A stretch of 60,234 bases of DNA from a virus. Below the pieces are notes generated by a model that saw nothing but the letters and a program-made list of their open reading frames with translations, searched no databases and had not been told where the DNA came from. Location of the stretch: the IMG/VR virus record IMGVR_UViG_3300037488_001588, positions 1-60,234 of that record, one strand, 5' to 3'. The position numbers and the translations under genes were made by a program. Positions 1 to 60,234 of the stretch are shown piece by piece; position 1 is the stretch's first letter, and each line of letters opens with the position of its first letter.

Positions 1-48
1 TTTGGCTCTGCGCCCCCCCACCCCCTCTGCGACCCCCCCAAATGACCC
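1..48. repeat. Left-end non-coding DNA with two C-run repeats
   Basis: No gene lies before the primase stop codon at 49-51. The stretch holds two tandem copies of one element: CTCTGCGCCCCCC at 6-18 and CTCTGCGACCCCCC at 25-38. The second is the exact reverse complement of GGGGGGTCGCAGAG, which occurs twice at the other end of the window (60068-60081 and 60149-60162). If the molecule is circular or concatemeric, these would form one cluster of about 200 bases. Confidence 0.7.
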
Positions 49-2298
49 CTACTTCTCTGGGGTCTTGACCAGCTTCAGGCCCGCCAACTGCGCCGCCGTG
101 AGCGTTGCGTTAAGATTTGGCAGCCAATAGCCGTTCCTGCCCTTGATCCGCGTCCGCTCGTGGCCGGCGAACTCTAGCGCGGCAGACAGGTCGGCGAAGG
201 CCTTCGGGCTGGACCTGACCGAGTACCGGTTCAGGACGTCGAGAGGCGACACATGCACCCAGCTGTCGCGGTCGGTGTTGCCGACCACGCGGACCGCGAT
301 GTCTTCCAGCGCATGCGACAGCTCGTTGGTGGCCTTGTGCCCTGCCGTGACCGTGGCATGCACCGCAGCCTCCGCAGGCGTCAGCCAGTGCTGCTCGTCG
401 ATCTCGGCGATCTCGGCCCACAGCTGCTGGAGCTCGATGTCGTGCTCGGGCTCACACCTCGCCACCGCCAGCGGCAGGAACCGCGTCTCACCCGTCTGGT
501 CGACCAAGAAGCCCTCCGGGTTGACCGTGGCGCCGAACGACGTCGTGCGTGGGCAGACGCTTTCGGTTCTGTCGTACGGCATGCGGTAGGTGTCGACCGT
601 GGTCGAAAGGAAATTGCGGAGCGCCGCCATGTCGGCCTTGCGGTAGATCGAGTCCAGCTCGCCCAGCTCCGTGATCGGCGTCCTCGTCGCCTTCTTCACC
701 ACGTCCCTCTCGTTCGGGCTGTCGAGGCGCAGGGACGCCCCGATCGTCACCCAGCCGGGCGGCAGGAGGGCGTTGAACCAGCGGCTCTTGCCGATGTTCT
801 GCGCCCCTTGCAGGGTCAGGCACATGCGCAGCTGCTCGGGGTCGGTCAGGCGGTAATTGTACCAGCCGGTGACGCACTGGATGCACCACCGCCTTATCGC
901 CATGTCACGCCAGCCATTGAGGGCCGGATCTCGCATGACGACAGTATCGTACAGCTCCTGAAGGCGCGACTTGCCGTCCCACTCGACGGCCTCGACCCAC
1001 TCGACAACAGGGCTGTATTTGTCGTTCTGGGCGACCGCGACGAGGGTCGCCCTGATCGCCTCCTTGTCTCTCATACCGCACCGAACGGCGGCATGGTGGA
1101 GCACGTCCAGAACATCTCCCGACGTGAGGTCTCCCTCGTACCCCCGAAGGGTGGCCTCGATCTGCTGCGAGATCGTGTTCAAGCGAACCACGAGCCCGAT
1201 CGCGTCCATGACATGCTCGACACGCGACGCCGTGGTGGCCTGCCTCATGTTCACAGCGTCTGCAGGCGTCCGGTCGGCGTCGGGGAGGTCACCCGGCCAC
1301 AGCTCGATCTCCCTGATGTGGGCCGCCAGACGCCCTGCGAGCCTCGTAGGAGCGATCCCGTTCTGGGTGGGCCTCGGGGCCGGCTCGGGCGGGAGAAGGG
1401 CTCTGGCGGGCGCCAGAGCCGCCGCCAGCGCCGCGATCGCGGCCGGCTGGATGTGGGCGTCGTCGAACGTGCCGGTCGAGACGGCGAACGCCCGCAGATC
1501 GGCCGTGGTCAGGTCTTGGCAGTGCGCGTGCAGGCACTTGAAGCCACCCGGGTTGCCGGGGTGGTACCCTGTGCCGTGCTCCGTGTCGCCTGTGTGCTGG
1601 TCCTGCTGCGGGCAGACCACCTCGTACCATCCGCTCGGGCTGGGCCCCGATCGGACACGCCCCTGCTCCTGCTGCCAGTCATACAGCGGATCGGACTTGC
1701 CGGGTGGCAGGGGAGGCGGCAGGGAGCCCATCTCTCTAGCCTCGCCGACCGTGACGCCGAGACCTGTTGCCAGCTCCGTCCAGCTGTACGTGACGTCCCA
1801 GCTCTCCTCTTCGAGGACGGCCTCGAACGGGCGCTCGTACTTGTGGTTGATCGAGCCGGGCACCCTCATGATCCGATCGGCCCGGATCGCGCCGGGGTCG
1901 GTGAGGCCTGCCGCCGCGATCGCCTCCATGAGGGCGGCGAACTGGCCGGGTTCGATCGGGTAGCTGAGCTTGAACCCCCACTGCTGGTTGCCGGGCGACG
2001 TGCGCAGCTTGTAGGTCGGCTTCAGCTTGATCAGGTCAGGGTCGACCTTTGTGCCGATGTCGTCGAGCACGACCACCCAGCTCAGCACCAGATCTGCAGC
2101 CTTGCGCGAGAGGACGGTCTGGCGGGGGATGTTGGCGACGGTGCTGACGCAGAAGTAGAGATCGTCGTAGGGCTGGTCCCGACCCGGGCGCCAGCGCCGG
2201 CTCTCGAAGCCGTCCCCTTTCGACGCGGTGACCACCACGCCTTGTGTTGTCTGATTGACTTTATCGAAGATGTGCGAGAGAAAGTTGTCGAGCTTCAC
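49..2298 (-). CDS. Primase/VapE-type replicative helicase
   Basis: Probably the phage replicative primase-helicase, 749 residues. Residues about 60-160 look like an archaeo-eukaryotic primase core, with the acidic VVVLDDIG near 75 and RIMRVPGSINHK near 140-151. A Cys/His-rich segment at about 225-258 (VCP, HGTGYH, KCLHAHC) may bind zinc. Residues about 430-680 fit the VapE/D5-like ATPase family, with Walker A GAQNIGKS near 498. The start is a GTG preceded by the conserved early leader and a 13-bp stem. It is the last gene of the leftward early arm. Together with the polymerase, helicase and nucleases at 7.2-13.3 kb it completes the replication set. The primase subclass is uncertain. Confidence 0.85.
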   Translation of the reverse strand: MKLDNFLSHIFDKVNQTTQGVVVTASKGDGFESRRWRPGRDQPYDDLYFCVSTVANIPRQTVLSRKAADLVLSWVVVLDDIGTKVDPDLIKLKPTYKLRTSPGNQQWGFKLSYPIEPGQFAALMEAIAAAGLTDPGAIRADRIMRVPGSINHKYERPFEAVLEEESWDVTYSWTELATGLGVTVGEAREMGSLPPPLPPGKSDPLYDWQQEQGRVRSGPSPSGWYEVVCPQQDQHTGDTEHGTGYHPGNPGGFKCLHAHCQDLTTADLRAFAVSTGTFDDAHIQPAAIAALAAALAPARALLPPEPAPRPTQNGIAPTRLAGRLAAHIREIELWPGDLPDADRTPADAVNMRQATTASRVEHVMDAIGLVVRLNTISQQIEATLRGYEGDLTSGDVLDVLHHAAVRCGMRDKEAIRATLVAVAQNDKYSPVVEWVEAVEWDGKSRLQELYDTVVMRDPALNGWRDMAIRRWCIQCVTGWYNYRLTDPEQLRMCLTLQGAQNIGKSRWFNALLPPGWVTIGASLRLDSPNERDVVKKATRTPITELGELDSIYRKADMAALRNFLSTTVDTYRMPYDRTESVCPRTTSFGATVNPEGFLVDQTGETRFLPLAVARCEPEHDIELQQLWAEIAEIDEQHWLTPAEAAVHATVTAGHKATNELSHALEDIAVRVVGNTDRDSWVHVSPLDVLNRYSVRSSPKAFADLSAALEFAGHERTRIKGRNGYWLPNLNATLTAAQLAGLKLVKTPEK

Positions 2299-2326
2299 TG
2301 TTGCCCCCGAGCAATGTTGTAGTTCG

Positions 2327-2372
2327 TTCCGTGGTAGGAACCAACGCCCCGGCGATCACTCGCCGGGGCGTT
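2327..2372 (-). promoter_or_regulatory. Stem-loop plus conserved leader before the primase gene
   Basis: A perfect 13-bp stem (arms 2343-2355 and 2360-2372, loop TCAC) is followed on the minus strand, 4 bases later, by CCTACCACGGAA (2338-2327). The same CTACCACGG core lies in front of other early genes and the polymerase. The stem could also terminate the upstream small-gene operon. The only T-rich flank (TTCTTCGTTCT) is on the plus strand, so a simple leftward terminator is not obvious. Confidence 0.6.
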
Positions 2373-2407
2373 CTTCGTTCTAGCCTTGTGTCGATGTCAC
2401 GGCAACG

Positions 2408-2698
2408 TCACTTCGAGCGACGCTCCTTGAACACCTTCTCTGCCTCGATCAGCTTGTCGCGGATCGCGGTCTCGTCGTAGTCGACCATGATATCCCCGAC
2501 GGTACGCACGCCCTCGTCGTCCTTCCAGACGCGCGTTCCGAACTGGGCGTCGATCCCCACCCACACACGATCGCCAGCGGCGGCGACCCTTGCCCGGTAT
2601 CTGGTCGTGCTGTACTCATTGACGATCCGCTGCACGGCAGCGTTCGCAGCCGCCCGAACGGCTATGGTCGCAAGCAATTCTTCCTTCGTCGGCTTCAT
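2408..2698 (-). CDS. Hypothetical small early protein (96 aa)
   Basis: No family recognised. It starts with MKPTKEELLATIAVRA; an upstream in-frame extension exists but overlaps the preceding gene. It has a helical, alanine-rich N-terminus, a central segment RYRARVAAAGDRVWVGID and a charged C-terminus ending in KVFKERRSK. It is the last gene of the chain of small genes running from 4751 down to 2408, which nearly all overlap or abut and are presumably translationally coupled. A stem-loop follows about 35 bases downstream. Confidence 0.7.
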   Translation of the reverse strand: MKPTKEELLATIAVRAAANAAVQRIVNEYSTTRYRARVAAAGDRVWVGIDAQFGTRVWKDDEGVRTVGDIMVDYDETAIRDKLIEAEKVFKERRSK

Positions 2699-2700
2699 CG

Positions 2701-2994
2701 CTACGTCTCCTTCGCTGCGCGGACCAGCACCCTCGCCGTGCCGGTGAGTTTCACGACCTGCCACTCGTCGGGGCACGTACGACGCGCCTGTCCTTCGTCG
2801 TTGTAGGCCGTATAGGCCGTGCCTGTGGGATCAACGAGGAGCCACGTCATCACTTCGACGTCCTTGTAGCGCGGCAGCGCCGCGAGGTGCGCGCGCGCGG
2901 CGGCAATCACCACCTTAGCTCTCGGGCTGAGGTTCACACGTGTGTCGTAGACGTCAAGCGCCTCTTCCAGCTCCTGCGGGTCAATGTCGCTCAT
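2701..2994 (-). CDS. Hypothetical small early protein (97 aa)
   Basis: Function unknown. The N-terminus MSDIDPQELEEALDVYD is acidic, and the C-terminal half contains EWQVVKLTGTARVLV, a pattern seen in many short phage proteins of unknown role. The ATG at 2994 overlaps the stop of the upstream gene as ATGA, which fixes the start over a longer in-frame extension. It ends two bases before the next start. Confidence 0.72.
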   Translation of the reverse strand: MSDIDPQELEEALDVYDTRVNLSPRAKVVIAAARAHLAALPRYKDVEVMTWLLVDPTGTAYTAYNDEGQARRTCPDEWQVVKLTGTARVLVRAAKET

Positions 2995-3260
2995 TTCTTT
3001 ATCTCCTTCGATGCTGCTGCGATCATGGCGGCCCAAATGTCCGGCAATTCACCATCGTCGTCGGTCATGCAGGTCATGCCCGCGTTGATCATCGCCTGCG
3101 TCGGCTCCACCGGCACCACCGCCATCCCTGATTTCTCTAGTAGGGCCAGCATGTATTCGGCCTGCTCGATAAACAGTTCCGAAAACTTTTCGTATTCGAC
3201 TTCCTCGAAAGAGGCTCCAGCCCTCGCCATCACCTCTATGATCTTGGCTCGGTCGCTCAT
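2991..3260 (-). CDS. Hypothetical protein with VVPVEPT motif, paralog A (89 aa)
   Basis: It begins MSDRAKIIEVMAR, identical to the start of the next upstream gene, and carries MAVVPVEPTQAMI in its middle. The V-V-P-V-E-P-T signature recurs in many phage accessory proteins of unknown function. The first 36 coding bases are identical to those of the neighbour at 3257-3619, so this is a local duplication or N-terminal swap. Its ATG overlaps the upstream stop, and its stop overlaps the downstream start (ATGA). Confidence 0.75.
   Translation of the reverse strand: MSDRAKIIEVMARAGASFEEVEYEKFSELFIEQAEYMLALLEKSGMAVVPVEPTQAMINAGMTCMTDDDGELPDIWAAMIAAASKEIKK
3225..3260. repeat. 36-bp perfect direct repeat, copy 1
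   Basis: This covers the first 12 codons (MSDRAKIIEVMA) of paralog A and is base-for-base identical to 3584-3619. The identity stops sharply inside the thirteenth codon, which suggests recent duplication or gene conversion rather than slow divergence. Confidence 0.9.
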
Positions 3261-3619
3261 ATCTCCGTCTCCTTTTTATAATCTGGATCGTACAGGTCAG
3301 GCCTTTCGGTGGCGGCCATATGATCCTCCCCCTTGCGATACTCTCCTTTGTCGAGCCATTCCCGTATCGGCTCGATCATGTTCGCCGGCTCAAGCATGGC
3401 GTTCGTCGGCTCCACAGGCACCACCGCCAGCCCTTTGGCTTGGAGGTGGGATTCGTAGGCGGTGAGGGCGGCGGAGGCGTCCGACTCAAACAAGCGCCAC
3501 GTTTCATCAACATACGCGCGGATCTCATCTTCGCTCACATCGCCCACGATGTTGTCGTCAAGGCGACGGCGGCAAATTCCACGCGCCATCACCTCTATGA
3601 TCTTGGCTCGGTCGCTCAT
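3257..3619 (-). CDS. Hypothetical protein with VVPVEPT motif, paralog B (120 aa)
   Basis: It shares MSDRAKIIEVMAR with the neighbouring paralog, then diverges into GICRRRLDDN and an acidic helix. It carries LAVVPVEPTNAM near residues 70-80. It is longer than paralog A, with an extra charged C-terminal tail (GEYRKGEDHMAATERPDL). The start at 3619 is supported by a purine-rich ribosome site and by ATGA overlap with the stop of the upstream membrane microprotein. Role unknown. Confidence 0.75.
   Translation of the reverse strand: MSDRAKIIEVMARGICRRRLDDNIVGDVSEDEIRAYVDETWRLFESDASAALTAYESHLQAKGLAVVPVEPTNAMLEPANMIEPIREWLDKGEYRKGEDHMAATERPDLYDPDYKKETEI
3584..3619. repeat. 36-bp perfect direct repeat, copy 2
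   Basis: This covers the first 12 codons of paralog B and is identical to 3225-3260. The bases upstream of both starts are also similar (purine-rich, related to GGAGA). Confidence 0.9.
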
Positions 3620-3783
3620 CTCTCCGTTTCCTTCGATGCGTAGCAGCCGCCCGAGACAAGGAGGCGTCTCCTGTCGAGCTGCAAGGTCATGTCGGCGCGC
3701 GCGATCTCGCACGCCTCCTTGGTGTTGAACGGTATCGACGTCATGGGCGCCGTCGTCGCCACCCACATGATCAGGATCCACAT
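3616..3783 (-). CDS. Secreted or membrane microprotein (55 aa)
   Basis: The start MWILIMWVATTAPM is a short hydrophobic segment, so export or membrane anchoring is likely. The rest contains PFNTKEACEIARADM and a second cysteine in VSGGCYAS. The arrangement F-x-T-K-x-x-C-E-x-x-R followed by one later Cys is repeated in the secreted protein at 57694-57960, suggesting a small disulfide-stabilised family. The ATG at 3783 has an AAGGA site 8 bases upstream. It overlaps the previous gene by 13 bases and the next by 4. Confidence 0.65.
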   Translation of the reverse strand: MWILIMWVATTAPMTSIPFNTKEACEIARADMTLQLDRRRLLVSGGCYASKETER

Positions 3784-3968
3784 GACAGCATCCTTTCGGC
3801 TGTGGCGACCCACCACGCCGTCGACAGACGGAGCCGATAGCGCGCATCGATCTTCCTTGCCACGCCGCGCAGCGCGTCGCGACGCAACTTGGACGTGGCG
3901 ACGCCGGCCTCCTTCCGCAGGCGCCCGATGACCTGTCTCAGGTGCAGGCTTCTGTCGATGCTGCTCAC
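3771..3968 (-). CDS. Hypothetical basic protein, GTG start (65 aa)
   Basis: The gene has no usable ATG. It begins with GTG at 3968 in a GTGA overlap with the upstream stop and has GAGGA about 8 bases before it. The product is very basic (SLHLRQVIGRLRKEAGVAT, then KLRRDALRGVARKIDARYR), so nucleic-acid binding is possible. No family recognised. Tight overlaps on both sides place it firmly in the operon. Confidence 0.6.
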   Translation of the reverse strand: MSSIDRSLHLRQVIGRLRKEAGVATSKLRRDALRGVARKIDARYRLRLSTAWWVATAERMLSCGS

Positions 3969-4147
3969 CGCGTGTTCCTCATCAGCGCGCCGATCTCCTC
4001 GTCCTCGTTGAGGAGGTCGACGATGCGATCGGCGAAGACGCTGTCGTACACGCGGGCGAGGGGATCGCTCCCCGCTCCGGGTCCACGCTCGTGGATCTCG
4101 AACATGAGACCGGCCGCAAGCGTGGTCGTTTCCTTGTAGTACTTCAT
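3965..4147 (-). CDS. Hypothetical small protein (60 aa)
   Basis: It begins MKYYKETTTLAAGLMFEIH. The C-terminal ADRIVDLLNEDEEIGALM resembles the A-x-x-I-V-x-L-L-N ending of many short phage proteins of unknown role. The ATG at 4147 overlaps the upstream stop. Two GTG codons at 4150 and 4153, closer to the GAGGAGGA site, could add one or two residues. Confidence 0.65.
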   Translation of the reverse strand: MKYYKETTTLAAGLMFEIHERGPGAGSDPLARVYDSVFADRIVDLLNEDEEIGALMRNTR

Positions 4148-4443
4148 CACCACTGATCCTCCTCGTTGTTATTGTCGTCCGGGTTAGCCGTAATCTGGGC
4201 AACCAAGTCGTCGGCCCACCGCTCTTCCTCCACGATGTCGACCACATCCTCCATCGGCATGGGCTCGACGAACAGGCCCTCGGCCATCTTGCGCAGTTCG
4301 GCCAAGGGCGCGCTGATGTCGATCGGCGAGAGAGGGCCGTCGCCGCCGATCTCGATGAGGATCGCCTGCCTCGGTATGGCGGTGAAGCCGTTCTGGCCTT
4401 CATAGAAGGCGCGTATGGCCACCTCGATGACGAGCGTTTTCAT
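4147..4443 (-). CDS. Hypothetical acidic protein (98 aa)
   Basis: The start MKTLVIEVAIRAFYEG is followed by a long acidic C-terminal half ending in DDNNNEEDQW. No domain recognised. The strong net negative charge could reflect DNA mimicry or a host-factor inhibitor, but nothing specific supports that. It is coupled to both neighbours by 1- to 4-base overlaps. Confidence 0.68.
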   Translation of the reverse strand: MKTLVIEVAIRAFYEGQNGFTAIPRQAILIEIGGDGPLSPIDISAPLAELRKMAEGLFVEPMPMEDVVDIVEEERWADDLVAQITANPDDNNNEEDQW

Positions 4444-4751
4444 GTCGACCCCCTTGGAAACAGTATCTCGCCGGTCGTCGCCGCACGCGACACGACCCAG
4501 TTCACCGCGCCGACCAATGACTTGCACTGGTACGTGTAGCCGCCGCGCCACGCGCCGTGGGCGCAGTTGCCGGTGCGCTTGACGACACCGATCAGGCGCC
4601 TCTCGCGGCCGGGCGGCGTGCCGTAGACGTCGTAGCTGTGGATGCCGTCGAGCGTCTCACCGAAGTACGTGACCTCGAGCGCCGGCATGAGGCTCGCCTT
4701 GCGGGCGTAGCCGTGGAAGTGTGAGGGCTTGACCCCGTGTCGCGTGCCCAT
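4440..4751 (-). CDS. Hypothetical protein, first of the small-gene operon (103 aa)
   Basis: Start MGTRHGVKPSHFHG, with AGAGGAGA 5 bases upstream. It contains EVTYFGETLDGIHSYDVYG and a C-terminal segment with GGYTYQCKSLVGAVNWVV. No family recognised. It is the promoter-proximal gene of the chain of nine small genes (4751 down to 2408). A 12-bp hairpin separates it from the DUF932 gene, so this operon may have its own expression level. Confidence 0.7.
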   Translation of the reverse strand: MGTRHGVKPSHFHGYARKASLMPALEVTYFGETLDGIHSYDVYGTPPGRERRLIGVVKRTGNCAHGAWRGGYTYQCKSLVGAVNWVVSRAATTGEILFPRGST

Positions 4752-4773
4752 GGCACTCTCCTCTGAAAGGTGA

Positions 4774-4803
4774 CAGGCCGCCCGCTTCCCGGCGGGCGGC
4801 CTG
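4774..4803 (-). terminator. 12-bp hairpin between the DUF932 gene and the small-gene operon
   Basis: Arms CAGGCCGCCCGC (4774-4785) and its complement (4792-4803) enclose a 6-base loop. It lies 10 bases past the DUF932 stop on the minus strand. The flanking sequence has no clear T-tract, so it may act as an attenuator or RNA-protecting stem rather than a classical terminator. Confidence 0.5.
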
Positions 4804-4813
4804 CCTGTGTGGG

Positions 4814-5626
4814 TCAGGCCGAGACGACGGAGACCGGCTTGACTTCGGCCGCCAGCTCGCTGGCCGCCGCCCACAGCTTGGTGTTGAACGAGACGTCGGC
4901 AGCGAGGGTGCGGATGCCGGACACGGCGCGACGCTGGCCGTTGGCACCCTGCCCACGCATGCCGCCGACGGTCAGGTTCTCCTGCACGCGGTTGAAGACG
5001 TTCCAGAGGCTGGCATTCTCGTCGTTGTAGCGACGGGGGCGAAGCACCTGCGCCGGCTGGATGTCGATCGAGGTGCCTCGGATCTCAAGGGCCTTCTGGG
5101 CGAAGCGCGAGACCTGATCGAGGGACAGGACGATCTTCGACCAGTCGCGAGCGATCTCCAGCGTCTTGGGCAGCTGCGACTGGATCATCGCGATGCCGGT
5201 GTGCAGGCGATCGAGCTGGTGGGCACCGACGTGGCGTAGGTTCACATGGAAACCGCTCTCGGCGACCGTCATGCCGTTCAGGCAGACGAGGCGGAAGATG
5301 CCGGCCGACAGGCTGAAGCCGCTGGTGCGATCGTGGCTGTTGCGCAGGAGCACCTCGGGGACGAGGTCGCCCAGCTCGCGGTGGGGCTCGGCGCCGACCT
5401 TGCGCATGCGCAGCTCGTGGATCGCGTAGTTGCGACCCTCGACCGAGCGCTTGTAGCCCTCGCGGACCTTTGCCACCTCGAAGCCCATGACGCGCATGGC
5501 GCGCACGGCCTGATAGGTGGGGAGGTAGGCGTACTTGGCGGACACGTTGTCGGCCGCCTGCGTCGCGAACACTGAGGGCGCCTTGGCGCGGATGGCATCG
5601 TCGTTGAGGAAACCGTCGAACGGCAT
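4814..5626 (-). CDS. DUF932 family protein (270 aa)
   Basis: It matches the DUF932 phage/plasmid family, with LPTYQAVRAMRVMGFEV near residues 35-51 and a central region with ELRMRKVGAEPHRELGDLVP. The family is common on plasmids and phages and is expressed abundantly in some; its biochemical role is unknown. The whole length (about 250-300 residues is usual) is present. It is preceded by the conserved leader, with GGAG then ACTTCCC directly before the ATG at 5626, and followed by a 12-bp hairpin. Confidence 0.8.
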   Translation of the reverse strand: MPFDGFLNDDAIRAKAPSVFATQAADNVSAKYAYLPTYQAVRAMRVMGFEVAKVREGYKRSVEGRNYAIHELRMRKVGAEPHRELGDLVPEVLLRNSHDRTSGFSLSAGIFRLVCLNGMTVAESGFHVNLRHVGAHQLDRLHTGIAMIQSQLPKTLEIARDWSKIVLSLDQVSRFAQKALEIRGTSIDIQPAQVLRPRRYNDENASLWNVFNRVQENLTVGGMRGQGANGQRRAVSGIRTLAADVSFNTKLWAAASELAAEVKPVSVVSA

Positions 5627-5702
5627 GGGAAGTCTCCGATTGGTAGGTGGCCTGTCTCATCAGGGACGGTAGGCCGTGTCCGTCCGACGCCCTCGCGGGC
5701 GT
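5627..5702 (-). promoter_or_regulatory. Conserved leader and stem-loops before the DUF932 gene
   Basis: The minus strand reads CCACCTACCAATCGGAG then ACTTCCC and ATG (5649-5624), a copy of the early leader. Upstream lie a 6-bp stem (GGACGG at 5664-5669 with CCGTCC at 5680-5685) and a 6-bp GC stem (5687-5692 with 5697-5702) just after the stop of the previous gene. No -35/-10 pair stands out. Confidence 0.55.
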
Positions 5703-5707
5703 TTCGA

Positions 5708-5968
5708 CTAGCTCAGCTGTTCGTAGAGGTTCACCGTGATCGTTTCGAGTTCGTCCTTGACCTTCTTCAAGGCGACCAGACGAGCCTGCATCTCGCGCGC
5801 GGCGGTCTCGGCGGCAGAAGAGCTGATCGTGTAGTAGTCCCGCCCGTGGCAAGTGATGTCACGAACTGCGGTGATGGCGTTCTCGATCGCGTCGAGGGCG
5901 GTCGCGTATTCCTTGAGAAGGACTTTGCCAGAGGTGCCGTTGCTGTGGATCTGGGGGAACTGGGTCAC
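5708..5968 (-). CDS. Hypothetical protein, GTG start (86 aa)
   Basis: It begins with GTG (MTQFPQIHSNGTSGK) and is mostly helical, with a predicted coiled segment AAREMQARLVALKKVKDEL near residues 57-75. No family recognised. A leader copy (GCAACGGAG then ATTTCCCA) precedes the start, which supports it as an independently expressed early gene. Confidence 0.68.
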   Translation of the reverse strand: MTQFPQIHSNGTSGKVLLKEYATALDAIENAITAVRDITCHGRDYYTISSSAAETAAREMQARLVALKKVKDELETITVNLYEQLS

Positions 5969-6044
5969 TGGGAAATCTCCGTTGCGGCCGGGTCAGGAGC
6001 GACCCGGTAATGATGCTTCTAAGGCCTCAGTACGGGACTGTCAA
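5969..6044 (-). promoter_or_regulatory. Promoter-like -35, stem-loop and leader
   Basis: The minus strand carries a TTGACA (6044-6039) preceded by a G-rich GGGGTG. A 7-bp stem CCGGGTC/GACCCGG (5988-5994 with 6001-6007) follows, then CCGCAACGGAG and ATTTCCCA before the GTG at 5968. No good -10 hexamer is seen 16-18 bases after the -35, as in the other early copies. Confidence 0.5.
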
Positions 6045-6052
6045 CACCCCTC

Positions 6053-6373
6053 TCAGGCCGCGAGGGCGGACGTGTCGTGGATGTACTTGACCTCGGCGGA
6101 CCACGCAGGGTGGCAGACGAGATACAGCGACTTGTTGACGGGGCAGAGCTGGTTGCGCGCCCACGACGGGACCGGGCCGCCGGCCGCCACGACCGCCGCG
6201 AGGCGGCGCCCGTTCTCGTAGTTGATCTGGTGCGCCGTGGTCCACCGATCGTAGTCGGCGTCGAAGGCCTTGCCGGCGCGGTAGTCGGTCCAGCCGGCAT
6301 GCAGCCCGGCGGCGATCGGGTCGCGCATCGGGGTGCGGGCGTTGCGGTAGGTCTCGCGGCGGATGTTCTGCAT
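6053..6373 (-). CDS. Hypothetical early protein (106 aa)
   Basis: Start MQNIRRETYRNARTP. The segment MRDPIAAGLHAGWTDYRAG is followed by a helical middle and HPAWSAEVKYIHD near the C-terminus. No family recognised. The ATG at 6373 follows a perfect leader copy, and this start is preferred over a long upstream in-frame extension that would run through the leader and stem. Confidence 0.7.
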   Translation of the reverse strand: MQNIRRETYRNARTPMRDPIAAGLHAGWTDYRAGKAFDADYDRWTTAHQINYENGRRLAAVVAAGGPVPSWARNQLCPVNKSLYLVCHPAWSAEVKYIHDTSALAA

Positions 6374-6432
6374 GGGAAGTCTCCGTGGTAGTCCAGCGAG
6401 GTTGCTGGCGGATCGAGCCCCCGGAGGGGCTC
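6374..6432 (-). promoter_or_regulatory. Conserved leader with two stem-loops
   Basis: The minus strand reads GGACTACCACGGAG then ACTTCCC and ATG. One base before the CTACCACGG core is a 5-bp stem CCAGC/GCTGG (6393-6397 with 6404-6408). Further upstream is a 7-bp stem GAGCCCC/GGGGCTC (6415-6421 with 6426-6432), just after the stop of the previous gene, which may end its transcript. Confidence 0.55.
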
Positions 6433-6447
6433 TCACCGTAAGGAACC

Positions 6448-6663
6448 TCAGAATTCGGTGGGGCGGTTGATCACCGCCTCGGCTTGACGGCGGGCCGCGA
6501 CCTCCTCGATCGTGGCCTCGCGGATGTCGACCAGATGCTCGGCCGGGTACAGGCTGTCGAAGCGCACGACGGCGTTGGTCAGGGCGTCCGCGACCATGAC
6601 GCGGCTGCGGTTCACGAGAGCGAAGCAGACGTTGGCGCGAGAGGTGAGGATGAAGGTGGCCAT
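6448..6663 (-). CDS. Hypothetical early protein (71 aa)
   Basis: Start MATFILTSRANVCFALVN, a beta-rich N-terminal half, then a helical acidic half (VDIREATIEEVAARRQAEA). It resembles short phage proteins of unknown role, with no motif that allows a name. A leader copy with two extra bases before the ATG (CTTCCCAA) precedes it. Confidence 0.68.
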   Translation of the reverse strand: MATFILTSRANVCFALVNRSRVMVADALTNAVVRFDSLYPAEHLVDIREATIEEVAARRQAEAVINRPTEF

Positions 6664-6736
6664 TTGGGAAGTCTCCGTGGTAGGGCGGCACCAGCGCCGC
6701 CCGACAGTCATGCCATAGTAGCGCCAGTATCGTCAA
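6664..6736 (-). promoter_or_regulatory. Early promoter motif, stem-loop and leader
   Basis: A minus-strand TTGACG (6736-6731) is followed by ATACTGGCGCTACTATGGCA, which shares TTGACGATACT and CTATGGCA at the same spacing with the promoter region at 7148-7204. A 7-bp stem GGGCGGC/GCCGCCC (6683-6689 with 6696-6702) abuts TACCACGGAG and ACTTCCC. Confidence 0.6.
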
Positions 6737-6755
6737 GCGCCCTTTTTGCGGCGGA

Positions 6756-6953
6756 TCACGACACCACCTCGCAGTGCTCGGCCCAGACCCGGATCGTGCG
6801 CCCGCTCTTGTCGAGCTTCACGACGTGGACGTCGGACAGGTAGAAGCTGCCATCGGCAGCGCTCTGCCGCTTCGCCTCGGTCGTGCGGACGACCTCTCCG
6901 TAGCGGTCGCCGCGCATCCAGCGATCGGTGTAGGCGGGGATCTGGACCCTCAT
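6756..6953 (-). CDS. Hypothetical early protein (65 aa)
   Basis: It begins MRVQIPAYTDRWMRGDRYG, with GAGAGGAG 7 bases upstream. The rest is beta-rich (VHVVKLDKSGRTIRVWAEH), suggesting a small barrel such as those of nucleic-acid-binding phage proteins, but this is only an impression. An alternative ATG at 7001 would add 16 residues but lacks a ribosome site. Confidence 0.62.
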   Translation of the reverse strand: MRVQIPAYTDRWMRGDRYGEVVRTTEAKRQSAADGSFYLSDVHVVKLDKSGRTIRVWAEHCEVVS

Positions 6954-7003
6954 GACGTGCTCCTCTCGTACTGCTTGCGATACTTGGCCGGTGGTGCTCA
7001 TGA

Positions 7004-7147
7004 CTAGAAATTCCAGCACTTGGCGCCGTGCTCGGCCGCGATCTTGCGGGCCTCGCGCTTGCCGGCCACCGGGTAGACGGTGCCGCCGACCGGGCGGTTG
7101 CTGTCGGTGATGCGGACGGTCTTGTCGTTGCAGTAGTGGGCGTACAT
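7004..7147 (-). CDS. Hypothetical microprotein (47 aa)
   Basis: MYAHYCNDKTVRITDSNRPV begins a 47-residue product ending GAKCWNF, with two cysteines and a basic middle (GKREARKIAAEH). No family recognised. It has the strongest regulatory context of the small genes: a TTGACG, a 31-bp perfect palindrome and a leader copy lie directly upstream. Confidence 0.65.
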   Translation of the reverse strand: MYAHYCNDKTVRITDSNRPVGGTVYPVAGKREARKIAAEHGAKCWNF

Positions 7148-7204
7148 GGGAAGGTCTCCGTTGTTGGTCCGATACTTGTGCCATAGAGGCACAAGTATCG
7201 TCAA
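7148..7204 (-). promoter_or_regulatory. Early promoter with 31-bp palindromic operator or hairpin
   Basis: A minus-strand TTGACG (7204-7199) preceded by GGGGGG is followed by a perfect inverted repeat with 13-bp arms CGATACTTGTGCC (7170-7182) and its complement (7188-7200) around a 5-base loop. Then come CAACAACGGAG, ACCTTCCC and the ATG at 7147. The palindrome overlaps the -35 edge and the expected -10, so it could be an operator, a 5-prime RNA hairpin or both. Confidence 0.65.
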
Positions 7205-7215
7205 CCCCCCTATTC

Positions 7216-8529
7216 TCACCTTCTGAGCGCCGCCCACAGCCCGTCCTGCGTCGCCGCCTTCTGGCCCATCTTGCTCACGATCAGGGGCTCGACCGTGTTC
7301 TTGGCCACCGGCTCGTAGCTGTAGCACTGTGCTGTCGCCTGATCGCGACGGGCGACGCGGCCAAGCATTTGCAGGTACAGCTCCATGTCGTCTGGGACAG
7401 ACCACCACGCGATCGTGTTTCCACCGTGCTGCATGTTGAGGCCGTGGCCCATCGAGGCAGGCGAGACCGGCAGGACCGGGATCTCTTTCCGGTTCCAGCG
7501 GGCGATCGTGTCCTCGTCGTTCTTCGAGCCTGCGCCGATGAACGGGATGCCCGGCCACCGCCTCTGCATCATCGCGAGCTGCTCGCGGTAATGGTATGCG
7601 ATCAGGAGCGGCTTGCCGTTCATTTCATCGACGATGTCGGCCAGCACGTTCAGGCGGAACGGGTCGAACTCCACAGGCTCGCCCCTGTTGTCGTAGACGA
7701 ACCCGCCCGACGAGATCTGCAGCAGCTTGTTGCGCAGGACGCCTGCGGAGCCCGCCACGATGTCATGGTCGCTCAGCGTACTCTCTGCCCTGAACCTCTC
7801 GTAGAGGGCCCGTACGGCCGGCGGGAGGGTCACCTCGATCGGCGTACGCACGACGGGCGGCAGCTCGACCGCGTCGTCCTCCAGAACGTAGGTGAAAGGC
7901 CTGATGATCTCGGCCAGCTCGGCAGGCGTGTCGCCGAACGGCATCCAGTTGTGCTCGTCTCGATCGATCGGATAGAAGTACTTCCGCAGCCACTTGTCGT
8001 GACTGCGTCCGAACATCGTGAGCCCGACCGCGTTCGCCATGCCGTACAGGCTCGTCAAACCGTTCGGCGCCGGGGTGCCGGTACCGCCCGCCCAGATCTT
8101 GAAGCCGGCCTTGCGGACCGCCTTCTGGCGCTTGCCGGTCGGACTGCGCAATTTGCTCAGCTCGTCCCAATAGCAGGCCTCGCATCGGTGCTTTGTCTGG
8201 AGGATCGCGGGCACCATGTCGTGGTTGACCAGCAGCACGTCCGTCTTGGCGTCGATCGCCGCCTGTCGCTTGGCAGGCGAGATCTCGCCCGTGCAGAGTG
8301 CCATGCTCAGCGGGATGCCCCACTTCTCGGCCTCCTGCCGCCAGACGTTATTGATGACGCGAAGAGGCGCGCCGATCATGACGCGCTTCACGATCTTCTG
8401 CTCGATCAATGCCTGCGCCGTCAGGAGGTACGTGAGTGTCTTGCCGGTGCCAGTGGCACTAAACAGCATGCTATGATCTCGTTCAAACATGAAGTCCGCC
8501 GCCTCATGTTGATAGCTGGCGGGCTTCAT
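7216..8529 (-). CDS. SNF2/DEAD-like helicase (437 aa)
   Basis: A superfamily 2 helicase of the type found with VRR-NUC nucleases in phage replication modules. It shows Walker A TGTGKT at residues 26-31, a DE at 122-123 in CYWDELSK as motif II, and QMLGRVARR near 387-395 as motif VI. A CEAC cysteine pair just before motif II is unusual. The start MKPASYQHE at 8529 overlaps the VRR-NUC stop by ATGA; a longer in-frame start would lie inside that gene. It probably remodels or unwinds DNA during replication or recombination. Confidence 0.88.
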   Translation of the reverse strand: MKPASYQHEAADFMFERDHSMLFSATGTGKTLTYLLTAQALIEQKIVKRVMIGAPLRVINNVWRQEAEKWGIPLSMALCTGEISPAKRQAAIDAKTDVLLVNHDMVPAILQTKHRCEACYWDELSKLRSPTGKRQKAVRKAGFKIWAGGTGTPAPNGLTSLYGMANAVGLTMFGRSHDKWLRKYFYPIDRDEHNWMPFGDTPAELAEIIRPFTYVLEDDAVELPPVVRTPIEVTLPPAVRALYERFRAESTLSDHDIVAGSAGVLRNKLLQISSGGFVYDNRGEPVEFDPFRLNVLADIVDEMNGKPLLIAYHYREQLAMMQRRWPGIPFIGAGSKNDEDTIARWNRKEIPVLPVSPASMGHGLNMQHGGNTIAWWSVPDDMELYLQMLGRVARRDQATAQCYSYEPVAKNTVEPLIVSKMGQKAATQDGLWAALRR

Positions 8530-8807
8530 GGCAGCAGCATGAGGTTCAGGATTGCGCTGAACTGCTCCCGGGTGCGGACCACGTAGTGGTCGTGACCCAT
8601 CTTCAGTATACGGGTCCGCCACACTTCCTGCAGCGGCTCCAGAGGCGCCTTCGGCGTCTTGAATTCGAGGAAGACGACCGCGTACGGCAGCAACAGGATA
8701 CGATCGGGCACGCCGGCATTGCCGGGGCTCACCCACTTCAACAAGTACCCGCCGGCCTTGGTCGTCTGCTCGCGGCACCACTTCTCCAGATCAGCTTCGT
8801 ATGCCAT
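8526..8807 (-). CDS. VRR-NUC domain nuclease (93 aa)
   Basis: A small stand-alone VRR-NUC nuclease, the family linked to structure-specific cleavage of branched DNA. The catalytic signature is visible: E4/D6, GVPDR at 32-36 and EFK at 48-50. The length (about 90-100 residues) is normal for phage members. It is the first gene of the leftward arm and is translationally coupled to the helicase. GAGG lies 7 bases before the ATG. Confidence 0.9.
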   Translation of the reverse strand: MAYEADLEKWCREQTTKAGGYLLKWVSPGNAGVPDRILLLPYAVVFLEFKTPKAPLEPLQEVWRTRILKMGHDHYVVRTREQFSAILNLMLLP

Positions 8808-8809
8808 AC

Positions 8810-8838
8810 TTGACCCTCTGTTGTGCTTGAGATATATC
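8810..8838 (+). promoter_or_regulatory. Rightward promoter for the replication operon
   Basis: TTGACC (8810-8815), a 17-base spacer and TATATC (8833-8838), close to the sigma-70 consensus. It points toward the small RHH-like gene, the DUF2800 nuclease, the SSB-like protein and the polymerase. It shares four -10 bases with the leftward promoter. Confidence 0.7.
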
Positions 8839-8859
8839 CCGGTCTTCCGCAGCGTTCAA
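8831..8859 (-). promoter_or_regulatory. Leftward promoter for the nuclease-helicase operon
   Basis: The minus strand has TTGAAC (8859-8854), a 17-base spacer and TATATC (8836-8831). The -10 overlaps the -10 of the rightward promoter within the palindrome GATATATC (8831-8838), so RNA polymerase cannot occupy both at once. The predicted RNA start is about 17 bases before the VRR-NUC ATG. Confidence 0.65.
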
Positions 8860-8874
8860 TGGAGTTTCAGCATC

Positions 8875-9054
8875 ATGGCAAGCCGTCTGGCCAAAGGCAC
8901 CAAGACCACGCGGGTACCGTCACAGGTGCCGGATGCGTGGTTGAAGGTGATCAACAAGGCCGCCGCGATCCGCAACATCAGCCGTTCGCAGTACATGTCG
9001 ACCGTAGCGTACGAGCAGGCCCAGCTGGACGTGGCCAAGGCCGCGAAGGGCTAG
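8875..9054 (+). CDS. Possible ribbon-helix-helix regulator (59 aa)
   Basis: The start MASRLAKGTKTTRVPSQV is followed by two helices, DAWLKVINKAAAI and NISRSQYMSTVAYEQAQ. The strand-helix-helix layout and the S-R-S-Q-Y entry to the second helix resemble ribbon-helix-helix DNA-binding proteins. GGAG lies 10 bases before the ATG at 8875. It is the first gene after the overlapping divergent promoters, so autoregulation there is plausible but unproven. The fold assignment is tentative. Confidence 0.6.
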   Translation: MASRLAKGTKTTRVPSQVPDAWLKVINKAAAIRNISRSQYMSTVAYEQAQLDVAKAAKG

Positions 9055-9063
9055 CGTCGGCCG

Positions 9064-9246
9064 ATGGCGACGAAGAAGACCCGGCCGGCGATGAACGGCT
9101 ACGGCAGCATGTTCAGGGGCCGGCACGAGCCCGCCGAGCCCGCGAGCAAGGTACGAGTGCTGAAGGGCGCGGAGTTCGAGAGACGCAAGCGAGAGCTGGA
9201 AGAACGTATCGACAAACCAAAACCGAAAAACGAAATCAACTTCTGA
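9064..9246 (+). CDS. Hypothetical basic protein (60 aa)
   Basis: Start MATKKTRPAMNGYGSMFRG, then a strongly charged helix (EFERRKRELEERIDKPK). No family recognised. It sits between the RHH-like gene and the DUF2800 nuclease in the rightward replication operon, 9 bases after one and 10 before the other. The ribosome site is weak. Confidence 0.6.
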   Translation: MATKKTRPAMNGYGSMFRGRHEPAEPASKVRVLKGAEFERRKRELEERIDKPKPKNEINF

Positions 9247-9256
9247 GGAGAGAAGC

Positions 9257-10381
9257 ATGCCTACCATCCATCACAAGTACGGCGGATCGAATGCCAGCAT
9301 ATGGCTCAACTGCGCGGCGGCGCCCGGCCTGATCGAGAAGGTGCCGCGCCGCCCCGCAGGGCCTGCCGCCGAGCACGGCACGGCGCAGCACGACGTCATG
9401 GAGGCCCTGATCAACGACCCCGATCTGGTGCCGGAAAAGTTCCTCGGGACCAAGATGGCCAACGGCATCGTGATCGACGAGAACTATATGGGCGCCATCA
9501 ACACCGCCCTCGACGCTTGGGTCGAGATCCAAGACACGTTCCCGAGCGCGACGTTTATCGCGGCCGAGCGCATGGTCATGCTGACCGACGAGGCCGGCGG
9601 AACAAGCGACGGCGCGTTAGTCGAGGGTAATCGCGGCGGCATCGTCGACTTTAAATTCGGGCAAGTTGAGGTTGCGGCGACGTCAGAACAAAATCTTTTC
9701 TACCTGACTTGCGCTCGTAAGAGCCTGCCAGAATTCGCCAAGGTTGAAATCTTTGAGAGCTACATCATCCAGCCCGCCCTAGACCCCGTCGTCGACAAGG
9801 TCGTGTACCCGGCGAGCGTTCTCGACCGTTTCGAGCAGACCGCCTTCACCGCGATCGCGGCGAGCAAGGCGCCCAACCCGAGACCGGTCGAGGGCGACTG
9901 GTGCAAGTGGTGCGACGCGAAGCTGGTGTGCCCGGCCAAGACCGGACGCAACGAGACGCTCACGCACCCGTCCGAGCACATCCTCAACCTCGCGACGCTG
10001 GGCGAGCAGGCTGCGCGCTTGCGCCCCCTGCTGAAGAGCGCGGAGAAGTGGCTGGAAGAGGCCGAGGAGCGCATCCACCACGAGCTGACGAACGGCGTCG
10101 CGGTGCCGGGCTGGAAGCTGGTCGACAAGCGCGCCGTGCGTGTGTGGAAGAGCGAGCCCGAGGCGATCCTTGCGCTGAAGCGCTTGAACATCTCGCCGGA
10201 CAAGTACATGATCACTACCCTCATCTCGCCCCCCAAGGCGGAAGAGTTGCTGAAGAAAAAGACCGTAGACGAAATGACCAACAAGGTTTCCTCGGGCACC
10301 ACTGTGGCGCTCGCGGATGACAAGCGACCGGCCGTGCTACCGGTCGCTGCGATAGCAGCACACCTCAAGAGACTGAAGTAG
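9257..10381 (+). CDS. DUF2800 family Cas4-like nuclease (374 aa)
   Basis: A RecB/Cas4-like nuclease of the DUF2800 family, found with DUF2815 and family A polymerases in phage replication modules. The PD-(D/E)XK-like core is seen as TSDGAL with D118 and VDFKFG with D131 and K133. Four cysteines (C19, and C216, C219, C225 in WCKWCDAKLVCP) match the pattern that binds an iron-sulfur cluster in Cas4 and AddB relatives. Length is typical. GAGGAGAG lies 6 bases before the ATG. It likely processes DNA ends during replication or recombination. Confidence 0.87.
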   Translation: MPTIHHKYGGSNASIWLNCAAAPGLIEKVPRRPAGPAAEHGTAQHDVMEALINDPDLVPEKFLGTKMANGIVIDENYMGAINTALDAWVEIQDTFPSATFIAAERMVMLTDEAGGTSDGALVEGNRGGIVDFKFGQVEVAATSEQNLFYLTCARKSLPEFAKVEIFESYIIQPALDPVVDKVVYPASVLDRFEQTAFTAIAASKAPNPRPVEGDWCKWCDAKLVCPAKTGRNETLTHPSEHILNLATLGEQAARLRPLLKSAEKWLEEAEERIHHELTNGVAVPGWKLVDKRAVRVWKSEPEAILALKRLNISPDKYMITTLISPPKAEELLKKKTVDEMTNKVSSGTTVALADDKRPAVLPVAAIAAHLKRLK

Positions 10382-10393
10382 AAGGACCGACAA

Positions 10394-11152
10394 ATGACCA
10401 GCAACATCGTATCGTTCAAGGGCAACCTGCCCACGAACAACATCACCGTCTTCCAGAAGGCTCTTGCGCAGACCAAGCAGGCTGTCGGCGTCGATGCGTC
10501 CGGCGGCAAGCAGTTCCTGAAGCTCGCCAAGAACGGCGGCTACTGGGTGTACGGACCGAAGGACACCGAGGTCGAGGAAGGCAGCCGCTGGGCGATCAAC
10601 CCGATGTCCCTGAAGACGGGCTTCGTGGCGTGGAAGGGCGGCAAGCCGGTCGGCGAGCGCATGGGTTCCATCTTCAACCCGCCGATCACACGCGACTCGC
10701 TCGACGACGTCGGTGCCAAGTGGGACGAGGCGATCGCCTTCGATCTCGTCTGCGTCAGCGGCGAGGATGAGGGAACCGAGACCCGCTACAACGCCAACAG
10801 CTACGGCGGCCGGAAGGCGTTCACGGCTGTCATGGACGACCTCATGAAGCAGACGACCGTCGATCCGCAGAACATCGTGCCGATCGTCGAACTCAAGAGC
10901 GACAGCTACGATCATCGGGAGTACGGCAAGACCTACAACCCGCTGTTCAATATCGTGGGCTGGTCCAGCATGGGTGCGCCGCCGGCAGCCGAGGAGCCGG
11001 CCGACGAGCCTGCCGAGGCGCCTGTCGCCGAGACCAAGGCCGAGGCTCCGAAGGAAGAGCCTGCGCGCCGTCGTCGTGGCGCGGTGACCGACGTGGCTCC
11101 CGAGCCGGCGAAGGAAGAGCCTGCCCGCCGCCAGCGTCGGCGCGCCAGCTAG
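10394..11152 (+). CDS. DUF2815 SSB-like protein (252 aa)
   Basis: It matches the DUF2815 family, proposed to be single-strand DNA-binding OB-fold proteins of phage replication modules. The core occupies about residues 1-190. The tail is distinctive: an Ala/Glu/Pro linker, then two copies of KEEPARR followed by arginine-rich runs, ending RRQRRRAS. Cellular SSB proteins end in an acidic tip, so this basic tail would work differently, perhaps in DNA binding. AAGGA precedes the ATG. A strong terminator follows the stop. Confidence 0.82.
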   Translation: MTSNIVSFKGNLPTNNITVFQKALAQTKQAVGVDASGGKQFLKLAKNGGYWVYGPKDTEVEEGSRWAINPMSLKTGFVAWKGGKPVGERMGSIFNPPITRDSLDDVGAKWDEAIAFDLVCVSGEDEGTETRYNANSYGGRKAFTAVMDDLMKQTTVDPQNIVPIVELKSDSYDHREYGKTYNPLFNIVGWSSMGAPPAAEEPADEPAEAPVAETKAEAPKEEPARRRRGAVTDVAPEPAKEEPARRQRRRAS

Positions 11153-11161
11153 TATCCGGGG

Positions 11162-11228
11162 CGCACGTCCCGGCAACGGGACGTGCGGTTTACCCGCCGG
11201 CAGTGTGTGGCTGCCGGCGGGTCTTTTT
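11162..11228 (+). terminator. Double hairpin with T-tract after the SSB-like gene
   Basis: The first stem is CGCACGTCCC/GGGACGTGCG (11162-11171 with 11178-11187). The second is ACCCGCCGGCAG/CTGCCGGCGGGT (11192-11203 with 11211-11222), followed by C and five T. This is a classical intrinsic terminator in front of the polymerase gene, so polymerase expression may be attenuated relative to the SSB-like protein. Confidence 0.85.
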
Positions 11229-11230
11229 CC

Positions 11231-11250
11231 TGCTACCACGGGAAACTATC
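11231..11250 (+). promoter_or_regulatory. Conserved early leader before the polymerase
   Basis: TGCTACCACGGGAAACTATC runs directly into the GTG start. It repeats the CTACCACGG core found on the minus strand before early genes, here again immediately downstream of a large stem (the terminator). A read-through or processing role is possible. Confidence 0.5.
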
Positions 11251-13302
11251 GTGAACCTCAATCTCGATTTCGAGACGGGCGCCACCGTCGACCTGACCGT
11301 GACCGGCGCCTACATCTACGCGGCGCACCCCGACACGCACGTCCTCTGCGCGTCGTACAGTCTGGACGACGGCAAGACCGTGAAGCGTTGGCGTGCGTGG
11401 GCTGGCGATAAGATGCCGGCCGATCTCGCTGCCGCGCTCGATGACGACACGGTCGAGATCCACGCATGGAACGCGGCCTTCGAGCGGCTGATCCTGCGAC
11501 ACGTCGTGAAGCGCGAGACACCGATCCGCCGCTTCCGCTGCACCATGGCGCGCGCCCGTACCATGGCACTGCCCGGCAAGCTCGAACTCTGCGCCAAGGC
11601 CCTCTGCCTGCCGCAGCAGAAGGGCAACAACGCCATCATGATGAAGTGGTGCAAGCCGCTCCCGAGCGGTGAGTGGGCCGACGACGATGGCGAGTACGAC
11701 AAGCTCTGCGACTACTGCGACGACGACGTCCGCACCGAGATCGCGATCGGCACCATGCTGCGCCCGCTCAGCGACGAGGAGTGGGAGGATTACCACATCA
11801 ACGAGGAGATCAACGATCGCGGGCTGCCGCTCGACATGGATCTCGTGCGCGCCGCGCAGAACTACGCCGCCGACGAGATGGTCGAGATCAACGCCCGCAT
11901 CTCGATGCTCACACGAGGCGTCGTCACCACGGTCAAGCAGCACGCGAGGATCAAGACGTGGCTTGGCGAACGCCTGCCACCCGGCATGGAGCTGGCTCCC
12001 CGAAAGGGCAAGATCTCGTTCGATAGGAGCGTGCGCGAGTACTACCTCTCAGTGGAGAATGAAGATGTCATCACAGGCGACATTCGCGACTTCATACAGC
12101 TGGTACACGATGGTGGCCGAGCGAGCACCGCTAAGTTCGCTGCTATGCAGGCTCGCTCGGGACCGGATGACCGTTTGCGCGGCGCATACGTCTTTGCAGG
12201 GGCCGGACAGACTGGTCGTTTTAGTTCGACAGGTGCCCAGACCCACAACTTCATCCGGAAGAAGCTCGCCAACATAGAAGACGTCGTCGAGCGGATTCTG
12301 AGCAAGGCCCCCAAGGCCGACGTGATCAAGGCGGCGAGCTTCGACAAGAACGGCGCGCTGGTATTTGACGACGGCGAGCAGCTCGCGAAGGCATACGACA
12401 TGCTCACGATCATGTCCCGCACGCTGCGCCCGTCGATCGTGGCACCGATCGGCAAGACGCTGGTCTGGGGCGACTGGTCGTCGATCGAGGCCGTCGTGCT
12501 GCCGTGGCTCAGCAAGGAGAACACGGCCAATCAGGTGCTTGAGGTCTACGCCTCGGGCGCTGACCTGTACCGGCATCAGGCTCTGTCGACGTTCAACCTG
12601 CAGTCCATCGATCAGGTCACGAAGGACCAGCGACAGGCCTGCAAGGTGCAGATCCTGTCGCTTGGTTTCGGCGGTGGCGTAGGTGCCTTCCAAGCGATGT
12701 CGCGCAACTATGGCCTGCGTGTGAGCGACGAGCAGGCCGACCAGTACAAGGTGACGTGGCGTCTCTCCAACCCGTGGGCGCAGCGCTTCTGGAACGCTCT
12801 TGAGACGGCGGCATTCAACGCGGTACGCACGCCCGAGACCGTGTTCGATGCCGGTCGCGTGTCGTACTTCTTCGCGCAGGGATCGCTGTGGTGCATGCTG
12901 CCGAGCGGTCGCACGATCTGCTACCCGTTTGCCAAGCTGGAGACGGTCGAGGACCGCTGGGGCTCATCTCTCAAGGTCACCGCGATCAAGGGATCGTTCC
13001 ACCCCGCCGCAGGCTCGGACGGCAGCGACTGGCCCCGCATGACGCTGTGGGGCGGGTTCCAAGCCGAGAACGTGACGCAGGCCGAGGCGGCGTCAGCGCT
13101 GCGCTACGCGCGCCGGGAGAGCTACGCCTGCGACTGGTACCAGATCGGCGACACGCACGATGAGCTGCTGTGGGAGGTCGAGGAGAGGGAGGAGGCCGAG
13201 GCCAAGGCCGCGATGCTCGACATCATGACGACCCTGCCCGAGACGTTCGCCGGCCTTCCGTTGCGGGCCGAGATCAGCTCGGGCGTGGTCTACGGCAAGT
13301 GA
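11251..13302 (+). CDS. Family A DNA polymerase (683 aa)
   Basis: Replicative polymerase with an N-terminal 3-5 exonuclease-like domain (LDFETG with D6 and E8; later DYCDDDVRTE) and a Pol I palm. Motif A is GDWSSIEA with D408. Motif B is RQACKVQILSLGFGGG with R461 and K465. Motif C is GDTHDELL with H636, D637 and E638. GTG at 11251 is the likely start, because earlier in-frame codons would lie within the terminator. It belongs to the phage Pol I type found with DUF2800 and DUF2815. It ends tail to tail with the leftward virion unit; the stops share TGATCA. Confidence 0.93.
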   Translation: MNLNLDFETGATVDLTVTGAYIYAAHPDTHVLCASYSLDDGKTVKRWRAWAGDKMPADLAAALDDDTVEIHAWNAAFERLILRHVVKRETPIRRFRCTMARARTMALPGKLELCAKALCLPQQKGNNAIMMKWCKPLPSGEWADDDGEYDKLCDYCDDDVRTEIAIGTMLRPLSDEEWEDYHINEEINDRGLPLDMDLVRAAQNYAADEMVEINARISMLTRGVVTTVKQHARIKTWLGERLPPGMELAPRKGKISFDRSVREYYLSVENEDVITGDIRDFIQLVHDGGRASTAKFAAMQARSGPDDRLRGAYVFAGAGQTGRFSSTGAQTHNFIRKKLANIEDVVERILSKAPKADVIKAASFDKNGALVFDDGEQLAKAYDMLTIMSRTLRPSIVAPIGKTLVWGDWSSIEAVVLPWLSKENTANQVLEVYASGADLYRHQALSTFNLQSIDQVTKDQRQACKVQILSLGFGGGVGAFQAMSRNYGLRVSDEQADQYKVTWRLSNPWAQRFWNALETAAFNAVRTPETVFDAGRVSYFFAQGSLWCMLPSGRTICYPFAKLETVEDRWGSSLKVTAIKGSFHPAAGSDGSDWPRMTLWGGFQAENVTQAEAASALRYARRESYACDWYQIGDTHDELLWEVEEREEAEAKAAMLDIMTTLPETFAGLPLRAEISSGVVYGK

Positions 13303-13617
13303 TCAGCGCGGGGGCGTCGGCACGGTTACCCGCCATTGCTCTAGGCCCGTGAGCCGCCTGTCGTGATTGAGGATGGTGGCGGACGTCACGCGCCCCTCCC
13401 CGATGACCTCTGTGATCCTGAGGTTGAGGGTGTTGATCGAGTTGGTGAGTTCCTTGATGTTCCCCAGCGTCTGGACGGCGACGTACGTCACGACGCTGAT
13501 GAACAGCAACAGGATCGTCGCGGTTATGCGGAAGAGGGCCTGAAATGCAGGGGTGTTGAACATCTCGACAGTCGCCTTCAAGGAATCCCCGCTAAGTCTA
13601 TTTGGATTGTTTGGCAC
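13303..13617 (-). CDS. Membrane protein with coiled coil (104 aa)
   Basis: One transmembrane segment (FRITATILLLFISVVTYVAV, about residues 29-48) is followed by a heptad-like helix (LGNIKELTNSINTLNLRITEVI). This layout fits an inner-membrane spanin or holin-like accessory, but the lysis cassette is elsewhere (27.9-29.6 kb). The start is GTG at 13617 with GAGGGG upstream. It is the last gene of the long leftward virion unit and abuts the polymerase stop. Confidence 0.65.
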   Translation of the reverse strand: MPNNPNRLSGDSLKATVEMFNTPAFQALFRITATILLLFISVVTYVAVQTLGNIKELTNSINTLNLRITEVIGEGRVTSATILNHDRRLTGLEQWRVTVPTPPR

Positions 13618-13661
13618 GAGTGCATTCCCCTCTACGCATATCTCGACGATGTTTTTCTGAG

Positions 13662-15248
13662 CTAGGAAATCGCCCCGTCAGACTCGGTGACGCGCATGTA
13701 CACCGTCCCCGCGCCCAATGTGGCAGCGTTGAGCGTCAGAACGGAGCCGATAGTGAGCGCCGCAGTCGATACATTCTGATACGCGCCGATGACACGAAAC
13801 GGGCCTCCGTGCTGGGCATTGTTGGTGAAGTAGAAAGTTGCAGTGTTTAGCGTTGATGCGTCGACAGTCGCCGTCAAAGTACTACTGGTGTTCTGCCCGA
13901 TGAGATAAGGAATATCGACTTCGATAGTCAAAATCGAGGTGGATAGACGGGGGGTGTAGGAGAAGCTGAACGGGAATGCCCCGATAGCCTTCATCGTGAT
14001 GTAGGCGGGGTTCAGCGCAACGGGCGCGCCGCTCGCGCGCTGGTAAGCGTAACACACCCAAGTTCCGCCACCCGACGAAACCAATATCGCGGTGTCGCCC
14101 GCCTGCGTCTGGATGTTGTTGCCGCCGTTTGGCAACCCAAGAACGCCGCTCTGAACAAGCGTCAAAGAGCCGCCAAAGTACACTATCCGCGTCGCGCCGA
14201 ATGCAATACTGTCAAACGCATTGATCGTCGTCGTCCCGGTGATATCAATATTGTTCGCGGGGGCTGCGCCGATTGCAGTCGTCGAAGCGCTCGCCACCGC
14301 CGCTTTGGTCCCGTTGATCGCGGCGCCCGTCATGGTGAGCGTGCTGCTGAGCGTGGCCCCGGCAGCCGTCAGCAGCCCGGTGGTCGTGAGGGCGTTCGTC
14401 GTCTTGTTGAACACCAGACCGGCGTCACCGCCAAACGCACCCGCATCGTTGAACTGGACCTGAGTGGTCGAGCCGCCCGGCACGGTGCCGACAGACGCCG
14501 TCGTCTGCGTCGTGTTGTCGGGGAACTTGATGCCGCCTGCCGTCGTGTAGATGACGCCCGCCACCGTCAGCAGCTCGGCGCCCAGTGTGGCCGTCCCGAT
14601 GCCCACCTTTGTGCCGCTCAGATAGAGGTTGTTCGAGCCGATGTTCACGCCGTTCGGGATCGCCATCGTGCCGGCGTTCACGGTGATGGCATCGCCTACA
14701 GCGTCTCCGAGCACCGTGGTGCCGGTCACGCTCAAGCCCGTGGTCGTGACGGTCGTGCCGTTGAAGACGAGGTTGGCGGAGCCCGCGAGCACGCCCGCGT
14801 TGTTGTACTGGATCTGGGTTGTCGACCCCGCCGCCACGGGAGACGTGTTGATGGCGAGGAACATGCCCGTCGCGGTGCCGTCGCACGTCACCAACGTGTT
14901 CTGCGCCGCCGGGATCGTGACAGCTGCGCCGCCGGCCAGACTGTCCATGGTGACCGCGAAGCCGCCGACCGTATCGTTGCGTGCGACCCAGAGACCGCCG
15001 ACGGCCGACGGCACGCGGTAATTGATGGCCGCCGTGGGCGTGCCGGTGAAGACGATCTTGAGGGGCTGGTACTGCGCCGTGACGAGCGTCACGTTGCCCG
15101 ACAAGCCCGTCGTGTTGATGCTCACCGATCCGCCGAGCGCGAGGTCGATGATGGCCCAGTCGTTGTTGACCGGGACGTCCCACGTATCGACGTAGTCGTT
15201 GAATGCCGGCTGTTCGATGCGCTTATTGGCGGTGTACGTCGAAACCAT
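13662..15248 (-). CDS. Tail fibre-like protein (528 aa)
   Basis: A long beta-rich, Gly/Thr/Ala-rich protein typical of phage fibres. It contains two related repeats: STTQIQYNNAGVLAGSANL near residue 157 and STTQVQFNDAGAFGGDAGL near 260. IKFPDNTTQTTASVG between them is a frequent fibre linker motif. The C-terminal 150 residues carry no recognised enzyme. It overlaps the start of the ejection-protein gene by one base (TGATG). It probably trimerises and contacts the host surface. Confidence 0.8.
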   Translation of the reverse strand: MVSTYTANKRIEQPAFNDYVDTWDVPVNNDWAIIDLALGGSVSINTTGLSGNVTLVTAQYQPLKIVFTGTPTAAINYRVPSAVGGLWVARNDTVGGFAVTMDSLAGGAAVTIPAAQNTLVTCDGTATGMFLAINTSPVAAGSTTQIQYNNAGVLAGSANLVFNGTTVTTTGLSVTGTTVLGDAVGDAITVNAGTMAIPNGVNIGSNNLYLSGTKVGIGTATLGAELLTVAGVIYTTAGGIKFPDNTTQTTASVGTVPGGSTTQVQFNDAGAFGGDAGLVFNKTTNALTTTGLLTAAGATLSSTLTMTGAAINGTKAAVASASTTAIGAAPANNIDITGTTTINAFDSIAFGATRIVYFGGSLTLVQSGVLGLPNGGNNIQTQAGDTAILVSSGGGTWVCYAYQRASGAPVALNPAYITMKAIGAFPFSFSYTPRLSTSILTIEVDIPYLIGQNTSSTLTATVDASTLNTATFYFTNNAQHGGPFRVIGAYQNVSTAALTIGSVLTLNAATLGAGTVYMRVTESDGAIS

Positions 15249-18200
15249 CAGATTGCCTCATGAGCAACGGCAAGGGCCTTGGCGACGGTCGCGTCAGGCA
15301 CGTTCAGGAACTGCTTTGTCTTCTCGCCGTGCGCGTTCTTGGCGCGCGCCGCGAAGCGGACGTACTTTGCGGCCTCGGCCGCGTGGTCGATCAGGTTCGT
15401 GAGACGCCCGCCGGACGCGCGTGTCTTGCGATCGTCGTCGGGCTGTTCGGCGCGCAGGGGTGCCAGAAGCGGGGCGAGCGCGGCGATGTTCGGCTTGCCC
15501 TCGTTGGTGATGGCACGCTCCAGAAGGGCCTTGCCCTTGACGGGATCGGCCATCGCCTCGGAGAGGATACGCTGCACACGCTTCTGGGCAGCGGCGCGCA
15601 TGGGGCCGCCCACCGCCTTGTCGAGCACGAGGCCCGTGGCGCCGAGAATGGATGCCCAGTTGCCGCTGAAGAGCGCGTGGCCGATGGTCGGCATGAAGAA
15701 CGCCGTCCATGTCATGTTGTCGATGTTGCCCTTCGTCATGTCGTCGAGCATGCCGTTGATCTTCGACGCGGTATCGGACCCGGTCGAGGCCGCCTTCCGG
15801 GTGGCGTGCTGTACGCCCCGATCGATGTCGTCCCCGAGCTTGGTCAGCGTGCCGTAGCCCTCGTCGCCGTAGAGCCTGCGCAGCGTCGTCTCGCGCTGCT
15901 GGATGAAGGGCGACATCTTGGGCGACAGGTTGCGCACACCCTGATCGCCGATCGCGACGTTGGAGAACTTGTTGACCAGCCACTCTGCCGTGGCGCGCCG
16001 CGCGCCTTCGAGCGCCGCAGGATCACCGCCGATGTCGTCGAGCAGGCGACCGACGCGCGTCGCACTGTCCTTCGAGTTCATGATGGCGCCTATTTCGCGC
16101 CCGAGATCTTCGGCGTTGTTGTACTTCAGGAAGTTGCCGGCATTGCCCTCGAAATCTCGAACCTTGCCGGCCTCGTCCTTTACGGTCTGCGCGACCGTCG
16201 AGGTGTGCTCCCGCTCGGCGTCGCGGATCGAAGCATCACGATCGCGGCCGGCCTGTCGCACGCCCGTGGTCTGCGCGCGCGAGGCGTCTTCGAGCGCCTG
16301 CGTTGCGGTGGCGACATCGTCGAAGCGGTTGGAGAAGCCGGGAGACAGCTCGTCGATACGGGCCAGAGCCGGGGCGTGGTCTCGCTTCCACGCCGCCAGA
16401 CGCTGCGGTGTGAGGCCGTCCTTGGCCGCGTCCACCAGAGATGCCGACGCGAGATCCTGTATGATGGGCAGCGCCTGCGGATCGTCACCGGCAGCCTTCA
16501 ACCACGCATTGAGGCTCTCGGCGCCCTCTGCACCCTTCTTGAAGATGCTGGCCGCGACGCGCGCGCCGGACTTCTTGAAGTCGCCCGCGAAGCCTGTCGT
16601 CTTCAAAGCGTCGCCGACGGGCCCTTGTCGGAAGGTCGTGACGCGATCGATGTGACGTTGCTTTGCGGCGTTGTATCGTTCGAGATCCTCGGGTGTAAAA
16701 TTCGGTACTCGTTCATCACCCGGGCGTACTCCGGATCCTCCTTCGCCTTCAGCTCCAGCCTGACGAGAAACCCCGGCCGCGCCCACGGAGGCATCGTTTC
16801 CAGCGTTCGCACGAGAGCTTGCCCGTGCGTTAGCCATATGCTCCCGTGCTTCGGCTGCAAGTTTCGCTCCTATGGTGTCTTCGACACGCATTGTACCAGC
16901 TTCGACACGCCGAGCCTCGTGCGCAATCTGGTTCTCCAGAGAATTGCGCAGCTCGGCTTGCACGAGATCCTTGAGCGCGACCAGCTGGCCGTGCGCGGTG
17001 CGATCGGTGTTTTTGAAGTCGGCCATTTTGGCCGTGATGGTCTTGTCCATCTTGGCCAGCGCACCGAACGATACGACAGGCGGCAGCGCCGCCACCATCT
17101 CGATGATGGGCTGGGCGCCGGTCTTGAGTTCAACCGACGGGTCGAAATTCTGCAGCAGCTCCCGAGCGCCGGCAGCGGCGTTGCCCGACACGACGTTGAG
17201 CTGGTTGTCAGGATCGACGGCGTTGTAGAGGCGCGTCACCTCGCCTCCGAGAGCCGTGTCTCGTGTGTCGGTGATATCGCGCATGGCGTCGCCTCGCGCC
17301 GAGCGATCGATGCCGGTCGGCAGGGGGCGCTGGTCGACGGCGTCCTGTGCCGTGCGAACGCCGGCTTCGAGGTTGGCCTGCGTCTGGTCGAAAGCCTGAT
17401 TGGCGCCCTGCACTTTGCCGTCGCGTGCCTTGGCAGCGGCGGCCTGTGCGTCGGCTGTTTCGAGCGCGAGACGGCTGTGCAGATCATTGAGCTGGGCGAC
17501 GTAGGCGTCGGCGATCGCCTTGGGGCTGGCCGCAGGATCCGCCATCGTGTTGAGAGCGGCGTGTCGGGCGGCCTGCTGCTCGCCACGGATGGCGTGCGTC
17601 TCAGCCGCGAAGCCCTTGTCGCGCATCTCCAGCTCGGCCTCGGCCTTGGCGAGCTTGGTATCGCCGGCCGCCTCGGCGGTCGTCATGCGCGTGCCGAGTT
17701 CGTTCGTCGTGCGCATGCCGCGCACCTTGTCGACGTCGCCGACGTTCTCCTTGAATACTGCGCCGGCCTTGTCCTGTCGGCTGTTCTCGAAAACGGAGGG
17801 GAAGCGCTTCGACGCGGCGTTGCCGGCGGCTCCGGCCGCTCCGGCCGCGAAGGGCGCGGCGATCATGCCGTACAGAGGGTCGCCCGTGGCATCGGTCACC
17901 GCCGACGCGGCACCGCCGCCGACGGCACCGGCCGCCATGAGCTTCGGAGAGGCGCCTGACTTCAGCACCGTCTTGGCGAGGTCGACGGCGGGCTTTGTTG
18001 CCACGCCGGCACCCTTCGTGACACCGGCCCTCATGCCGCCGCCGGGCGCGATCATGCTGATGCCGGCCTCGCCCGCATCCATGGCGTACCGTCCGAGTTT
18101 CGACTGCGGCTCGTACTCACCTGTCGTCTTGGCGATCTTCGACGAGATGTCGTGCCCGCTCGGCATGACGTCTGTGCTGGGGATGATGCTGAGCGCCTTG

Positions 18201-18550
18201 CCTACGATGCCGCTCTCGCGCTCGGCGCGCTTCTTGAACGCCTTGCCGCGAGCTTCCTGCACCTCCGGCGTATCGCCCGTGATGCCCTGCATCAGCCGCC
18301 GGCCAAGGTACTGCCCGCTCTCGCGCAGATCGCCGACCATGCCGGGGATGTGTGACAGGCCCTTGATGATCGTGGTCGGGATAGCCTTTGCGGTAGACGA
18401 AACCCAATCGTCGTCGGGCGCGTTGTCGAGAACACCGCGTGCCTGCGGAGGACCGGACTGCGGACCGGACGACAGGTCGAGCGCGGGCGTGTCGCTCGCC
18501 GGGGCCGGCGGTGTCGTGAAGGAGCTTAGGTCGATCTTATCGTCGGCCAT
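15248..18550 (-). CDS. Large internal virion or ejection protein (1100 aa)
   Basis: A long alanine-rich, mostly helical protein with many charged coiled segments, placed directly after the 1721-residue transglycosylase protein. That is the usual place for podovirus internal core or ejection proteins. The N-terminus MADDKIDLSSFTTPPAPA is disordered and proline-rich; residues about 140-270 are glycine/alanine-rich and hydrophobic (GGGAASAVTDATGDPLYG and similar), possibly membrane-active. No enzymatic motif was seen. It would travel with DNA into the cell. The role is inferred from position, length and composition. Confidence 0.75.
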   Translation of the reverse strand: MADDKIDLSSFTTPPAPASDTPALDLSSGPQSGPPQARGVLDNAPDDDWVSSTAKAIPTTIIKGLSHIPGMVGDLRESGQYLGRRLMQGITGDTPEVQEARGKAFKKRAERESGIVGKALSIIPSTDVMPSGHDISSKIAKTTGEYEPQSKLGRYAMDAGEAGISMIAPGGGMRAGVTKGAGVATKPAVDLAKTVLKSGASPKLMAAGAVGGGAASAVTDATGDPLYGMIAAPFAAGAAGAAGNAASKRFPSVFENSRQDKAGAVFKENVGDVDKVRGMRTTNELGTRMTTAEAAGDTKLAKAEAELEMRDKGFAAETHAIRGEQQAARHAALNTMADPAASPKAIADAYVAQLNDLHSRLALETADAQAAAAKARDGKVQGANQAFDQTQANLEAGVRTAQDAVDQRPLPTGIDRSARGDAMRDITDTRDTALGGEVTRLYNAVDPDNQLNVVSGNAAAGARELLQNFDPSVELKTGAQPIIEMVAALPPVVSFGALAKMDKTITAKMADFKNTDRTAHGQLVALKDLVQAELRNSLENQIAHEARRVEAGTMRVEDTIGAKLAAEAREHMANARASSRANAGNDASVGAAGVSRQAGAEGEGGSGVRPGDERVPNFTPEDLERYNAAKQRHIDRVTTFRQGPVGDALKTTGFAGDFKKSGARVAASIFKKGAEGAESLNAWLKAAGDDPQALPIIQDLASASLVDAAKDGLTPQRLAAWKRDHAPALARIDELSPGFSNRFDDVATATQALEDASRAQTTGVRQAGRDRDASIRDAEREHTSTVAQTVKDEAGKVRDFEGNAGNFLKYNNAEDLGREIGAIMNSKDSATRVGRLLDDIGGDPAALEGARRATAEWLVNKFSNVAIGDQGVRNLSPKMSPFIQQRETTLRRLYGDEGYGTLTKLGDDIDRGVQHATRKAASTGSDTASKINGMLDDMTKGNIDNMTWTAFFMPTIGHALFSGNWASILGATGLVLDKAVGGPMRAAAQKRVQRILSEAMADPVKGKALLERAITNEGKPNIAALAPLLAPLRAEQPDDDRKTRASGGRLTNLIDHAAEAAKYVRFAARAKNAHGEKTKQFLNVPDATVAKALAVAHEAI

Positions 18551-18551
18551 C

Positions 18552-21500
18552 TTACTTCACCATCTTCCAGTCGATGCCGCCGGTCTCATTGCGCGTGGCC
18601 TTGAATTTGACCGCGCGCTTGCCCTGTTCCTTGTACCACTGCCGGATCTGGTCGACGGTATATTTGCCGTTCGGACCCTGCAGCTTGAAGAACTCCTCGG
18701 GTTTCAGCATGTAGTGGTGGCCGTCTTGGATGTCGCGAGTGTTCTCGGGCGTCGCCCCGAGCGCCGCGATGTCCTTGTAAGCCTCCTTGCGATAGTACTC
18801 GGGGTTGTTCTTTTCCTTGTCCGCGCCGCGCCACTGATCGCCGACGAGCTTCTGGTCGACGAGCTGATTGCCCTTGATCGACTTGGCGAGGTGCTCGGCG
18901 TAGGCGTCCTCGTAGTTCAGGTTGCCGAGGAACTGAGCGAGGATCTTCTTGTTGGCCTCGGGCGGTAGCGTCGGGTTTGCGAAGGCGCCCTCGACTTGCG
19001 CGCGCATGTTGTCGGTATCGCGGCCCGCCGCGCCCATGCTCAGTATCTGGTTGTAGGCGTCCTTCAGGAACGACTTGAAGGCGGCCTGATCCATCGTGTC
19101 GGTCTGCGGGCGAGGGAGGCCGATCGCATCGGCAACGCCCGCGATCTGAGCTTTGATGTCCGTACCGGTACCGCTCTCGAAAGTCTCGATGAGCGCCTTG
19201 ATCTGGTTGACGTTCTGGCGCGCGGCGAGACGCGCCTCCGTCGCTTTCTCAGCCTTCTGCAGCCAATCCTGATTGACCGCGATGTTCTTCTGCGTGGCTT
19301 GGTACGTGTCCCAGCCCGGCAGCCGTACCTGCGTGTTGCCCGGCCCGATACCCTGCCCCGTCGCGATGATGCTTTGCTCTTCGGCGCGCGCCTGATTCTC
19401 AAGACGCGCGCCGCCGGCCTCGTCACCGTTGGCGTACTGCTGTTCCGACCGCCTGCGCAGCTCCACTGGATTGCGATTGGGGTCGAGCTGGCGCAGGAAG
19501 GTGTCCGTCATGGGCGGCGGACCGCCCGTGCTGGTGCTCGGTGTCGGCGCGGTCGGCGTCGCGCCTGCTGCCGGCGGGGCGCCGGGCGCGGCCGGGGTCG
19601 CCAAAGGTGTCGAGGTGATCGGCGCCGACGGCGCGAGATCGGTCTTGACCGGCGTTGCTCCGGGCGCCGTTGCCGGCGCACGAAGACTGTCCGGCGCGCC
19701 GCCGGGCACGGCGGCAGTGCCGCCCTTGCCGTTGATGAGCGCGATCGTCTGCGCCATCTGGGCGTCCAGCTCGGGGCTGCGCTGGCTTTTGTTGGCGTAC
19801 ATGTAGTCGCTCTGCATCTTCTGCTGCTGAGCCAGAACACTCATGTACTGCGCGCGCGCGCCGATATCGATCCGCTCCTGACCCTGCTTCAGCTCCTCCT
19901 GCCGGAAGCCGGTCGCCATGTACATGGGCGCCGCTGCGGCCAGACCATCGCCGATCGCGCCGGTCAGCTGGTGGGACTTCGAGCCCAGCATGTTCCCGAT
20001 GAAGGCCAAACCCGCCATGATCGGACGCTGGTTGCGGTCGATCCAGTTTCCCGCCCGATCGAGGAAGTCAGGCGTCTCTTTCGTCTCGGCGGGGGTGTTT
20101 GTGGCGGCGGGCGGCTGGCCGCTTCCCAGACCGCCTTGGCCGCCGGTCCCGGTGTTGTCACGGAGCGCGACTGCTTGCGGGCGGGCGGTCTTGCCCGAGA
20201 CGATGGAGACGTAGTTCTGGGTCTCGGTCGGCAGGTAGTCCAAGTAGCTGCCGCCACGCTCGCGAGCCTTCTGCATGGCCGCGTCGACCGCGCCCGGGCC
20301 GGCGTTGTACGCCGCCGCAGCCACGTAGGGGTCGCCGTACTTCTGGACCTGTGCCGTGTAGTAGGCCTGCCCCAGCTGGCGATTGTAGTCCTCGGTCTCC
20401 TTGTCGAGCGCCGGGTCGCCCGTCCGGCCACGACTGAAGACGTCCGGGCGCCACGGCACCCCGGCCAGCTTGGCCGCCTCGGGCCCCGTGCCCGGCATGA
20501 CCTGTGCGATGCCGGTGGCACCCTTGGCCGACGTGATCGGCTGGCCCTTGTCGTCGAACTGACGGGTGCCGCTTTCCTGCGTCAGCATGCGGGGGAAGAC
20601 GCCCGCAGGGGAGTGATCGAGGTCGCCGCCGGGCGCAGCCGCAGCGCGGCCCGAGGCTACAATGTCCTTGGCCTGTTGGACGACAGGAGGCGTGCCGGCG
20701 GGCGGGGGTGCCGCCGCAGGCGGCGGCGGCGGCGGCTGGGCCGGGGAAAATGCCCGCTGGGAGCTGTCCTCCATGACGGGCGTGCCGTCGGGCAGCGTTG
20801 GGACGACCGCGCTGGGCGGGCTATTCTGGCCCGTGGCGAGGCCTTGCGCTGGCAGGGCTGTGCCGCTCTCAGGGACGGGGTTCTGATCTTGTGCGGTGTA
20901 CAAAGGCGCTCGGACAATCCGCTCAGCGCCGCCGTGAGCCCCGCTACGAAATTTATCCCCCGCTTGTAGCGATCGGGCGGTGTTCCAGCTTTCGGGACTG
21001 CTATCAAAGGCCACGTAAGGTAGCGGCGTTCCCGGCGCGGGTGGGGGCAGGTTCGGCGGGGCCAACGGCTCGTGGCCCAGACCACGGGGCATCTCAGCCG
21101 GCGGCCGGTCGGCGGCGGGCGGCGGGGTGGCCAGTCCGATCGGCTGGCTCAGCGTGGCGACGGGGCCGCCCCGGGGGCGCGGCAACAGGTCGTTGTCGGT
21201 CTCCTGTGCGATGCGCTCCTGCCGGGTCTCTTCGTCCTCTATGAGCTGGCTGCCGCCAGTCGCGAGGCCGACACGACCGCCCCGCGCAGCCATGCCACCA
21301 AGCATGCCGCCGGCCATGCTGCCGAGGCCCATACCCACCGGGCCGAAAAACGAGCCGATGCCGGCGCCGACCAGCGAGCCGACAGCCTTTCCGGTGTCGT
21401 CCTTCTTCTTCTGGCCGCCGCCTCCGCTGTCCATCTTGGACTTAGCGGCCTCGTCGGGCTTCTCCGGGGCGACCGGCTCGTAAAGCTCTTTGGGGATGTA

Positions 21501-23717
21501 GCCGGGAGCCTTGTAGGGCATCGCGCCGCCGCCGTGCGAAAGACCTACGCGGCCACCATCGCGCGCAAACGCAAAACTGGAAAGCCCCTCCAACAGTTCG
21601 GGGGCTATCTCGGCGACCATCTCGGGCGCCACTTCGGCGACCACCTCGGGTGCCACCTCGGCGACCATATTGGACGCACCAGTGGCAAGCCCCGCGTCGT
21701 CCCCAAACCCGGCGTCGGCGACAGTGGCCGCGCGGATGCCGCCGTCGTTCGCGGAACTGGCCGCAGGCGGCGGAAGCTCTTCTCGCGTGAACGTCGGCGG
21801 CGCGGTGCCGGTCTGCTTATCGAGCCACGTCTTTCCGGCGTCGTACTGCCGCCCAGCCCACCCGGCCTCCGGGTTCCACTTGCCGTCCTTGCCGAGAAAA
21901 CCGCCCGTTCCGTCCTTGCCGTCCTTGCCTGCCGTGCCGAAGAGGGCGTCCTTGCCCTCTGAGTAGGCTTCCGCCAGACCCTTGCCGGTCTTGTAGAGCC
22001 CCATCGCGGAGTCGATGTCCTGCTTCGCGCCGGTCTGCTGTTGCGGGCGCTGCATGTCGACCTTCGCCGCCTGCGGCGCCTGCGCCTTGAGAGGTGCGAT
22101 CGGCACGCCGTGCGGGCCGACGCCCGTCGCGATGCCGCGCGGATCGTGTGCGCCGCCGGGGAACATGGCGCGCTGCCGGGCGAGCAGTTGCGTGAGGTGA
22201 TCGTTGCCGGCCGTCAGGCCGCCGCCACCCGCCTTCTCGATGCTGTCTTGAGTTGCCGCGTCGTAGTCGACGGTCTTATATCCGCTCGCGAGCCCGACCG
22301 CGTCCGGGTGGTGCTTCTCGGTCTCCTGCGCGCTCAGACCGATCTGGGTGCTCGGGTCGCCCTTGTAGTTGTAGCGGTAGATCGGCTGACCATCGTTAGT
22401 CGTGCCGATCGGAACCATGTTCTCTTTGAGCCGCTCGTCCGAGAAGTACGGCTGGGCTGTCGAGTTGACCGTGTTCGTGGTCGAGCCCGACTGCGCGCCG
22501 GTACCCATCGCGATGTTGGCGAGGAACTGCGCGGTCTGAAACGGGTACCCCTTCTCCTGAAGAAACTGCTCGTACTCCGCAGTGTCCTGCGCCTGCCGTG
22601 TCTGCTGTTCCACCGTGCCGGCTGCGACCTGTGCCGTTCCCTGCGCAATCTGGTTCTGCTGCTGCTGCGTGCCGAGCTGGCCGAGAGCGCCTGCGGTACC
22701 GGCCGCCGTGCTGGCCATGCCGCTCGCGAGACCGGCATTCGCCGACGCGGTGCCCGTGGCCTGATTGTAGAGCTGCTGGCCGCCGGCCATTTGCGTTCCC
22801 GCAAGACCCTGACCCTGATTGTAGATTTGTTGACCGATGCCGAGGTTGCCCTTCGCGGCGGCGTCTCCTTGGTTGAACATCTGCTGCGAGATGCCCGCGA
22901 TGTTCTGCGCGCCAGTGGAGAGCGCAGCACGGTTCGCCTGCTCGGCACGGAGGCGGGTGTCCTGCTGCTGGGCAGCCGTGCTGAGAGCCTGACCGTAGTT
23001 TGCGTTGTAGAGGTTGCCCGCGACCTGACCGTACGCCATGTTCTGCTGGCGAGCCATGTTGGCCGATGCCACACCGGATCGATCGCCGCCGAAGGAGCCA
23101 CCGAGGATCTGACTGTCGCGCTGGTCGGCCCGCTCCGAGCCCTGCTCCTGTCGCAGGTTGCCGAGCGTCGACTGCACGACCGCCTCGTTGTACGGCGACA
23201 TGTAGCGATTGATGTCGAGGTCGGCGGCGTTGACCTGTCCGGTGCCGGCAGCCGCCAGACCGAGGGCGGCGTAGTTCCCGAGCTGGCTATCGCCGTACGC
23301 GTTGTTGAGCTGCCCCGTCGCGAGACCGTTGTAGGGCGACGCGGCGCCGGCTGCACCTGTCGCGGTGTCGATGCCCTGCTGGGTGTACTGCTTTCCGACA
23401 TCGTAGCCCGCGCCGATCTGGCCGGCAGCCGTACCGTACAGCTGTTGCGTCTGCGGGATCGCCTGATTGATGACGCCCGTCGCCTGATCAAAGTATGGTT
23501 TGTCGACGCCAGCCGCGCCGCTGATGGCGTCGATGCCGCCCTGTTGGGTCTGGTTGACCGGGGCGACGAATTCACCACCGTAGGCTTGCCACGGCACGCT
23601 GGCCGCCGTCTCGGCGCGAGCATTGACGGCGTTGTACCGCGCCAGCACTTCGGGCGGTATCTGCACCTGAGATGTCTGGTAGGTTGTGCCGCCGCCGCCT
23701 TTGTTGCCGCCGCTCAT
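18552..23717 (-). CDS. Giant internal virion protein with lytic transglycosylase domain (1721 aa)
   Basis: Residues about 60-420 are Gln/Gly/Ala-rich helical repeats. Near 423-433, YFSDERLKENM followed by IGLSAQETEKHHPDAVG matches the intramolecular chaperone (S74) signature, which normally ends tail spikes but here is internal. A short collagen-like stretch (GKDGKDGTGGFLGKDGK, about 590-610), two GGRVGL motifs (about 717 and 808) and a poly-Pro/Ala linker follow. A soluble lytic transglycosylase domain has its Glu in LTQESG near 1046 and ATGIAQVMPGT and YVAAAAYNAGPGAV after it. The last 450 residues are helical. It is probably ejected and opens peptidoglycan during DNA entry. Confidence 0.85.
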   Translation of the reverse strand: MSGGNKGGGGTTYQTSQVQIPPEVLARYNAVNARAETAASVPWQAYGGEFVAPVNQTQQGGIDAISGAAGVDKPYFDQATGVINQAIPQTQQLYGTAAGQIGAGYDVGKQYTQQGIDTATGAAGAASPYNGLATGQLNNAYGDSQLGNYAALGLAAAGTGQVNAADLDINRYMSPYNEAVVQSTLGNLRQEQGSERADQRDSQILGGSFGGDRSGVASANMARQQNMAYGQVAGNLYNANYGQALSTAAQQQDTRLRAEQANRAALSTGAQNIAGISQQMFNQGDAAAKGNLGIGQQIYNQGQGLAGTQMAGGQQLYNQATGTASANAGLASGMASTAAGTAGALGQLGTQQQQNQIAQGTAQVAAGTVEQQTRQAQDTAEYEQFLQEKGYPFQTAQFLANIAMGTGAQSGSTTNTVNSTAQPYFSDERLKENMVPIGTTNDGQPIYRYNYKGDPSTQIGLSAQETEKHHPDAVGLASGYKTVDYDAATQDSIEKAGGGGLTAGNDHLTQLLARQRAMFPGGAHDPRGIATGVGPHGVPIAPLKAQAPQAAKVDMQRPQQQTGAKQDIDSAMGLYKTGKGLAEAYSEGKDALFGTAGKDGKDGTGGFLGKDGKWNPEAGWAGRQYDAGKTWLDKQTGTAPPTFTREELPPPAASSANDGGIRAATVADAGFGDDAGLATGASNMVAEVAPEVVAEVAPEMVAEIAPELLEGLSSFAFARDGGRVGLSHGGGAMPYKAPGYIPKELYEPVAPEKPDEAAKSKMDSGGGGQKKKDDTGKAVGSLVGAGIGSFFGPVGMGLGSMAGGMLGGMAARGGRVGLATGGSQLIEDEETRQERIAQETDNDLLPRPRGGPVATLSQPIGLATPPPAADRPPAEMPRGLGHEPLAPPNLPPPAPGTPLPYVAFDSSPESWNTARSLQAGDKFRSGAHGGAERIVRAPLYTAQDQNPVPESGTALPAQGLATGQNSPPSAVVPTLPDGTPVMEDSSQRAFSPAQPPPPPPAAAPPPAGTPPVVQQAKDIVASGRAAAAPGGDLDHSPAGVFPRMLTQESGTRQFDDKGQPITSAKGATGIAQVMPGTGPEAAKLAGVPWRPDVFSRGRTGDPALDKETEDYNRQLGQAYYTAQVQKYGDPYVAAAAYNAGPGAVDAAMQKARERGGSYLDYLPTETQNYVSIVSGKTARPQAVALRDNTGTGGQGGLGSGQPPAATNTPAETKETPDFLDRAGNWIDRNQRPIMAGLAFIGNMLGSKSHQLTGAIGDGLAAAAPMYMATGFRQEELKQGQERIDIGARAQYMSVLAQQQKMQSDYMYANKSQRSPELDAQMAQTIALINGKGGTAAVPGGAPDSLRAPATAPGATPVKTDLAPSAPITSTPLATPAAPGAPPAAGATPTAPTPSTSTGGPPPMTDTFLRQLDPNRNPVELRRRSEQQYANGDEAGGARLENQARAEEQSIIATGQGIGPGNTQVRLPGWDTYQATQKNIAVNQDWLQKAEKATEARLAARQNVNQIKALIETFESGTGTDIKAQIAGVADAIGLPRPQTDTMDQAAFKSFLKDAYNQILSMGAAGRDTDNMRAQVEGAFANPTLPPEANKKILAQFLGNLNYEDAYAEHLAKSIKGNQLVDQKLVGDQWRGADKEKNNPEYYRKEAYKDIAALGATPENTRDIQDGHHYMLKPEEFFKLQGPNGKYTVDQIRQWYKEQGKRAVKFKATRNETGGIDWKMVK

Positions 23718-23722
23718 ATGAA

Positions 23723-24220
23723 CTACCCGCTCGTGTCAGGCAGTCCCGCTCCACCGGTCTGCGCGCCATAAAGGAAGAATGCACCCGCCTGCGTGCCGAG
23801 ATGTCTCTCGTACAATCTGACCTTGGCCTCGGTCCGACTGTTGCTGAGTACTCCGATGAGCAGCGGCATACCAAGACGGTCTGCCGTGTGCTTGCTGAAT
23901 TCAACCAGCCGACTGGCCCGGCCGCCCTTTGCGGCCCGGTATTCGGGATGGATGAAAATAGCCTGCTCTTCTAGCACCTTGGCGCTAGAGTACCACGGAG
24001 TGATGACCTTGAGCAAAACCGCTCCTTCGGCCTTCTTTCCGGCCGGACCGATCAGGCCCATGATGCCGCAATTCAGGCTCAGGGCATCCCAGATCGTCTG
24101 CAGGATCTTGGCCTCGTCGGCGTTCACGAAGCCGTTCTCGGCGCGACCCATCAGGGCCAGCTCCATCACATCATGCACATCGGCGGGTGTGCCGATGCGG
24201 ACTTTCAGGTCTTCGCTCAT
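23723..24220 (-). CDS. GNAT-type acetyltransferase (165 aa)
   Basis: It resembles the GNAT N-acetyltransferase fold: VRIGTPADVHDVMELAL at the N-terminus, EQAIFIHPEYRAAKGGRASRL as the acetyl-CoA-binding strand and loop, and TEAKVRLYERHLG near the C-terminus. The loop RAAKGGRA is a slightly altered Q/R-x-x-G-x-G/A site. Such genes are found beside internal virion proteins in several podovirus groups; the substrate is unknown. GGA lies before the ATG, and the gene is 3 to 6 bases from both neighbours. Confidence 0.78.
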   Translation of the reverse strand: MSEDLKVRIGTPADVHDVMELALMGRAENGFVNADEAKILQTIWDALSLNCGIMGLIGPAGKKAEGAVLLKVITPWYSSAKVLEEQAIFIHPEYRAAKGGRASRLVEFSKHTADRLGMPLLIGVLSNSRTEAKVRLYERHLGTQAGAFFLYGAQTGGAGLPDTSG

Positions 24221-24222
24221 GG

Positions 24223-24732
24223 TCAGTCCTTTTTAGGGCCGGGCAGGCGGGACAGCTTCTTGATGGTAGCGGCGCGAACCTGCTTCACGAAGTGGTCGAG
24301 GATCTGGTGTCCGTCGTCAAGCGAACCCTTGCCGATCCGCGTCACGGCCTCGGGCGAGATGACGTGCTCGCCGCCGGCCGCGATGATCTTGACCGATCCC
24401 GTGGAGCCACCGTCGGCTTTCATCGCTACACCGAGCGGTGTGCTTGGTGCCTTGTAGGGCGTGCCACTCGTGATGTCATCCGCGTCGAAGAGGGACTTGG
24501 CGACTTTGAAGCCGGCCATCGTGTTGCCCTCGCCGAGGGCGCTAATGATGTCGGCCGGCAGGACGTAGGAGCCCTCGCGGACCTCCATGGGAATGTGATC
24601 GGTGCGGCCGGCGACCGAGCTGTGGATCGGTCCGGCGTGCGTCTCGACCAGCTGCCTCACGGGCGACGCCTTCAGATTGAAGGGTCCGCCGGCAGCCTTC
24701 GCGATACGAAGGGCTTGAGCTGCGTGGTCCAT
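24223..24732 (-). CDS. Virion-associated protein with GG motifs (169 aa)
   Basis: It contains EGSYVLPADIISALGEGNT, a G-x-Y-V-x-P-A-D-x-x-x-x-L-G pattern common in podovirus structural proteins, and MKADGGSTGSVKIIAAGGEH further on. The C-terminus is basic. A structural or internal role is inferred from its place between the nozzle genes and the acetyltransferase. The ATG overlaps the upstream stop by one base. Confidence 0.65.
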   Translation of the reverse strand: MDHAAQALRIAKAAGGPFNLKASPVRQLVETHAGPIHSSVAGRTDHIPMEVREGSYVLPADIISALGEGNTMAGFKVAKSLFDADDITSGTPYKAPSTPLGVAMKADGGSTGSVKIIAAGGEHVISPEAVTRIGKGSLDDGHQILDHFVKQVRAATIKKLSRLPGPKKD

Positions 24733-25082
24733 CAGATCCTCGTGTACATGATGGCGATCTCCTGCGCGGCGCCGGGGGTATACGCGAGACCGGTCGGGAA
24801 GACGAGGTTCATCGGATAGAAGCCCGGTGTCGTGCCCACCACGTATATCTTGTTCGTGGCCGCGATGTCGGCGACCGCGCGCACGTCATACAGCCCGCCC
24901 GCCGCGCCGCCGACGACCACGCTGACGCCGGTCACGCGCACGAAGCCGACCTGTACGATCTTGGTGGTGGATATCGTGCCCGAGCTTAGAACCGGCATGT
25001 CCCGGTTCGTCGCGTTCACCAGATCGGCGAGCGTGGCTACCGCCGACTGGAAGGTTGTCTGGATGTCGTCGAGCGATGCCAT
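24732..25082 (-). CDS. Hypothetical tail-region protein (116 aa)
   Basis: MASLDDIQTTFQSAVATLAD begins a helical N-terminus, followed by a beta-rich hydrophobic domain (GVSVVVGGAAGGLYDVRAV). No named family. It overlaps the nozzle gene stop by one base and the next gene by one base, so it belongs to the tail machine block. Many podoviruses have a small protein at this position. Confidence 0.65.
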   Translation of the reverse strand: MASLDDIQTTFQSAVATLADLVNATNRDMPVLSSGTISTTKIVQVGFVRVTGVSVVVGGAAGGLYDVRAVADIAATNKIYVVGTTPGFYPMNLVFPTGLAYTPGAAQEIAIMYTRI

Positions 25083-27205
25083 CAGAGGAATTTCCCGTCA
25101 GGCGCCGCGCGGTAGCGCATTGCGCCGAGGCGCCAGAACGTACCGACGTCGACACTCTCGAACTTGATCGACACGAGACGACCCCTGAAACGGGGCGACA
25201 CGTACTGGATCGCGTTCGACAGCGTGTAGGGGCCGTAGGTCGAGACCGGTCCGTTCGGGTACTCGGCGACGTAGAAGGTCATGAGTACCTGCGCATTGGG
25301 TGAGCTGCCGTACGATCCCCACTTCATGTCAGGCCACACCTGATCGACGAACATCAGCATGTCGGCCTCGTTCAGCGCGAAGTACCCCGTCGTGAACGAC
25401 GACACGAGAGCCTGACCATCCGCGTCGTTCGACGTCTCGTGCTGGTACAGCACGCTGTCCGTGCCGGCGCCGATCGGCGCGCCCAGAATCGACTGATTGA
25501 TCCACGCCGTGCGGCCGAGCGATCCGTAGTCCCACCCGGCGCCGTCCGGCAGCAGAGTGTTGAGCTTGACGTAGCTGTCCACCTCACCGTTGCCAGCGCT
25601 GCTGGGGTAGTACCATGTGATCTCGTTGAAGCGGGAGTTAACGGCGACGCGGATCTTCCGGACATTGTCAAGATCGAGGTTCTGGAACACGATATCCCAG
25701 ACCGGACATGACAGGGACTCCACACCCTGTCCCGCCATCCGGTAGAACTGCGTCGGGCCCATCCAGTAGAGCGAGCCCATGTAGGCGGCCACGGCTTTGC
25801 GCGCCAGAAGGCCGGTACCGATGCCGACCTCGTTGAAGCTGTAGACGCCCTGCCCGCCTGTGTACTGCATCGTCCACACACCGACGTCAGTCAGGATGAC
25901 GCACTGCTGACCCATCTGAAGCGCCGATATGATGCGCGAGCCCCGGGGGATGCGGTAGCTGCCGGCGCGCGTCGTCGGATCGGCAACCCAGTTGAAGAAA
26001 TTGCCGACGTCGCACCACCTGATGAGGAGGTGGTCCTGAATGCCAGAGAACGACGACGCCCACGCGATTACCTGTCGCTGCGGCATCGCCACGAACGCGC
26101 CGTCGTTGCAGATAGGGCCCTGCGCGATCGGGGCCGGCGAGCCCGCCTGCCGTTGCGGCGACCAGTAGTACAGCGGTCCCCCTACGTGCGTGTCGCCGCC
26201 GCTCACCGAGCCGAACGTCGTGAGGACGGGGCACGCGATGAGCGTCTCGCCGAAATTGTCCAACGTCCAGTCGAGCGTCACTATCGCATCGCCGTCCGAA
26301 GGCGTGGGTGTGGCACCCGAGCCGTAGCCGCCTGTACCGTATCCTCCCGTGCCGTAGCCGGACCCGATCGGGAGCGCCCCGGCGCCAAGGTAAAAGTTCA
26401 GCCGCACGTCGCCGCCGTTTATAGACTCGGTATCGGTGGCGCTGGCGAGCTGGTTGGCAAGGAACGAGAAGACGTTCGCGCTGGTGACCTCGGTGACGAC
26501 GTTATTGCCGAACAGGGTCAGCCCGCCCACGACCGTCGACACCAGAATTGGGTACGTATCGCCGACCTGATATCCGTGGTCGTTGAGCGTTACCTCGACC
26601 GTGGCGCTGCCGCTCGTCGTGTCGAACACCGCCACAGCACCGAGGTTTGCTATGGTCGATGGCACGTATACCGGATTGCCAAGCGTATCTGTCAGCTGGA
26701 TCTGGAACACGTTCGCGCTCGCGGCGATGCACTGGTAAAAGCCGAAGATGACAGCGCCGCCAACGGATACGTGCGTGGGGATGTACACGGCATCGAACGC
26801 GGTCGCGTTGCTGCCGGTGTCGAGTATATCGACAATATCTGAGCCGGCTGTGGTGCTGAAGTCGACCGTGACGTTGTCCTGTCGCACTTCCGGCGTGATG
26901 TTGCTGAGAATCCCATCGCTGATGACGGCGAGCGACGACCCGACACCCGGCGTGGCGCTCTCGTCGCAGCCGACTGCCAGCCATTTGTAGTTGTCGGTAT
27001 CCTGCCACGCACACAGCGCCCGCACGGTCGACGGCATCGCCGTAGGGTAGAAGCGCGTCCAGCCGCCCAGCTTCTGCACGAGGCCGATACCGGCGCGATC
27101 TATGGCGAACCGAATGAGCTGAGACTCGGATATGCCGGCCTCGTTCAGCGTCGGGGTCTTGGTAGTATCGACGCCCGGGATCAGCTTCAGGGTCTGGTGC
27201 GGCAC
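25082..27205 (-). CDS. Tail nozzle protein (P22 gp10/T7 gp12-like, 707 aa)
   Basis: It has the size and features of the short-tail nozzle family. The start PGVDTTKTPTLNEAGISES resembles the N-terminal motif of P22 gp10-like proteins. The interior is beta-rich (propeller-like), and the C-terminus VSPRFRGRLVSIKFES is the typical closing strand region. A Gly/Tyr/Thr run (GYGTGGYGTGGYGSG, near residue 290) is an odd low-complexity loop. It sits next to an adaptor gene. It would form the distal ring of the tail tube. Confidence 0.8.
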   Translation of the reverse strand: MPHQTLKLIPGVDTTKTPTLNEAGISESQLIRFAIDRAGIGLVQKLGGWTRFYPTAMPSTVRALCAWQDTDNYKWLAVGCDESATPGVGSSLAVISDGILSNITPEVRQDNVTVDFSTTAGSDIVDILDTGSNATAFDAVYIPTHVSVGGAVIFGFYQCIAASANVFQIQLTDTLGNPVYVPSTIANLGAVAVFDTTSGSATVEVTLNDHGYQVGDTYPILVSTVVGGLTLFGNNVVTEVTSANVFSFLANQLASATDTESINGGDVRLNFYLGAGALPIGSGYGTGGYGTGGYGSGATPTPSDGDAIVTLDWTLDNFGETLIACPVLTTFGSVSGGDTHVGGPLYYWSPQRQAGSPAPIAQGPICNDGAFVAMPQRQVIAWASSFSGIQDHLLIRWCDVGNFFNWVADPTTRAGSYRIPRGSRIISALQMGQQCVILTDVGVWTMQYTGGQGVYSFNEVGIGTGLLARKAVAAYMGSLYWMGPTQFYRMAGQGVESLSCPVWDIVFQNLDLDNVRKIRVAVNSRFNEITWYYPSSAGNGEVDSYVKLNTLLPDGAGWDYGSLGRTAWINQSILGAPIGAGTDSVLYQHETSNDADGQALVSSFTTGYFALNEADMLMFVDQVWPDMKWGSYGSSPNAQVLMTFYVAEYPNGPVSTYGPYTLSNAIQYVSPRFRGRLVSIKFESVDVGTFWRLGAMRYRAAPDGKFL

Positions 27206-27208
27206 GGA

Positions 27209-27925
27209 CTACCCTCGCGTGGGCGTCGCGGCGATGGCCGGCGACATCGACGTCCAGCCAGAAGACTGGAATTTCTTACGGGCCTCCTCGACAGCCGCGC
27301 TCTTCATCATCGTCTGGTACTGGCCCTCGTAGGTGACGCCCATCGTGGGGTCGTTGCCCATCAGACCGAAGTTGCGCTGGTAGCCCGAGATGTAGACCAT
27401 GGCTGCGTACAGCAGCAGATCCGGCATGTACGTGCTGATCCACGTCGTCGTGTTGGTCGCCGACAGGGACGGCGGCCTGATCGTGCCCACGATCTCAAGA
27501 GCGTAGTTCGCGTCCGGCCACGGTCCCACAAGAACTGTTGTCGTGTTCAGGATGGCCATGCGTGACGGTAGCGCTGCGCCTGTCGTGCTGCCCCATACCG
27601 AGTACAGGAATTCTTTCGACGCAGGGACGAGAGGATTGCGTGTGGCGGTGAGCGGGCTGGCCTGCCCGACAGGGGTCAGGACGTTGATGTTCTGGAGCGT
27701 CACGAAATCGCCCTCGGCCAATGTCAGGACGTTGCTCCCCGACATCAGCGAGAAGCCCGTGACGGCCATGACCGTCGACAGGAGGTCGATGTCGCGATAG
27801 ATCCGCAGCTCGGCGTAGTTGATCGCGCTCGGGAGGTTGGACAGGAACGCATCGTCCGTGGGCGAGACCACGGCGAGCAACGCCAGCTCCGTCGCGAAAG
27901 TCGAGTAGGTAAGCCCGGCAACCAT
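27209..27925 (-). CDS. Head-tail adaptor (SU10/T7 gp11-like, 238 aa)
   Basis: The N-terminus TYSTFATELALLAVVSPTDD followed by INYAELRIYRDIDLLST matches the adaptor family that joins portal and nozzle in short-tailed phages. The C-terminal SAAVEEARKKFQSSGW helix is also typical. A second, different adaptor-like protein lies at 34508-35200. The gene is 3 bases from the nozzle gene and overlaps the 71-residue gene by one base. Confidence 0.75.
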   Translation of the reverse strand: MVAGLTYSTFATELALLAVVSPTDDAFLSNLPSAINYAELRIYRDIDLLSTVMAVTGFSLMSGSNVLTLAEGDFVTLQNINVLTPVGQASPLTATRNPLVPASKEFLYSVWGSTTGAALPSRMAILNTTTVLVGPWPDANYALEIVGTIRPPSLSATNTTTWISTYMPDLLLYAAMVYISGYQRNFGLMGNDPTMGVTYEGQYQTMMKSAAVEEARKKFQSSGWTSMSPAIAATPTRG

Positions 27926-28140
27926 CAGGTGGGATCTTTCTCCAGCTCTGCCGTGAGGTCATCCAGACGCCTGCGCGTGCTCTCGATCGCGGCCGAGAAC
28001 TCGCTCAGCTCGTCGGCGGTGGTCGGCGTCGGGCTCTTGGCCAACGCGATCGAGCGGCTCACGACGTCCGAGATGTCGAGGCCCAGTTTGATGGCCGGCA
28101 GTACGAGGCCCATTGCCTCGCCGAGTAGTGTGACCAACAT
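27925..28140 (-). CDS. Small lysis-region protein, possible spanin subunit (71 aa)
   Basis: MLVTLLGEAMGLVLPAIKLG is a hydrophobic N-terminal segment, followed by a charged helix (SAAIESTRRRLDDLTAELEK). The size and layout could fit an inner-membrane spanin partner for the lipoprotein encoded just upstream, but the transmembrane segment is weak. It is placed last in the lysis cassette. Confidence 0.55.
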   Translation of the reverse strand: MLVTLLGEAMGLVLPAIKLGLDISDVVSRSIALAKSPTPTTADELSEFSAAIESTRRRLDDLTAELEKDPT

Positions 28141-28149
28141 GCGCGGCTC

Positions 28150-28521
28150 CTACTTGTACGTGTCGAGGATCTTCTGGAACGCCGGGATGCCGATCGTGGC
28201 GGCGGCGACTGCTGCCGTGACGGCGTCCTGCGTGACGCCCGGCACGCTGGCGATCGTCCTCGCCTTGTCGAACGCGAGCATGATGTTGTGGTTGGTCTTG
28301 CGCAGCATGCCGACCACCTCGGGATCGCTACAGGTGACAACCGTCCGGGGCGTCGTGCAGCGCGGGCGGTTGTTGTAGGCCACCGCCGTCAACAGGACAG
28401 CTTCGTAGGCGACCTCTGCCTGCAGCACGATCTTCTGCGCCGCGACCGTGGAGAGGGTCGGTTGCGGGGCCGGCTGGCACGCCGCCAGTGCCAGCACGAG
28501 GATCAGGGCTATGCGCTTCAT
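28150..28521 (-). CDS. Lipoprotein of the lysis cassette (123 aa)
   Basis: The clear lipoprotein signal MKRIALILVLALAAC has lipobox LAAC with Cys15, followed by QPAPQPTL. The mature part is helical and alanine-rich and has two further cysteines (RCTTPRTVVTC). Position after endolysin and holin suggests an outer-membrane spanin, though it is longer than the usual Rz1. The ATG at 28521 overlaps the holin stop (ATGA). Confidence 0.75.
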   Translation of the reverse strand: MKRIALILVLALAACQPAPQPTLSTVAAQKIVLQAEVAYEAVLLTAVAYNNRPRCTTPRTVVTCSDPEVVGMLRKTNHNIMLAFDKARTIASVPGVTQDAVTAAVAAATIGIPAFQKILDTYK

Positions 28522-28838
28522 ACCGGCGACACTCCGTTGTTGGCCTTGTCGAGCGCGGCAGCGACGACAGGCGCCGGGGCGGTGCCGGTGTCGACCTTGA
28601 CGGACACGCCGGGCATCGCGCCGGCCGTCAGGGCGATGTTCCGGGGCGAGCGCGTGACAAGTCCCCAGACCACGGTGCCGGCGATGGCGAGGATCGGCGC
28701 GGCCTGAAGAGCCCAGCCGGTGATCTGGCCCATCTGCTCGTTGCTGAGCTTGCCGCTTGAGACCAGTGCCGTGAGAACGATGGTGGTGGTGGTCCGCAAG
28801 AGGGAATTCCACTGCACCTGAGAGAGACCGAGGAACAT
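28518..28838 (-). CDS. Holin-like membrane protein (106 aa)
   Basis: Two hydrophobic segments, about residues 14-29 (RTTTTIVLTALVSS) and 43-62 (WALQAAPILAIAGTVVWGLV), fit a small holin that would release the endolysin. The N-terminus MFLGLSQVQWNSLL resembles other phage holins, and the C-terminus is Ala/Pro-rich. It is 3 bases downstream of the endolysin and overlaps the lipoprotein. Confidence 0.72.
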   Translation of the reverse strand: MFLGLSQVQWNSLLRTTTTIVLTALVSSGKLSNEQMGQITGWALQAAPILAIAGTVVWGLVTRSPRNIALTAGAMPGVSVKVDTGTAPAPVVAAALDKANNGVSPV

Positions 28839-28841
28839 TGG

Positions 28842-29573
28842 CTATCCTTTCAACTTGAGAGAGCTGCGCGTCAAGGCGCCGACGATACCGTCAGCGTCGC
28901 CACATTCGGGGTGCGTCTTCTGCCATGCTATTACGGCGGCTTGCGTCTTGTGGCCGAACACACCATCCGCCGGGATGCCCAGCGCGGTTTGCAGCGCCGC
29001 CACATCGGGGCCGGGGCCGCAGCCGACATGGAGCAGCCGTGTCTGCGGAGGTGGCGACGCAGCGCCATCGGCGGACATGTTGCCCATGAGTTTGCGGATG
29101 GTGCTGAGCACACTTGTCAGATTGGCCGCGTAGTTGGGGTCGGTCGCGTAGCCGGCTTTCTGCAACCTGCGGAAATACTCTTCATCCGACATGGTGTCGT
29201 CGCGATCGAACACGTCCCGATATCGTCCGTTGGCCTTGAGAAAATTGAAATGATCTTCGATGCCTTCGGCCAGTGTCGGGTAGTCGCGGAAACGGGCAAC
29301 GATGTGTTCGACAGACTGCGTGGCAGGGTTCCACTCCCACGTCGGGCGGTCCTGCGTCAAGCCGCGCCACGACGGGTCCGCCTTGATGCCGAACAGGTTG
29401 TTGCCGATGGCTGACTTACCCCAGCCCGTTTCCTGCGCGGCTTGCGCCACAACTGCCGCAGGGCTGCAACCTATCTTGGCCGCAGTAGTTGCGGCGGAAT
29501 TGAGCATGCGGGCCGTCCACACGGCGAGGCGCTGCATGTGCGGATCGGCGTAAGGTTTAGCTATAGCGTACAT
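28842..29573 (-). CDS. Endolysin: glucosaminidase plus peptidoglycan-binding domain (243 aa)
   Basis: Residues about 15-150 match the FlgJ-like glucosaminidase family, with AQAAQETGWGKS carrying the likely catalytic E48 and NNLFGIKADPSW after it. Residues about 175-240 form a PG_binding_1 domain (DVAALQTALGIPADGVFG). There is no signal peptide, so it depends on the holin. The order enzyme then binding domain is the reverse of many Gram-negative modular endolysins. It is the first gene of the lysis cassette, after an AT-rich gap that may hold its own promoter. Confidence 0.88.
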   Translation of the reverse strand: MYAIAKPYADPHMQRLAVWTARMLNSAATTAAKIGCSPAAVVAQAAQETGWGKSAIGNNLFGIKADPSWRGLTQDRPTWEWNPATQSVEHIVARFRDYPTLAEGIEDHFNFLKANGRYRDVFDRDDTMSDEEYFRRLQKAGYATDPNYAANLTSVLSTIRKLMGNMSADGAASPPPQTRLLHVGCGPGPDVAALQTALGIPADGVFGHKTQAAVIAWQKTHPECGDADGIVGALTRSSLKLKG

Positions 29574-29623
29574 CCGGCACCCGTCGTCGTATCCTGCGGC
29601 ACACAGGCTAGAGAAATATCACA

Positions 29624-29653
29624 TGTACAGCATACACTTAAAAGACGGCACAA
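29624..29653 (-). promoter_or_regulatory. Candidate promoter for the lysis cassette
   Basis: In the AT-rich gap of 109 bases before the endolysin, the minus strand has TTGTGC (29653-29648), an 18-base spacer and TGTACA (29629-29624). The local AT content is unusual for this genome. The match is moderate, and read-through from the fibre gene is also possible. Confidence 0.35.
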
Positions 29654-29682
29654 TCATCCCGGCAGACGTCCGGCCCTGTTGT

Positions 29683-32600
29683 TCACGGCTGGCATCCGTT
29701 GGCCATAGGCGACGTGCTGGTCCCGAAGAGGAGTATTTGTATCTTCTGGTTGGTGCATCGCGTGGCCGAACCGCCTAGCTGGGAGAACACAGGAGCAAGT
29801 ACGACTCCCCCTACATTGTTCGCTATGGCAAAGGCACGGGCATCTGTAGCGTCGCGAACGGTGGTGCCTGCGGGCCACGCCCCCAAGACAAACTGGAGAA
29901 CGACGTGCCCCTGCGGGAAACTGCCCGGAGCGCCTATCATGCTCCAGAACTTGGTCATCGACGTGGCGAACGTGTAGCCTGTCGGAGCAGGTCGCCCCAC
30001 CGAGATAAAGAATTGATCCACATTGGTGACGATGGGGTTGAGGTTGCCATTGGCCCCCATGTCGCAGTTGTTCTGCGTGGCCCCGATACCGCAGAAGCCC
30101 CCACTCTGCCCTGCACCCAAAAGACCGTTGGAGACGACAGCGTACTGGTACCCCGCTGCGCGCGTAATGTTGGAGAACTCGATCATATTGGCCGTGTTGC
30201 GACTGGCCAACCGACCGTCGGACATTTCGCAATCACACAGCACACCCCATATCTGGTTCGTGCCGCCAGCCAGCGTGGCATCATGCAGAAACACCCAGTC
30301 GTCCACCGTAGAGTAATTCACACCCGCCTGTGTCGTTGTATTGGGAAAGTAGGTGTCGGGTGCGGCCTTGGCCGTGGTGTAGGATACGACATTGATGTCA
30401 GGGATGCCGTAGGCCGCCGTGACATCGAGGTAGCCGCAGTAGCGAATGATCGATGTCACTGTCAGCGCGTCGCCGCTGGAGGTGGTCGCATAGTCTGTCA
30501 CATAGACGCCCGCCCCGCCCGGTGTGCCGCTCGTCTGCGAGACGATGACAGTCCCGACAGGCACGCCTGTCCCGGCTACGATATACCCCGGCCACAGGAA
30601 CCCGGCTGCGTTGAGGCCCGTCACTGTCAGGTTGGTTCCCGATCCAGTGCCCGTGAAGGTACCTACAGTGGACCCCGCAGGGCAGGCCCCACCTGCATGC
30701 GCAGGATATCCATTCAGGTAGAGCAACTGCGCGTACATCGCCGCGTCGGCTTTATCGTAGGTGGTGAAATTGACGCGCGCCTGATTGCCGTTGCTGGTGA
30801 AGAACACTGTGCCCGCTGCGGAATTAGGCTTCATGTTGGCGATGCCGCCCGCCGTGAGAGAGGCTCCGCTGGAGGTGGTGGCTTGGCTGGTGACGTAGAC
30901 GCCTGCGCCACCCACTGTGCCGCTCGTCTGTGAGACGATGGTGGTTCCCATAGGGACACCCGTCCCAGACACGGCGTACCCTGCGACAATGGTCCCTGTG
31001 ACGCCTGTCACAGTCAGGTCGGTTCCCGACCCCGTCCCGGTGAAGGCTGCCCGACACAGATTGCACCGATTACCCCAAGCCAGCGCGGCGGCGGAGGCGG
31101 TGGTCGATGTTGACGAGTGATTTGATAGAGGGCTCTGCCCATAAACCGCCGTGACAGGATACCAAGGATACTTGGCGTTGCTTTCCGCATCGCTTGTGGG
31201 GAGACGCGCGGATCGCCACACTTCCCAGCCGGGGTACACACTGCTGAGCATCGCCTGCGTGAAGTAATTCGGCGGGAAGTTGGCGTCAGGATTGTAGGGC
31301 GGAAGCGGGAACAGCAGATTGGTCATAATCTGCGTCGAGAGCGCATCCGCGAAAATGGCCATTTGCGTAAGCGCACTGTTGGAGGTGAACGTGACCCCCG
31401 CGCTGTAGCTCGCCAGTTGAAGGATCGTCAGGGGGTCCGTAGGAAACGTCGTTGCAGTACTTGTCTTTGTTGACTGTCCTGTATTACGAATCCAGTTGGC
31501 TCCGGGCTTGGCTATTGCCGCAATGCCAAAACCTTGATTGAAAGTGGAGAGCGGGCCGCCCGTAGTGACGGTGGCCGTTGCGCTGTCCACCAACTGCATG
31601 CTGAACGTGTTCGAGACGTTTACGTTGTTCTGCACGAGCGTGATGCGCTTGGTGTTGGCGGCGTTTTCCATCGCCATGAAGACGTTGCTTACGTTTTGCG
31701 CGGCGTCAGGCAGTCGGACATCCAGAAGAAACGAGTACGCCGAACGAGACTGGAGGTTCGTCGGTATGCTCATCTTGATCCGGTCTACAACGCGCGCGAC
31801 GGCCACCGTCGTGGTCGGGATGTAGGACGACATGACCGTCGAGGTCTGCACCGACCCGGCTGTGTTCTGCTGCGCCTGACAGCCCCAGATCGCCAGCGAC
31901 GACGTGTTGTCGCCCGTGTAGCTCAGGTTTGTGCCGTCAGACAGGCCGAAGGCCACACGTAGCGTGACCGCCGTGTTGGTGGTGAAGGTCAGTCCGACAC
32001 GCACGTAGCCGTAGGGTGAGGTCCTATCCGCTGCAACGAGGCCCCCAGCCTGAAGGTGTGTGGCAAGAGTGGTGAACGACGTGCCGACCCCCACCGCCGT
32101 GGGCAGAAGGTCGCTCGTGTAGTCGTAGTTGAAGATTGCGTAGGCACCATTGCCCGCGTTGTCGTCCACGTAAACATACGGGACGCGGTCGCCTGCCCCC
32201 GGCGCAAACCAGCAGCTTGCCGTGTAGGTCAGCGCGCTGGCGGCCTTGGTGATGCTCTGGATGATCTGGTGGGTTCCGGTGCTGGCGTCCTCCGTCAGCG
32301 TCGAGGCGACCAGCGTCCCGGTCGGCGCGGCGCGCGCGGCGGCGGCGACGGCCACGTTGGTCTTCGTCCAAGTGGCGCTGGTGAACGTCTCGCTCTGGAG
32401 TAGGGCGTTGGTTGCGGCGTTCTCCCAGCAAATACCCCGCAGTTCGCCGTCGCCCCCATAGCACGGCTCTGCCACGGTGTTCGCGGGGATCTGAACGAGC
32501 GTCCCGGTGCTGTCGTATATCCACTTCGCGGTCGACGTGACGACGCCCGACAGCGCCGTGAACATCGCCGAGAAGCTGCCGTAGTCTGTATACGACCCGA

Positions 32601-32805
32601 TTGTCGTCGGGTCTTGGTAGCCGAACTCGTTGTTTACGTAGTCGATCAGCAGGCCGCCTGTGATCTTGATCTGGGCAATCGGGGAGGACTGGTTCCCTTG
32701 ATTGAAATCGTTCGCTCTGGCCACGCCGATAGACTGGCTGTGGGCCGCGCCACCAAACAAGGAAAAGCCCGCGAGCAGCGCCAGAAGAATACGATAGGAC
32801 ATCAC
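29683..32805 (-). CDS. Signal-peptide-bearing tail fibre or adhesin-like protein (1040 aa)
   Basis: It begins MMSYRILLALLAGFSLFGG with AAHS before QSIGV, a convincing Sec signal, which is odd for a virion protein. Residues about 130-330 resemble the carbohydrate-binding-like fibre module (NALLQSETFTSATWTKTNV, TLTEDASTGTH). Two internal repeats of about 65 residues (GTGSGTDLTVTG, IVSQTSGTVGGAGVYVT) lie near 590 and 720. The last 250 residues (VFLHDATLAGGTNQIWG, VVLQFVLGAWP) look like a compact enzyme-like or jelly-roll domain that I cannot name. It is followed by the lysis cassette. Confidence 0.7.
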   Translation of the reverse strand: MMSYRILLALLAGFSLFGGAAHSQSIGVARANDFNQGNQSSPIAQIKITGGLLIDYVNNEFGYQDPTTIGSYTDYGSFSAMFTALSGVVTSTAKWIYDSTGTLVQIPANTVAEPCYGGDGELRGICWENAATNALLQSETFTSATWTKTNVAVAAAARAAPTGTLVASTLTEDASTGTHQIIQSITKAASALTYTASCWFAPGAGDRVPYVYVDDNAGNGAYAIFNYDYTSDLLPTAVGVGTSFTTLATHLQAGGLVAADRTSPYGYVRVGLTFTTNTAVTLRVAFGLSDGTNLSYTGDNTSSLAIWGCQAQQNTAGSVQTSTVMSSYIPTTTVAVARVVDRIKMSIPTNLQSRSAYSFLLDVRLPDAAQNVSNVFMAMENAANTKRITLVQNNVNVSNTFSMQLVDSATATVTTGGPLSTFNQGFGIAAIAKPGANWIRNTGQSTKTSTATTFPTDPLTILQLASYSAGVTFTSNSALTQMAIFADALSTQIMTNLLFPLPPYNPDANFPPNYFTQAMLSSVYPGWEVWRSARLPTSDAESNAKYPWYPVTAVYGQSPLSNHSSTSTTASAAALAWGNRCNLCRAAFTGTGSGTDLTVTGVTGTIVAGYAVSGTGVPMGTTIVSQTSGTVGGAGVYVTSQATTSSGASLTAGGIANMKPNSAAGTVFFTSNGNQARVNFTTYDKADAAMYAQLLYLNGYPAHAGGACPAGSTVGTFTGTGSGTNLTVTGLNAAGFLWPGYIVAGTGVPVGTVIVSQTSGTPGGAGVYVTDYATTSSGDALTVTSIIRYCGYLDVTAAYGIPDINVVSYTTAKAAPDTYFPNTTTQAGVNYSTVDDWVFLHDATLAGGTNQIWGVLCDCEMSDGRLASRNTANMIEFSNITRAAGYQYAVVSNGLLGAGQSGGFCGIGATQNNCDMGANGNLNPIVTNVDQFFISVGRPAPTGYTFATSMTKFWSMIGAPGSFPQGHVVLQFVLGAWPAGTTVRDATDARAFAIANNVGGVVLAPVFSQLGGSATRCTNQKIQILLFGTSTSPMANGCQP
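30460..30660. repeat. Imperfect direct repeat, copy A, in the 1040-residue gene
   Basis: About 200 bases here resemble 30852-31047, with long identical blocks such as GTGCCGCTCGTCTG and GAGACGATG. They encode the second GTGSGTNLTVTG to ATTSSG module. In-frame duplication of a fibre module is the likely origin. Confidence 0.8.
30852..31047. repeat. Imperfect direct repeat, copy B, in the 1040-residue gene
   Basis: This is the partner of the repeat at 30460-30660 and encodes the first GTGSGTDLTVTG module. The two copies differ mostly at silent or conservative positions. Confidence 0.8.
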
Positions 32806-32812
32806 AGCACCC

Positions 32813-33466
32813 TCAGAAGTTCTGCGTAATGGAGGCCAGCCAGTCTGTTCCTCCGTTGGTCGTGATGAACGTAAGCACGTCCCGCTGACCCATCGTCGTC
32901 GTGAGCGAGGGCGGAACGCCGTTGGGCCACAGTACCGGAGCTCCCCACGTCTGCGTGTAGGTGGTGCCGTTGCCGGTCATCACCAACGTGAACGCCGTCG
33001 CGCCTGCGGGGGCGTTGGAGATCGTGAACGTCGTGATGTTGGCATTTGATGTAGTCGTGTAGACTGTGGCGCCGCTGCTAAGATCGATGGTCAGTACGTT
33101 GGCGGTGATCGACACCGCCGACACCGTCTCAACAATGGTCTTGAGAACGGTAGTCGCGCCCGATGTGACCGTCCCGGTAAAGGTGGGGGAATTACCGACA
33201 AAGTACGAGGTCGCCAAGCGTGTGTAGCAGACGGTAGTGCCACTGGTCGGCTGCACCTGATAGATGTCATCCGCTGCGGAACAGGCCCCGCTCGTCAGAT
33301 TAAAGATGCCGGGGGTCGCGTCGTTGACCTGTACAACTTGAGGGCGCGAAGTCGTCATCGCCTTGAGCGCGGCGATGGACGGCACGGTGTAATACTGCGT
33401 CTGCGTCTGACTGTAAGCGAGGGACGGGGCAGTAAGGGCCAACAGAAGAAGGAGATGCTTTTTCAT
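32813..33466 (-). CDS. Signal-peptide-bearing tail-region protein (217 aa)
   Basis: MKKHLLLLLALTAPSLAYS is a textbook Sec signal, with cleavage expected before QTQTQ. The mature part is Thr/Ser/Gly-rich and beta-rich (NSPTFTGTVTSGATTVLKT), like fibre or decoration proteins, and ends WLASITQNF. It is directly upstream of the larger signal-bearing fibre gene and overlaps the preceding gene by ATGA. Two exported fibre-like proteins in a row suggest surface display or periplasmic assembly. Confidence 0.68.
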   Translation of the reverse strand: MKKHLLLLLALTAPSLAYSQTQTQYYTVPSIAALKAMTTSRPQVVQVNDATPGIFNLTSGACSAADDIYQVQPTSGTTVCYTRLATSYFVGNSPTFTGTVTSGATTVLKTIVETVSAVSITANVLTIDLSSGATVYTTTSNANITTFTISNAPAGATAFTLVMTGNGTTYTQTWGAPVLWPNGVPPSLTTTMGQRDVLTFITTNGGTDWLASITQNF

Positions 33467-34008
33467 GCCGGCGTCCATGTCCCCATAGAGGATTGAGCAA
33501 GCCACTCGGTGTCTGAGCGGCACTTGATGAAAAGGTACGACCCGATCGTGTTGGCGGTGATAGTCCCCCCTGCGGACGTTGCCAGCTCCCCAAGGTAAAT
33601 CGTGACCCCGCCGGGGGCGTCTATCACGAGGTTCTGGGCTTCCATGACGGCAAACCCGTAAGCAAGCCCGACCGTCGCGGCGGGGAGCGTGAACGTGACT
33701 TGGCCAGCTGCTCCGTTATTGTCGAAATCCCGGTAATTATCGGCGGCCAAGATGGTGTAGTTCGCCGTCTTGGATGTGGCGATACCGAAGGGAAGTTCGC
33801 CGAGAAAGCCTCCGTTGTCGTACAAGAAGTTCCCAGTGCTGCCGCCGTAAATTCCGGTTCCGCCGACCGCTAGGGTGAGATTGAAGTACGTTTGGAGCTG
33901 AGCCACGGTGATCCTGACCGACGTACCAGCCTGCACGGCCTCAAGCTGTTCCGATCCACCCAGCGCGATCGCGACCGGCAGGTTTGGAATCTGGATGTAC
34001 GCGACCAT
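33463..34008 (-). CDS. Fibre or structural protein (181 aa)
   Basis: A beta-rich protein without signal peptide. It contains GNFLYDNGGFLGELP near residues 59-73, closely similar to GRILYDNAGIVGELP in the gene at 37504-38046. The C-terminal half (NLVIDAPGGVTIYLGE, GSYLFIKCRSDTEWLAQ) resembles small phage fibre tips. The ATG overlaps the upstream stop by one base. Role inferred from content and place. Confidence 0.65.
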   Translation of the reverse strand: MVAYIQIPNLPVAIALGGSEQLEAVQAGTSVRITVAQLQTYFNLTLAVGGTGIYGGSTGNFLYDNGGFLGELPFGIATSKTANYTILAADNYRDFDNNGAAGQVTFTLPAATVGLAYGFAVMEAQNLVIDAPGGVTIYLGELATSAGGTITANTIGSYLFIKCRSDTEWLAQSSMGTWTPA

Positions 34009-34511
34009 TAGAGTGCCCCCGTATCGGGAATTTCATCGTTGCCATACGGCAGGCCCGGAACTTGACCCGCCGGCAAATTCGGTTGGGTGCCGGGTAGCTG
34101 GTTGAGGCCGCCGGGCGGCTCGCCCGTTTGCTGCGGCACGCGGCGACGGTTGTTCTGCGTGATGCGGTAATCACCCACGGGTCCGATCGGGATGCCGGTG
34201 TTGCCGTACGTGCGGACAGTGCTGCCAGTGACACGTTGCGTCGACTGGTCGGCGACGAACGGCTCGATGCGAGGGTTGGCGATCGGCAGCGGATCGGCGG
34301 GCAGCACGATCGCCCGTAGCTGCTCCTGCGGCTTGTCGAGACACCGCGGGCAGACAAGGATCTGCTTGTTGATCATGCCGGCGCCGGCCCAGTCCCATTG
34401 GAAGCTGAGCTTGTGATGGTTGATCCAGATACCGCAGCGATCGCAGACGGCGAAGGCGCGAGGATTTCGCGCGTTGGCGTATGCGCGGCCGGCGCGCGAG
34501 GCGTAGCTCAT
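34008..34511 (-). CDS. Zinc-ribbon structural protein (167 aa)
   Basis: The N-terminal zinc ribbon has C23-x2-C26 (CDRCGIW) and C54-x2-C57 (CPRCLDK). The middle is ordered; the C-terminal 60 residues are Pro/Gly/Asn-rich and likely flexible (NQLPGTQPNLPAGQVPG). Proteins with this ribbon lie next to tail adaptors in several podoviruses, so a tail or connector accessory role is likely. The ATG overlaps the adaptor stop. Confidence 0.68.
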   Translation of the reverse strand: MSYASRAGRAYANARNPRAFAVCDRCGIWINHHKLSFQWDWAGAGMINKQILVCPRCLDKPQEQLRAIVLPADPLPIANPRIEPFVADQSTQRVTGSTVRTYGNTGIPIGPVGDYRITQNNRRRVPQQTGEPPGGLNQLPGTQPNLPAGQVPGLPYGNDEIPDTGAL

Positions 34512-35200
34512 CGGTAGTACCCTCCGAGCTGCGGCGTCATGTAGATGGCCGCCGTCTCGACGTCCTGCCCCTGCGCCTTCATCAGGCTCTTGTCGGCGAA
34601 CGGCGCGACGGCGCCGATCGCGCCGGGGTTCCAGATGCGAGCGAGCTGGAGAGCCAGCCCGTTGGCGAAGGCCGGGAGCCACCGCAGCGGGAGGTCGGCC
34701 GTCTGGCCAGCCGCAAAGCCGGCGTCTTGGATCTGGCGTACCCGGTAGTAGCGCAGGTACTGCGCGCTGACGCCGTCAGGGACCGGCCACAGCGTGACCT
34801 CCGGGTTGATGAGGCGATCGTACCAGAAGACCGTCGGAAACCCCTCCAGCTCCTTATTTGGGTAGCTGGCGTACTCCGTACGGCTGATCGGCAGGATGAT
34901 GCGGTCCTGCGGGGGCGAGACGCCATCGTCGATGCGTATATAGGCGTCGAGCATGACGATCGTGCTCGGGTCGACGGGGTACGTCGCCTGCCCCTCGACA
35001 AGGGTCTCCTCGACGAGATCGACCTTCCACAGGTTCGGCGTGTCGTTCGACCATTCGGCGAGCATGAGGTTCATCGCCATGCGCGCGCTCTCCATGTGCT
35101 CCTGCACGATGGACGTCGGACGGACTTGGATCAGGTTGTACGCGAACAGGACCAGCTCGCCGAGACTGGGCTGGAAGTCGTAGGTACCGCTAGAGGTCAT
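34508..35200 (-). CDS. Tail accessory/adaptor protein (P22 gp4-like, 230 aa)
   Basis: It fits the P22 gp4-like head-completion family: an N-terminal helix (LGELVLFAYNLIQVRP), the segment ESARMAMNLMLAEWSND, and strands ATYPVDPSTIVMLDAYIR. Such proteins bind the portal ring and start tail assembly. GGGGAGGA precedes the ATG. It is the first gene of the tail block after the fibre gene at 35215-37329. Confidence 0.78.
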   Translation of the reverse strand: MTSSGTYDFQPSLGELVLFAYNLIQVRPTSIVQEHMESARMAMNLMLAEWSNDTPNLWKVDLVEETLVEGQATYPVDPSTIVMLDAYIRIDDGVSPPQDRIILPISRTEYASYPNKELEGFPTVFWYDRLINPEVTLWPVPDGVSAQYLRYYRVRQIQDAGFAAGQTADLPLRWLPAFANGLALQLARIWNPGAIGAVAPFADKSLMKAQGQDVETAAIYMTPQLGGYYR

Positions 35201-35214
35201 CGGGTATTCCTCCC

Positions 35215-37329
35215 CTACAACAACATGAGGAAGTTACCGCCGGAAGTTCCCGCCGCAGGGGCCGTGAACACCCAGCCAGAATTATTGCTGCCGTCAGTGC
35301 TGTTAGCCCCAGCGTACCATGTAGCGCCGCTGCTTGTGGCGGTACTCCTGCTGATAGTCAGGTAGTCGGCACTGACAGTCCCTGTACTCTTGAACAGTGT
35401 GTGAGACGCGGCGGTGGCGCTCTGTATCGTAACCAGATTTCCCAGCGTTCCGCTCACACTCCAGTTGGTGATGGTCTGCGTCGTGCCCGCAGTAAACGAG
35501 AACGTAGTTGGCTGAACGGAATTGGATAGCGTCCCAATCGTATTGCTTCCGGTAACGACAAGCGCACCGGCCCCCGCGTTGTCCACCGTTATCCCACTGT
35601 AGTTGCCGCCGCCCCCGGCAAAGGTTTTGGACGACGCAGAGTCTAGCGCGATAGTGCCTGTGCCGGTGACGGTCATTCCGGAGGAGGTCACAGTCCACGG
35701 CGCGGTGCCGCTGATTGTCCATGTGCCGGACCCGATGACGATTGCGCGTGTGGCTGTGCCGGAATCGGCCCGGACGCCCCCCGCCGCGTCCGTCAGCGTG
35801 ACGTTGAAGCCGTTCGCGTCAAACGTACCCTGAACTACCGCCACCCCATCGTTAGACGCCTTAGAACAGGTAAAATTGTCTTGCAGTTCAACAATGGTAG
35901 AGGGCGCGTTTACCAGCACGCCCGCAGTTGAAGTAATTCCCGCAGACGTAAACAACTGAGTTGTTCGTCCATAAAAACCAAAACTTTGGCGAAACGCGGT
36001 GCCGGCGAACGAGCAGCCGGTGCCAAATATCAGGTTGCCATATATTTGCACACCAAAATCAGGAAAAGTTTTAGGTGACGGCGATATGGAGAGAATCATG
36101 TCGAAGATGGTCACGACCCGCGCCGACATGTCCAGCGTTCCGATATACGGCGGTGTGTCGGTACTGAACGTCACCGTCGCGCCGTCATTCAGACCCGTTG
36201 TGCTGAAGATGCAGGTATCTTGGGGAAGCGGGAAGTTAGCGGCGGAAGGTGTTCCGATGGAGGTCAGCGCCCACGCTGTCGCTGTCCACAAACCGCCCGC
36301 AGCCAGATTCCAATACACCGTCTTCGGCGCGGTAAATGTGACGCCTGAATTACCTTTGCAGTCGCCAAGGCTGCTCCCCGAAATAGGCGCTGCTGAGCCT
36401 GCAATCGTAATATCGCGGAAATCAACATTATCACCGGAAAAAGCGTTGCATGTCAGCGTTACTGCGGTGCCTACCGTAGCCGAACGCAGGAAAGACCGTT
36501 TGGCGAGTGACGCACCTGTGGATATTGAAAGTGTCCCCGTGATTGTGACTCCCCCCGGCGAAGACACGACCACGTCCCGAAAATTAAAAGTTGTGGACGT
36601 AAACGAAAGATTTCTGAACGTGCCTAGATTAGACAAGTTGGGCGCGCTGGCGGCGGCAGTGATATTTACATCGTAATAGGTCTTGCTATTAAAATTTACG
36701 GTGCCGGTCGCGCTAATATTCAACACCGACGTGCCAGCGTTAACCGTTGTCGTCCCGGTAGAGCTATCGGTATACCCATTCGTAGATATCGTGCTGGAGC
36801 CCAAATTCAGGGTTTTTGCTGACGCGCCGGTAAGTTGAAACGTCCCCGTGGCGAGTGTCAGGTTGTAGTTTCCGGTACCGAACGTGCCCGCTGAAAGCGC
36901 CGACGTTCCCGATCCTCCAACTGTCAGCGCACTGCCGAGAGTCCACTCGCCACCTACACCACTGAAAATTATTGACGGCGCAAAACTCACGCCGTTTGTA
37001 GTGACGGTTCTTCCGGTGGACGTGGAAGAAAAAGTGATCGTCCCGGTGCTTGTCCAGAGCGTGCCGGACAACAGCGACATCGACCCGCGAATGTTTAGCG
37101 TTGGCGACGTGCCCGTGGCGAACGTCACCGTTCCAGCGGATACGGTAATGTCGAGGCACGCAAGGGCACCCGTCATCGTTACGGTGTAGGTGCCTGCCTG
37201 ATCGAAGAACACATTGTCGGCAACGGTGGGAACGGAGAAGCCGCTACTCCCACCAGACGCATCAGACCAGTTTGTCGTGGAAGAAGTATTCCACGTTCCG
37301 GCACCGCCTACCCAGTACCTGTCGGCCAT
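35215..37329 (-). CDS. Large beta-rich fibre or adhesin-like protein (704 aa)
   Basis: MADRYWVGGAGTWNTSSTT is a recognisable start shared with phage surface and fibre proteins. The rest is a long run of short Thr/Ser/Gly strands (GTFQLTGASAKTLNLGSST and similar), consistent with a beta-helix or beta-solenoid fibre. No enzyme motif seen. It shares TAATG with the preceding small gene. The base composition is slightly AT-richer than its neighbours, suggesting acquisition from another source. Confidence 0.72.
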   Translation of the reverse strand: MADRYWVGGAGTWNTSSTTNWSDASGGSSGFSVPTVADNVFFDQAGTYTVTMTGALACLDITVSAGTVTFATGTSPTLNIRGSMSLLSGTLWTSTGTITFSSTSTGRTVTTNGVSFAPSIIFSGVGGEWTLGSALTVGGSGTSALSAGTFGTGNYNLTLATGTFQLTGASAKTLNLGSSTISTNGYTDSSTGTTTVNAGTSVLNISATGTVNFNSKTYYDVNITAAASAPNLSNLGTFRNLSFTSTTFNFRDVVVSSPGGVTITGTLSISTGASLAKRSFLRSATVGTAVTLTCNAFSGDNVDFRDITIAGSAAPISGSSLGDCKGNSGVTFTAPKTVYWNLAAGGLWTATAWALTSIGTPSAANFPLPQDTCIFSTTGLNDGATVTFSTDTPPYIGTLDMSARVVTIFDMILSISPSPKTFPDFGVQIYGNLIFGTGCSFAGTAFRQSFGFYGRTTQLFTSAGITSTAGVLVNAPSTIVELQDNFTCSKASNDGVAVVQGTFDANGFNVTLTDAAGGVRADSGTATRAIVIGSGTWTISGTAPWTVTSSGMTVTGTGTIALDSASSKTFAGGGGNYSGITVDNAGAGALVVTGSNTIGTLSNSVQPTTFSFTAGTTQTITNWSVSGTLGNLVTIQSATAASHTLFKSTGTVSADYLTISRSTATSSGATWYAGANSTDGSNNSGWVFTAPAAGTSGGNFLMLL

Positions 37330-37502
37330 TAAAGGTCCTCCGGCTCCGGTAACGGCGCGCTTACAATCTCAATCCAGCTATCACGACGCTGCTCCTTGAG
37401 GGCGTCTATTGCGGCGTCTGTCATGCCGTGATCTTCAGGCAAGTGTAGAGCGTCTCTGAAGACTCCGTATGCGGTAGAATATTCAAAATCAATCTTGACC
37501 AT
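37329..37502 (-). CDS. Hypothetical small protein (57 aa)
   Basis: Start MVKIDFEYSTAYGVFRDAL, ending PLPEPEDL; acidic. It resembles short fibre-adjacent proteins that may act as assembly chaperones, but there is no sequence proof. It fits exactly between two virion genes (1-base gap before, TAATG overlap after), which supports it as a real gene. Confidence 0.65.
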   Translation of the reverse strand: MVKIDFEYSTAYGVFRDALHLPEDHGMTDAAIDALKEQRRDSWIEIVSAPLPEPEDL

Positions 37503-37503
37503 G

Positions 37504-38046
37504 TTACGACTGTGTCGTTACCGCGACGACATCCCAAAAGGATTCGTCTGAGTTATAAACGCACCCGACGTAAGTTACTTTGCTTGCGGTAGTCGTAGTC
37601 GGGAGAGTTACGCCGATGGCCCTGAATGACCCGGAGCCTGCCACCGTCCAAGTCAGAAGTCGTGGCGTGCCGTCATCCTTGAACCGAAATAGAAGTTTGT
37701 CGCCGTTGAGAGGGGTTCCTCCGGTTGCCGCGTTTATAGTAAGCCCCACGGCCAACGCCGTGAACACGTAAACATCAGCCGTTGCAATGCTTGGCGTGAC
37801 CGAAGACGCCGACGCCGCAGACGATGCGCGCGGGTCGATTCTTTTAGCTGTCAGCGTTTGCGTGTCCGTCGTGCCGACTATGGCCCCCGTTGGCGCGGGC
37901 AGTTCCCCAACGATCCCGGCGTTGTCGTATAGAATGCGCCCGGTCGTGCCGTTGACGATGGGGCTCGTGCCGATAGTAATATCACCGCCGCCGCCGCCGG
38001 CCTGCGTGATCGTTAGGCCGCTGCCGGAAAGAGATAGCCCGCTCAC
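37504..38046 (-). CDS. Fibre or structural protein (180 aa)
   Basis: The N-terminal Gly/Ser-rich strand region (MSGLSLSGSGLTITQAGGGG) is followed by GRILYDNAGIVGELP near residues 36-50. This motif is shared with the gene at 33463-34008 and, more loosely, with the fibre at 13662-15248. The C-terminal 100 residues form a compact beta-rich domain. ATGA overlap with the upstream gene. Confidence 0.65.
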   Translation of the reverse strand: MSGLSLSGSGLTITQAGGGGGDITIGTSPIVNGTTGRILYDNAGIVGELPAPTGAIVGTTDTQTLTAKRIDPRASSAASASSVTPSIATADVYVFTALAVGLTINAATGGTPLNGDKLLFRFKDDGTPRLLTWTVAGSGSFRAIGVTLPTTTTASKVTYVGCVYNSDESFWDVVAVTTQS

Positions 38047-38696
38047 AGGCTCACGCTCCCAGACTGGATAATAGTTGCCGTCGTGGAGCCCGCGCCGCTA
38101 TTCAACAGAACACGAACATAGCGGGGGGTGAAAGCGTAGTTAGTCTGCTGCGCCGTGGTAGCCGCGACGACCTCGGTGTCGGCGCTGTCAATCCACGTCA
38201 TGCTGGCCGCCGTTGTGGGGTTCGTCGGGTCGTTGGGGTCATCCAGCGACTGCTGAAGGGTGTAATTGACCGTCCCGCTGACGTTAAGCTGAACAGCAAC
38301 GGCCGGAAGCGCCCACGGGTCCAACATAACCCACGGGCTAGCCGCCACGTCGTTCGTGCCGAGGGACAGGTTGCCGGTCAGCGCCGCGCTGCAGTAGGCG
38401 CTCGTCACTGTCTTATAGTCGAGGACGGATGCCACGGTGCTGTTGTTGACCAGCGTCAACGTCTCGCTGACCGAACTCCCCGACCAGTTGGTGCCGGTCA
38501 TCGTGACGGTTTTGGTGGTCTCGTCGGCCGTCGTCGTGAACAGGACACGACGCGCGTTGTCGAACGTGGCCACGCCGCCGCTGACGAGAGAGCCGTTGAG
38601 TACGACCGCGCCGGCTGACGCCACGCCCGACGCGGTGCGGACGTTGGTAGCGCTGGCCGTCGTAAGAGGGCCTACTGTGACTGTGATAGGACGCAT
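38043..38696 (-). CDS. Conserved virion protein (217 aa)
   Basis: MRPITVTVGPLTTASATNV begins a beta-rich protein with many Thr and Val residues and a C-terminal TPRYVRVLLNSGAGSTTATI. This general type lies downstream of capsid genes in many podoviruses. It may decorate the head or the tail. AAAGGAAAA precedes the ATG. Function not established. Confidence 0.65.
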   Translation of the reverse strand: MRPITVTVGPLTTASATNVRTASGVASAGAVVLNGSLVSGGVATFDNARRVLFTTTADETTKTVTMTGTNWSGSSVSETLTLVNNSTVASVLDYKTVTSAYCSAALTGNLSLGTNDVAASPWVMLDPWALPAVAVQLNVSGTVNYTLQQSLDDPNDPTNPTTAASMTWIDSADTEVVAATTAQQTNYAFTPRYVRVLLNSGAGSTTATIIQSGSVSL

Positions 38697-38764
38697 TCAG
38701 GTTTTCCTTTCCCGGCGCGCCGCGATCACGTCATCAGAAGCACGCCTCCAATTGAGGCATAAGA

Positions 38765-39049
38765 CTAGTGCGAGGAGCCGTCGGTCTTGCGTCCGGCCGG
38801 CGCATTGCCGACGCGGGCCGACGAGAACGGGCTGGCGTTGGAGCCGGTGCGCCCGCCGCTCTTGCGCGGCATGCGACCACCGTTTTTCATCGGCGCGTCG
38901 CCGTCCACCTTGCCGCCGCTCTTGCGAGCCTTGGCCGGTCCGGTGATCTTCGGCGCCTTGTTGCGCCCGACCGGCATCGGCTCGTGCTTCCAGTCCTTGT
39001 CGCCCTTGGCCGGACCCGAGGTGCCCGGACCCATCTTACGTCCCTTCAT
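38765..39049 (-). CDS. Basic GG-motif protein (94 aa)
   Basis: A highly basic, probably disordered protein that starts MKGRKMGPGTSGPAKGDK. Three copies of a Lys/Asn/Ser-GG-Arg/Lys motif (RKSGGKV, KNGGRMP, RKSGGRTG) are also found in the 630-residue basic protein at 44561-46453. GGAG lies 7 bases before the ATG at 39049. A DNA- or scaffold-binding role inside the capsid is a reasonable guess. Confidence 0.65.
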   Translation of the reverse strand: MKGRKMGPGTSGPAKGDKDWKHEPMPVGRNKAPKITGPAKARKSGGKVDGDAPMKNGGRMPRKSGGRTGSNASPFSSARVGNAPAGRKTDGSSH

Positions 39050-39059
39050 GATCCTGCTC

Positions 39060-40097
39060 CTACGTCGGCTTGACGGCGTTGCCGTTGGTGGCCGCAGTCG
39101 GCGAGCCGCCATTGACATACATGTTGGCGAGGGCGTTGGTGTCGCCCCAGTTCGTGCTGCTGTCACCAATGAACACACAGTTGTCCATCAGCAGCAGGCC
39201 GCCCGGCGAGGCGTTGGTCATCGACGCGATGACGGTCTGGGCCGTGCCGCCGCTCGACATGGCGTTGACGAACTTGCAGCGATCGAAGATCTGGTCGCGA
39301 TCCATGCAGCTGGCGCCCGTGCCGAGGATGCTCAGCACGCCGGCATTGGTGGCCAGCATCGGGAAGACGCAGTTGCGGAACACGTTGCGAGGCGTGCCGG
39401 CGGCGAACTCAAGGCTCGCGTTGGCGACCGTGCGCGCGGTCGTATCGAGACCGATGACGCAGCCGTCGAAGGTGTTCTCGCCGGTCGACCCGCTGACGAG
39501 AAGAGCGCGTGCGCCCGTGCCCTGCGCGGAGGCAGCGTCGCCGAAGCCGCCGAACTGGACGTTGGAGTAGTAGTTGCGACCGCCCGTGTCGGACCAGCCG
39601 ACCATGCTGGCGCTGCCGGTCGAGAAACCGACGTACGTCGAGATGTTCGAGAAGATGCAACCCTGCGCCGTGACCGACACGAAGACGTCGGCGTTGAACG
39701 TGGTCGCGGTGTAGGTGCCGGTCGGCGGCGCGAGGCGGGCGCGGGCGGCGAAGGCCGTCGGAGCAGCCATGCCGACGATGTGGCAGGCGGCCTTGGCCCA
39801 GACCAGCGTGCCGGTCGTGGCCGTCGAGTCGGCGATCTGCGCGTTGGCCAGCGAGAGACGCTGCGTGGCCGTCGTGCTGCCGTCGCCGACGATGACCGCG
39901 ACGTCGTTCTGGCCTGCGGTCATCCTGACCTGAGCCATGTAGAGCGTCTTCAGCGGCGCATCGGCCGCTCCGCTGTTGCCGTCGCCACCGTTGACGTAGT
40001 CGACGAAGAAGACGTTGCCCGTGGTCAGAGGGAGACCGGACATCCCCATCGTGGGGACGCCGGCAACCTCAAGACCGCTCAGATGCGTGACACCCAT
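39060..40097 (-). CDS. Head fibre or decoration protein (345 aa)
   Basis: The N-terminal peptide FFVDYVNGGDGNSGAADAPL resembles the start of phage proteins with right-handed beta-helix folds. Repeated short strands with N-x-F/V spacing (GCIFSNISTY, NTFDGCVIGL, NVFRNCVFPM) support a beta-helix. It directly follows the major capsid gene, so head decoration or a capsid fibre is likely. The evidence is fold-type, not family-specific. Confidence 0.68.
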   Translation of the reverse strand: MGVTHLSGLEVAGVPTMGMSGLPLTTGNVFFVDYVNGGDGNSGAADAPLKTLYMAQVRMTAGQNDVAVIVGDGSTTATQRLSLANAQIADSTATTGTLVWAKAACHIVGMAAPTAFAARARLAPPTGTYTATTFNADVFVSVTAQGCIFSNISTYVGFSTGSASMVGWSDTGGRNYYSNVQFGGFGDAASAQGTGARALLVSGSTGENTFDGCVIGLDTTARTVANASLEFAAGTPRNVFRNCVFPMLATNAGVLSILGTGASCMDRDQIFDRCKFVNAMSSGGTAQTVIASMTNASPGGLLLMDNCVFIGDSSTNWGDTNALANMYVNGGSPTAATNGNAVKPT

Positions 40098-40139
40098 AGT
40101 CGTATCCTTTCGACCGCCGTCAGTGGGCGGTTCTCAAGC

Positions 40140-41054
40140 TTAGGAGGTCGGGAAAGAGCCGTAGATCGAGCGCCAGTTGTAGTAGGCGAACGAGTAGCGC
40201 TCGTAGCCCTTGACCAGCAGGTTGTCGGTGATGAAGTCCACCTGCATGTCGGTCTCGAACTTGATGCGCTCCATGTAGGAGAGCCCGGCAATGTTCGTGA
40301 GCAGGAACCACGGGAAGGCCGAGGTGAGGAAGTCCATCACCATGTAGCCTTCCGGCAGGCCGTTGGCCACGAAGCCGATCGCGTTGATGTCGTTGTCGGC
40401 CGTGCCGGGCCGCAGCTCGGTCTTGGTCAGACGAACGGCGACAGGCTCGTTCTGCGGCGCGATGATCAGCTTCCGGGCACGCGCGAAGGTCTTGAGGCCG
40501 GCGATGTCGCGGAAGTTCGTGCGGATCGAGATCTGGCCGTTGAGCAGCGACGCCTCGTTGAGGTCGACGTCGATGGTCGGACGGTTGGCGACCGTGCTGC
40601 CATCGATCGGGTGAGCGGTGGAGCAGAGCGCCACGCCGTCGCCGCCGATGTTCGCGTTGTAGGTCGTCGCCGTGTTGAAGAGGTTCGCGCCGTAGATTTC
40701 CTTGGTCTGGTGGAAGCTCTCCATCAGGCCGAGGTTCGACGGGTTGAACTGGCTCTTGTAGAGGTTGTCGTCGATCGCCTTGCGGGTCATCGCGTACCCG
40801 AGAGCGATCTCGATGTGCTCCTGATTGTAGACGAAGCGCTCGCCTGCGCCGTTGTCGAAGGCGGTCTGGCCGCCTTCGGTCTTCAGCTGCGCGAGACCGA
40901 GGTACCGCATTTCGGCGGTGCGCTCCAAGGCCATCTTCGAGTCGTACTTCGTGAAGACCTTGTCGTACTGCGAGGGGATCTGCTCGTACTTGCCCTCGAC
41001 ACCACGAAGGCCCGGGAGCAGCAGATCCTTGATCTGGGAGAGATTGACGACCAT
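40140..41054 (-). CDS. Major capsid protein (304 aa)
   Basis: It fits the Mu-type major head subunit family of the HK97 fold. N-terminal LLLPGLRGVEGKYEQIPSQY, central FVYNQEHIEIALGYAMTRKA and C-terminal IKFETDMQVDFITDNLL are typical blocks. No protease domain is fused. It lies downstream of scaffold and co-chaperonin genes and before the decoration gene. It should be the most abundant virion protein. Confidence 0.85.
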   Translation of the reverse strand: MVVNLSQIKDLLLPGLRGVEGKYEQIPSQYDKVFTKYDSKMALERTAEMRYLGLAQLKTEGGQTAFDNGAGERFVYNQEHIEIALGYAMTRKAIDDNLYKSQFNPSNLGLMESFHQTKEIYGANLFNTATTYNANIGGDGVALCSTAHPIDGSTVANRPTIDVDLNEASLLNGQISIRTNFRDIAGLKTFARARKLIIAPQNEPVAVRLTKTELRPGTADNDINAIGFVANGLPEGYMVMDFLTSAFPWFLLTNIAGLSYMERIKFETDMQVDFITDNLLVKGYERYSFAYYNWRSIYGSFPTS

Positions 41055-41066
41055 GGGTGCGGCTCC

Positions 41067-41702
41067 TTAGCTGATACCGGTGGGGCCTGCGCCGTTGTTG
41101 CGCATCCACTCGTTGTTGAAGCCGACGATCACACGGTTGTAAGCGGACGCCGGGTCGGAGCCGGGGCCCGCGTTGTAGTCGGCGCCGAGGCCGATCAGAC
41201 CACGCACGATGAACGGGAAGGTAACCGTGGTGGCGAGCGAGTTGAGGTATGCCCCCGACAGGCCGGTCGACGTGTTGCCGGTGCCGATCGCGAACTGCGC
41301 ATACTGGCCGATCGGCGAGCTGGTCATCGTGGTCGGCGTGCCGGTGATGTTGAAGGTGGTGCTGTTGCCCATGACGACGAACTGGGCGTTCGGGTCGTCG
41401 ATGACGTACGCCTCTACGTCGCCCGTAGCGTCGGAGCCCGGCCAGTAGTTGGACCAGACGGTCCGCTTCTGGCTGGTCGACAAATACTTGCAGCCCGAGA
41501 AGATGCCTGCGAGGACTGTGGTGCCCGGCGAGCCGACGACGATGTAGCCCGTGGCCGTGCCGATGACCGGCATGACGGGGTCGCCGTTGTAGATCGCAGC
41601 CGCATTCGATGCGACGCGACGGACGGACTGGTTGAAGGTCGGGACGCCTCCCGAGCCGCCGAAGTACTGGCTGAAGCCGAAGGGGGCATTAACATTACTC
41701 AT
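41067..41702 (-). CDS. Capsid decoration or structural protein (211 aa)
   Basis: The start MSNVNAPFGFSQYFGGSGG is shared with a widespread phage structural protein family encoded beside the major capsid. The remainder is beta-rich (GTATGYIVVGSPGTTVLAG). The ATG at 41702 is preferred, with GGAGGA 10 bases before it; a GTG at 41711 is possible. A role as cement or minor capsid protein is inferred. Confidence 0.75.
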   Translation of the reverse strand: MSNVNAPFGFSQYFGGSGGVPTFNQSVRRVASNAAAIYNGDPVMPVIGTATGYIVVGSPGTTVLAGIFSGCKYLSTSQKRTVWSNYWPGSDATGDVEAYVIDDPNAQFVVMGNSTTFNITGTPTTMTSSPIGQYAQFAIGTGNTSTGLSGAYLNSLATTVTFPFIVRGLIGLGADYNAGPGSDPASAYNRVIVGFNNEWMRNNGAGPTGIS

Positions 41703-41827
41703 GACGGACACTCCTCCTTGAGGAGAGCGTCGAAGTCATGCACCGGGCCGACTGTCGTCGCGAAAAATCGCGGAGTACGTCCCGAGACGCACTATGATCT
41801 GTTCCACGATGTCAGTGCATCAAACTG

Positions 41828-41856
41828 TTGTAAAGCGCGATATGAGGTACTATGAC
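41828..41856 (+). promoter_or_regulatory. Promoter of the HNH gene
   Basis: TTGTAA (41828-41833), a 17-base spacer and TATGAC (41851-41856). The expected RNA start near 41863 is about 3 bases before the ATG at 41866, so the message would be almost leaderless. Confidence 0.5.
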
Positions 41857-41865
41857 GTGTTGACC

Positions 41866-42381
41866 ATGGAGATATCGCAAAAGCAGCTACCGTCCGCCGA
41901 CGAATTACGCCGGCTATTCCTGTACGACCCACGCACTGGCCGACTTACTTGGCGCATTCGACCCGGACGAAATACGCAGGCAGGCGACCTCGCAGGCTGT
42001 CTTATGTCGACCGGATATCGCCGCGTGAAAATCAAAGGCCACCCATTTACCGAGCACCGCGTTATTTGGAAATTACACTACGGCACCGAGCCGCCGCCGT
42101 ATGTCGATCACCGCAATACCGACAAGACCGACAATAGGATTGCGAATCTGCGCGAAACAACTCGTCGTCAGAATTGCCACAACAGTCGCTTATCGAAGCG
42201 TAATACATCCGGCTTCAAAGGTGTGCATTTCAACTCTCGTCGCAACCAGTTTGAAGCCAACATCCGTATCAACGGCCGACTGAAATTTCTTGGGCGTTAT
42301 GCGTCGGGCCTTGCGGCTCACGAAGCCTACTGCGCCGCCGGGCGTAAATTCTTCGGTTCGTATTTCAATTCCGGCCAGTAG
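41866..42381 (+). CDS. HNH-AP2 homing endonuclease (171 aa)
   Basis: A free-standing HNH nuclease with a C-terminal AP2 DNA-binding domain. The N-terminus LPSADELRRLFLYDPRTGRL is a family hallmark, the HNH core is EHRVIWKLHYG then YVDHRNTDKTDNRIANLR, and the AP2 part is SGFKGVHFNSRRNQFEANIR. It is encoded opposite to the surrounding head genes, in a gap between two structural genes, and has its own promoter. It is a typical selfish insertion. Upstream in-frame codons could add up to 24 residues, but they precede the promoter -10. Confidence 0.88.
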   Translation: MEISQKQLPSADELRRLFLYDPRTGRLTWRIRPGRNTQAGDLAGCLMSTGYRRVKIKGHPFTEHRVIWKLHYGTEPPPYVDHRNTDKTDNRIANLRETTRRQNCHNSRLSKRNTSGFKGVHFNSRRNQFEANIRINGRLKFLGRYASGLAAHEAYCAAGRKFFGSYFNSGQ

Positions 42382-42390
42382 CGCGCAGTG

Positions 42391-42417
42391 AAAAGCCCCG
42401 CTCTTTCGAGCGGGGCT
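42391..42417 (-). terminator. Intrinsic terminator before the HNH insertion
   Basis: A 10-bp stem (AGCCCCGCTC with its complement, 42394-42403 and 42408-42417) and a 4-base loop are followed on the minus strand by TTT (42393-42391). It ends the leftward transcript just after the 197-residue head gene. The capsid genes further left would then need read-through or a separate promoter. Confidence 0.75.
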
Positions 42418-42428
42418 CATGTAGTCGG

Positions 42429-43022
42429 CTAGTCCCGTGGTATCTCGACCGGTCCGTAGCCCTTCTTGACCGCAACGGGCGCGCCCGGATGCGTGCCGCG
42501 CTCGAACGTGCCGGCCGGCGCCGAGGCCAGCTGCTCTTCCTTCGCGCGCACCTGATTGCGTGCCGCGAGGAGATCGCGGGCCTTCACCTTGTCGGTGACG
42601 GCCTTCGGTCGCTCCATGAGCATCAGGCCGTCGAGATGGATGAAGGCCTCTGCGCTGCCGGGCGGCATCAGCTCGGGATGGCGCTCGGTCGGGACGTTCT
42701 CCCAGCCGCCACGGTCGATGACCGTGCGGTACTGCGGATCTTCCTTGTTGTAGACGGTCCAGCGCTTCCACTCGTAGGTCCACCCGTCGGGGACGACGGA
42801 CGGATCGACGTGGAACTTGTCCTCTCCCGTTGTGAGCATCGAGTCGTCGCCGAGGATCTCGGCCGTACGGGCGTCGGCTCGCGCCCGATCGTCTGCGCTC
42901 ATGCTCGACCGCATGGGCGACCGCTCAAGCGTGGGCGTCTTCTCGACCACGGTCTTCATCACCGGCTCTGCCGGTGCCTCGGTGACGTGCGAACGGGTGC
43001 GACGGCGGCGGCGGGGTTCCAT
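42429..43022 (-). CDS. Conserved head-region protein (197 aa)
   Basis: A basic N-terminus (MEPRRRRRTRSHV) is followed by a conserved core DGWTYEWKRWTVYNKEDPQY and ENVPTERHPELMP. A protein with this core follows the scaffold gene in many podoviruses; its role is unknown. The arginine-rich start could contact DNA or scaffold. It overlaps the scaffold stop (ATGA) and is followed by a terminator. Confidence 0.72.
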   Translation of the reverse strand: MEPRRRRRTRSHVTEAPAEPVMKTVVEKTPTLERSPMRSSMSADDRARADARTAEILGDDSMLTTGEDKFHVDPSVVPDGWTYEWKRWTVYNKEDPQYRTVIDRGGWENVPTERHPELMPPGSAEAFIHLDGLMLMERPKAVTDKVKARDLLAARNQVRAKEEQLASAPAGTFERGTHPGAPVAVKKGYGPVEIPRD

Positions 43023-43855
43023 CAGTTCTTCCCTCTCGAAAGGTTGGCGGCGTACTCCTCCTCGGAGATGCCCGAGATCTTCGCGGCCTCGCGCTGGTCG
43101 GCGTTCAGTCGCACGGCGTTCTTGCCCGTGCTGCGCGACGGTGGCGCCGCAGCAGGCGGCGTGTCGGCCCCTCGCTCGCGGACAGCCGTGGCGGCCGACG
43201 ACGTCTGCGGCGGGTCGTCGGTGTGCGGCTCGTGTCGCGTGGCAGGGTTGATGCCGAGCACCTCCTCGACCTTGGCGTAGTACTCGGGCGTCTCCTCCCG
43301 CAGGCCGGCGCCGTTCACGGCGACGTTGTGCGCCCCGATCATGGCGGCGTACTTCTTCGGATCGCGTGCGAATTCCGGATGCTTGCGGATCCACGCAGCT
43401 GACTGCTTGGCGCCTCCGTCCTCCATGCTGCGCGCCAGATCCTCGACGGGATCGCCCGTCCTGACAGGCCCGGCGGCGGCCGGCGGCGGCGTTTCCTTCA
43501 TCGCGCGGAGGCCGAGCTGGAGCTGGTTCAGCTTGGCGGCCACGTCGGCGAGCTGGTCGTTGGCTTCGATCTCGGCATCGATATCGCCCACGCCGCGCGC
43601 GTCGCGGTACTGCTGCTTGAGCGCGTCGCGTTCCATCGAGAGCTTGTCGATCGCGCTCTCGACGATCTGCTGGTTGGTCTCGTGGACCTCGCCGCTCTTC
43701 TCGCGCAGATCGCTCGTGAGCTTGCGCTCACGGCCCTCTGCCGCGATGCGCTTGCCTTCCTCGACCTTGAGGCGCTCGCGCAGCTCCTCGATGCCTTCCT
43801 CGACCTCCTTGATGGGGCGGTCGTCTTCGCCGATCTTGATCTCTTCGCCTGCCAT
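43022..43855 (-). CDS. Scaffolding-type protein (277 aa)
   Basis: The N-terminal 110 residues are a long charged coiled coil (IEELRERLKVEEGKRIAAE, then SAIDKLSMERDALKQQYRD). A flexible Pro/Ala-rich middle and a small C-terminal helical domain (ADQREAAKISGISEEEYAA) follow. This layout, plus the place between portal and capsid genes, is typical of capsid scaffolds. AGGAGA is 5 bases before the ATG. Confidence 0.78.
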   Translation of the reverse strand: MAGEEIKIGEDDRPIKEVEEGIEELRERLKVEEGKRIAAEGRERKLTSDLREKSGEVHETNQQIVESAIDKLSMERDALKQQYRDARGVGDIDAEIEANDQLADVAAKLNQLQLGLRAMKETPPPAAAGPVRTGDPVEDLARSMEDGGAKQSAAWIRKHPEFARDPKKYAAMIGAHNVAVNGAGLREETPEYYAKVEEVLGINPATRHEPHTDDPPQTSSAATAVRERGADTPPAAAPPSRSTGKNAVRLNADQREAAKISGISEEEYAANLSRGKN

Positions 43856-43864
43856 GGTGATCTC

Positions 43865-44254
43865 CTAGTACACGCTGTCGGGCGACGGGATGCGCAGCTT
43901 CACTGCCTCGTCGACGAGCATGCGGCACAAAGTACCGTTGATGTTGATAGGCCAGCCGTCGGATGGCCGGATCGCAATCCAGTCTCCGACTTGAGGTCCG
44001 CCTTCTGTGAAGTATCCCTCGGTCTGCGCGAACGCGACGGGGCCCATCTTCAATATAAGCGCTGCCTTACCTTGGTATTTATCTTCCCCTCGGGTGGTCT
44101 GTGTCAAGATGATGCCCTTGGCGGTCTTCTCAGGCCGCTCATAGATGCCGATCAGGACTTGGTTGTTGTAGAGGACGAAACCGTCGAGGTTTCCGAGCTT
44201 TTTCAGAAGATCCGAACGCGGATCCGTATCATGGCGCATAGCCATCGATGACAT
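43865..44254 (-). CDS. GroES-like co-chaperonin (129 aa)
   Basis: It resembles the Cpn10/GroES beta barrel. YNNQVLIGIYERPEKTAKG corresponds to the first strands, GIILTQ to the mobile loop edge, GKAALILKMGP to the conserved V-x-x-x-G-x-G region, and GDWIAIRPSDGWPI to the later strands. The length is slightly above GroES (about 97). It lies directly before the scaffold gene, so help with capsid folding, as for T4 gp31, is the likely role. Motif match is good but not proof. Confidence 0.7.
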   Translation of the reverse strand: MSSMAMRHDTDPRSDLLKKLGNLDGFVLYNNQVLIGIYERPEKTAKGIILTQTTRGEDKYQGKAALILKMGPVAFAQTEGYFTEGGPQVGDWIAIRPSDGWPININGTLCRMLVDEAVKLRIPSPDSVY

Positions 44255-44264
44255 CAGTGTCTCC

Positions 44265-44468
44265 TCACACTCGTTGCATGTCCCGCAGCGCGTCCATCAG
44301 AAGCTCCTTGGCTTTTTCAAGACCCGCTATGGTGCCAGCATGATACTTGTATGTCGCATGGTCTGGCAACTGTCCGGCCGCGAGCGTGTTCTTGGCTGCG
44401 CAGACGGCTTCATCGATACGCTTGGACGTCTCAAGTTCGAGAGCTTGATTGAATGTCTGGGCTGTCAT
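44265..44468 (-). CDS. Hypothetical helical protein (67 aa)
   Basis: MTAQTFNQALELETSKRID begins a mostly helical protein ending EKAKELLMDALRDMQRV. No family recognised; small helical proteins of this kind next to scaffold genes are common. GGAGG is 5 bases before the ATG at 44468. It follows a terminator-like hairpin. Confidence 0.65.
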   Translation of the reverse strand: MTAQTFNQALELETSKRIDEAVCAAKNTLAAGQLPDHATYKYHAGTIAGLEKAKELLMDALRDMQRV

Positions 44469-44478
44469 TGCTTCCTCC

Positions 44479-44526
44479 AAAAACAGGTGAGCCCGACACG
44501 CAGCGAGGAGTCTGCGTGTCGGGCTC
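44479..44526 (-). terminator. 15-bp stem with T-run after the basic repeat protein
   Basis: Arms GAGCCCGACACGCAG (44489-44503) and its complement (44512-44526) form a long perfect stem. On the minus strand ACCTG and then five T follow, running into the ribosome site of the next gene. It probably reduces read-through into the co-chaperonin and scaffold genes. Confidence 0.65.
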
Positions 44527-44560
44527 TGTATCGCGCGACCGTTAAGCCAAACGACCGGCG

Positions 44561-46453
44561 CTACCTCAAGTTAGCTTTTTCCAGTCTGCCCAATCCGCCC
44601 CCGGAGCCGCCGATCTTGTTCATGCCGAGACGTCCGCCTCGTGCCCGCATCGGCGGGCCCCCACCACCCATGCCAGCCATCATCGACGGAGGTGGCATGT
44701 TGGGCGGCGGTGCGCCCGGCGGCGGGCCTTGCGGCGGCATCGGAGGGGGAGGAAGCGGCATCGGAGGCGGCGGTGCCGGGATCGGACCCGGCATCGGCGG
44801 CTTGTCGTTCGCGTCCTTGCTCGGGTTCACGATGATGTTGATGTTGGTCTTGCCCTTGGTGCGGCCACCGCTCTTGCGCTCGGCGCGACCGCCTTTTTTG
44901 CGCCCGTAGCGCGCGACCATATTAGCTTCAGAATCTTCCCTATCCGCGGCCAAAGCGGCTGCATCTGCGCGTTCCATTCGCGGAAAATTTTTGGCTTCTG
45001 CCTTCCGCTGAGCGTAATCAAGTTTGCCCATACGGGCTACTTCTGACCCCCCAACGCGGCGCGGGTACATGCCCTGTCTGTCGTCAACGCGGTTGACCGC
45101 GTCTGCCAGTACATCGCCGCCGCCGGCCTTCGGCATGCGGTCGCCGGTCGGGCGTGTGCCGCCGTAGTAGGTGCCGCCGCCGCTCTTGTAGCCGCCGATG
45201 CTTTCGGCCTTCATCAGCGCGTCGAGGTTCTTGTACTTGGGCGCGCGCGGCGCGTCCAAATAGATGTCGGGGTAGCGGGGCTCACGCGACGGCGGCGGCG
45301 GCATATCTTCGTAGTTGTCAGTCGAAGATTTGCCGGGTCCGTAACCGCGCGTCGGGGCGTCGCCGGGGATGGCCTTCTTGTCCATGCCGCCGCCGACCTG
45401 CTTCTTGGTGCGGCCGCTCTTCCCCACGCCGCCACCATTTTTCTTTGTTCCCAGACCGTTAATGGCCGGGAAGAACCCTCTCTGGCTGTTCTCAGGGCGG
45501 CCTGTTGCCTGCCCGCCGCCCTTGGTGTCGGGTCCGCGTGTGGGAGCGTCGCCGGGGATAGCTTTTTGAGGCGGCGGCGCGTCCTCATAGGGCGTCTTGT
45601 CGGCCGGGCCGCCGACCTGCTTCTTGGTGCGGCCGCCCTTCTTCATGCCGCTTTCTTTTGAGTTGACGCCGAGCATGGCGTCGTAATCACCGCGCTCCAA
45701 ATCCCGCAACGCGCGAGGATCGGAGCGATCCGTCCTGTCCCTGATGAACGGCGGCGACAGCTCGCGCGGCGCGCGCCGCTCGGCGCGATACACATAGGTG
45801 GCATCTTTGAGGTTTCGGCCGTCGTCCAAGGTGTCGTTTATGCGGCGATTCATCGCCTTTGCCTCCCCCGCCGTCATGCCGCCGCCGCCCTGTTTCTCGG
45901 CGCGCTTCATGGCGGTCGGCTTGACCATCTTCCGGACCATCGCCTTGTCTTCGGCGGCATCGTCGTGGACCTTCCCGCCCTTCTTCATCTGGCTGTTCTT
46001 CACGGCGTTGGCGTGAGCGGAAGCACCGTCGTCGCCGCCCGATCCGCCGCCTTCGATCAGCTTCTTGCCCATCATGATGGGCGAGAGCATCTCAAGGGCG
46101 CCGATACCGCCGCCGCCTTCCTTGCGGGTGCGTCCGCCCTTCTTCATGCCGCCGACATGCGGCGAGCCGAACTTGTCACGGTTGGCCTGCTTGGTGTCCC
46201 TCGTCGAGATCTCGTCGGCGACGTTGCCCCGGGACTTCTTGTCGGCCCTGCGCGGCCCCCGATCGCCCTGAATGCGCCCGCCCAGCTTGTAGGCGCGGGG
46301 GCTGACCGGCCGCATGCCGGTCTTCTTGGTCGAGTTCATGTTGGTCGGCTGCTCGTAGGAGCTGGCGTCGACCTTGCCTGCACTCTGGCCGGACGAAAGA
46401 CGCTTGGCCTTGGCGCGCATGGCGGCCCGGGCAGACTTTGAGGCCTCGCTCAT
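44561..46453 (-). CDS. Basic repeat protein with KKGGRTK motifs (630 aa)
   Basis: A very basic, largely disordered protein. Short motifs of the type K-K-G-G-R-T-K recur across it (KKGGRTRKEG, KKGGRTKKQVGG, KSGRTKKQVGG, KKGGRAERKSGGRTKGK, RARGGRLGMNK). Near residue 550 a poly-proline run (PAPPPPMPLPPPPMPPQ) precedes the C-terminus. It is placed between the portal-associated giant gene and the co-chaperonin. Composition suggests DNA condensation or an internal core role; no enzyme motif was seen. It overlaps the next upstream gene by ATGA. Confidence 0.7.
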   Translation of the reverse strand: MSEASKSARAAMRAKAKRLSSGQSAGKVDASSYEQPTNMNSTKKTGMRPVSPRAYKLGGRIQGDRGPRRADKKSRGNVADEISTRDTKQANRDKFGSPHVGGMKKGGRTRKEGGGGIGALEMLSPIMMGKKLIEGGGSGGDDGASAHANAVKNSQMKKGGKVHDDAAEDKAMVRKMVKPTAMKRAEKQGGGGMTAGEAKAMNRRINDTLDDGRNLKDATYVYRAERRAPRELSPPFIRDRTDRSDPRALRDLERGDYDAMLGVNSKESGMKKGGRTKKQVGGPADKTPYEDAPPPQKAIPGDAPTRGPDTKGGGQATGRPENSQRGFFPAINGLGTKKNGGGVGKSGRTKKQVGGGMDKKAIPGDAPTRGYGPGKSSTDNYEDMPPPPSREPRYPDIYLDAPRAPKYKNLDALMKAESIGGYKSGGGTYYGGTRPTGDRMPKAGGGDVLADAVNRVDDRQGMYPRRVGGSEVARMGKLDYAQRKAEAKNFPRMERADAAALAADREDSEANMVARYGRKKGGRAERKSGGRTKGKTNINIIVNPSKDANDKPPMPGPIPAPPPPMPLPPPPMPPQGPPPGAPPPNMPPPSMMAGMGGGGPPMRARGGRLGMNKIGGSGGGLGRLEKANLR

Positions 46454-49400
46454 GCGGGTGCTCCTTTGTGGACGAGCTGTAGCGCCCGATCGACGATCGA
46501 CCGGCCGTTGGCTGGTGTGTCAGTTTTACCACGAAGAAGTCGCTTCCGAAAGACGCCGGCCTCCCCGCGATTGGCGGCGCCGCCCGCCGCGCGGGTCAGC
46601 CGGGTTTTTTCGCGGAGCTTTTTGGCGAACTCTTCTTCAAGTTCTTGCCCAGCACGACCGAGTTCGGCTGTGGGATCTCTTTTGAGGAGGTCGACCAGCC
46701 GTGATTTATAAGCTTGCCCATGATTGTCCTCATTCCAGTCGTTGCGGGCCTTCATGATCTCCGCTTCATGCATCTTGGCATGAACATCGAACGGAAGACT
46801 TTCCGCCATGCGTCGTATAGGCCCTTCTACGGCATCATTCAAGATCTTCATGGTCCCTGTGCCGCCCCTGTCGATCAGGGCCCTGATGCCGACCTTGCCG
46901 TCTACCGTGCGAATGGGCTGGTAGCCCTGAAAGAGCGCTTTTTTGGTGCCTTTCAGGGGGTCGGCATCCATGACTTTACCCCAGAAATCACGCAAACCCT
47001 CGTCCGTGTGGAGATTGTGATCTCCATCGGCGATGAAATCGACCGCAAAGCCCTTCGGGGCCGACGTCACGGGCTTCACACTGTTCGACCACACCTCGGT
47101 TTGCTGCAAAAGGTGCCCGAGAGCGTTCGAGGCGATCTCGGCGCCCTCTTTCGTGGCCAGCGCCTGACCCACGGTCGACGGGTTCTGATACTGCTGCCAG
47201 CCGCCCGTGCCGTGGACGATGTCGCGGACGTCGATGCCGGCCAGTTTCGATGCATGCTCGATCGCTTTCTGCGTCATGTGGTGCGTCAGCTCGTACTGAT
47301 CGGCCGGCGCGAGCTTTGCGAAGGCATCTCCGTACTTCTTGTGCCAAGGCGAGCCTTCCCCGGGCGCCAGCTCCATTGAGATGCGTCGCATGTTCCGGTC
47401 AAGACCGCTTACGACATCGTCTGCCTGATTGGCCGTGAGCTTCGTCATGCCCATCCAGCCGACAGCCTGCACTTCCATTGGCGTCCAGTCGTTACGGCCC
47501 TGCCAGTTTATGTTGTTCAGATGCTCCGTGATCTGCTGCCCAAACTGCGCGCGGTTTTCGTACTGTGTCTCGCTCGGAGACCCCGCCATGTCGACCCTGA
47601 TTCGGGCGATGTCCTCCGCATTGTACCCGAGCCGCGTCAGGTGATTGATCAATTTCTGATCCACGATACCTGTATCGCGCGCGGTGTGGACATCGACCAC
47701 GAAGGGCTTGCCGCCATCGGGATGGTTCGCCATCCACGACCGCACGTCCTTGCCCTCGGCTGAGTCCACGAAATCGGAGATCTTCTGCCCGACGCCCGTG
47801 ATCGGCCTCTTGGCGATGACGGATCGGGCAGCCGCCGTCGGGTTCGGCATGCCTGCGGCACGCATCTGGTCTTCTGGGACGCCTCGGTTCATCTGCTCCT
47901 TCTGCAGGAGGACGTTGTTCATGGCGCCGCTGACGTCGACATTCTGTTGCGTCACCAACCAGCCGCGCATGTACTCCTTGGCCCTCTCCGCGTCGCCGTG
48001 CGTTTGCTGGAGGAACGTGTCGTAGACTTTTTGGTACCACCCGGATGCGTCACGAATTTCGGCAGGTTCTAGGATATTTTCGTGCCGACGAACCCAGTCT
48101 TCTGGCGTGATACGACCAACCACGAAATCGGGCTTCTTCTTCGGGACGATGCCAGTGGTCGGATCGGGACTCGGTTCGGGGGCCCGAATAACGGTGCGCG
48201 GATTGGCGGGCATGCCGGGCGCATCCTCTCCCGATTGCGTGGCTTTCGCGGCTCGTGCCAGCTTCAGGCGTAGACGTTCCGCTGCCGGGGCTCTCGGAAA
48301 GATCAGACCGCGATCGGCATTGGCCTGCATGACCTGTTCGGACTGAGCTTGCGGCGTGGTCGATAGACTGTGAACGGTAGTCATCGGATCAACCGGTTGC
48401 CTCACAGGCCTTGGCGCCTGTGTCTGCAGGATCTGCTGCGCCTGCTGCACTACAGGGTGCTCGTCGGGCACTATCTGCAGAGCTTGCGATACGATGCCGG
48501 TATCGTTGGGTGGCACGGAACCTCCTCTGGCGTACGCCGTCTGGCCCTTCAGGATGCTGGCGCGCATCTTGGGGGTGATATCGATCGAGTGTAGCTTGGC
48601 GTCCTCGACATTGTCGCGGGCGTAATCATTTCGGTAGCCCATGCGCTCCTGCCGAGACATGCCGCCCCACACACGCGATGACAGCTCGTGATGCTGGCGG
48701 ATGTCTTCGTCGTTGACCTTGGACATGTCGGGTTCGACACGAACCGGATGTGTGTGCAGCTTCACCTCGGCCGACGGGTCGTGCTTCTTCACCAGCTTCT
48801 GCAGCGCAGACGGCACGATCTTGTCGTAGTAGCCCTTCATGCCCTCGCCGCCGACCTTGAGGTCGAGACCTTCGTACGTGCGGTTGTGCGCGCCGCGCGC
48901 CGGATCCGCTGCCTTGTGATCCGCGATGATCTTCTCCGCGAGATCCTTGCCGATGTGCCTGTGCAGCTCCTCGAACGGCACCGAGTCGCCGCCGACCTCG
49001 TGGTAATCGTTTGCACCCTTCGGGCGAACGGCCAGCTCGACGTGCCCCGGCTTGCTTGGTCGGCTCGTCGTGTAGATCGCGTCAACCTGCTTGCTGAGAT
49101 CGTACCGCTTGGCCTGCTCCTCGCCCGGCGTGATCAGCAGCTTGTCGTAGCCGCCCTTGGCGGCCTCGTGCAGCGCCCGCTTCAGCCCGAGGTCGGTCCA
49201 CTTCGCGGTGCTGTCGACGTAGGGCGCGCGCGGCACGCCGGCACTTTCCTCGCGTACAGCCGCGTGACCTTCCGCCGCCTGCTGGCTGCCGAAGCCGCCC
49301 GAGAAAGAGCCGTCGGGCCATGTGACTTTCCACAGGCCGTGTTCTTGGGGTTCCACTTTCCCCGGCTCCCGTTTGTCGTCGCGGAAACCCGTCTCCCGTC

Positions 49401-50574
49401 CTTGCTGCCCCCAGTCGCTCTGCAGCTCCTCCAGATGCAGCGCCTTGCCGCCGCCCGGCAGCTTGCGATCGCTGAGACGGAGGTGGGCGAGGACGTTGGG
49501 CTCGTCCCAGTGGCTGGATCGGTAGTTGTTCGCGCCCGCTTCACGGTTGCTCTGTTCTGCTTTGTCCTGCAGCTCGTCATGCCGCATGAGCGCCTGCGCG
49601 TACGCTGTCCGCATGTCCGACCTGTTCGGCGCGTTCGCTTCGTTGGCCTGTCGCAACGCCGAGAAGGCGTCCGCCTTGGCGCGGCGTGCCTGTTCGAGAT
49701 CCGCCAATACCTTACGATGCTCGTCGGCGGATGCCGGCGGCATGTGCATCAGCAGCTCGCGGTAGTTCTCACCGCCGGGCAGTGTCTTATCCTCGAACTT
49801 GGGTGCTGTGTTGCGCCCAATACCGCCAAGTTGCGTCTCCTGCACGTTCGGCAGGCCGCTCCTGAAGTGCTGCACGACCTCGTCTCGCGTCACCATCGGC
49901 TTGGCGCCCAGCTTCTCGTCGAAGCCGCTCCACTTCAGCTCGTCGGGCTTCACGCCCTTGTTCAGGAGCGTCGACCGGACCTGCGCAGGTGGTGCCTGCT
50001 GCTGGAGGGCCGTCTGCGCGATCTGGGCGGCGTGGCTGTAGAGGCCCTGCTGGTTCAGGTCGGGCGGCGTGTCGACAGCACCGCCGTCGGCGTAGGCGGT
50101 GTCGGTCTGCTGGTAGGCCGACGGCAGGTAGATGTCCCTTGCCGGCATGCCGCGTTGCTGCGCGGACCACACCAGCTGCCGATATTTCCCGGCGTACAGC
50201 GTGCCCGGTTTGTTCAGCAGCCCGGCCGCATTCTCGTAGCTGGAAGGCTTGTCGGGCCACGCTCTAGTGTAGCTGTCGGGGTGCGTATCGTTGGCGTGAG
50301 ACACCAAGGAGTACAGCTCGGGGTCGTCGCTCGCGTCAAACCCACCGTCCCGCCCGTTCCCCGGCTGTGTAACGCGCATCGCGCCTGACTTGATGAGATT
50401 CTCGGCGTTCAGCGGAGGATATGTACCCACTGCGGGGTCGCTGAAGTACTCGTTCGAGGGGCGAACCTCGCCGCCGTCGGCGTAGCGACCGGTCGTCGAG
50501 ACCACGCGCTTCGCGCGCTTGTAGGGGTCGCGCGCGGTGAGAAGCGCGGCGCGTGCGGCCTTGCTACTGTCCAT
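46450..50574 (-). CDS. Large polyvalent virion-associated protein (1374 aa)
   Basis: Three copies of Y-A-x-G-G-x-V (YADGGEV at 31, YADGGAV at 161, YARGGSV near 681) each start a helical segment. Residues about 360-660 contain ALHLEELQSDWGQQGRETG, DLGLKRALHEAAKGGYDKL and ITPGEEQAKRY, a block seen in large phage polyvalent proteins; an NTP- or nucleotide-related activity has been suspected for such blocks but I cannot assign it. The last 500 residues are helical with FVVDVHTARDTGI and VDFIADGDHNLHTDEGL. It overlaps the portal stop by 11 bases. It is probably carried in the virion. Confidence 0.65.
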   Translation of the reverse strand: MDSSKAARAALLTARDPYKRAKRVVSTTGRYADGGEVRPSNEYFSDPAVGTYPPLNAENLIKSGAMRVTQPGNGRDGGFDASDDPELYSLVSHANDTHPDSYTRAWPDKPSSYENAAGLLNKPGTLYAGKYRQLVWSAQQRGMPARDIYLPSAYQQTDTAYADGGAVDTPPDLNQQGLYSHAAQIAQTALQQQAPPAQVRSTLLNKGVKPDELKWSGFDEKLGAKPMVTRDEVVQHFRSGLPNVQETQLGGIGRNTAPKFEDKTLPGGENYRELLMHMPPASADEHRKVLADLEQARRAKADAFSALRQANEANAPNRSDMRTAYAQALMRHDELQDKAEQSNREAGANNYRSSHWDEPNVLAHLRLSDRKLPGGGKALHLEELQSDWGQQGRETGFRDDKREPGKVEPQEHGLWKVTWPDGSFSGGFGSQQAAEGHAAVREESAGVPRAPYVDSTAKWTDLGLKRALHEAAKGGYDKLLITPGEEQAKRYDLSKQVDAIYTTSRPSKPGHVELAVRPKGANDYHEVGGDSVPFEELHRHIGKDLAEKIIADHKAADPARGAHNRTYEGLDLKVGGEGMKGYYDKIVPSALQKLVKKHDPSAEVKLHTHPVRVEPDMSKVNDEDIRQHHELSSRVWGGMSRQERMGYRNDYARDNVEDAKLHSIDITPKMRASILKGQTAYARGGSVPPNDTGIVSQALQIVPDEHPVVQQAQQILQTQAPRPVRQPVDPMTTVHSLSTTPQAQSEQVMQANADRGLIFPRAPAAERLRLKLARAAKATQSGEDAPGMPANPRTVIRAPEPSPDPTTGIVPKKKPDFVVGRITPEDWVRRHENILEPAEIRDASGWYQKVYDTFLQQTHGDAERAKEYMRGWLVTQQNVDVSGAMNNVLLQKEQMNRGVPEDQMRAAGMPNPTAAARSVIAKRPITGVGQKISDFVDSAEGKDVRSWMANHPDGGKPFVVDVHTARDTGIVDQKLINHLTRLGYNAEDIARIRVDMAGSPSETQYENRAQFGQQITEHLNNINWQGRNDWTPMEVQAVGWMGMTKLTANQADDVVSGLDRNMRRISMELAPGEGSPWHKKYGDAFAKLAPADQYELTHHMTQKAIEHASKLAGIDVRDIVHGTGGWQQYQNPSTVGQALATKEGAEIASNALGHLLQQTEVWSNSVKPVTSAPKGFAVDFIADGDHNLHTDEGLRDFWGKVMDADPLKGTKKALFQGYQPIRTVDGKVGIRALIDRGGTGTMKILNDAVEGPIRRMAESLPFDVHAKMHEAEIMKARNDWNEDNHGQAYKSRLVDLLKRDPTAELGRAGQELEEEFAKKLREKTRLTRAAGGAANRGEAGVFRKRLLRGKTDTPANGRSIVDRALQLVHKGAPA

Positions 50575-52891
50575 CGAGTTCGTCCTGCTTCTTCTTGACG
50601 TTCTCGTACGCCGGCCGGACCAGAGGCTCGATCAGGGCGGCGCTCTCGGGATGGACGGCGACGTTCTGGGCGACATCAATGAGTTGAATTCTCTCGCGCA
50701 TGAGCTGGTCCGCCTTCTTGGTCTCCAGCTCCTTCGCCGCGAGCTGCGCATCGACGCCGAACTTGGCCGAGGCCAGACCCATCTCCTGATCGGCAACCTT
50801 CTGCTTGAGCTGGAATTCGCCGGCAGCGAGACCCGTCTTCTGCTGAGCCTGCTTCGCGTTCGTCTGTGCCGTGAGCGTCGCGGCGTCGGCCTTCTGCTTC
50901 TCGATCTGTATCTTGGCCTTCTCCGTTTCGTGCTCGGGCGGCAACCGCCCCATCGACGCGGGCGGCGCCATGAGCTGCTCGGGGTTGAAGAAGCCCAGCG
51001 TCTGCAGCGCGAGGCGCTCGACGGCGATCGGATCGTACAGCGCGGGCGATGCGGCCTGCAGGCCCTTGAGCACGCCGACCTTGACGATGCGCTGGGTGTG
51101 GCTGGACGTGTTCGGGTCCGCCTGTGGCACGAGGTTGCAGTCCTCCAGAGCCTTCAGGAACGTCTCGTGGTCCCACTGCTTGGCGGGCTTCTTGTTGCAC
51201 TGCCAGAAGCTCTCCGGGTGCTCCCTGAAGCACTGGCCGATCAGCTCGAATTCCTCGCTCTGGGATACGTGAAGGCGCTTGTGAACCGAATTGACCAGCT
51301 GCTGAGCCTGTTCGATCTGGGCGAGCATCGTGCCGACCGGCATCTGCGAGCTGCCCTCGCCGACCATCGCCTCGCTCGTGCCGCCGATGCGCTGTCCTGT
51401 CTGGGCCATGTTGTCGACCAGCGTCATCATCGCTGGCGCATGCTGCATGCTGTACGGCATCGGCATGACGGCCTGATTGATCGGCATGCCTTGCGTGTCG
51501 ATGCCCTGACCGCCGCCGGGCGGGATGCGGAACATGGTCGTGTTCTGCCGTCCGCTCTGCTTGGCGTACAGGAAGCCCGGGAAGTTCGCGAACATGCCGA
51601 GGTCGAGCAGCTCTCGCCACGCAGCCGTGATGGCGTTGGTGGTGTTGCCGAGGATGTGGAGCAAACCGATGTCGTTGAAGCCGAAGCCCGGCACGAAGGT
51701 GTACTTCACGAAGGTGCGTCGCTTCTCGGGCAGTGCGTTTCCTTCAGGCTTCGGGTAGTTGCGCACGATCGAGAGGATCTGCTTCGACGAGACGTCGATC
51801 GTGACGCGCCACGGCACCTCAAGGCCTGAGATCTTGCCTTTCCACTTGTGCTCGTACCCGGGGATGTCGGCCTCGCAATAGCACTCGTGGATCTCGTGGT
51901 CGCGGTCCTCCGGTCGCGTGCTGGCCTGCGCCTTGCCTTCCTGCTCGTTCTCGGCCTGCTTCAGGGCGTTGGTCTGCTGCGGCATCGGCGTGCCGAGCAG
52001 GACGTCGCGGTAGATGCCGAGCAGCTGCATGCGCTTGAGGAGCGACGGCGTCATGTCGATGCGATGCGTGACGCGCTTGGCGTTGTGCAGATCGGTCGCG
52101 CTGTCGTTCACGATCAGGTCGCCTGCCGTCACGGTCTCGCTGACCGGGCGCTGCCGCAGCGGGCAGTAGTAGATTTTCTTGAACGCCATGCCGCCGAAGC
52201 CGAGCTTCAGCAGCATGCGATCGGTGTCGGGATAGTACTCGCGAGCGGTCTTGGTCAGGTAGTGGTTGAAATCGTTCTGGAGGGCCTCGGCCAACTGGTC
52301 GTCGGCGATGTTCCCGTTGTTGTTGTCGTCCCTGATCTTGACCGGACCATCGGTCGGCAGCATCTCGCTGCGTGCGTTGGCCTGAAAACGAAGGCACGCT
52401 TCGAGCAACAGGGGGTGCCGCACGCGGCTCGTGCCCTCGACGCCGCTGGCGTCGGCTGACGAGGCGCCCGGCGCGCTCTCAAGTGTCAGCCCGAGCAGCT
52501 TGACGCCCTCTGCCTGCTGCTGAAGCCAGTCCTCGCGGCTGCGGATGTCGTCTGCAATGCCGCGCATCAGCTCTTCGGAGAGCGCGTTCAGCGTGGCGTC
52601 GTCGAGATCCTCGGCGATGTTCTCGTACCAGCCCTTCGGCGAGTCCGAGACGGCCTCTTTGAGGGGCCTGCCGTTGATCGAGATCGTGACCGAACCGTCG
52701 GCGTGGTCGATCTTGATGACGTTTCCGGCGCCGTCCAGCGTCGGCGTGTCGCCGTTCTCGTCGGCTTCAGGCTCCTCGACGCTGTTCTCGTTGCCGGCCG
52801 CGAGACCGGCCCCATCACGGACCACTTCCACGGCACCCTCGTCTCCCGAGAGGTCGTGAAGACGGATATTGGCGCCAGTGGCAAGGGACAT
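50564..52891 (-). CDS. Portal protein (P22 gp1-like, 775 aa)
   Basis: It matches the large podovirus portal family: DDIRSREDWLQQQAEGVKL, LLLEACLRFQANARSEMLP, and VNDSATDLHNAKRVTHRI near residues 265-282. The C-terminal 150 residues are a long helical barrel-like tail (KAKIQIEKQKADAATLTAQ). The size is within the P22-like range. It would form the 12-mer ring at the capsid vertex to which terminase and adaptor bind. Confidence 0.88.
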   Translation of the reverse strand: MSLATGANIRLHDLSGDEGAVEVVRDGAGLAAGNENSVEEPEADENGDTPTLDGAGNVIKIDHADGSVTISINGRPLKEAVSDSPKGWYENIAEDLDDATLNALSEELMRGIADDIRSREDWLQQQAEGVKLLGLTLESAPGASSADASGVEGTSRVRHPLLLEACLRFQANARSEMLPTDGPVKIRDDNNNGNIADDQLAEALQNDFNHYLTKTAREYYPDTDRMLLKLGFGGMAFKKIYYCPLRQRPVSETVTAGDLIVNDSATDLHNAKRVTHRIDMTPSLLKRMQLLGIYRDVLLGTPMPQQTNALKQAENEQEGKAQASTRPEDRDHEIHECYCEADIPGYEHKWKGKISGLEVPWRVTIDVSSKQILSIVRNYPKPEGNALPEKRRTFVKYTFVPGFGFNDIGLLHILGNTTNAITAAWRELLDLGMFANFPGFLYAKQSGRQNTTMFRIPPGGGQGIDTQGMPINQAVMPMPYSMQHAPAMMTLVDNMAQTGQRIGGTSEAMVGEGSSQMPVGTMLAQIEQAQQLVNSVHKRLHVSQSEEFELIGQCFREHPESFWQCNKKPAKQWDHETFLKALEDCNLVPQADPNTSSHTQRIVKVGVLKGLQAASPALYDPIAVERLALQTLGFFNPEQLMAPPASMGRLPPEHETEKAKIQIEKQKADAATLTAQTNAKQAQQKTGLAAGEFQLKQKVADQEMGLASAKFGVDAQLAAKELETKKADQLMRERIQLIDVAQNVAVHPESAALIEPLVRPAYENVKKKQDELDGQ

Positions 52892-52894
52892 GTG

Positions 52895-53107
52895 TCAGTG
52901 TCTCGTCGGTGGCGGCCTCTCCAGCTCGTCGGTGAGCCGGCGCAGACCTTCCTGCGCCGCTAGGGTATCACTCGCGGCCGATATTTGGTAGACGGCCCGC
53001 CCGATGCCCGGAAAAGCCTCCTTTACCGTCACTTTCCACCAGCTTTTGGCCGATTGGCCGATCACCGGGCCGATGTAGTCGACGGTGGCCTGCAGTCTGG
53101 GTGCCAT
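52895..53107 (-). CDS. Hypothetical protein between terminase and portal (70 aa)
   Basis: MAPRLQATVDYIGPVIGQS, then KSWWKVTVKEAFPGIGRAV and a C-terminal helix. It could be a small beta-plus-alpha protein. No family recognised. It is tightly packed, 3 bases before the portal and 8 after the terminase. Confidence 0.65.
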   Translation of the reverse strand: MAPRLQATVDYIGPVIGQSAKSWWKVTVKEAFPGIGRAVYQISAASDTLAAQEGLRRLTDELERPPPTRH

Positions 53108-53115
53108 GGTGCCTC

Positions 53116-54774
53116 CTAGCTCGGATACAGCGGTGCCGGCGTCGATCTCACGAACGACAGGCTCTCGTTCAGCTCCTGCAGACGCTCGGCCGGGCGTACA
53201 ATCAGGCCAAGGTCGCGCAGATGGCGCAGCGCTTGGCTCACGGTGTCGACGATGTCGTCGTGTTTTGCATTTGGGAACGTGCCGCACTGGGCCATGACGT
53301 CCTCCGACCACTGGCGCTCGGGCGCGTAGACCTGTCCCTCCTCGAAGATGTTCTGCACCGAGTAGAGGCGCGCCAGCTTGTCGACGTTGCCCGGATTATT
53401 GAGCTGGATGGCGAAGCCTTCGGTCGTGAACAGGCGCCGCAGCTCCTGCGCCACGCTGATGCCGCTCGCCTTGTTCTCGATCAGGATCTTGTCGACGCGG
53501 TACGTCTTGCAGTGCTTGCCGACTTCCTTGACGAGGTCGTGCAACTCAAGCCTGCCATGCCAGCAGTACATCAGCATGACGCGGGCGCTGGCCTCGCCCG
53601 TCACGCGCGTGCTGCTGGTCGGCGATGTCTTGAGGTCTCGCGTCACCGTATCGCCCGTGAACACGCCCCAGATCGTGAGCGCGCTCTCGTCGTTCATCGT
53701 GTCCGCCGTGTAGGCGCTGTCGAGCGACGCGAGGATGTAGTCCATGGCAGGGTACGCCGCAGGCTTCGTGATGCGCCCGGCGTTGTCGGTCGGCTCGCCC
53801 TCTGGCGGCCACAGCTGCCAGTGCTCTCGCTTGATGATGCCGCCGCCAGCCGGCTCCGGGCGCTGCTGGAGCTGCCCGGCTGATCGCCAGCTGCCCAGCG
53901 CGGCCTTCAGCTCGTTGATCTCCCTGTGGCCCATGCGCTCGGGCCACAGCAGCTCGCCGGGCTCGGTGCGGGGATCCTCCCACCCGATGCTGGTGATGAA
54001 CGATCGCTGCGGCTCGTACTCTGCCGGCAGCATGAGATGCGTCCACTCCTTGCTCGAAGGCTTCGACAGGATGTGCCCTGTCAAATCGCTCTCGCCGAGG
54101 CGCTGCTGGATGACGATGTAGGCGCCGGTCTTCGGGTCGTTGAGGCGTGTGCTCATCGTGCCGTCCCACCAATCCTCGTTGGTGGATTGGATCACAGCCT
54201 CCGACAGGACTTCCTTGGCGTTGTTGCCGTCATCCACGATGATGATCTGCCCGCCTTCACCCGTGATGCCACCGTCGACAGACGACACGATGCGCTCGCC
54301 GCCTCTCGTGTTGCCGAATCGGATCTTCTGGTTGCTGTCGGACAGCAGGCTGAAGCGATGACCCCATAGGCTCTGGTACCACGGGCTGGCGATCAGGCGC
54401 CTGCACTTCACGCTGTCGCGCACGCTGAGCTTGAAGGCGTACGACGCGGAGATGATGGGCACGCCCGGGCCCGACGTCGGGCCCTCGAACTCCTGCGCCC
54501 ACACCCATGCGGGGAAGGCCACGCTCGCGATCGAGCTTTTGGACATGCGAGGCGGGATGTTGATCAGAAGACGCTTGATGTCGCCATCGACGACTGCTTC
54601 GAGGTGCTCGGCGAGGGCGTCGATCACCCAACCGTCGGTGAACGGTGCCGGGTCGATGTACGGCCACGCCTTCTTCAGGAAGAAGTGAAGGCTCTCCTCG
54701 GCGTCACCACGATCCAGCTCGCGCAGCTGCGCGTCGCGATCGATGAGCCGGCCGTTCCACTCGATAAGGGGCAT
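53116..54774 (-). CDS. terL: Terminase large subunit (552 aa)
   Basis: The packaging motor ATPase and headful or end-cutting nuclease. The Walker A-like loop is NIPPRMSKSS (72-81, with K79), the variant seen in P22-like and related large terminases. IIIVDDGNN near 176 is Walker B. The C-terminal RNase H-like nuclease has acidic residues in LASLDSAYT (about 348), DKILIENKASG (about 430) and KHDDIVDTV (about 502). Length is normal. The ATG at 54774 follows a TATATT -10 box by 5 bases, so a leaderless message from that promoter is possible. Confidence 0.93.
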   Translation of the reverse strand: MPLIEWNGRLIDRDAQLRELDRGDAEESLHFFLKKAWPYIDPAPFTDGWVIDALAEHLEAVVDGDIKRLLINIPPRMSKSSIASVAFPAWVWAQEFEGPTSGPGVPIISASYAFKLSVRDSVKCRRLIASPWYQSLWGHRFSLLSDSNQKIRFGNTRGGERIVSSVDGGITGEGGQIIIVDDGNNAKEVLSEAVIQSTNEDWWDGTMSTRLNDPKTGAYIVIQQRLGESDLTGHILSKPSSKEWTHLMLPAEYEPQRSFITSIGWEDPRTEPGELLWPERMGHREINELKAALGSWRSAGQLQQRPEPAGGGIIKREHWQLWPPEGEPTDNAGRITKPAAYPAMDYILASLDSAYTADTMNDESALTIWGVFTGDTVTRDLKTSPTSSTRVTGEASARVMLMYCWHGRLELHDLVKEVGKHCKTYRVDKILIENKASGISVAQELRRLFTTEGFAIQLNNPGNVDKLARLYSVQNIFEEGQVYAPERQWSEDVMAQCGTFPNAKHDDIVDTVSQALRHLRDLGLIVRPAERLQELNESLSFVRSTPAPLYPS

Positions 54775-54779
54775 GCCGA

Positions 54780-54808
54780 AATATATCCTGCGACGCCACT
54801 ATCGTCGA
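54780..54808 (-). promoter_or_regulatory. Candidate promoter before the terminase large subunit
   Basis: TCGACG (54808-54803), a 17-base spacer and TATATT (54785-54780). The RNA would start at or next to the ATG. TCGACGATAGTGGCG resembles TTGACGATACTGGCG at the early promoter near 6731-6736. Upstream genes may instead read through. Confidence 0.4.
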
Positions 54809-54810
54809 GC

Positions 54811-55014
54811 CTACCGCGCGTAGCGGCACTCCCACATGGCGACGACGTCAGGATACGCTTCGCGATAGTGGGCCGTCATTTCCGCCAGATCGATGCAAGG
54901 CGTGCCGTCATCCCGCAGCGCGCCCGTCGGCGTGTTGCGTCGGACGCGGGCGGCGATCTTCTTGCGCAGGCGTTTCCAAGCGTAGCGCGCGAGCAGGATC
55001 TCGGCGTCGGTCAC
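54811..55014 (-). CDS. Hypothetical protein, GTG start (67 aa)
   Basis: MTDAEILLARYAWKRLRKK begins a basic helical half, followed by an acidic helical end (DLAEMTAHYREAYPDVVAM). No family recognised. It starts with GTG in a GTGA overlap with the upstream gene. Confidence 0.62.
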   Translation of the reverse strand: MTDAEILLARYAWKRLRKKIAARVRRNTPTGALRDDGTPCIDLAEMTAHYREAYPDVVAMWECRYAR

Positions 55015-55187
55015 AGGTCGGCCTCGTTGGGTGTCTGGCGCTGAACCGGAACGCGGACGCGCGGCTTGCCGTACCGTTTTATGTGGGTGTCGATGTACGG
55101 CCCCACGTCATCCAGCCATCGCGTGAACGCTTCCTGCGTCATCGCCGTCATGCTCGGCGTGCCGAATAGGCTGCGTGGTCCGCTCAC
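55011..55187 (-). CDS. Hypothetical basic protein, GTG start (58 aa)
   Basis: A short gene with GTG at 55187 and TGA at 55011-55013. It encodes MSGPRSLFGTPSMTAMTQEA, a Trp/Asp helix (FTRWLDDVGPYIDTHIKRY) and a basic tail (GKPRVRVPVQRQTPNEADL). GTGA overlaps on both sides fix the boundaries. No family recognised. Confidence 0.6.
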   Translation of the reverse strand: MSGPRSLFGTPSMTAMTQEAFTRWLDDVGPYIDTHIKRYGKPRVRVPVQRQTPNEADL

Positions 55188-55480
55188 GGCACGTACCCTA
55201 CGCCGTGGATGTCCTCGAAACTCTCGGAGAGCCTAGCGTCGAGCGGATTGCCCGGCGGCAACGTCGACATCGGAATAGTGACGTGCTCGTAGCGCTTGGC
55301 GCTTGCCATGTCCCAGTGCATCAGCATCAAGGCCTTGTTGCGCGCCTCGTACTGCTGCGCCGTGTACATCCACGGGCTGATCAGGTGGTGGTTGCGGCGC
55401 AGGAACTCTCCCTCCCTGTAGCGGCGGCCAGCCTCCTGCGCGGTGAGCTGGGGCGGGACGGTCTCGTAGCTATTGACCAC
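55184..55480 (-). CDS. Hypothetical protein, GTG start (98 aa)
   Basis: It begins with GTG (MVNSYETVPPQLTAQEAGRR) at 55480, which has a near-perfect GGAGGA site 8 bases upstream. The middle has an aromatic-rich patch (NHHLISPWMYTAQQYEARN) and the end an acidic loop (RLSESFEDIHGVGYVP). No family recognised. It overlaps its upstream neighbour by 11 bases. Confidence 0.65.
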   Translation of the reverse strand: MVNSYETVPPQLTAQEAGRRYREGEFLRRNHHLISPWMYTAQQYEARNKALMLMHWDMASAKRYEHVTIPMSTLPPGNPLDARLSESFEDIHGVGYVP

Positions 55481-55655
55481 AGGCTGTGTCCTCCGTCGAT
55501 CGAGTTGCCGCGCACGCGGCGGCAAGGGCTCGAACGTCGCCCCACGTCAGCATCACGCCTGCCTCGTCGAGCAGGACCAGCTGGGTGTCGGGCGCGAGCG
55601 TGTCGGGTGCCGACGAGATGCGCGCGGCGATCTCCGCGATGTCGGGCTCAGTCAT
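55470..55655 (-). CDS. Hypothetical acidic protein (61 aa)
   Basis: MTEPDIAEIAARISSAPDTL followed by a hydrophobic core (LVLLDEAGVMLTWGDVRAL) and a cysteine-containing end (AAACAATRSTEDTACGQ). No family recognised. The ATG overlaps the upstream stop as ATGA; an upstream in-frame extension is unlikely. Confidence 0.6.
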   Translation of the reverse strand: MTEPDIAEIAARISSAPDTLAPDTQLVLLDEAGVMLTWGDVRALAAACAATRSTEDTACGQ

Positions 55656-55855
55656 ATGCTGGGCCCTCGCCATTCAAAGAACTTGGCATCCTTGCCGCAG
55701 ATATCGGCGCCCTCGTTGTAGCGCTCGTACCATGCGTCGTTCTGGGTGCGGATCAGCGGCTTACCGGTCACCAAGCTCACCGTCATGACACTCGCCGGTC
55801 TCGCGCAATCCGATCGCGCGCTGTCGAAATGCTTACAACCGTAACAGAACTTCAT
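55652..55855 (-). CDS. Cysteine-rich zinc-binding-like protein (67 aa)
   Basis: The C4-x2-C7 pair in MKFCYGCKHF, C17 in SDCARP and a later Cys in ADICGKDAKFFEW fit a small zinc-binding fold. The ending G-K-D-A-K-F-F-E recurs in a common family of short phage proteins of unknown role. ATGA overlaps on both sides. Confidence 0.65.
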   Translation of the reverse strand: MKFCYGCKHFDSARSDCARPASVMTVSLVTGKPLIRTQNDAWYERYNEGADICGKDAKFFEWRGPSI

Positions 55856-56232
55856 TCGGCGCACTCCGCTGCGATGCCGGCATAGCCCGCGAGGTCGACG
55901 TAGTTGTCGGGGTTGTGGCTGCCGCTCTTCAGGCGGGCGATCTTCAGCAGGCACATCATCACAGCGACGTCGTGCGCGGTGAAGTGCCGGTAGCCCGTCA
56001 CGGCATCGACACCAAAGTAGGCGTTCCACAGGTCGGCGATGTTCTGGTGATTGACGCGCTTGTCGCCGTGCTGCTTGGCACGATCGCCACCCGTGAGTTC
56101 CAAGGCGGTGCGGAGCGTCGTCTCGCAGACACTGGGCGCGACGGGCGAGCCCGCCGCAACGCCCTTTCGTTCGCAGTTACACTCCCATCGATCGTCCAGC
56201 CCGCAGCGCGGGCATCTGTCACACGCAGTCAT
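55852..56232 (-). CDS. DUF6378 domain protein with N-terminal Cys cluster (126 aa)
   Basis: The C-terminal 90 residues match the DUF6378 phage domain (ALELTGGDRAKQHGDKRVN, FTAHDVAVMMCLLKIARLK, NPDNYVDLAGYAGIAAECA). The N-terminus has CDRCPRCGLDDRWECNC, five Cys within 17 residues, likely a zinc ribbon fused to the domain. The ATG at 56232 has GGAG 7 bases upstream; the ATG at 56238 is also possible. The family function is unknown. Confidence 0.78.
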   Translation of the reverse strand: MTACDRCPRCGLDDRWECNCERKGVAAGSPVAPSVCETTLRTALELTGGDRAKQHGDKRVNHQNIADLWNAYFGVDAVTGYRHFTAHDVAVMMCLLKIARLKSGSHNPDNYVDLAGYAGIAAECAE

Positions 56233-56234
56233 CG

Positions 56235-56468
56235 TCATGCTCCATCCAGCAGAGCGTTGTACTTGACCGAGAGCTGGTGCGTGTTGGCGCCGCCCGTCTC
56301 GACGTCCCACGCGACCAGCGCGTCGAGGATCGCGTCGGCGGCGCGCTTGGTGCCCGGCTTCTTGCGCTTCTGCAGGAGCGCCTTCGTACGCTCGAAATTG
56401 AACAGGTCGATGATGTACTGTGCGCGGCTGATGTTCGGCGGCACGGCCAGCTCTGATCCCGTGGTCAT
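56235..56468 (-). CDS. Hypothetical helical protein (77 aa)
   Basis: MTTGSELAVPPNISRAQYI followed by helical segments (IIDLFNFERTKALLQKRKK, AADAILDALVAWDVE). No family recognised. The ATG at 56468 has GAGGAG 6 bases before it. An alternative upstream in-frame start (56528) has no ribosome site. Confidence 0.65.
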   Translation of the reverse strand: MTTGSELAVPPNISRAQYIIDLFNFERTKALLQKRKKPGTKRAADAILDALVAWDVETGGANTHQLSVKYNALLDGA

Positions 56469-56484
56469 CCTGATCTCCTCGTGC

Positions 56485-56562
56485 CCGGCCGCGATCGCGG
56501 CCGGCGGGTTGGGTGCTCGTCTTGTCATGCGCCACTATGGCGCTGGCCGCGCCGGGGCGCAA
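56485..56562 (-). promoter_or_regulatory. Promoter and 20-bp palindrome in the leader
   Basis: TTGCGC (56562-56557), a 17-base spacer and CATAGT (56539-56534), with the -10 inside the palindrome GCGCCA-CTA-TGGCGC. Between this and the gene at 56468 lies a perfect 20-bp palindrome (56485-56504) centred on GCGATCGC, which may be an operator or an RNA stem. The rest of 56469-56659 holds nothing else I can support. Confidence 0.45.
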
Positions 56563-56659
56563 GGGGGAGAGGTCGATGAAGCTCGCCTGCCATTTCGTTG
56601 GCCACGGGCTGAAACCCGAAAAATATCCCGTGTTCTTTCGCGCCTCTCAGGTCGGGTTG

Positions 56660-56980
56660 TCACCCCTTCTTGCGTGTCTTCTTGGCCGGCGGCGGCGGGG
56701 GCGGCGGCGGCGGCGGCGGCTCGATCGTCTGCCAGTTACCGCCCTTGTCGAGACGCTGCCGGCGCACGGTCGCGCCCTCCGTGATGATCTTGGTGTCGCC
56801 GTAGATCTCGGTGACACGACCGCCTGTGGCCTGCGCGGCGTCGCTACGGGGTTCGGCGCGCGCAGCTTTCCAGCCGGCCTCGAAGATGGCGAAGCCCTCG
56901 CTGTCGGGTATGAAGCTCATAGAACCGGCGCCTTCTGACGTCTCGCACCATTTGTTGAACGCCTGCCTTGCTAGTGTCAT
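56660..56980 (-). CDS. Hypothetical protein with poly-proline tail (106 aa)
   Basis: MTLARQAFNKWCETSEGAG, then GFAIFEAGWKAARAEPRSD as a helical part and VRRQRLDKGGNWQTIEP. It ends in eleven consecutive prolines followed by AKKTRKKG. The tail is encoded by an almost pure GGC/CCG run that may be prone to slippage. The ATG has GAGGAG 7 bases upstream. No function assigned. Confidence 0.68.
   Translation of the reverse strand: MTLARQAFNKWCETSEGAGSMSFIPDSEGFAIFEAGWKAARAEPRSDAAQATGGRVTEIYGDTKIITEGATVRRQRLDKGGNWQTIEPPPPPPPPPPPAKKTRKKG
56686..56720. repeat. GGC/CCG triplet run
   Basis: About 35 bases made almost only of G and C, mainly GGC triplets, coding the poly-proline tail of the gene at 56660-56980. 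It is the only long simple repeat I noticed in the window. Confidence 0.85.
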
Positions 56981-56999
56981 GTCGAACTCCTCGAACTGA

Positions 57000-57027
57000 T
57001 AGTTAAAGCAACTCACTTGAAACTCAA
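57000..57027 (-). promoter_or_regulatory. Candidate promoter
   Basis: TTGAGT (57027-57022), a 16-base spacer and TAACTA (57005-57000). It is AT-rich and directs transcription leftward into the gene at 56660-56980, with a 5-prime leader of about 13 bases. Confidence 0.4.
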
Positions 57028-57057
57028 CAGCGGCGGCACATTACAGCATCATTATCG

Positions 57058-57073
57058 CATAATGTGTATTATG
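57058..57073. promoter_or_regulatory. Palindromic operator-like site
   Basis: CATAAT-GTGT-ATTATG, a perfect 6-bp inverted repeat in an AT-rich gap between the terminase small subunit and the next gene. It could bind a regulator such as the HTH protein at 58324-58581. Confidence 0.4.
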
Positions 57074-57090
57074 GAACATTTACGGCGCTA

Positions 57091-57684
57091 CTACGTCTCG
57101 TCGTCCATACCCTCAAGCGCGGCACGAAGCGCTGCACGTCGCTCGGGCGTCAGCTCTGCCGTTGTGATGACGTGCGCGTTCATCGTTGCGATCGGGCCGC
57201 CATTGGCGCCTGTGAGCTGCTGCCGATCGACGACGTGCCCTTCGAGCTTGGCGAGATCCATCAAAGCTGCGCGCTTGTCGTGGAGCGTGAACTTGGTCTT
57301 GCGCACGGGCGCGCCGCCAACGGTGCTGGTCTCGCTCGTGATCTCTTTCACCGCAGCCATCTTGTCGCGATCGACATCGGTGAAGTCGAGCACTGGGTTG
57401 CCGTCCTCATCGAACGACGTGAAGTCGGCCATGTTCGATCGCGCGAGCTTGGCCAGCTCCTCGACGATCCACTCGCGCGTCACCTCGAACTTCTTGAGCA
57501 CTTTCTTCTCGATGGCGCCGCGACGACGCTCGATCTCGGCCGCGACGTCAGGATTGGACAGCAGATACGAGCCTTGTTGCTTGGCGCTTCCTTCGGCGTA
57601 GCCAGCAGCGATCGCCGAGCGCGTTGCATTCCCACTAGCAACGTACTCGACTATGAAACGCTCTTGTCTCGCGGTGAAAGCCAT
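57091..57684 (-). CDS. terS: Terminase small subunit (197 aa)
   Basis: It matches the Terminase_2 family: TARQERFIVEYVASGNATRS at the start, then AIAAGYAEGSAKQQGSYLL (a DNA-binding helix pair) and KKFEVTREWIVEELAKLAR. The C-terminal part has FTSFDEDGNPVLDFTDV and a helical end. It recognises the packaging site. The large subunit gene lies about 2.3 kb away, separated by eight small genes, which is a wider gap than usual. Confidence 0.88.
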   Translation of the reverse strand: MAFTARQERFIVEYVASGNATRSAIAAGYAEGSAKQQGSYLLSNPDVAAEIERRRGAIEKKVLKKFEVTREWIVEELAKLARSNMADFTSFDEDGNPVLDFTDVDRDKMAAVKEITSETSTVGGAPVRKTKFTLHDKRAALMDLAKLEGHVVDRQQLTGANGGPIATMNAHVITTAELTPERRAALRAALEGMDDET

Positions 57685-57693
57685 AACGTAATG

Positions 57694-57960
57694 CTAGTCC
57701 TTGTTGTAATGATCAGCAACGGGCAGGCATTCGACCTTGTCATTGATCATTTCGATCATGACAGGGAAACGCACTTCCTCGCACAGTTGCTTGGTCGGAA
57801 AGGGCGGACCGATGTTGTGGCGAAGGTTGTTCTTCACCACCTGTATCTGCCAGCCGGTCTTGACCTGTGCGCTCGCAGCTGCAGCCATCAGCACGAGCAG
57901 GGAGCCGATCGCGATCGTCGTGAACAACAGCGTCAGCCCGTCCTTGATCCAGCTGGACAT
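57694..57960 (-). CDS. Secreted small protein (88 aa)
   Basis: MSSWIKDGLTLLFTTIAIG followed by LLVLMAAAASAQV is a Sec-type signal with a possible cleavage after ASA. The mature part has FPTKQLCEEVRFPVMIEM and VECLPVAD: two Cys and the F-x-T-K-x-x-C-E-x-x-R motif also seen at 3616-3783. It may be a periplasmic host-takeover or superinfection factor. ATGA overlap with the upstream gene. Confidence 0.62.
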   Translation of the reverse strand: MSSWIKDGLTLLFTTIAIGSLLVLMAAAASAQVKTGWQIQVVKNNLRHNIGPPFPTKQLCEEVRFPVMIEMINDKVECLPVADHYNKD

Positions 57961-58304
57961 CAGCTGTCCTTCTTGCGGCGGAACAGCAAACTACGCCACA
58001 GCGTCACTGTCCGCATGTGATTGTGCATGTGTTCAGGCTCCACCAGCTTCACGCGCTCGATCCAGCCCAGCCGAGCAAGAGCTTGGGGTCCGCTAACCCA
58101 TATGTTCGAGTCCAGCGCTGCCGGCTTGATAAGCCCGCGTCGCGTGCAGTACTCCTTGAACTCATCGCCCCGCACGAACTCTTTACTCAGCAGCAGCTCT
58201 TCGCTGAACTCCAGATAGCCCTCTACGAAGGCGGGCTTGGTCGCCATCGCCTTGGCAAACAGGCTGGCCCCTCGCGCCATTGCCATTTCCATTCTCTCGG
58301 ACAT
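57960..58304 (-). CDS. Hypothetical protein (114 aa)
   Basis: MSERMEMAMARGASLFAKA begins a helical N-terminus. The middle has FVRGDEFKEYCTRRGLIKP and the C-terminal part WVSGPQALARLGWIERVKL, a winged-helix-like pattern. It resembles phage proteins of unknown function. GAGGAG is 6 bases before the ATG at 58304; two earlier residues are possible. Confidence 0.62.
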   Translation of the reverse strand: MSERMEMAMARGASLFAKAMATKPAFVEGYLEFSEELLLSKEFVRGDEFKEYCTRRGLIKPAALDSNIWVSGPQALARLGWIERVKLVEPEHMHNHMRTVTLWRSLLFRRKKDS

Positions 58305-58323
58305 TGTCATCTCCTCTTCTGTT

Positions 58324-58581
58324 TTACGTCAGCTCTCTGTCAGGCGGCGGCTCGCACCACTTCACCCTGATCATGTTCTCAGTACCCTTTATCAGCAACA
58401 TGAGCTGCAGCATGCGGACGACTGCAAGCGGGATCGGTGATGTGCCGTTGGTCCACCGGTAGACCGTCTGGATGGCGACGCCAGAGCATCGGGCCGCCTC
58501 GTCGTTGGTGATGTCCAGCTCGTAGAGCAGGCGCTCCAGCTCTGCGCGATCGCCCGTACGGGCTGTCTTCTCGGTTGGCAC
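58324..58581 (-). CDS. Helix-turn-helix regulator, GTG start (85 aa)
   Basis: It contains a Cro/XRE-type HTH: LERLLYELDITNDEAARCSG, then GVAIQTVYRWTNGTSPIPL as turn and recognition helix, and AVVRMLQLMLLIKG as the end helix. The GTG at 58581 has GAGGAG 7 bases upstream. It could regulate early promoters; the palindromes at 57058-57073 and 60035-60051 are candidate sites. No Pfam-level identity was checked. Confidence 0.72.
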   Translation of the reverse strand: MPTEKTARTGDRAELERLLYELDITNDEAARCSGVAIQTVYRWTNGTSPIPLAVVRMLQLMLLIKGTENMIRVKWCEPPPDRELT

Positions 58582-58596
58582 TGCTCATCTCCTCGG

Positions 58597-58833
58597 TCAG
58601 CTGTCTAGATCTTCGATGTCGTAGGCCGTGTAGAGGGCGCTGGACAGGCGACCCGGCAGCTTGACGCCGGTTTTCAAACGGCGAGCTGCGCGCGCCTTGT
58701 GGTAGGTTTGGCGCATCTTTTCCTCGAAAGCGCGCTTCTCCTCGGGAGTGCGCGAGGCCTGCCAGCGGCGAGCCCCTTCGAGCTGCCGCTGGCGCTGTTC
58801 GGGGGTGAGCGGGGGTTGGGTCTTCCGGGCCAT
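58597..58833 (-). CDS. Hypothetical basic protein (78 aa)
   Basis: MARKTQPPLTPEQRQRQLEG, a strongly basic helical protein (ARRWQASRTPEEKRAFEEK, YHKARAARRLKTG) with a hydrophobic end. It may bind nucleic acid. It abuts the RHH-like gene at 58834 with no gap. Confidence 0.62.
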   Translation of the reverse strand: MARKTQPPLTPEQRQRQLEGARRWQASRTPEEKRAFEEKMRQTYHKARAARRLKTGVKLPGRLSSALYTAYDIEDLDS

Positions 58834-59076
58834 CTAGCGGTCCTCCTCGGCGTCGGCGGTGGCCGCGACCGGCAGGACGTAGGCGTACACCGCGTCGGCC
58901 AGCACGGCTGTCATCGGAACCTTGCGCTGGCGGGCGAGCCACGCCATACGCCGGAAATTGTCGGCATCCAGAGTGACGCAAATCCGGCGCGGGCCGTCTG
59001 GCACCCCGCTGTAAAGCGGGGTGCCTTTCCCGTGTTTGTGGCGGCGCCGATAGCCGGCGGTCTTGCGAGGGGTCAT
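58834..59076 (-). CDS. Ribbon-helix-helix-like DNA-binding protein (80 aa)
   Basis: A basic N-terminus (TPRKTAGYRRRHKHGKG) is followed by RRICVTLDADNFRRMAWLA and RKVPMTAVLADAVYAYVLP. The strand, helix, turn, helix arrangement with V-T-L-D fits the ribbon-helix-helix fold. Together with the HTH protein it makes a small regulatory pair near the right end. The fold is by eye only. Confidence 0.62.
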   Translation of the reverse strand: MTPRKTAGYRRRHKHGKGTPLYSGVPDGPRRICVTLDADNFRRMAWLARQRKVPMTAVLADAVYAYVLPVAATADAEEDR

Positions 59077-59077
59077 G

Positions 59078-59977
59078 TCAGAACCCCCACTTTCCGGCGC
59101 AGATCGGACCGATGCCGCGAGCGATGCTCTCGGGGTTCGAGAGCGTCAGGCCGCAGCAGCCGCACGGGATCGTCATGCCGGGATCCTTGAGCAGCAGCTC
59201 GGCGCGGCGGGCGGCGTCAGCCTTCACGGCCTCGGCCGGGTTCGCCATGACCTCGGCAAGCGCCGGCAGGCGGCTCTGGTCGAAGTCACGGCCGGGCAGG
59301 AACGTCGAGGCGTCGCGAGCAATCTTGCCGACATAGGTGCCGCGATCCTTCACGTAGATGGCGCCCGGGTTGTTGCCGTGGTTGGGCGCGAGCGAGAACG
59401 TGAACTCCGCGATCATCACCTTCTTGCGGTTCTGGAGCGCGTTGCGGATCGCCGTGACGTCGAGGGTGGCTCCCTTGTCAGCCTGCTTCTGGACGCGCTC
59501 AGCGGCCCACTGGGCGCTGCGGGCCATGCCCTTGACGATCACCGCCATCTGGCCGTCGGACAGCTCGTGGCCGCCCAGCAGGCGCGTCTGGGCGCCTTCC
59601 AGCATCGTGGCGTAGCCCTCGGGCAACCGATCGCGGCGGGCGAGCGTCGCGTTCAGCCACGTCAGCTCGGCCTGATGGTCGGCAACGACCGAGGCCTTGG
59701 CGACGGCCGTGCGCTGGCGGGCCTGCGCGCGGACCTCGGGGCTGGTGGCGAACGTCTTGTGGCCGTTGCCCTTGCACTTATAGCAGGGGCCGAGAGCCCG
59801 GCCGCTGTAGCTGATGAAGCGGCCGGTGCCACGGCAGCTCTGGCACGTCTCGGAGAAGGTCATCTCGCGGATGCGGACGCTGGCCTCGTCCTGCGGGAGG
59901 CGCTTGGGCGTGGAGAACGTCGGGTCGGCGAGGTTGTCACCGAAGATGTCGTCGAGGCGGTCGTTGAGGTCGGTCAT
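59078..59977 (-). CDS. Zinc-finger protein with DUF6011-like C-terminus (299 aa)
   Basis: Two C-x2-C-x-G-x-G motifs (CQSCRGTG with C45/C48; CYKCKGNG with C65/C68) form a DnaJ-like zinc centre. The last 30 residues (CGCCGLTLSNPESIARGIG, then PICAGKWGF) match the DUF6011 pattern. The middle is helical with GYATMLEGAQTRLLGGHEL. Similar phage proteins are thought to act in replication or nucleic-acid binding, but the role is unknown. It is the first gene of the leftward unit and has the clearest promoter. Confidence 0.78.
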   Translation of the reverse strand: MTDLNDRLDDIFGDNLADPTFSTPKRLPQDEASVRIREMTFSETCQSCRGTGRFISYSGRALGPCYKCKGNGHKTFATSPEVRAQARQRTAVAKASVVADHQAELTWLNATLARRDRLPEGYATMLEGAQTRLLGGHELSDGQMAVIVKGMARSAQWAAERVQKQADKGATLDVTAIRNALQNRKKVMIAEFTFSLAPNHGNNPGAIYVKDRGTYVGKIARDASTFLPGRDFDQSRLPALAEVMANPAEAVKADAARRAELLLKDPGMTIPCGCCGLTLSNPESIARGIGPICAGKWGF

Positions 59978-60029
59978 GGGATGCTCCGTTGGTAGGTGCC
60001 CATCATACCGCCCTCGTCCGGTGATGCAA
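59978..60029 (-). promoter_or_regulatory. Promoter and conserved leader of the rightmost unit
   Basis: TTGCAT (60029-60024), a 16-base spacer and TATGAT (60007-60002), a good sigma-70 pair. The leader then reads GCACCTACCAACGGAG and CATCCC before the ATG at 59977, matching the early leader elsewhere. No stem-loop comparable to the other copies was seen between promoter and leader. Confidence 0.68.
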
Positions 60030-60034
60030 GCGGA

Positions 60035-60051
60035 ATTAACACAATGTTAAT
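60035..60051. promoter_or_regulatory. Operator-like palindrome upstream of the promoter
   Basis: ATTAACA-CAA-TGTTAAT, a perfect 7-bp inverted repeat ending 6 bases upstream of the -35 box at 60024-60029. The AT-rich perfect symmetry in a GC-rich genome marks it as a likely binding site for a dimeric regulator. Confidence 0.6.
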
Positions 60052-60234
60052 GAGGCAGCAAAACCGTGGGGGGTCGCAGAGCTTTTTTGCCTGCAACCCC
60101 CCTATAAAGCTCAAGCGGGAGTGCATTTTAGACGCGCCGACACCCCTTGGGGGGTCGCAGAGGTCTTAAACACCCCCTCAACGCCATACGGTACCGCTAT
60201 CCCCCCTTATTCTCTAATATCTACAACTCTTGTA
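60052..60234. other. Right-end non-coding region with G6 elements
   Basis: No gene is seen here. The region has GGGGGGTCGCAGAG at 60068-60081 and 60149-60162, and CTGCAACCCCCC at 60091-60102, which pairs with the first as an imperfect stem around a T6 loop. It also holds AT-rich parts (CTATAAAG, TTATTCTCTAATATC). With the left-end repeats it is the best candidate for an origin, packaging site or terminus. Confidence 0.65.

Follow-up and report, generated by a model that had tools for sequence, protein, structure and literature searches.

In the 60,234-base IMG/VR virus record analysed here (the window, taken over its whole length), a near-identical leader of 18-20 bases fronts the start codons of several early genes. 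Repetition of this leader at early-gene starts is real, and we consider that it is probably a genome-specific translation-start leader of the SAS-like (start-associated) kind, carried by early genes and placed near the 5' end of newly made mRNA.

Leader copies at early-gene starts

The preliminary description of this DNA listed eight starts preceded by leader variants, and all eight sites were read in the record at the positions used here to name the genes. Six of them are clear: variants of CTACCACGGAGACTTCCC, which is also the leader consensus, stand directly before the start codons of genes 5626, 5968, 6373, 6663, 7147 and 59977, the copies of 6373 and 6663 being perfect and those of 5626, 5968, 7147 and 59977 clear variants. 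The remaining two, 2298 and 11251, are degenerate copies in which the upstream half CTACCACGG is kept and a proper GGAG is absent. The copy of 2298 (CTACCACGGAACGAAC) has no GGAG and lies far from the GTG of this gene, and that of 11251 (CTACCACGGGAAACTATC) comprises the upstream half only. As read from the sequence, the copies are:

7148-7169 (- strand): leader of gene 7147 (GACCAACAACGGAGACCTTCCC); a nearly identical copy stands at position 1610 of the relative L055 (L055:1610)
6666-6683 (- strand): leader of gene 6663 (CTACCACGGAGACTTCCC), 2 nt before the ATG
6374-6391 (- strand): leader of gene 6373 (CTACCACGGAGACTTCCC)
5969-5987 (- strand): leader of gene 5968 (CCGCAACGGAGATTTCCCA)
5627-5646 (- strand): leader of gene 5626, DUF932 (CTACCAATCGGAGACTTCCC)
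59978-59996 (- strand): leader of gene 59977, DUF6011 (CCTACCAACGGAGCATCCC); fuller copies in the orthologues of L030 and L054
2327-2372 (- strand): 13-bp hairpin (2372-2343), then the degenerate half leader CTACCACGGAA (2337-2327), before gene 2298 (VapE-type primase)
11192-11250 (+ strand): terminator-like 12-bp hairpin with a CTTTTT tail (11192-11227), then the degenerate leader CTACCACGGGAAACTATC, ahead of the DNA polymerase gene 11251

We observed five near-perfect copies of the start-anchored 13-mer ACGGAGACTTCCC, whereas 60 dinucleotide shuffles gave 0.13 on average, and no further start scored above 10/13 against it. The 11-mer CTACCACGGAG was also tried as a genome-wide repeat and rejected, with 21 matches in the window (≤2 mismatches) for 16.6 expected. 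The genes that carry the leader encode a VapE-type primase/helicase, a DUF932 protein, small ORFs, a family A DNA polymerase and a DUF6011 protein, all of them early or replication genes. Using hand-compiled lists of early and late genes, we found clear leaders ahead of 6/33 early and 0/37 late genes (Fisher P = 0.008), or 8 versus 0 when the degenerate copies are counted too (P = 0.0015); the proposed restriction of the leader to early and replication genes is thus borne out by its frequency at late genes. The stretch between SD and ATG had also been described as conserved far beyond the need of a ribosome site, which holds inside the window and in part outside it, since relatives keep ACTTCCC only partly, though (C)TACCACGGAG is kept.

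Predicted promoters and stems upstream of the leaders

Most of the clear leaders in the window are preceded by predicted promoters, by stems or by both:

7175-7204 (- strand): predicted promoter of gene 7147, TTGACG plus a weak -10; same pattern at 6736-6711; aligned with promoters of L003 and L055
7170-7200 (- strand): 13-bp perfect dyad over the predicted promoter of gene 7147, operator-like; largely kept in L055
6711-6736 (- strand): predicted promoter region of gene 6663 (TTGACGATACTGGCGCTACTATGGCA); pattern absent from 100 shuffles
6683-6702 (- strand): hairpin of 7 bp where the transcript of gene 6663 is predicted to start
6016-6044 (- strand): predicted promoter of gene 5968, TTGACA-N17-TAGAAG; L055 counterpart TTGACG-N17-TAGAAG
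5988-6007 (- strand): hairpin of 7 bp where the transcript of gene 5968 is predicted to start; at L055:4395, a stem in the same place with another sequence
6393-6432 (- strand): hairpins GAGCCCC-TCCG-GGGGCTC and CCAGC-AACCTC-GCTGG upstream of the leader of gene 6373, with no visible promoter
60002-60029 (- strand): predicted promoter of gene 59977, TTGCAT-N16-TATGAT; L054 counterpart in the same place, TTGCAA-N16-TATACT

The predicted promoters of 7147 and 6663 have TTGACGATACT..CTATGGCA in common, and TTGACGATACTnGnGCnnCTATGGCA, present ahead of both genes, did not occur in the shuffles. Note that 7147, 6663 and 5968 have -10 elements that match poorly, that a strict promoter scan of 4400-7400 found no promoter, and that neither a promoter nor a ribozyme is visible at 6373. 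Transcription by a phage RNA polymerase from N4-like promoter hairpins was considered and rejected, no such domain being found by Pfam in four large proteins.

The preliminary description had placed a stem-loop upstream of the leader in at least six cases. Perfect stems are indeed present at six of the eight sites (13 bp at 2298, 7 at 5968, 5 at 6373, 7 at 6663, 13 at 7147 and 12 at 11251), 4-15 nt from the CGGA core, while no stem was found upstream of the 59977 leader and the structure at 5626 is a predicted hammerhead. Stems of at least 7 bp occur at 5/8 leader sites versus 2% of random positions (binomial P = 2e-7) and 8% of other SD-preceded starts, and the z-scores of the upstream folds are -5.4 (2298), -0.7 (5968), -3.4 (6373), -1.4 (6663), -6.6 (7147) and -4.7 (11251). 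These hairpins fall into at least four kinds (hammerhead, promoter dyad, 5' stems and terminator-like), and the stems and dyads of the window sites are unrelated to each other in sequence and differ in length. In L055, both 6373 stems are kept with changed loops (L055:3447), the 7147 dyad shows one compensatory pair and one mismatch, and the stem ahead of the DUF932 leader has a different sequence; this comparison is evidence from two genomes.

Two general functions of the hairpins were rejected. A terminator reading fails because a U tract is present only at 11192-11227; no intrinsic terminator (GC-rich hairpin plus U tract) was found on the - strand of 4400-7400, and the 2298 hairpin is directly followed by GGTTC. 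Likewise, a model in which the hairpins free the SD is not supported, since the unpaired probability of the SD is not above that of control starts. Hairpins other than that of 5626 gave no ribozyme or riboswitch match in Rfam. A further perfect 12-bp hairpin, with neither a leader nor a U tract after it, lies between genes 5626 and 4751 (4774-4803, - strand).

Ahead of 6663 and 5968, a 20-nt stem stands between the -10 and the leader and begins about at the expected transcription start. 5'-terminal stem-loops stabilise bacterial mRNAs, ompA being an example, and the stems at the predicted 5' ends (those of 6663 and 5968, and stem I of the cleaved 5626 RNA) would probably shield a short-leader mRNA from 5'-dependent decay. 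They resemble the ompA type in lying near the 5' end of the mRNA and before the RBS region, with the difference that transcript starts in the window are predicted only.

The 7147 dyad would more likely be a repressor site. It spans the predicted promoter and is mostly preserved in L055, promoters of L003 and L052 also have dyads near the spacer or the -10, and the ESAS of cluster K phages joins a SigA-like promoter to inverted repeats, for which regulator binding was suggested (PMC11373665). One could then read the dyads altogether as DNA operators of a phage repressor that shuts early promoters, the leader being incidental. However, the dyads of the window are mutually unrelated in sequence, which a single repressor would not allow, and we consider this reading extremely unlikely.

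A predicted hammerhead ribozyme at gene 5626

The element ahead of the 5626 leader is the following:

5647-5709 (- strand): predicted type II hammerhead ribozyme (Rfam RF02276, descriptor, pseudoknot); predicted cleavage between 5686 and 5685

The Rfam scan of the window gave two matches, one of which is Hammerhead_II at 5709-5646 (- strand; 38.5 bits for a gathering threshold of 37). It begins at the TAG stop codon (5710-5708) of the preceding gene and stops where the 5626 leader begins. The catalytic core is complete (CUGAUGA at 5663-5657, GAAA and GUC). Stem III is made of ACGCCC/GGGCGU, with GUC-GAAA and cleavage predicted after the GUC at 5686, stem I of GGACGG/CCGUCC, and the stem II strand is GAC. 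A 5-bp pseudoknot pairs GGCCU in loop I (5675-5671) with AGGCC (5653-5649) in the tail 3' of stem II, a pairing described as frequent among type II hammerheads (PMC3088659). The hammerhead is absent from the plain minimum-energy fold, where pairing of the pseudoknot strand replaces stem I, because nested folding cannot hold stem I and the pseudoknot together. A core descriptor made in this analysis matched once in the window and once, in an unrelated-looking bacterial genome, over ~7 Mb of other fetched loci searched on both strands; the hammerhead was not found in the relatives scanned.

With its complete core, stems I-III, pseudoknot and intergenic position in a phage, the element is like the type II hammerheads of bacteria and phages (RF02276; PMC3088659), from which it differs in directly adjoining a repeated start leader; its activity is predicted only. 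Self-cleavage would give the 5626 leader its fresh 5' end, leaving a DUF932 message with stem I at its front, followed by the leader. Of the RNA-processing element initially proposed, this single copy is retained, where a predicted hammerhead abuts the leader, and not one common element made of hairpin plus leader.

The window also holds a match to Atu_At1, a Rhizobiales sRNA family (RF02496), at 56561-56672 (- strand; 72.5 bits, gathering 60), whose presence in a phage may point to a Rhizobiales host. Pairing of an Atu_At1-like phage sRNA with the leaders was no better than with random window stretches and was rejected.

Leaders in related phages and known start-associated repeats

A search of IMG/VR with the leader pattern returned seven matches, L030 being the only relative, a syntenic fragment with two leaders and with CTACCACGGAGACTTCCCATG on the 59977 orthologue. 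The promoter pattern returned 0 matches, as L030 has one base fewer. Protein searches with DUF932, DUF6011 and primase provided more relatives (L055/G001, L003/G002, L054/G004, L041-L050, L051/L052 and L053), among which L055/G001 is 97% identical to the window in the head protein, 83% in the terminase and 65% in the primase. Each group of relatives has its own repeated leader on early genes, rewritten genome by genome: (C)TACCACGGAG in L055, L054 and L030, CCAACCACGGAGA in L003, CATCGAATAGGAGAT in most of L041-L050, AGGAGATCGA in L052 and GGAGTGAAC in L053. The leaders of G001, G002 and G005 lie away from structural genes. Inspection by eye of the annotated starts in the 36 kb that were read of Manatee Spring phage MW202675 (head protein 83%) showed no repeated leader. 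Pseudomonas phage Rollin (OR577172; L037/L040) has its own repeated ACCGGAGA leaders at small-gene starts, as well as a homologue of the 44-aa gene 7014-7147 (79% DNA identity over 97 bases), the only meaningful match in a tblastx comparison that otherwise gave mostly noise.

In these relatives, we counted 37 non-identical copies (near-duplicate contigs among L041-L050 included) with a -35-like box 40-47 nt before the GGAG, with a mode of 43, and a -10-like hexamer at a spacer of 16-18. TTGAC is found within 60 nt of 25/42 leaders in nine records, for about 2 expected, and more distant phages with related primases display no promoter-leader spacing. Given the fixed distance of the -35 box, the leader should form the mRNA 5' end, most likely that of a short-leader message. 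In most copies of the family, and in 4/6 of the clear copies in the window, a sigma70-type early promoter immediately upstream would supply this fresh end. Promoters of L052 and L041-L050 also have imperfect, operator-like dyads in many copies, e.g. TGCCCCATAAAGGGGACA, centred on the -10 box.

These data bear on the initial proposal that all hairpin-plus-leader units form one post-transcriptional control element, which a shared factor from phage or host would bind or cut. The repeated leader is retained from it, and a role in translation initiation comes close to its idea; stems are enriched upstream of the leader, one unit is a predicted self-cleaving RNA, and the 6373 stems are kept in L055 with changed loops. 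But the stems differ in kind (hammerhead, dyad inside the promoter, 5' stems, terminator-like hairpin), 59977 has none, and a sigma70-type promoter at a fixed distance accounts for most copies of the relatives, some dyads lying inside the promoter and upstream of the likely transcript start (7147 and three clear ones in L003). We therefore hold a single shared RNA element to be very unlikely.

Copies with no visible promoter are found at 6373, L030:1076, L003:7235 and G010:12936. Their existence implies that the leader is kept independently of promoters, and suggests that it has a role of its own as well, probably in translation initiation. The SAS copies of cluster K phages that lack an ESAS are a parallel to these. 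They also speak against an explanation in which a promoter-RBS cassette was duplicated and the leader is only the first stretch transcribed from it, its copies staying similar through recombination or recent duplication with no dedicated factor to recognise them. Such a cassette would agree with copies being most alike within one genome and with an alike block that often spans from the -10 box to the SD; yet the stems and promoters around and between copies differ while the leader stays alike, and we regard this explanation as possible, if doubtful.

Gene 59977 provides a case of exchange between lineages. Its protein is 80% identical to the L041-type proteins and groups with them, compared to 37% identity to L055, and L030 and L055 pair up with good support, far from this group. 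Its leader in the window is nevertheless of the L030/L055/L054 type, unlike that of the L041-type phages. At the level of sequence, leader type tracks the genome and not the gene, so that the resident leader is found on a gene that passed between lineages. A trans-acting reader and within-genome homogenisation of the leader would both agree with this; outside the GGAG, the leader would be read by some factor in trans or simply copied. In a fuller form of the former, the leader would be a tag read in trans in early infection, the 5' end made by promoter or ribozyme would select early messages for translation or stability, and tag and reader would co-evolve, hence the resident tag of 59977; this extension is tentative and, in our judgement, unlikely. 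Mosaicism is strong in the window, with a major head protein (40140-41054) 97% identical to G001/L055 and a 59977 protein (gene at 59078-59977) 80% identical to L041. G-rich repeats like GGGGGGTCGCAGAG lie near both record ends (60060-60170 and 20-40), possibly an origin or end region.

Our preferred reading, a translation-start leader, has precedents. In cluster K phages, the 13-bp SAS stands at the starts of non-structural genes and the ESAS, a SigA-like promoter plus inverted repeats, upstream of a subset of them, the function of either being not established (PMC3203893, PMC12699233, PMC11373665). Like the SAS, the present leader is a short non-palindromic repeat that overlaps the SD, lies within a few nt of the starts of non-structural genes only (in the window and in relatives), is conserved beyond 16S rRNA pairing and varies in consensus between subgroups. 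As in ESAS, where the -35/-10 boxes are spaced 17-18 bp, a subset of the leaders has an upstream SigA-like promoter with inverted repeats; these promoters are predicted from sequence in relatives and in the window, with weak -10 boxes in the latter. The SAS sequence GGGATAGGAGCCC differs from the leader consensus CTACCACGGAGACTTCCC by more than two mismatches. In place of the 17-bp inverted repeats of common consensus found in ESAS, the window has stems unrelated in sequence and length, and one copy is coupled to a predicted hammerhead; cluster K phages are moreover unrelated to the present ones by the searches made in this analysis. As the sequence definition fails, we file the leader as a variant of the SAS kind and not as an SAS member. 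In Citrobacter phage Mordin, the starts of 8 hypothetical genes are preceded by a 26-bp SAS-like repeat (PMC4611695), which likewise contains GGAG and belongs to a phage of a Gram-negative host; its sequence is CCAACAATCCTAAACTGGAGAATCTA, and neither stem nor promoter was described for it. Overall, the leader family is of the SAS-like kind already known, in a new sequence form.

Known since 2011, start-associated repeats still lack a demonstrated function. The present phage family offers a leader that was rewritten several times, copies with and without promoters, one copy coupled to a ribozyme, and gene exchange that keeps the resident leader type. Whether such a leader is read by a factor or merely copied becomes directly testable in these phages, and making the 5' end of a leader-tagged message would be a plausible job for a phage hammerhead ribozyme.
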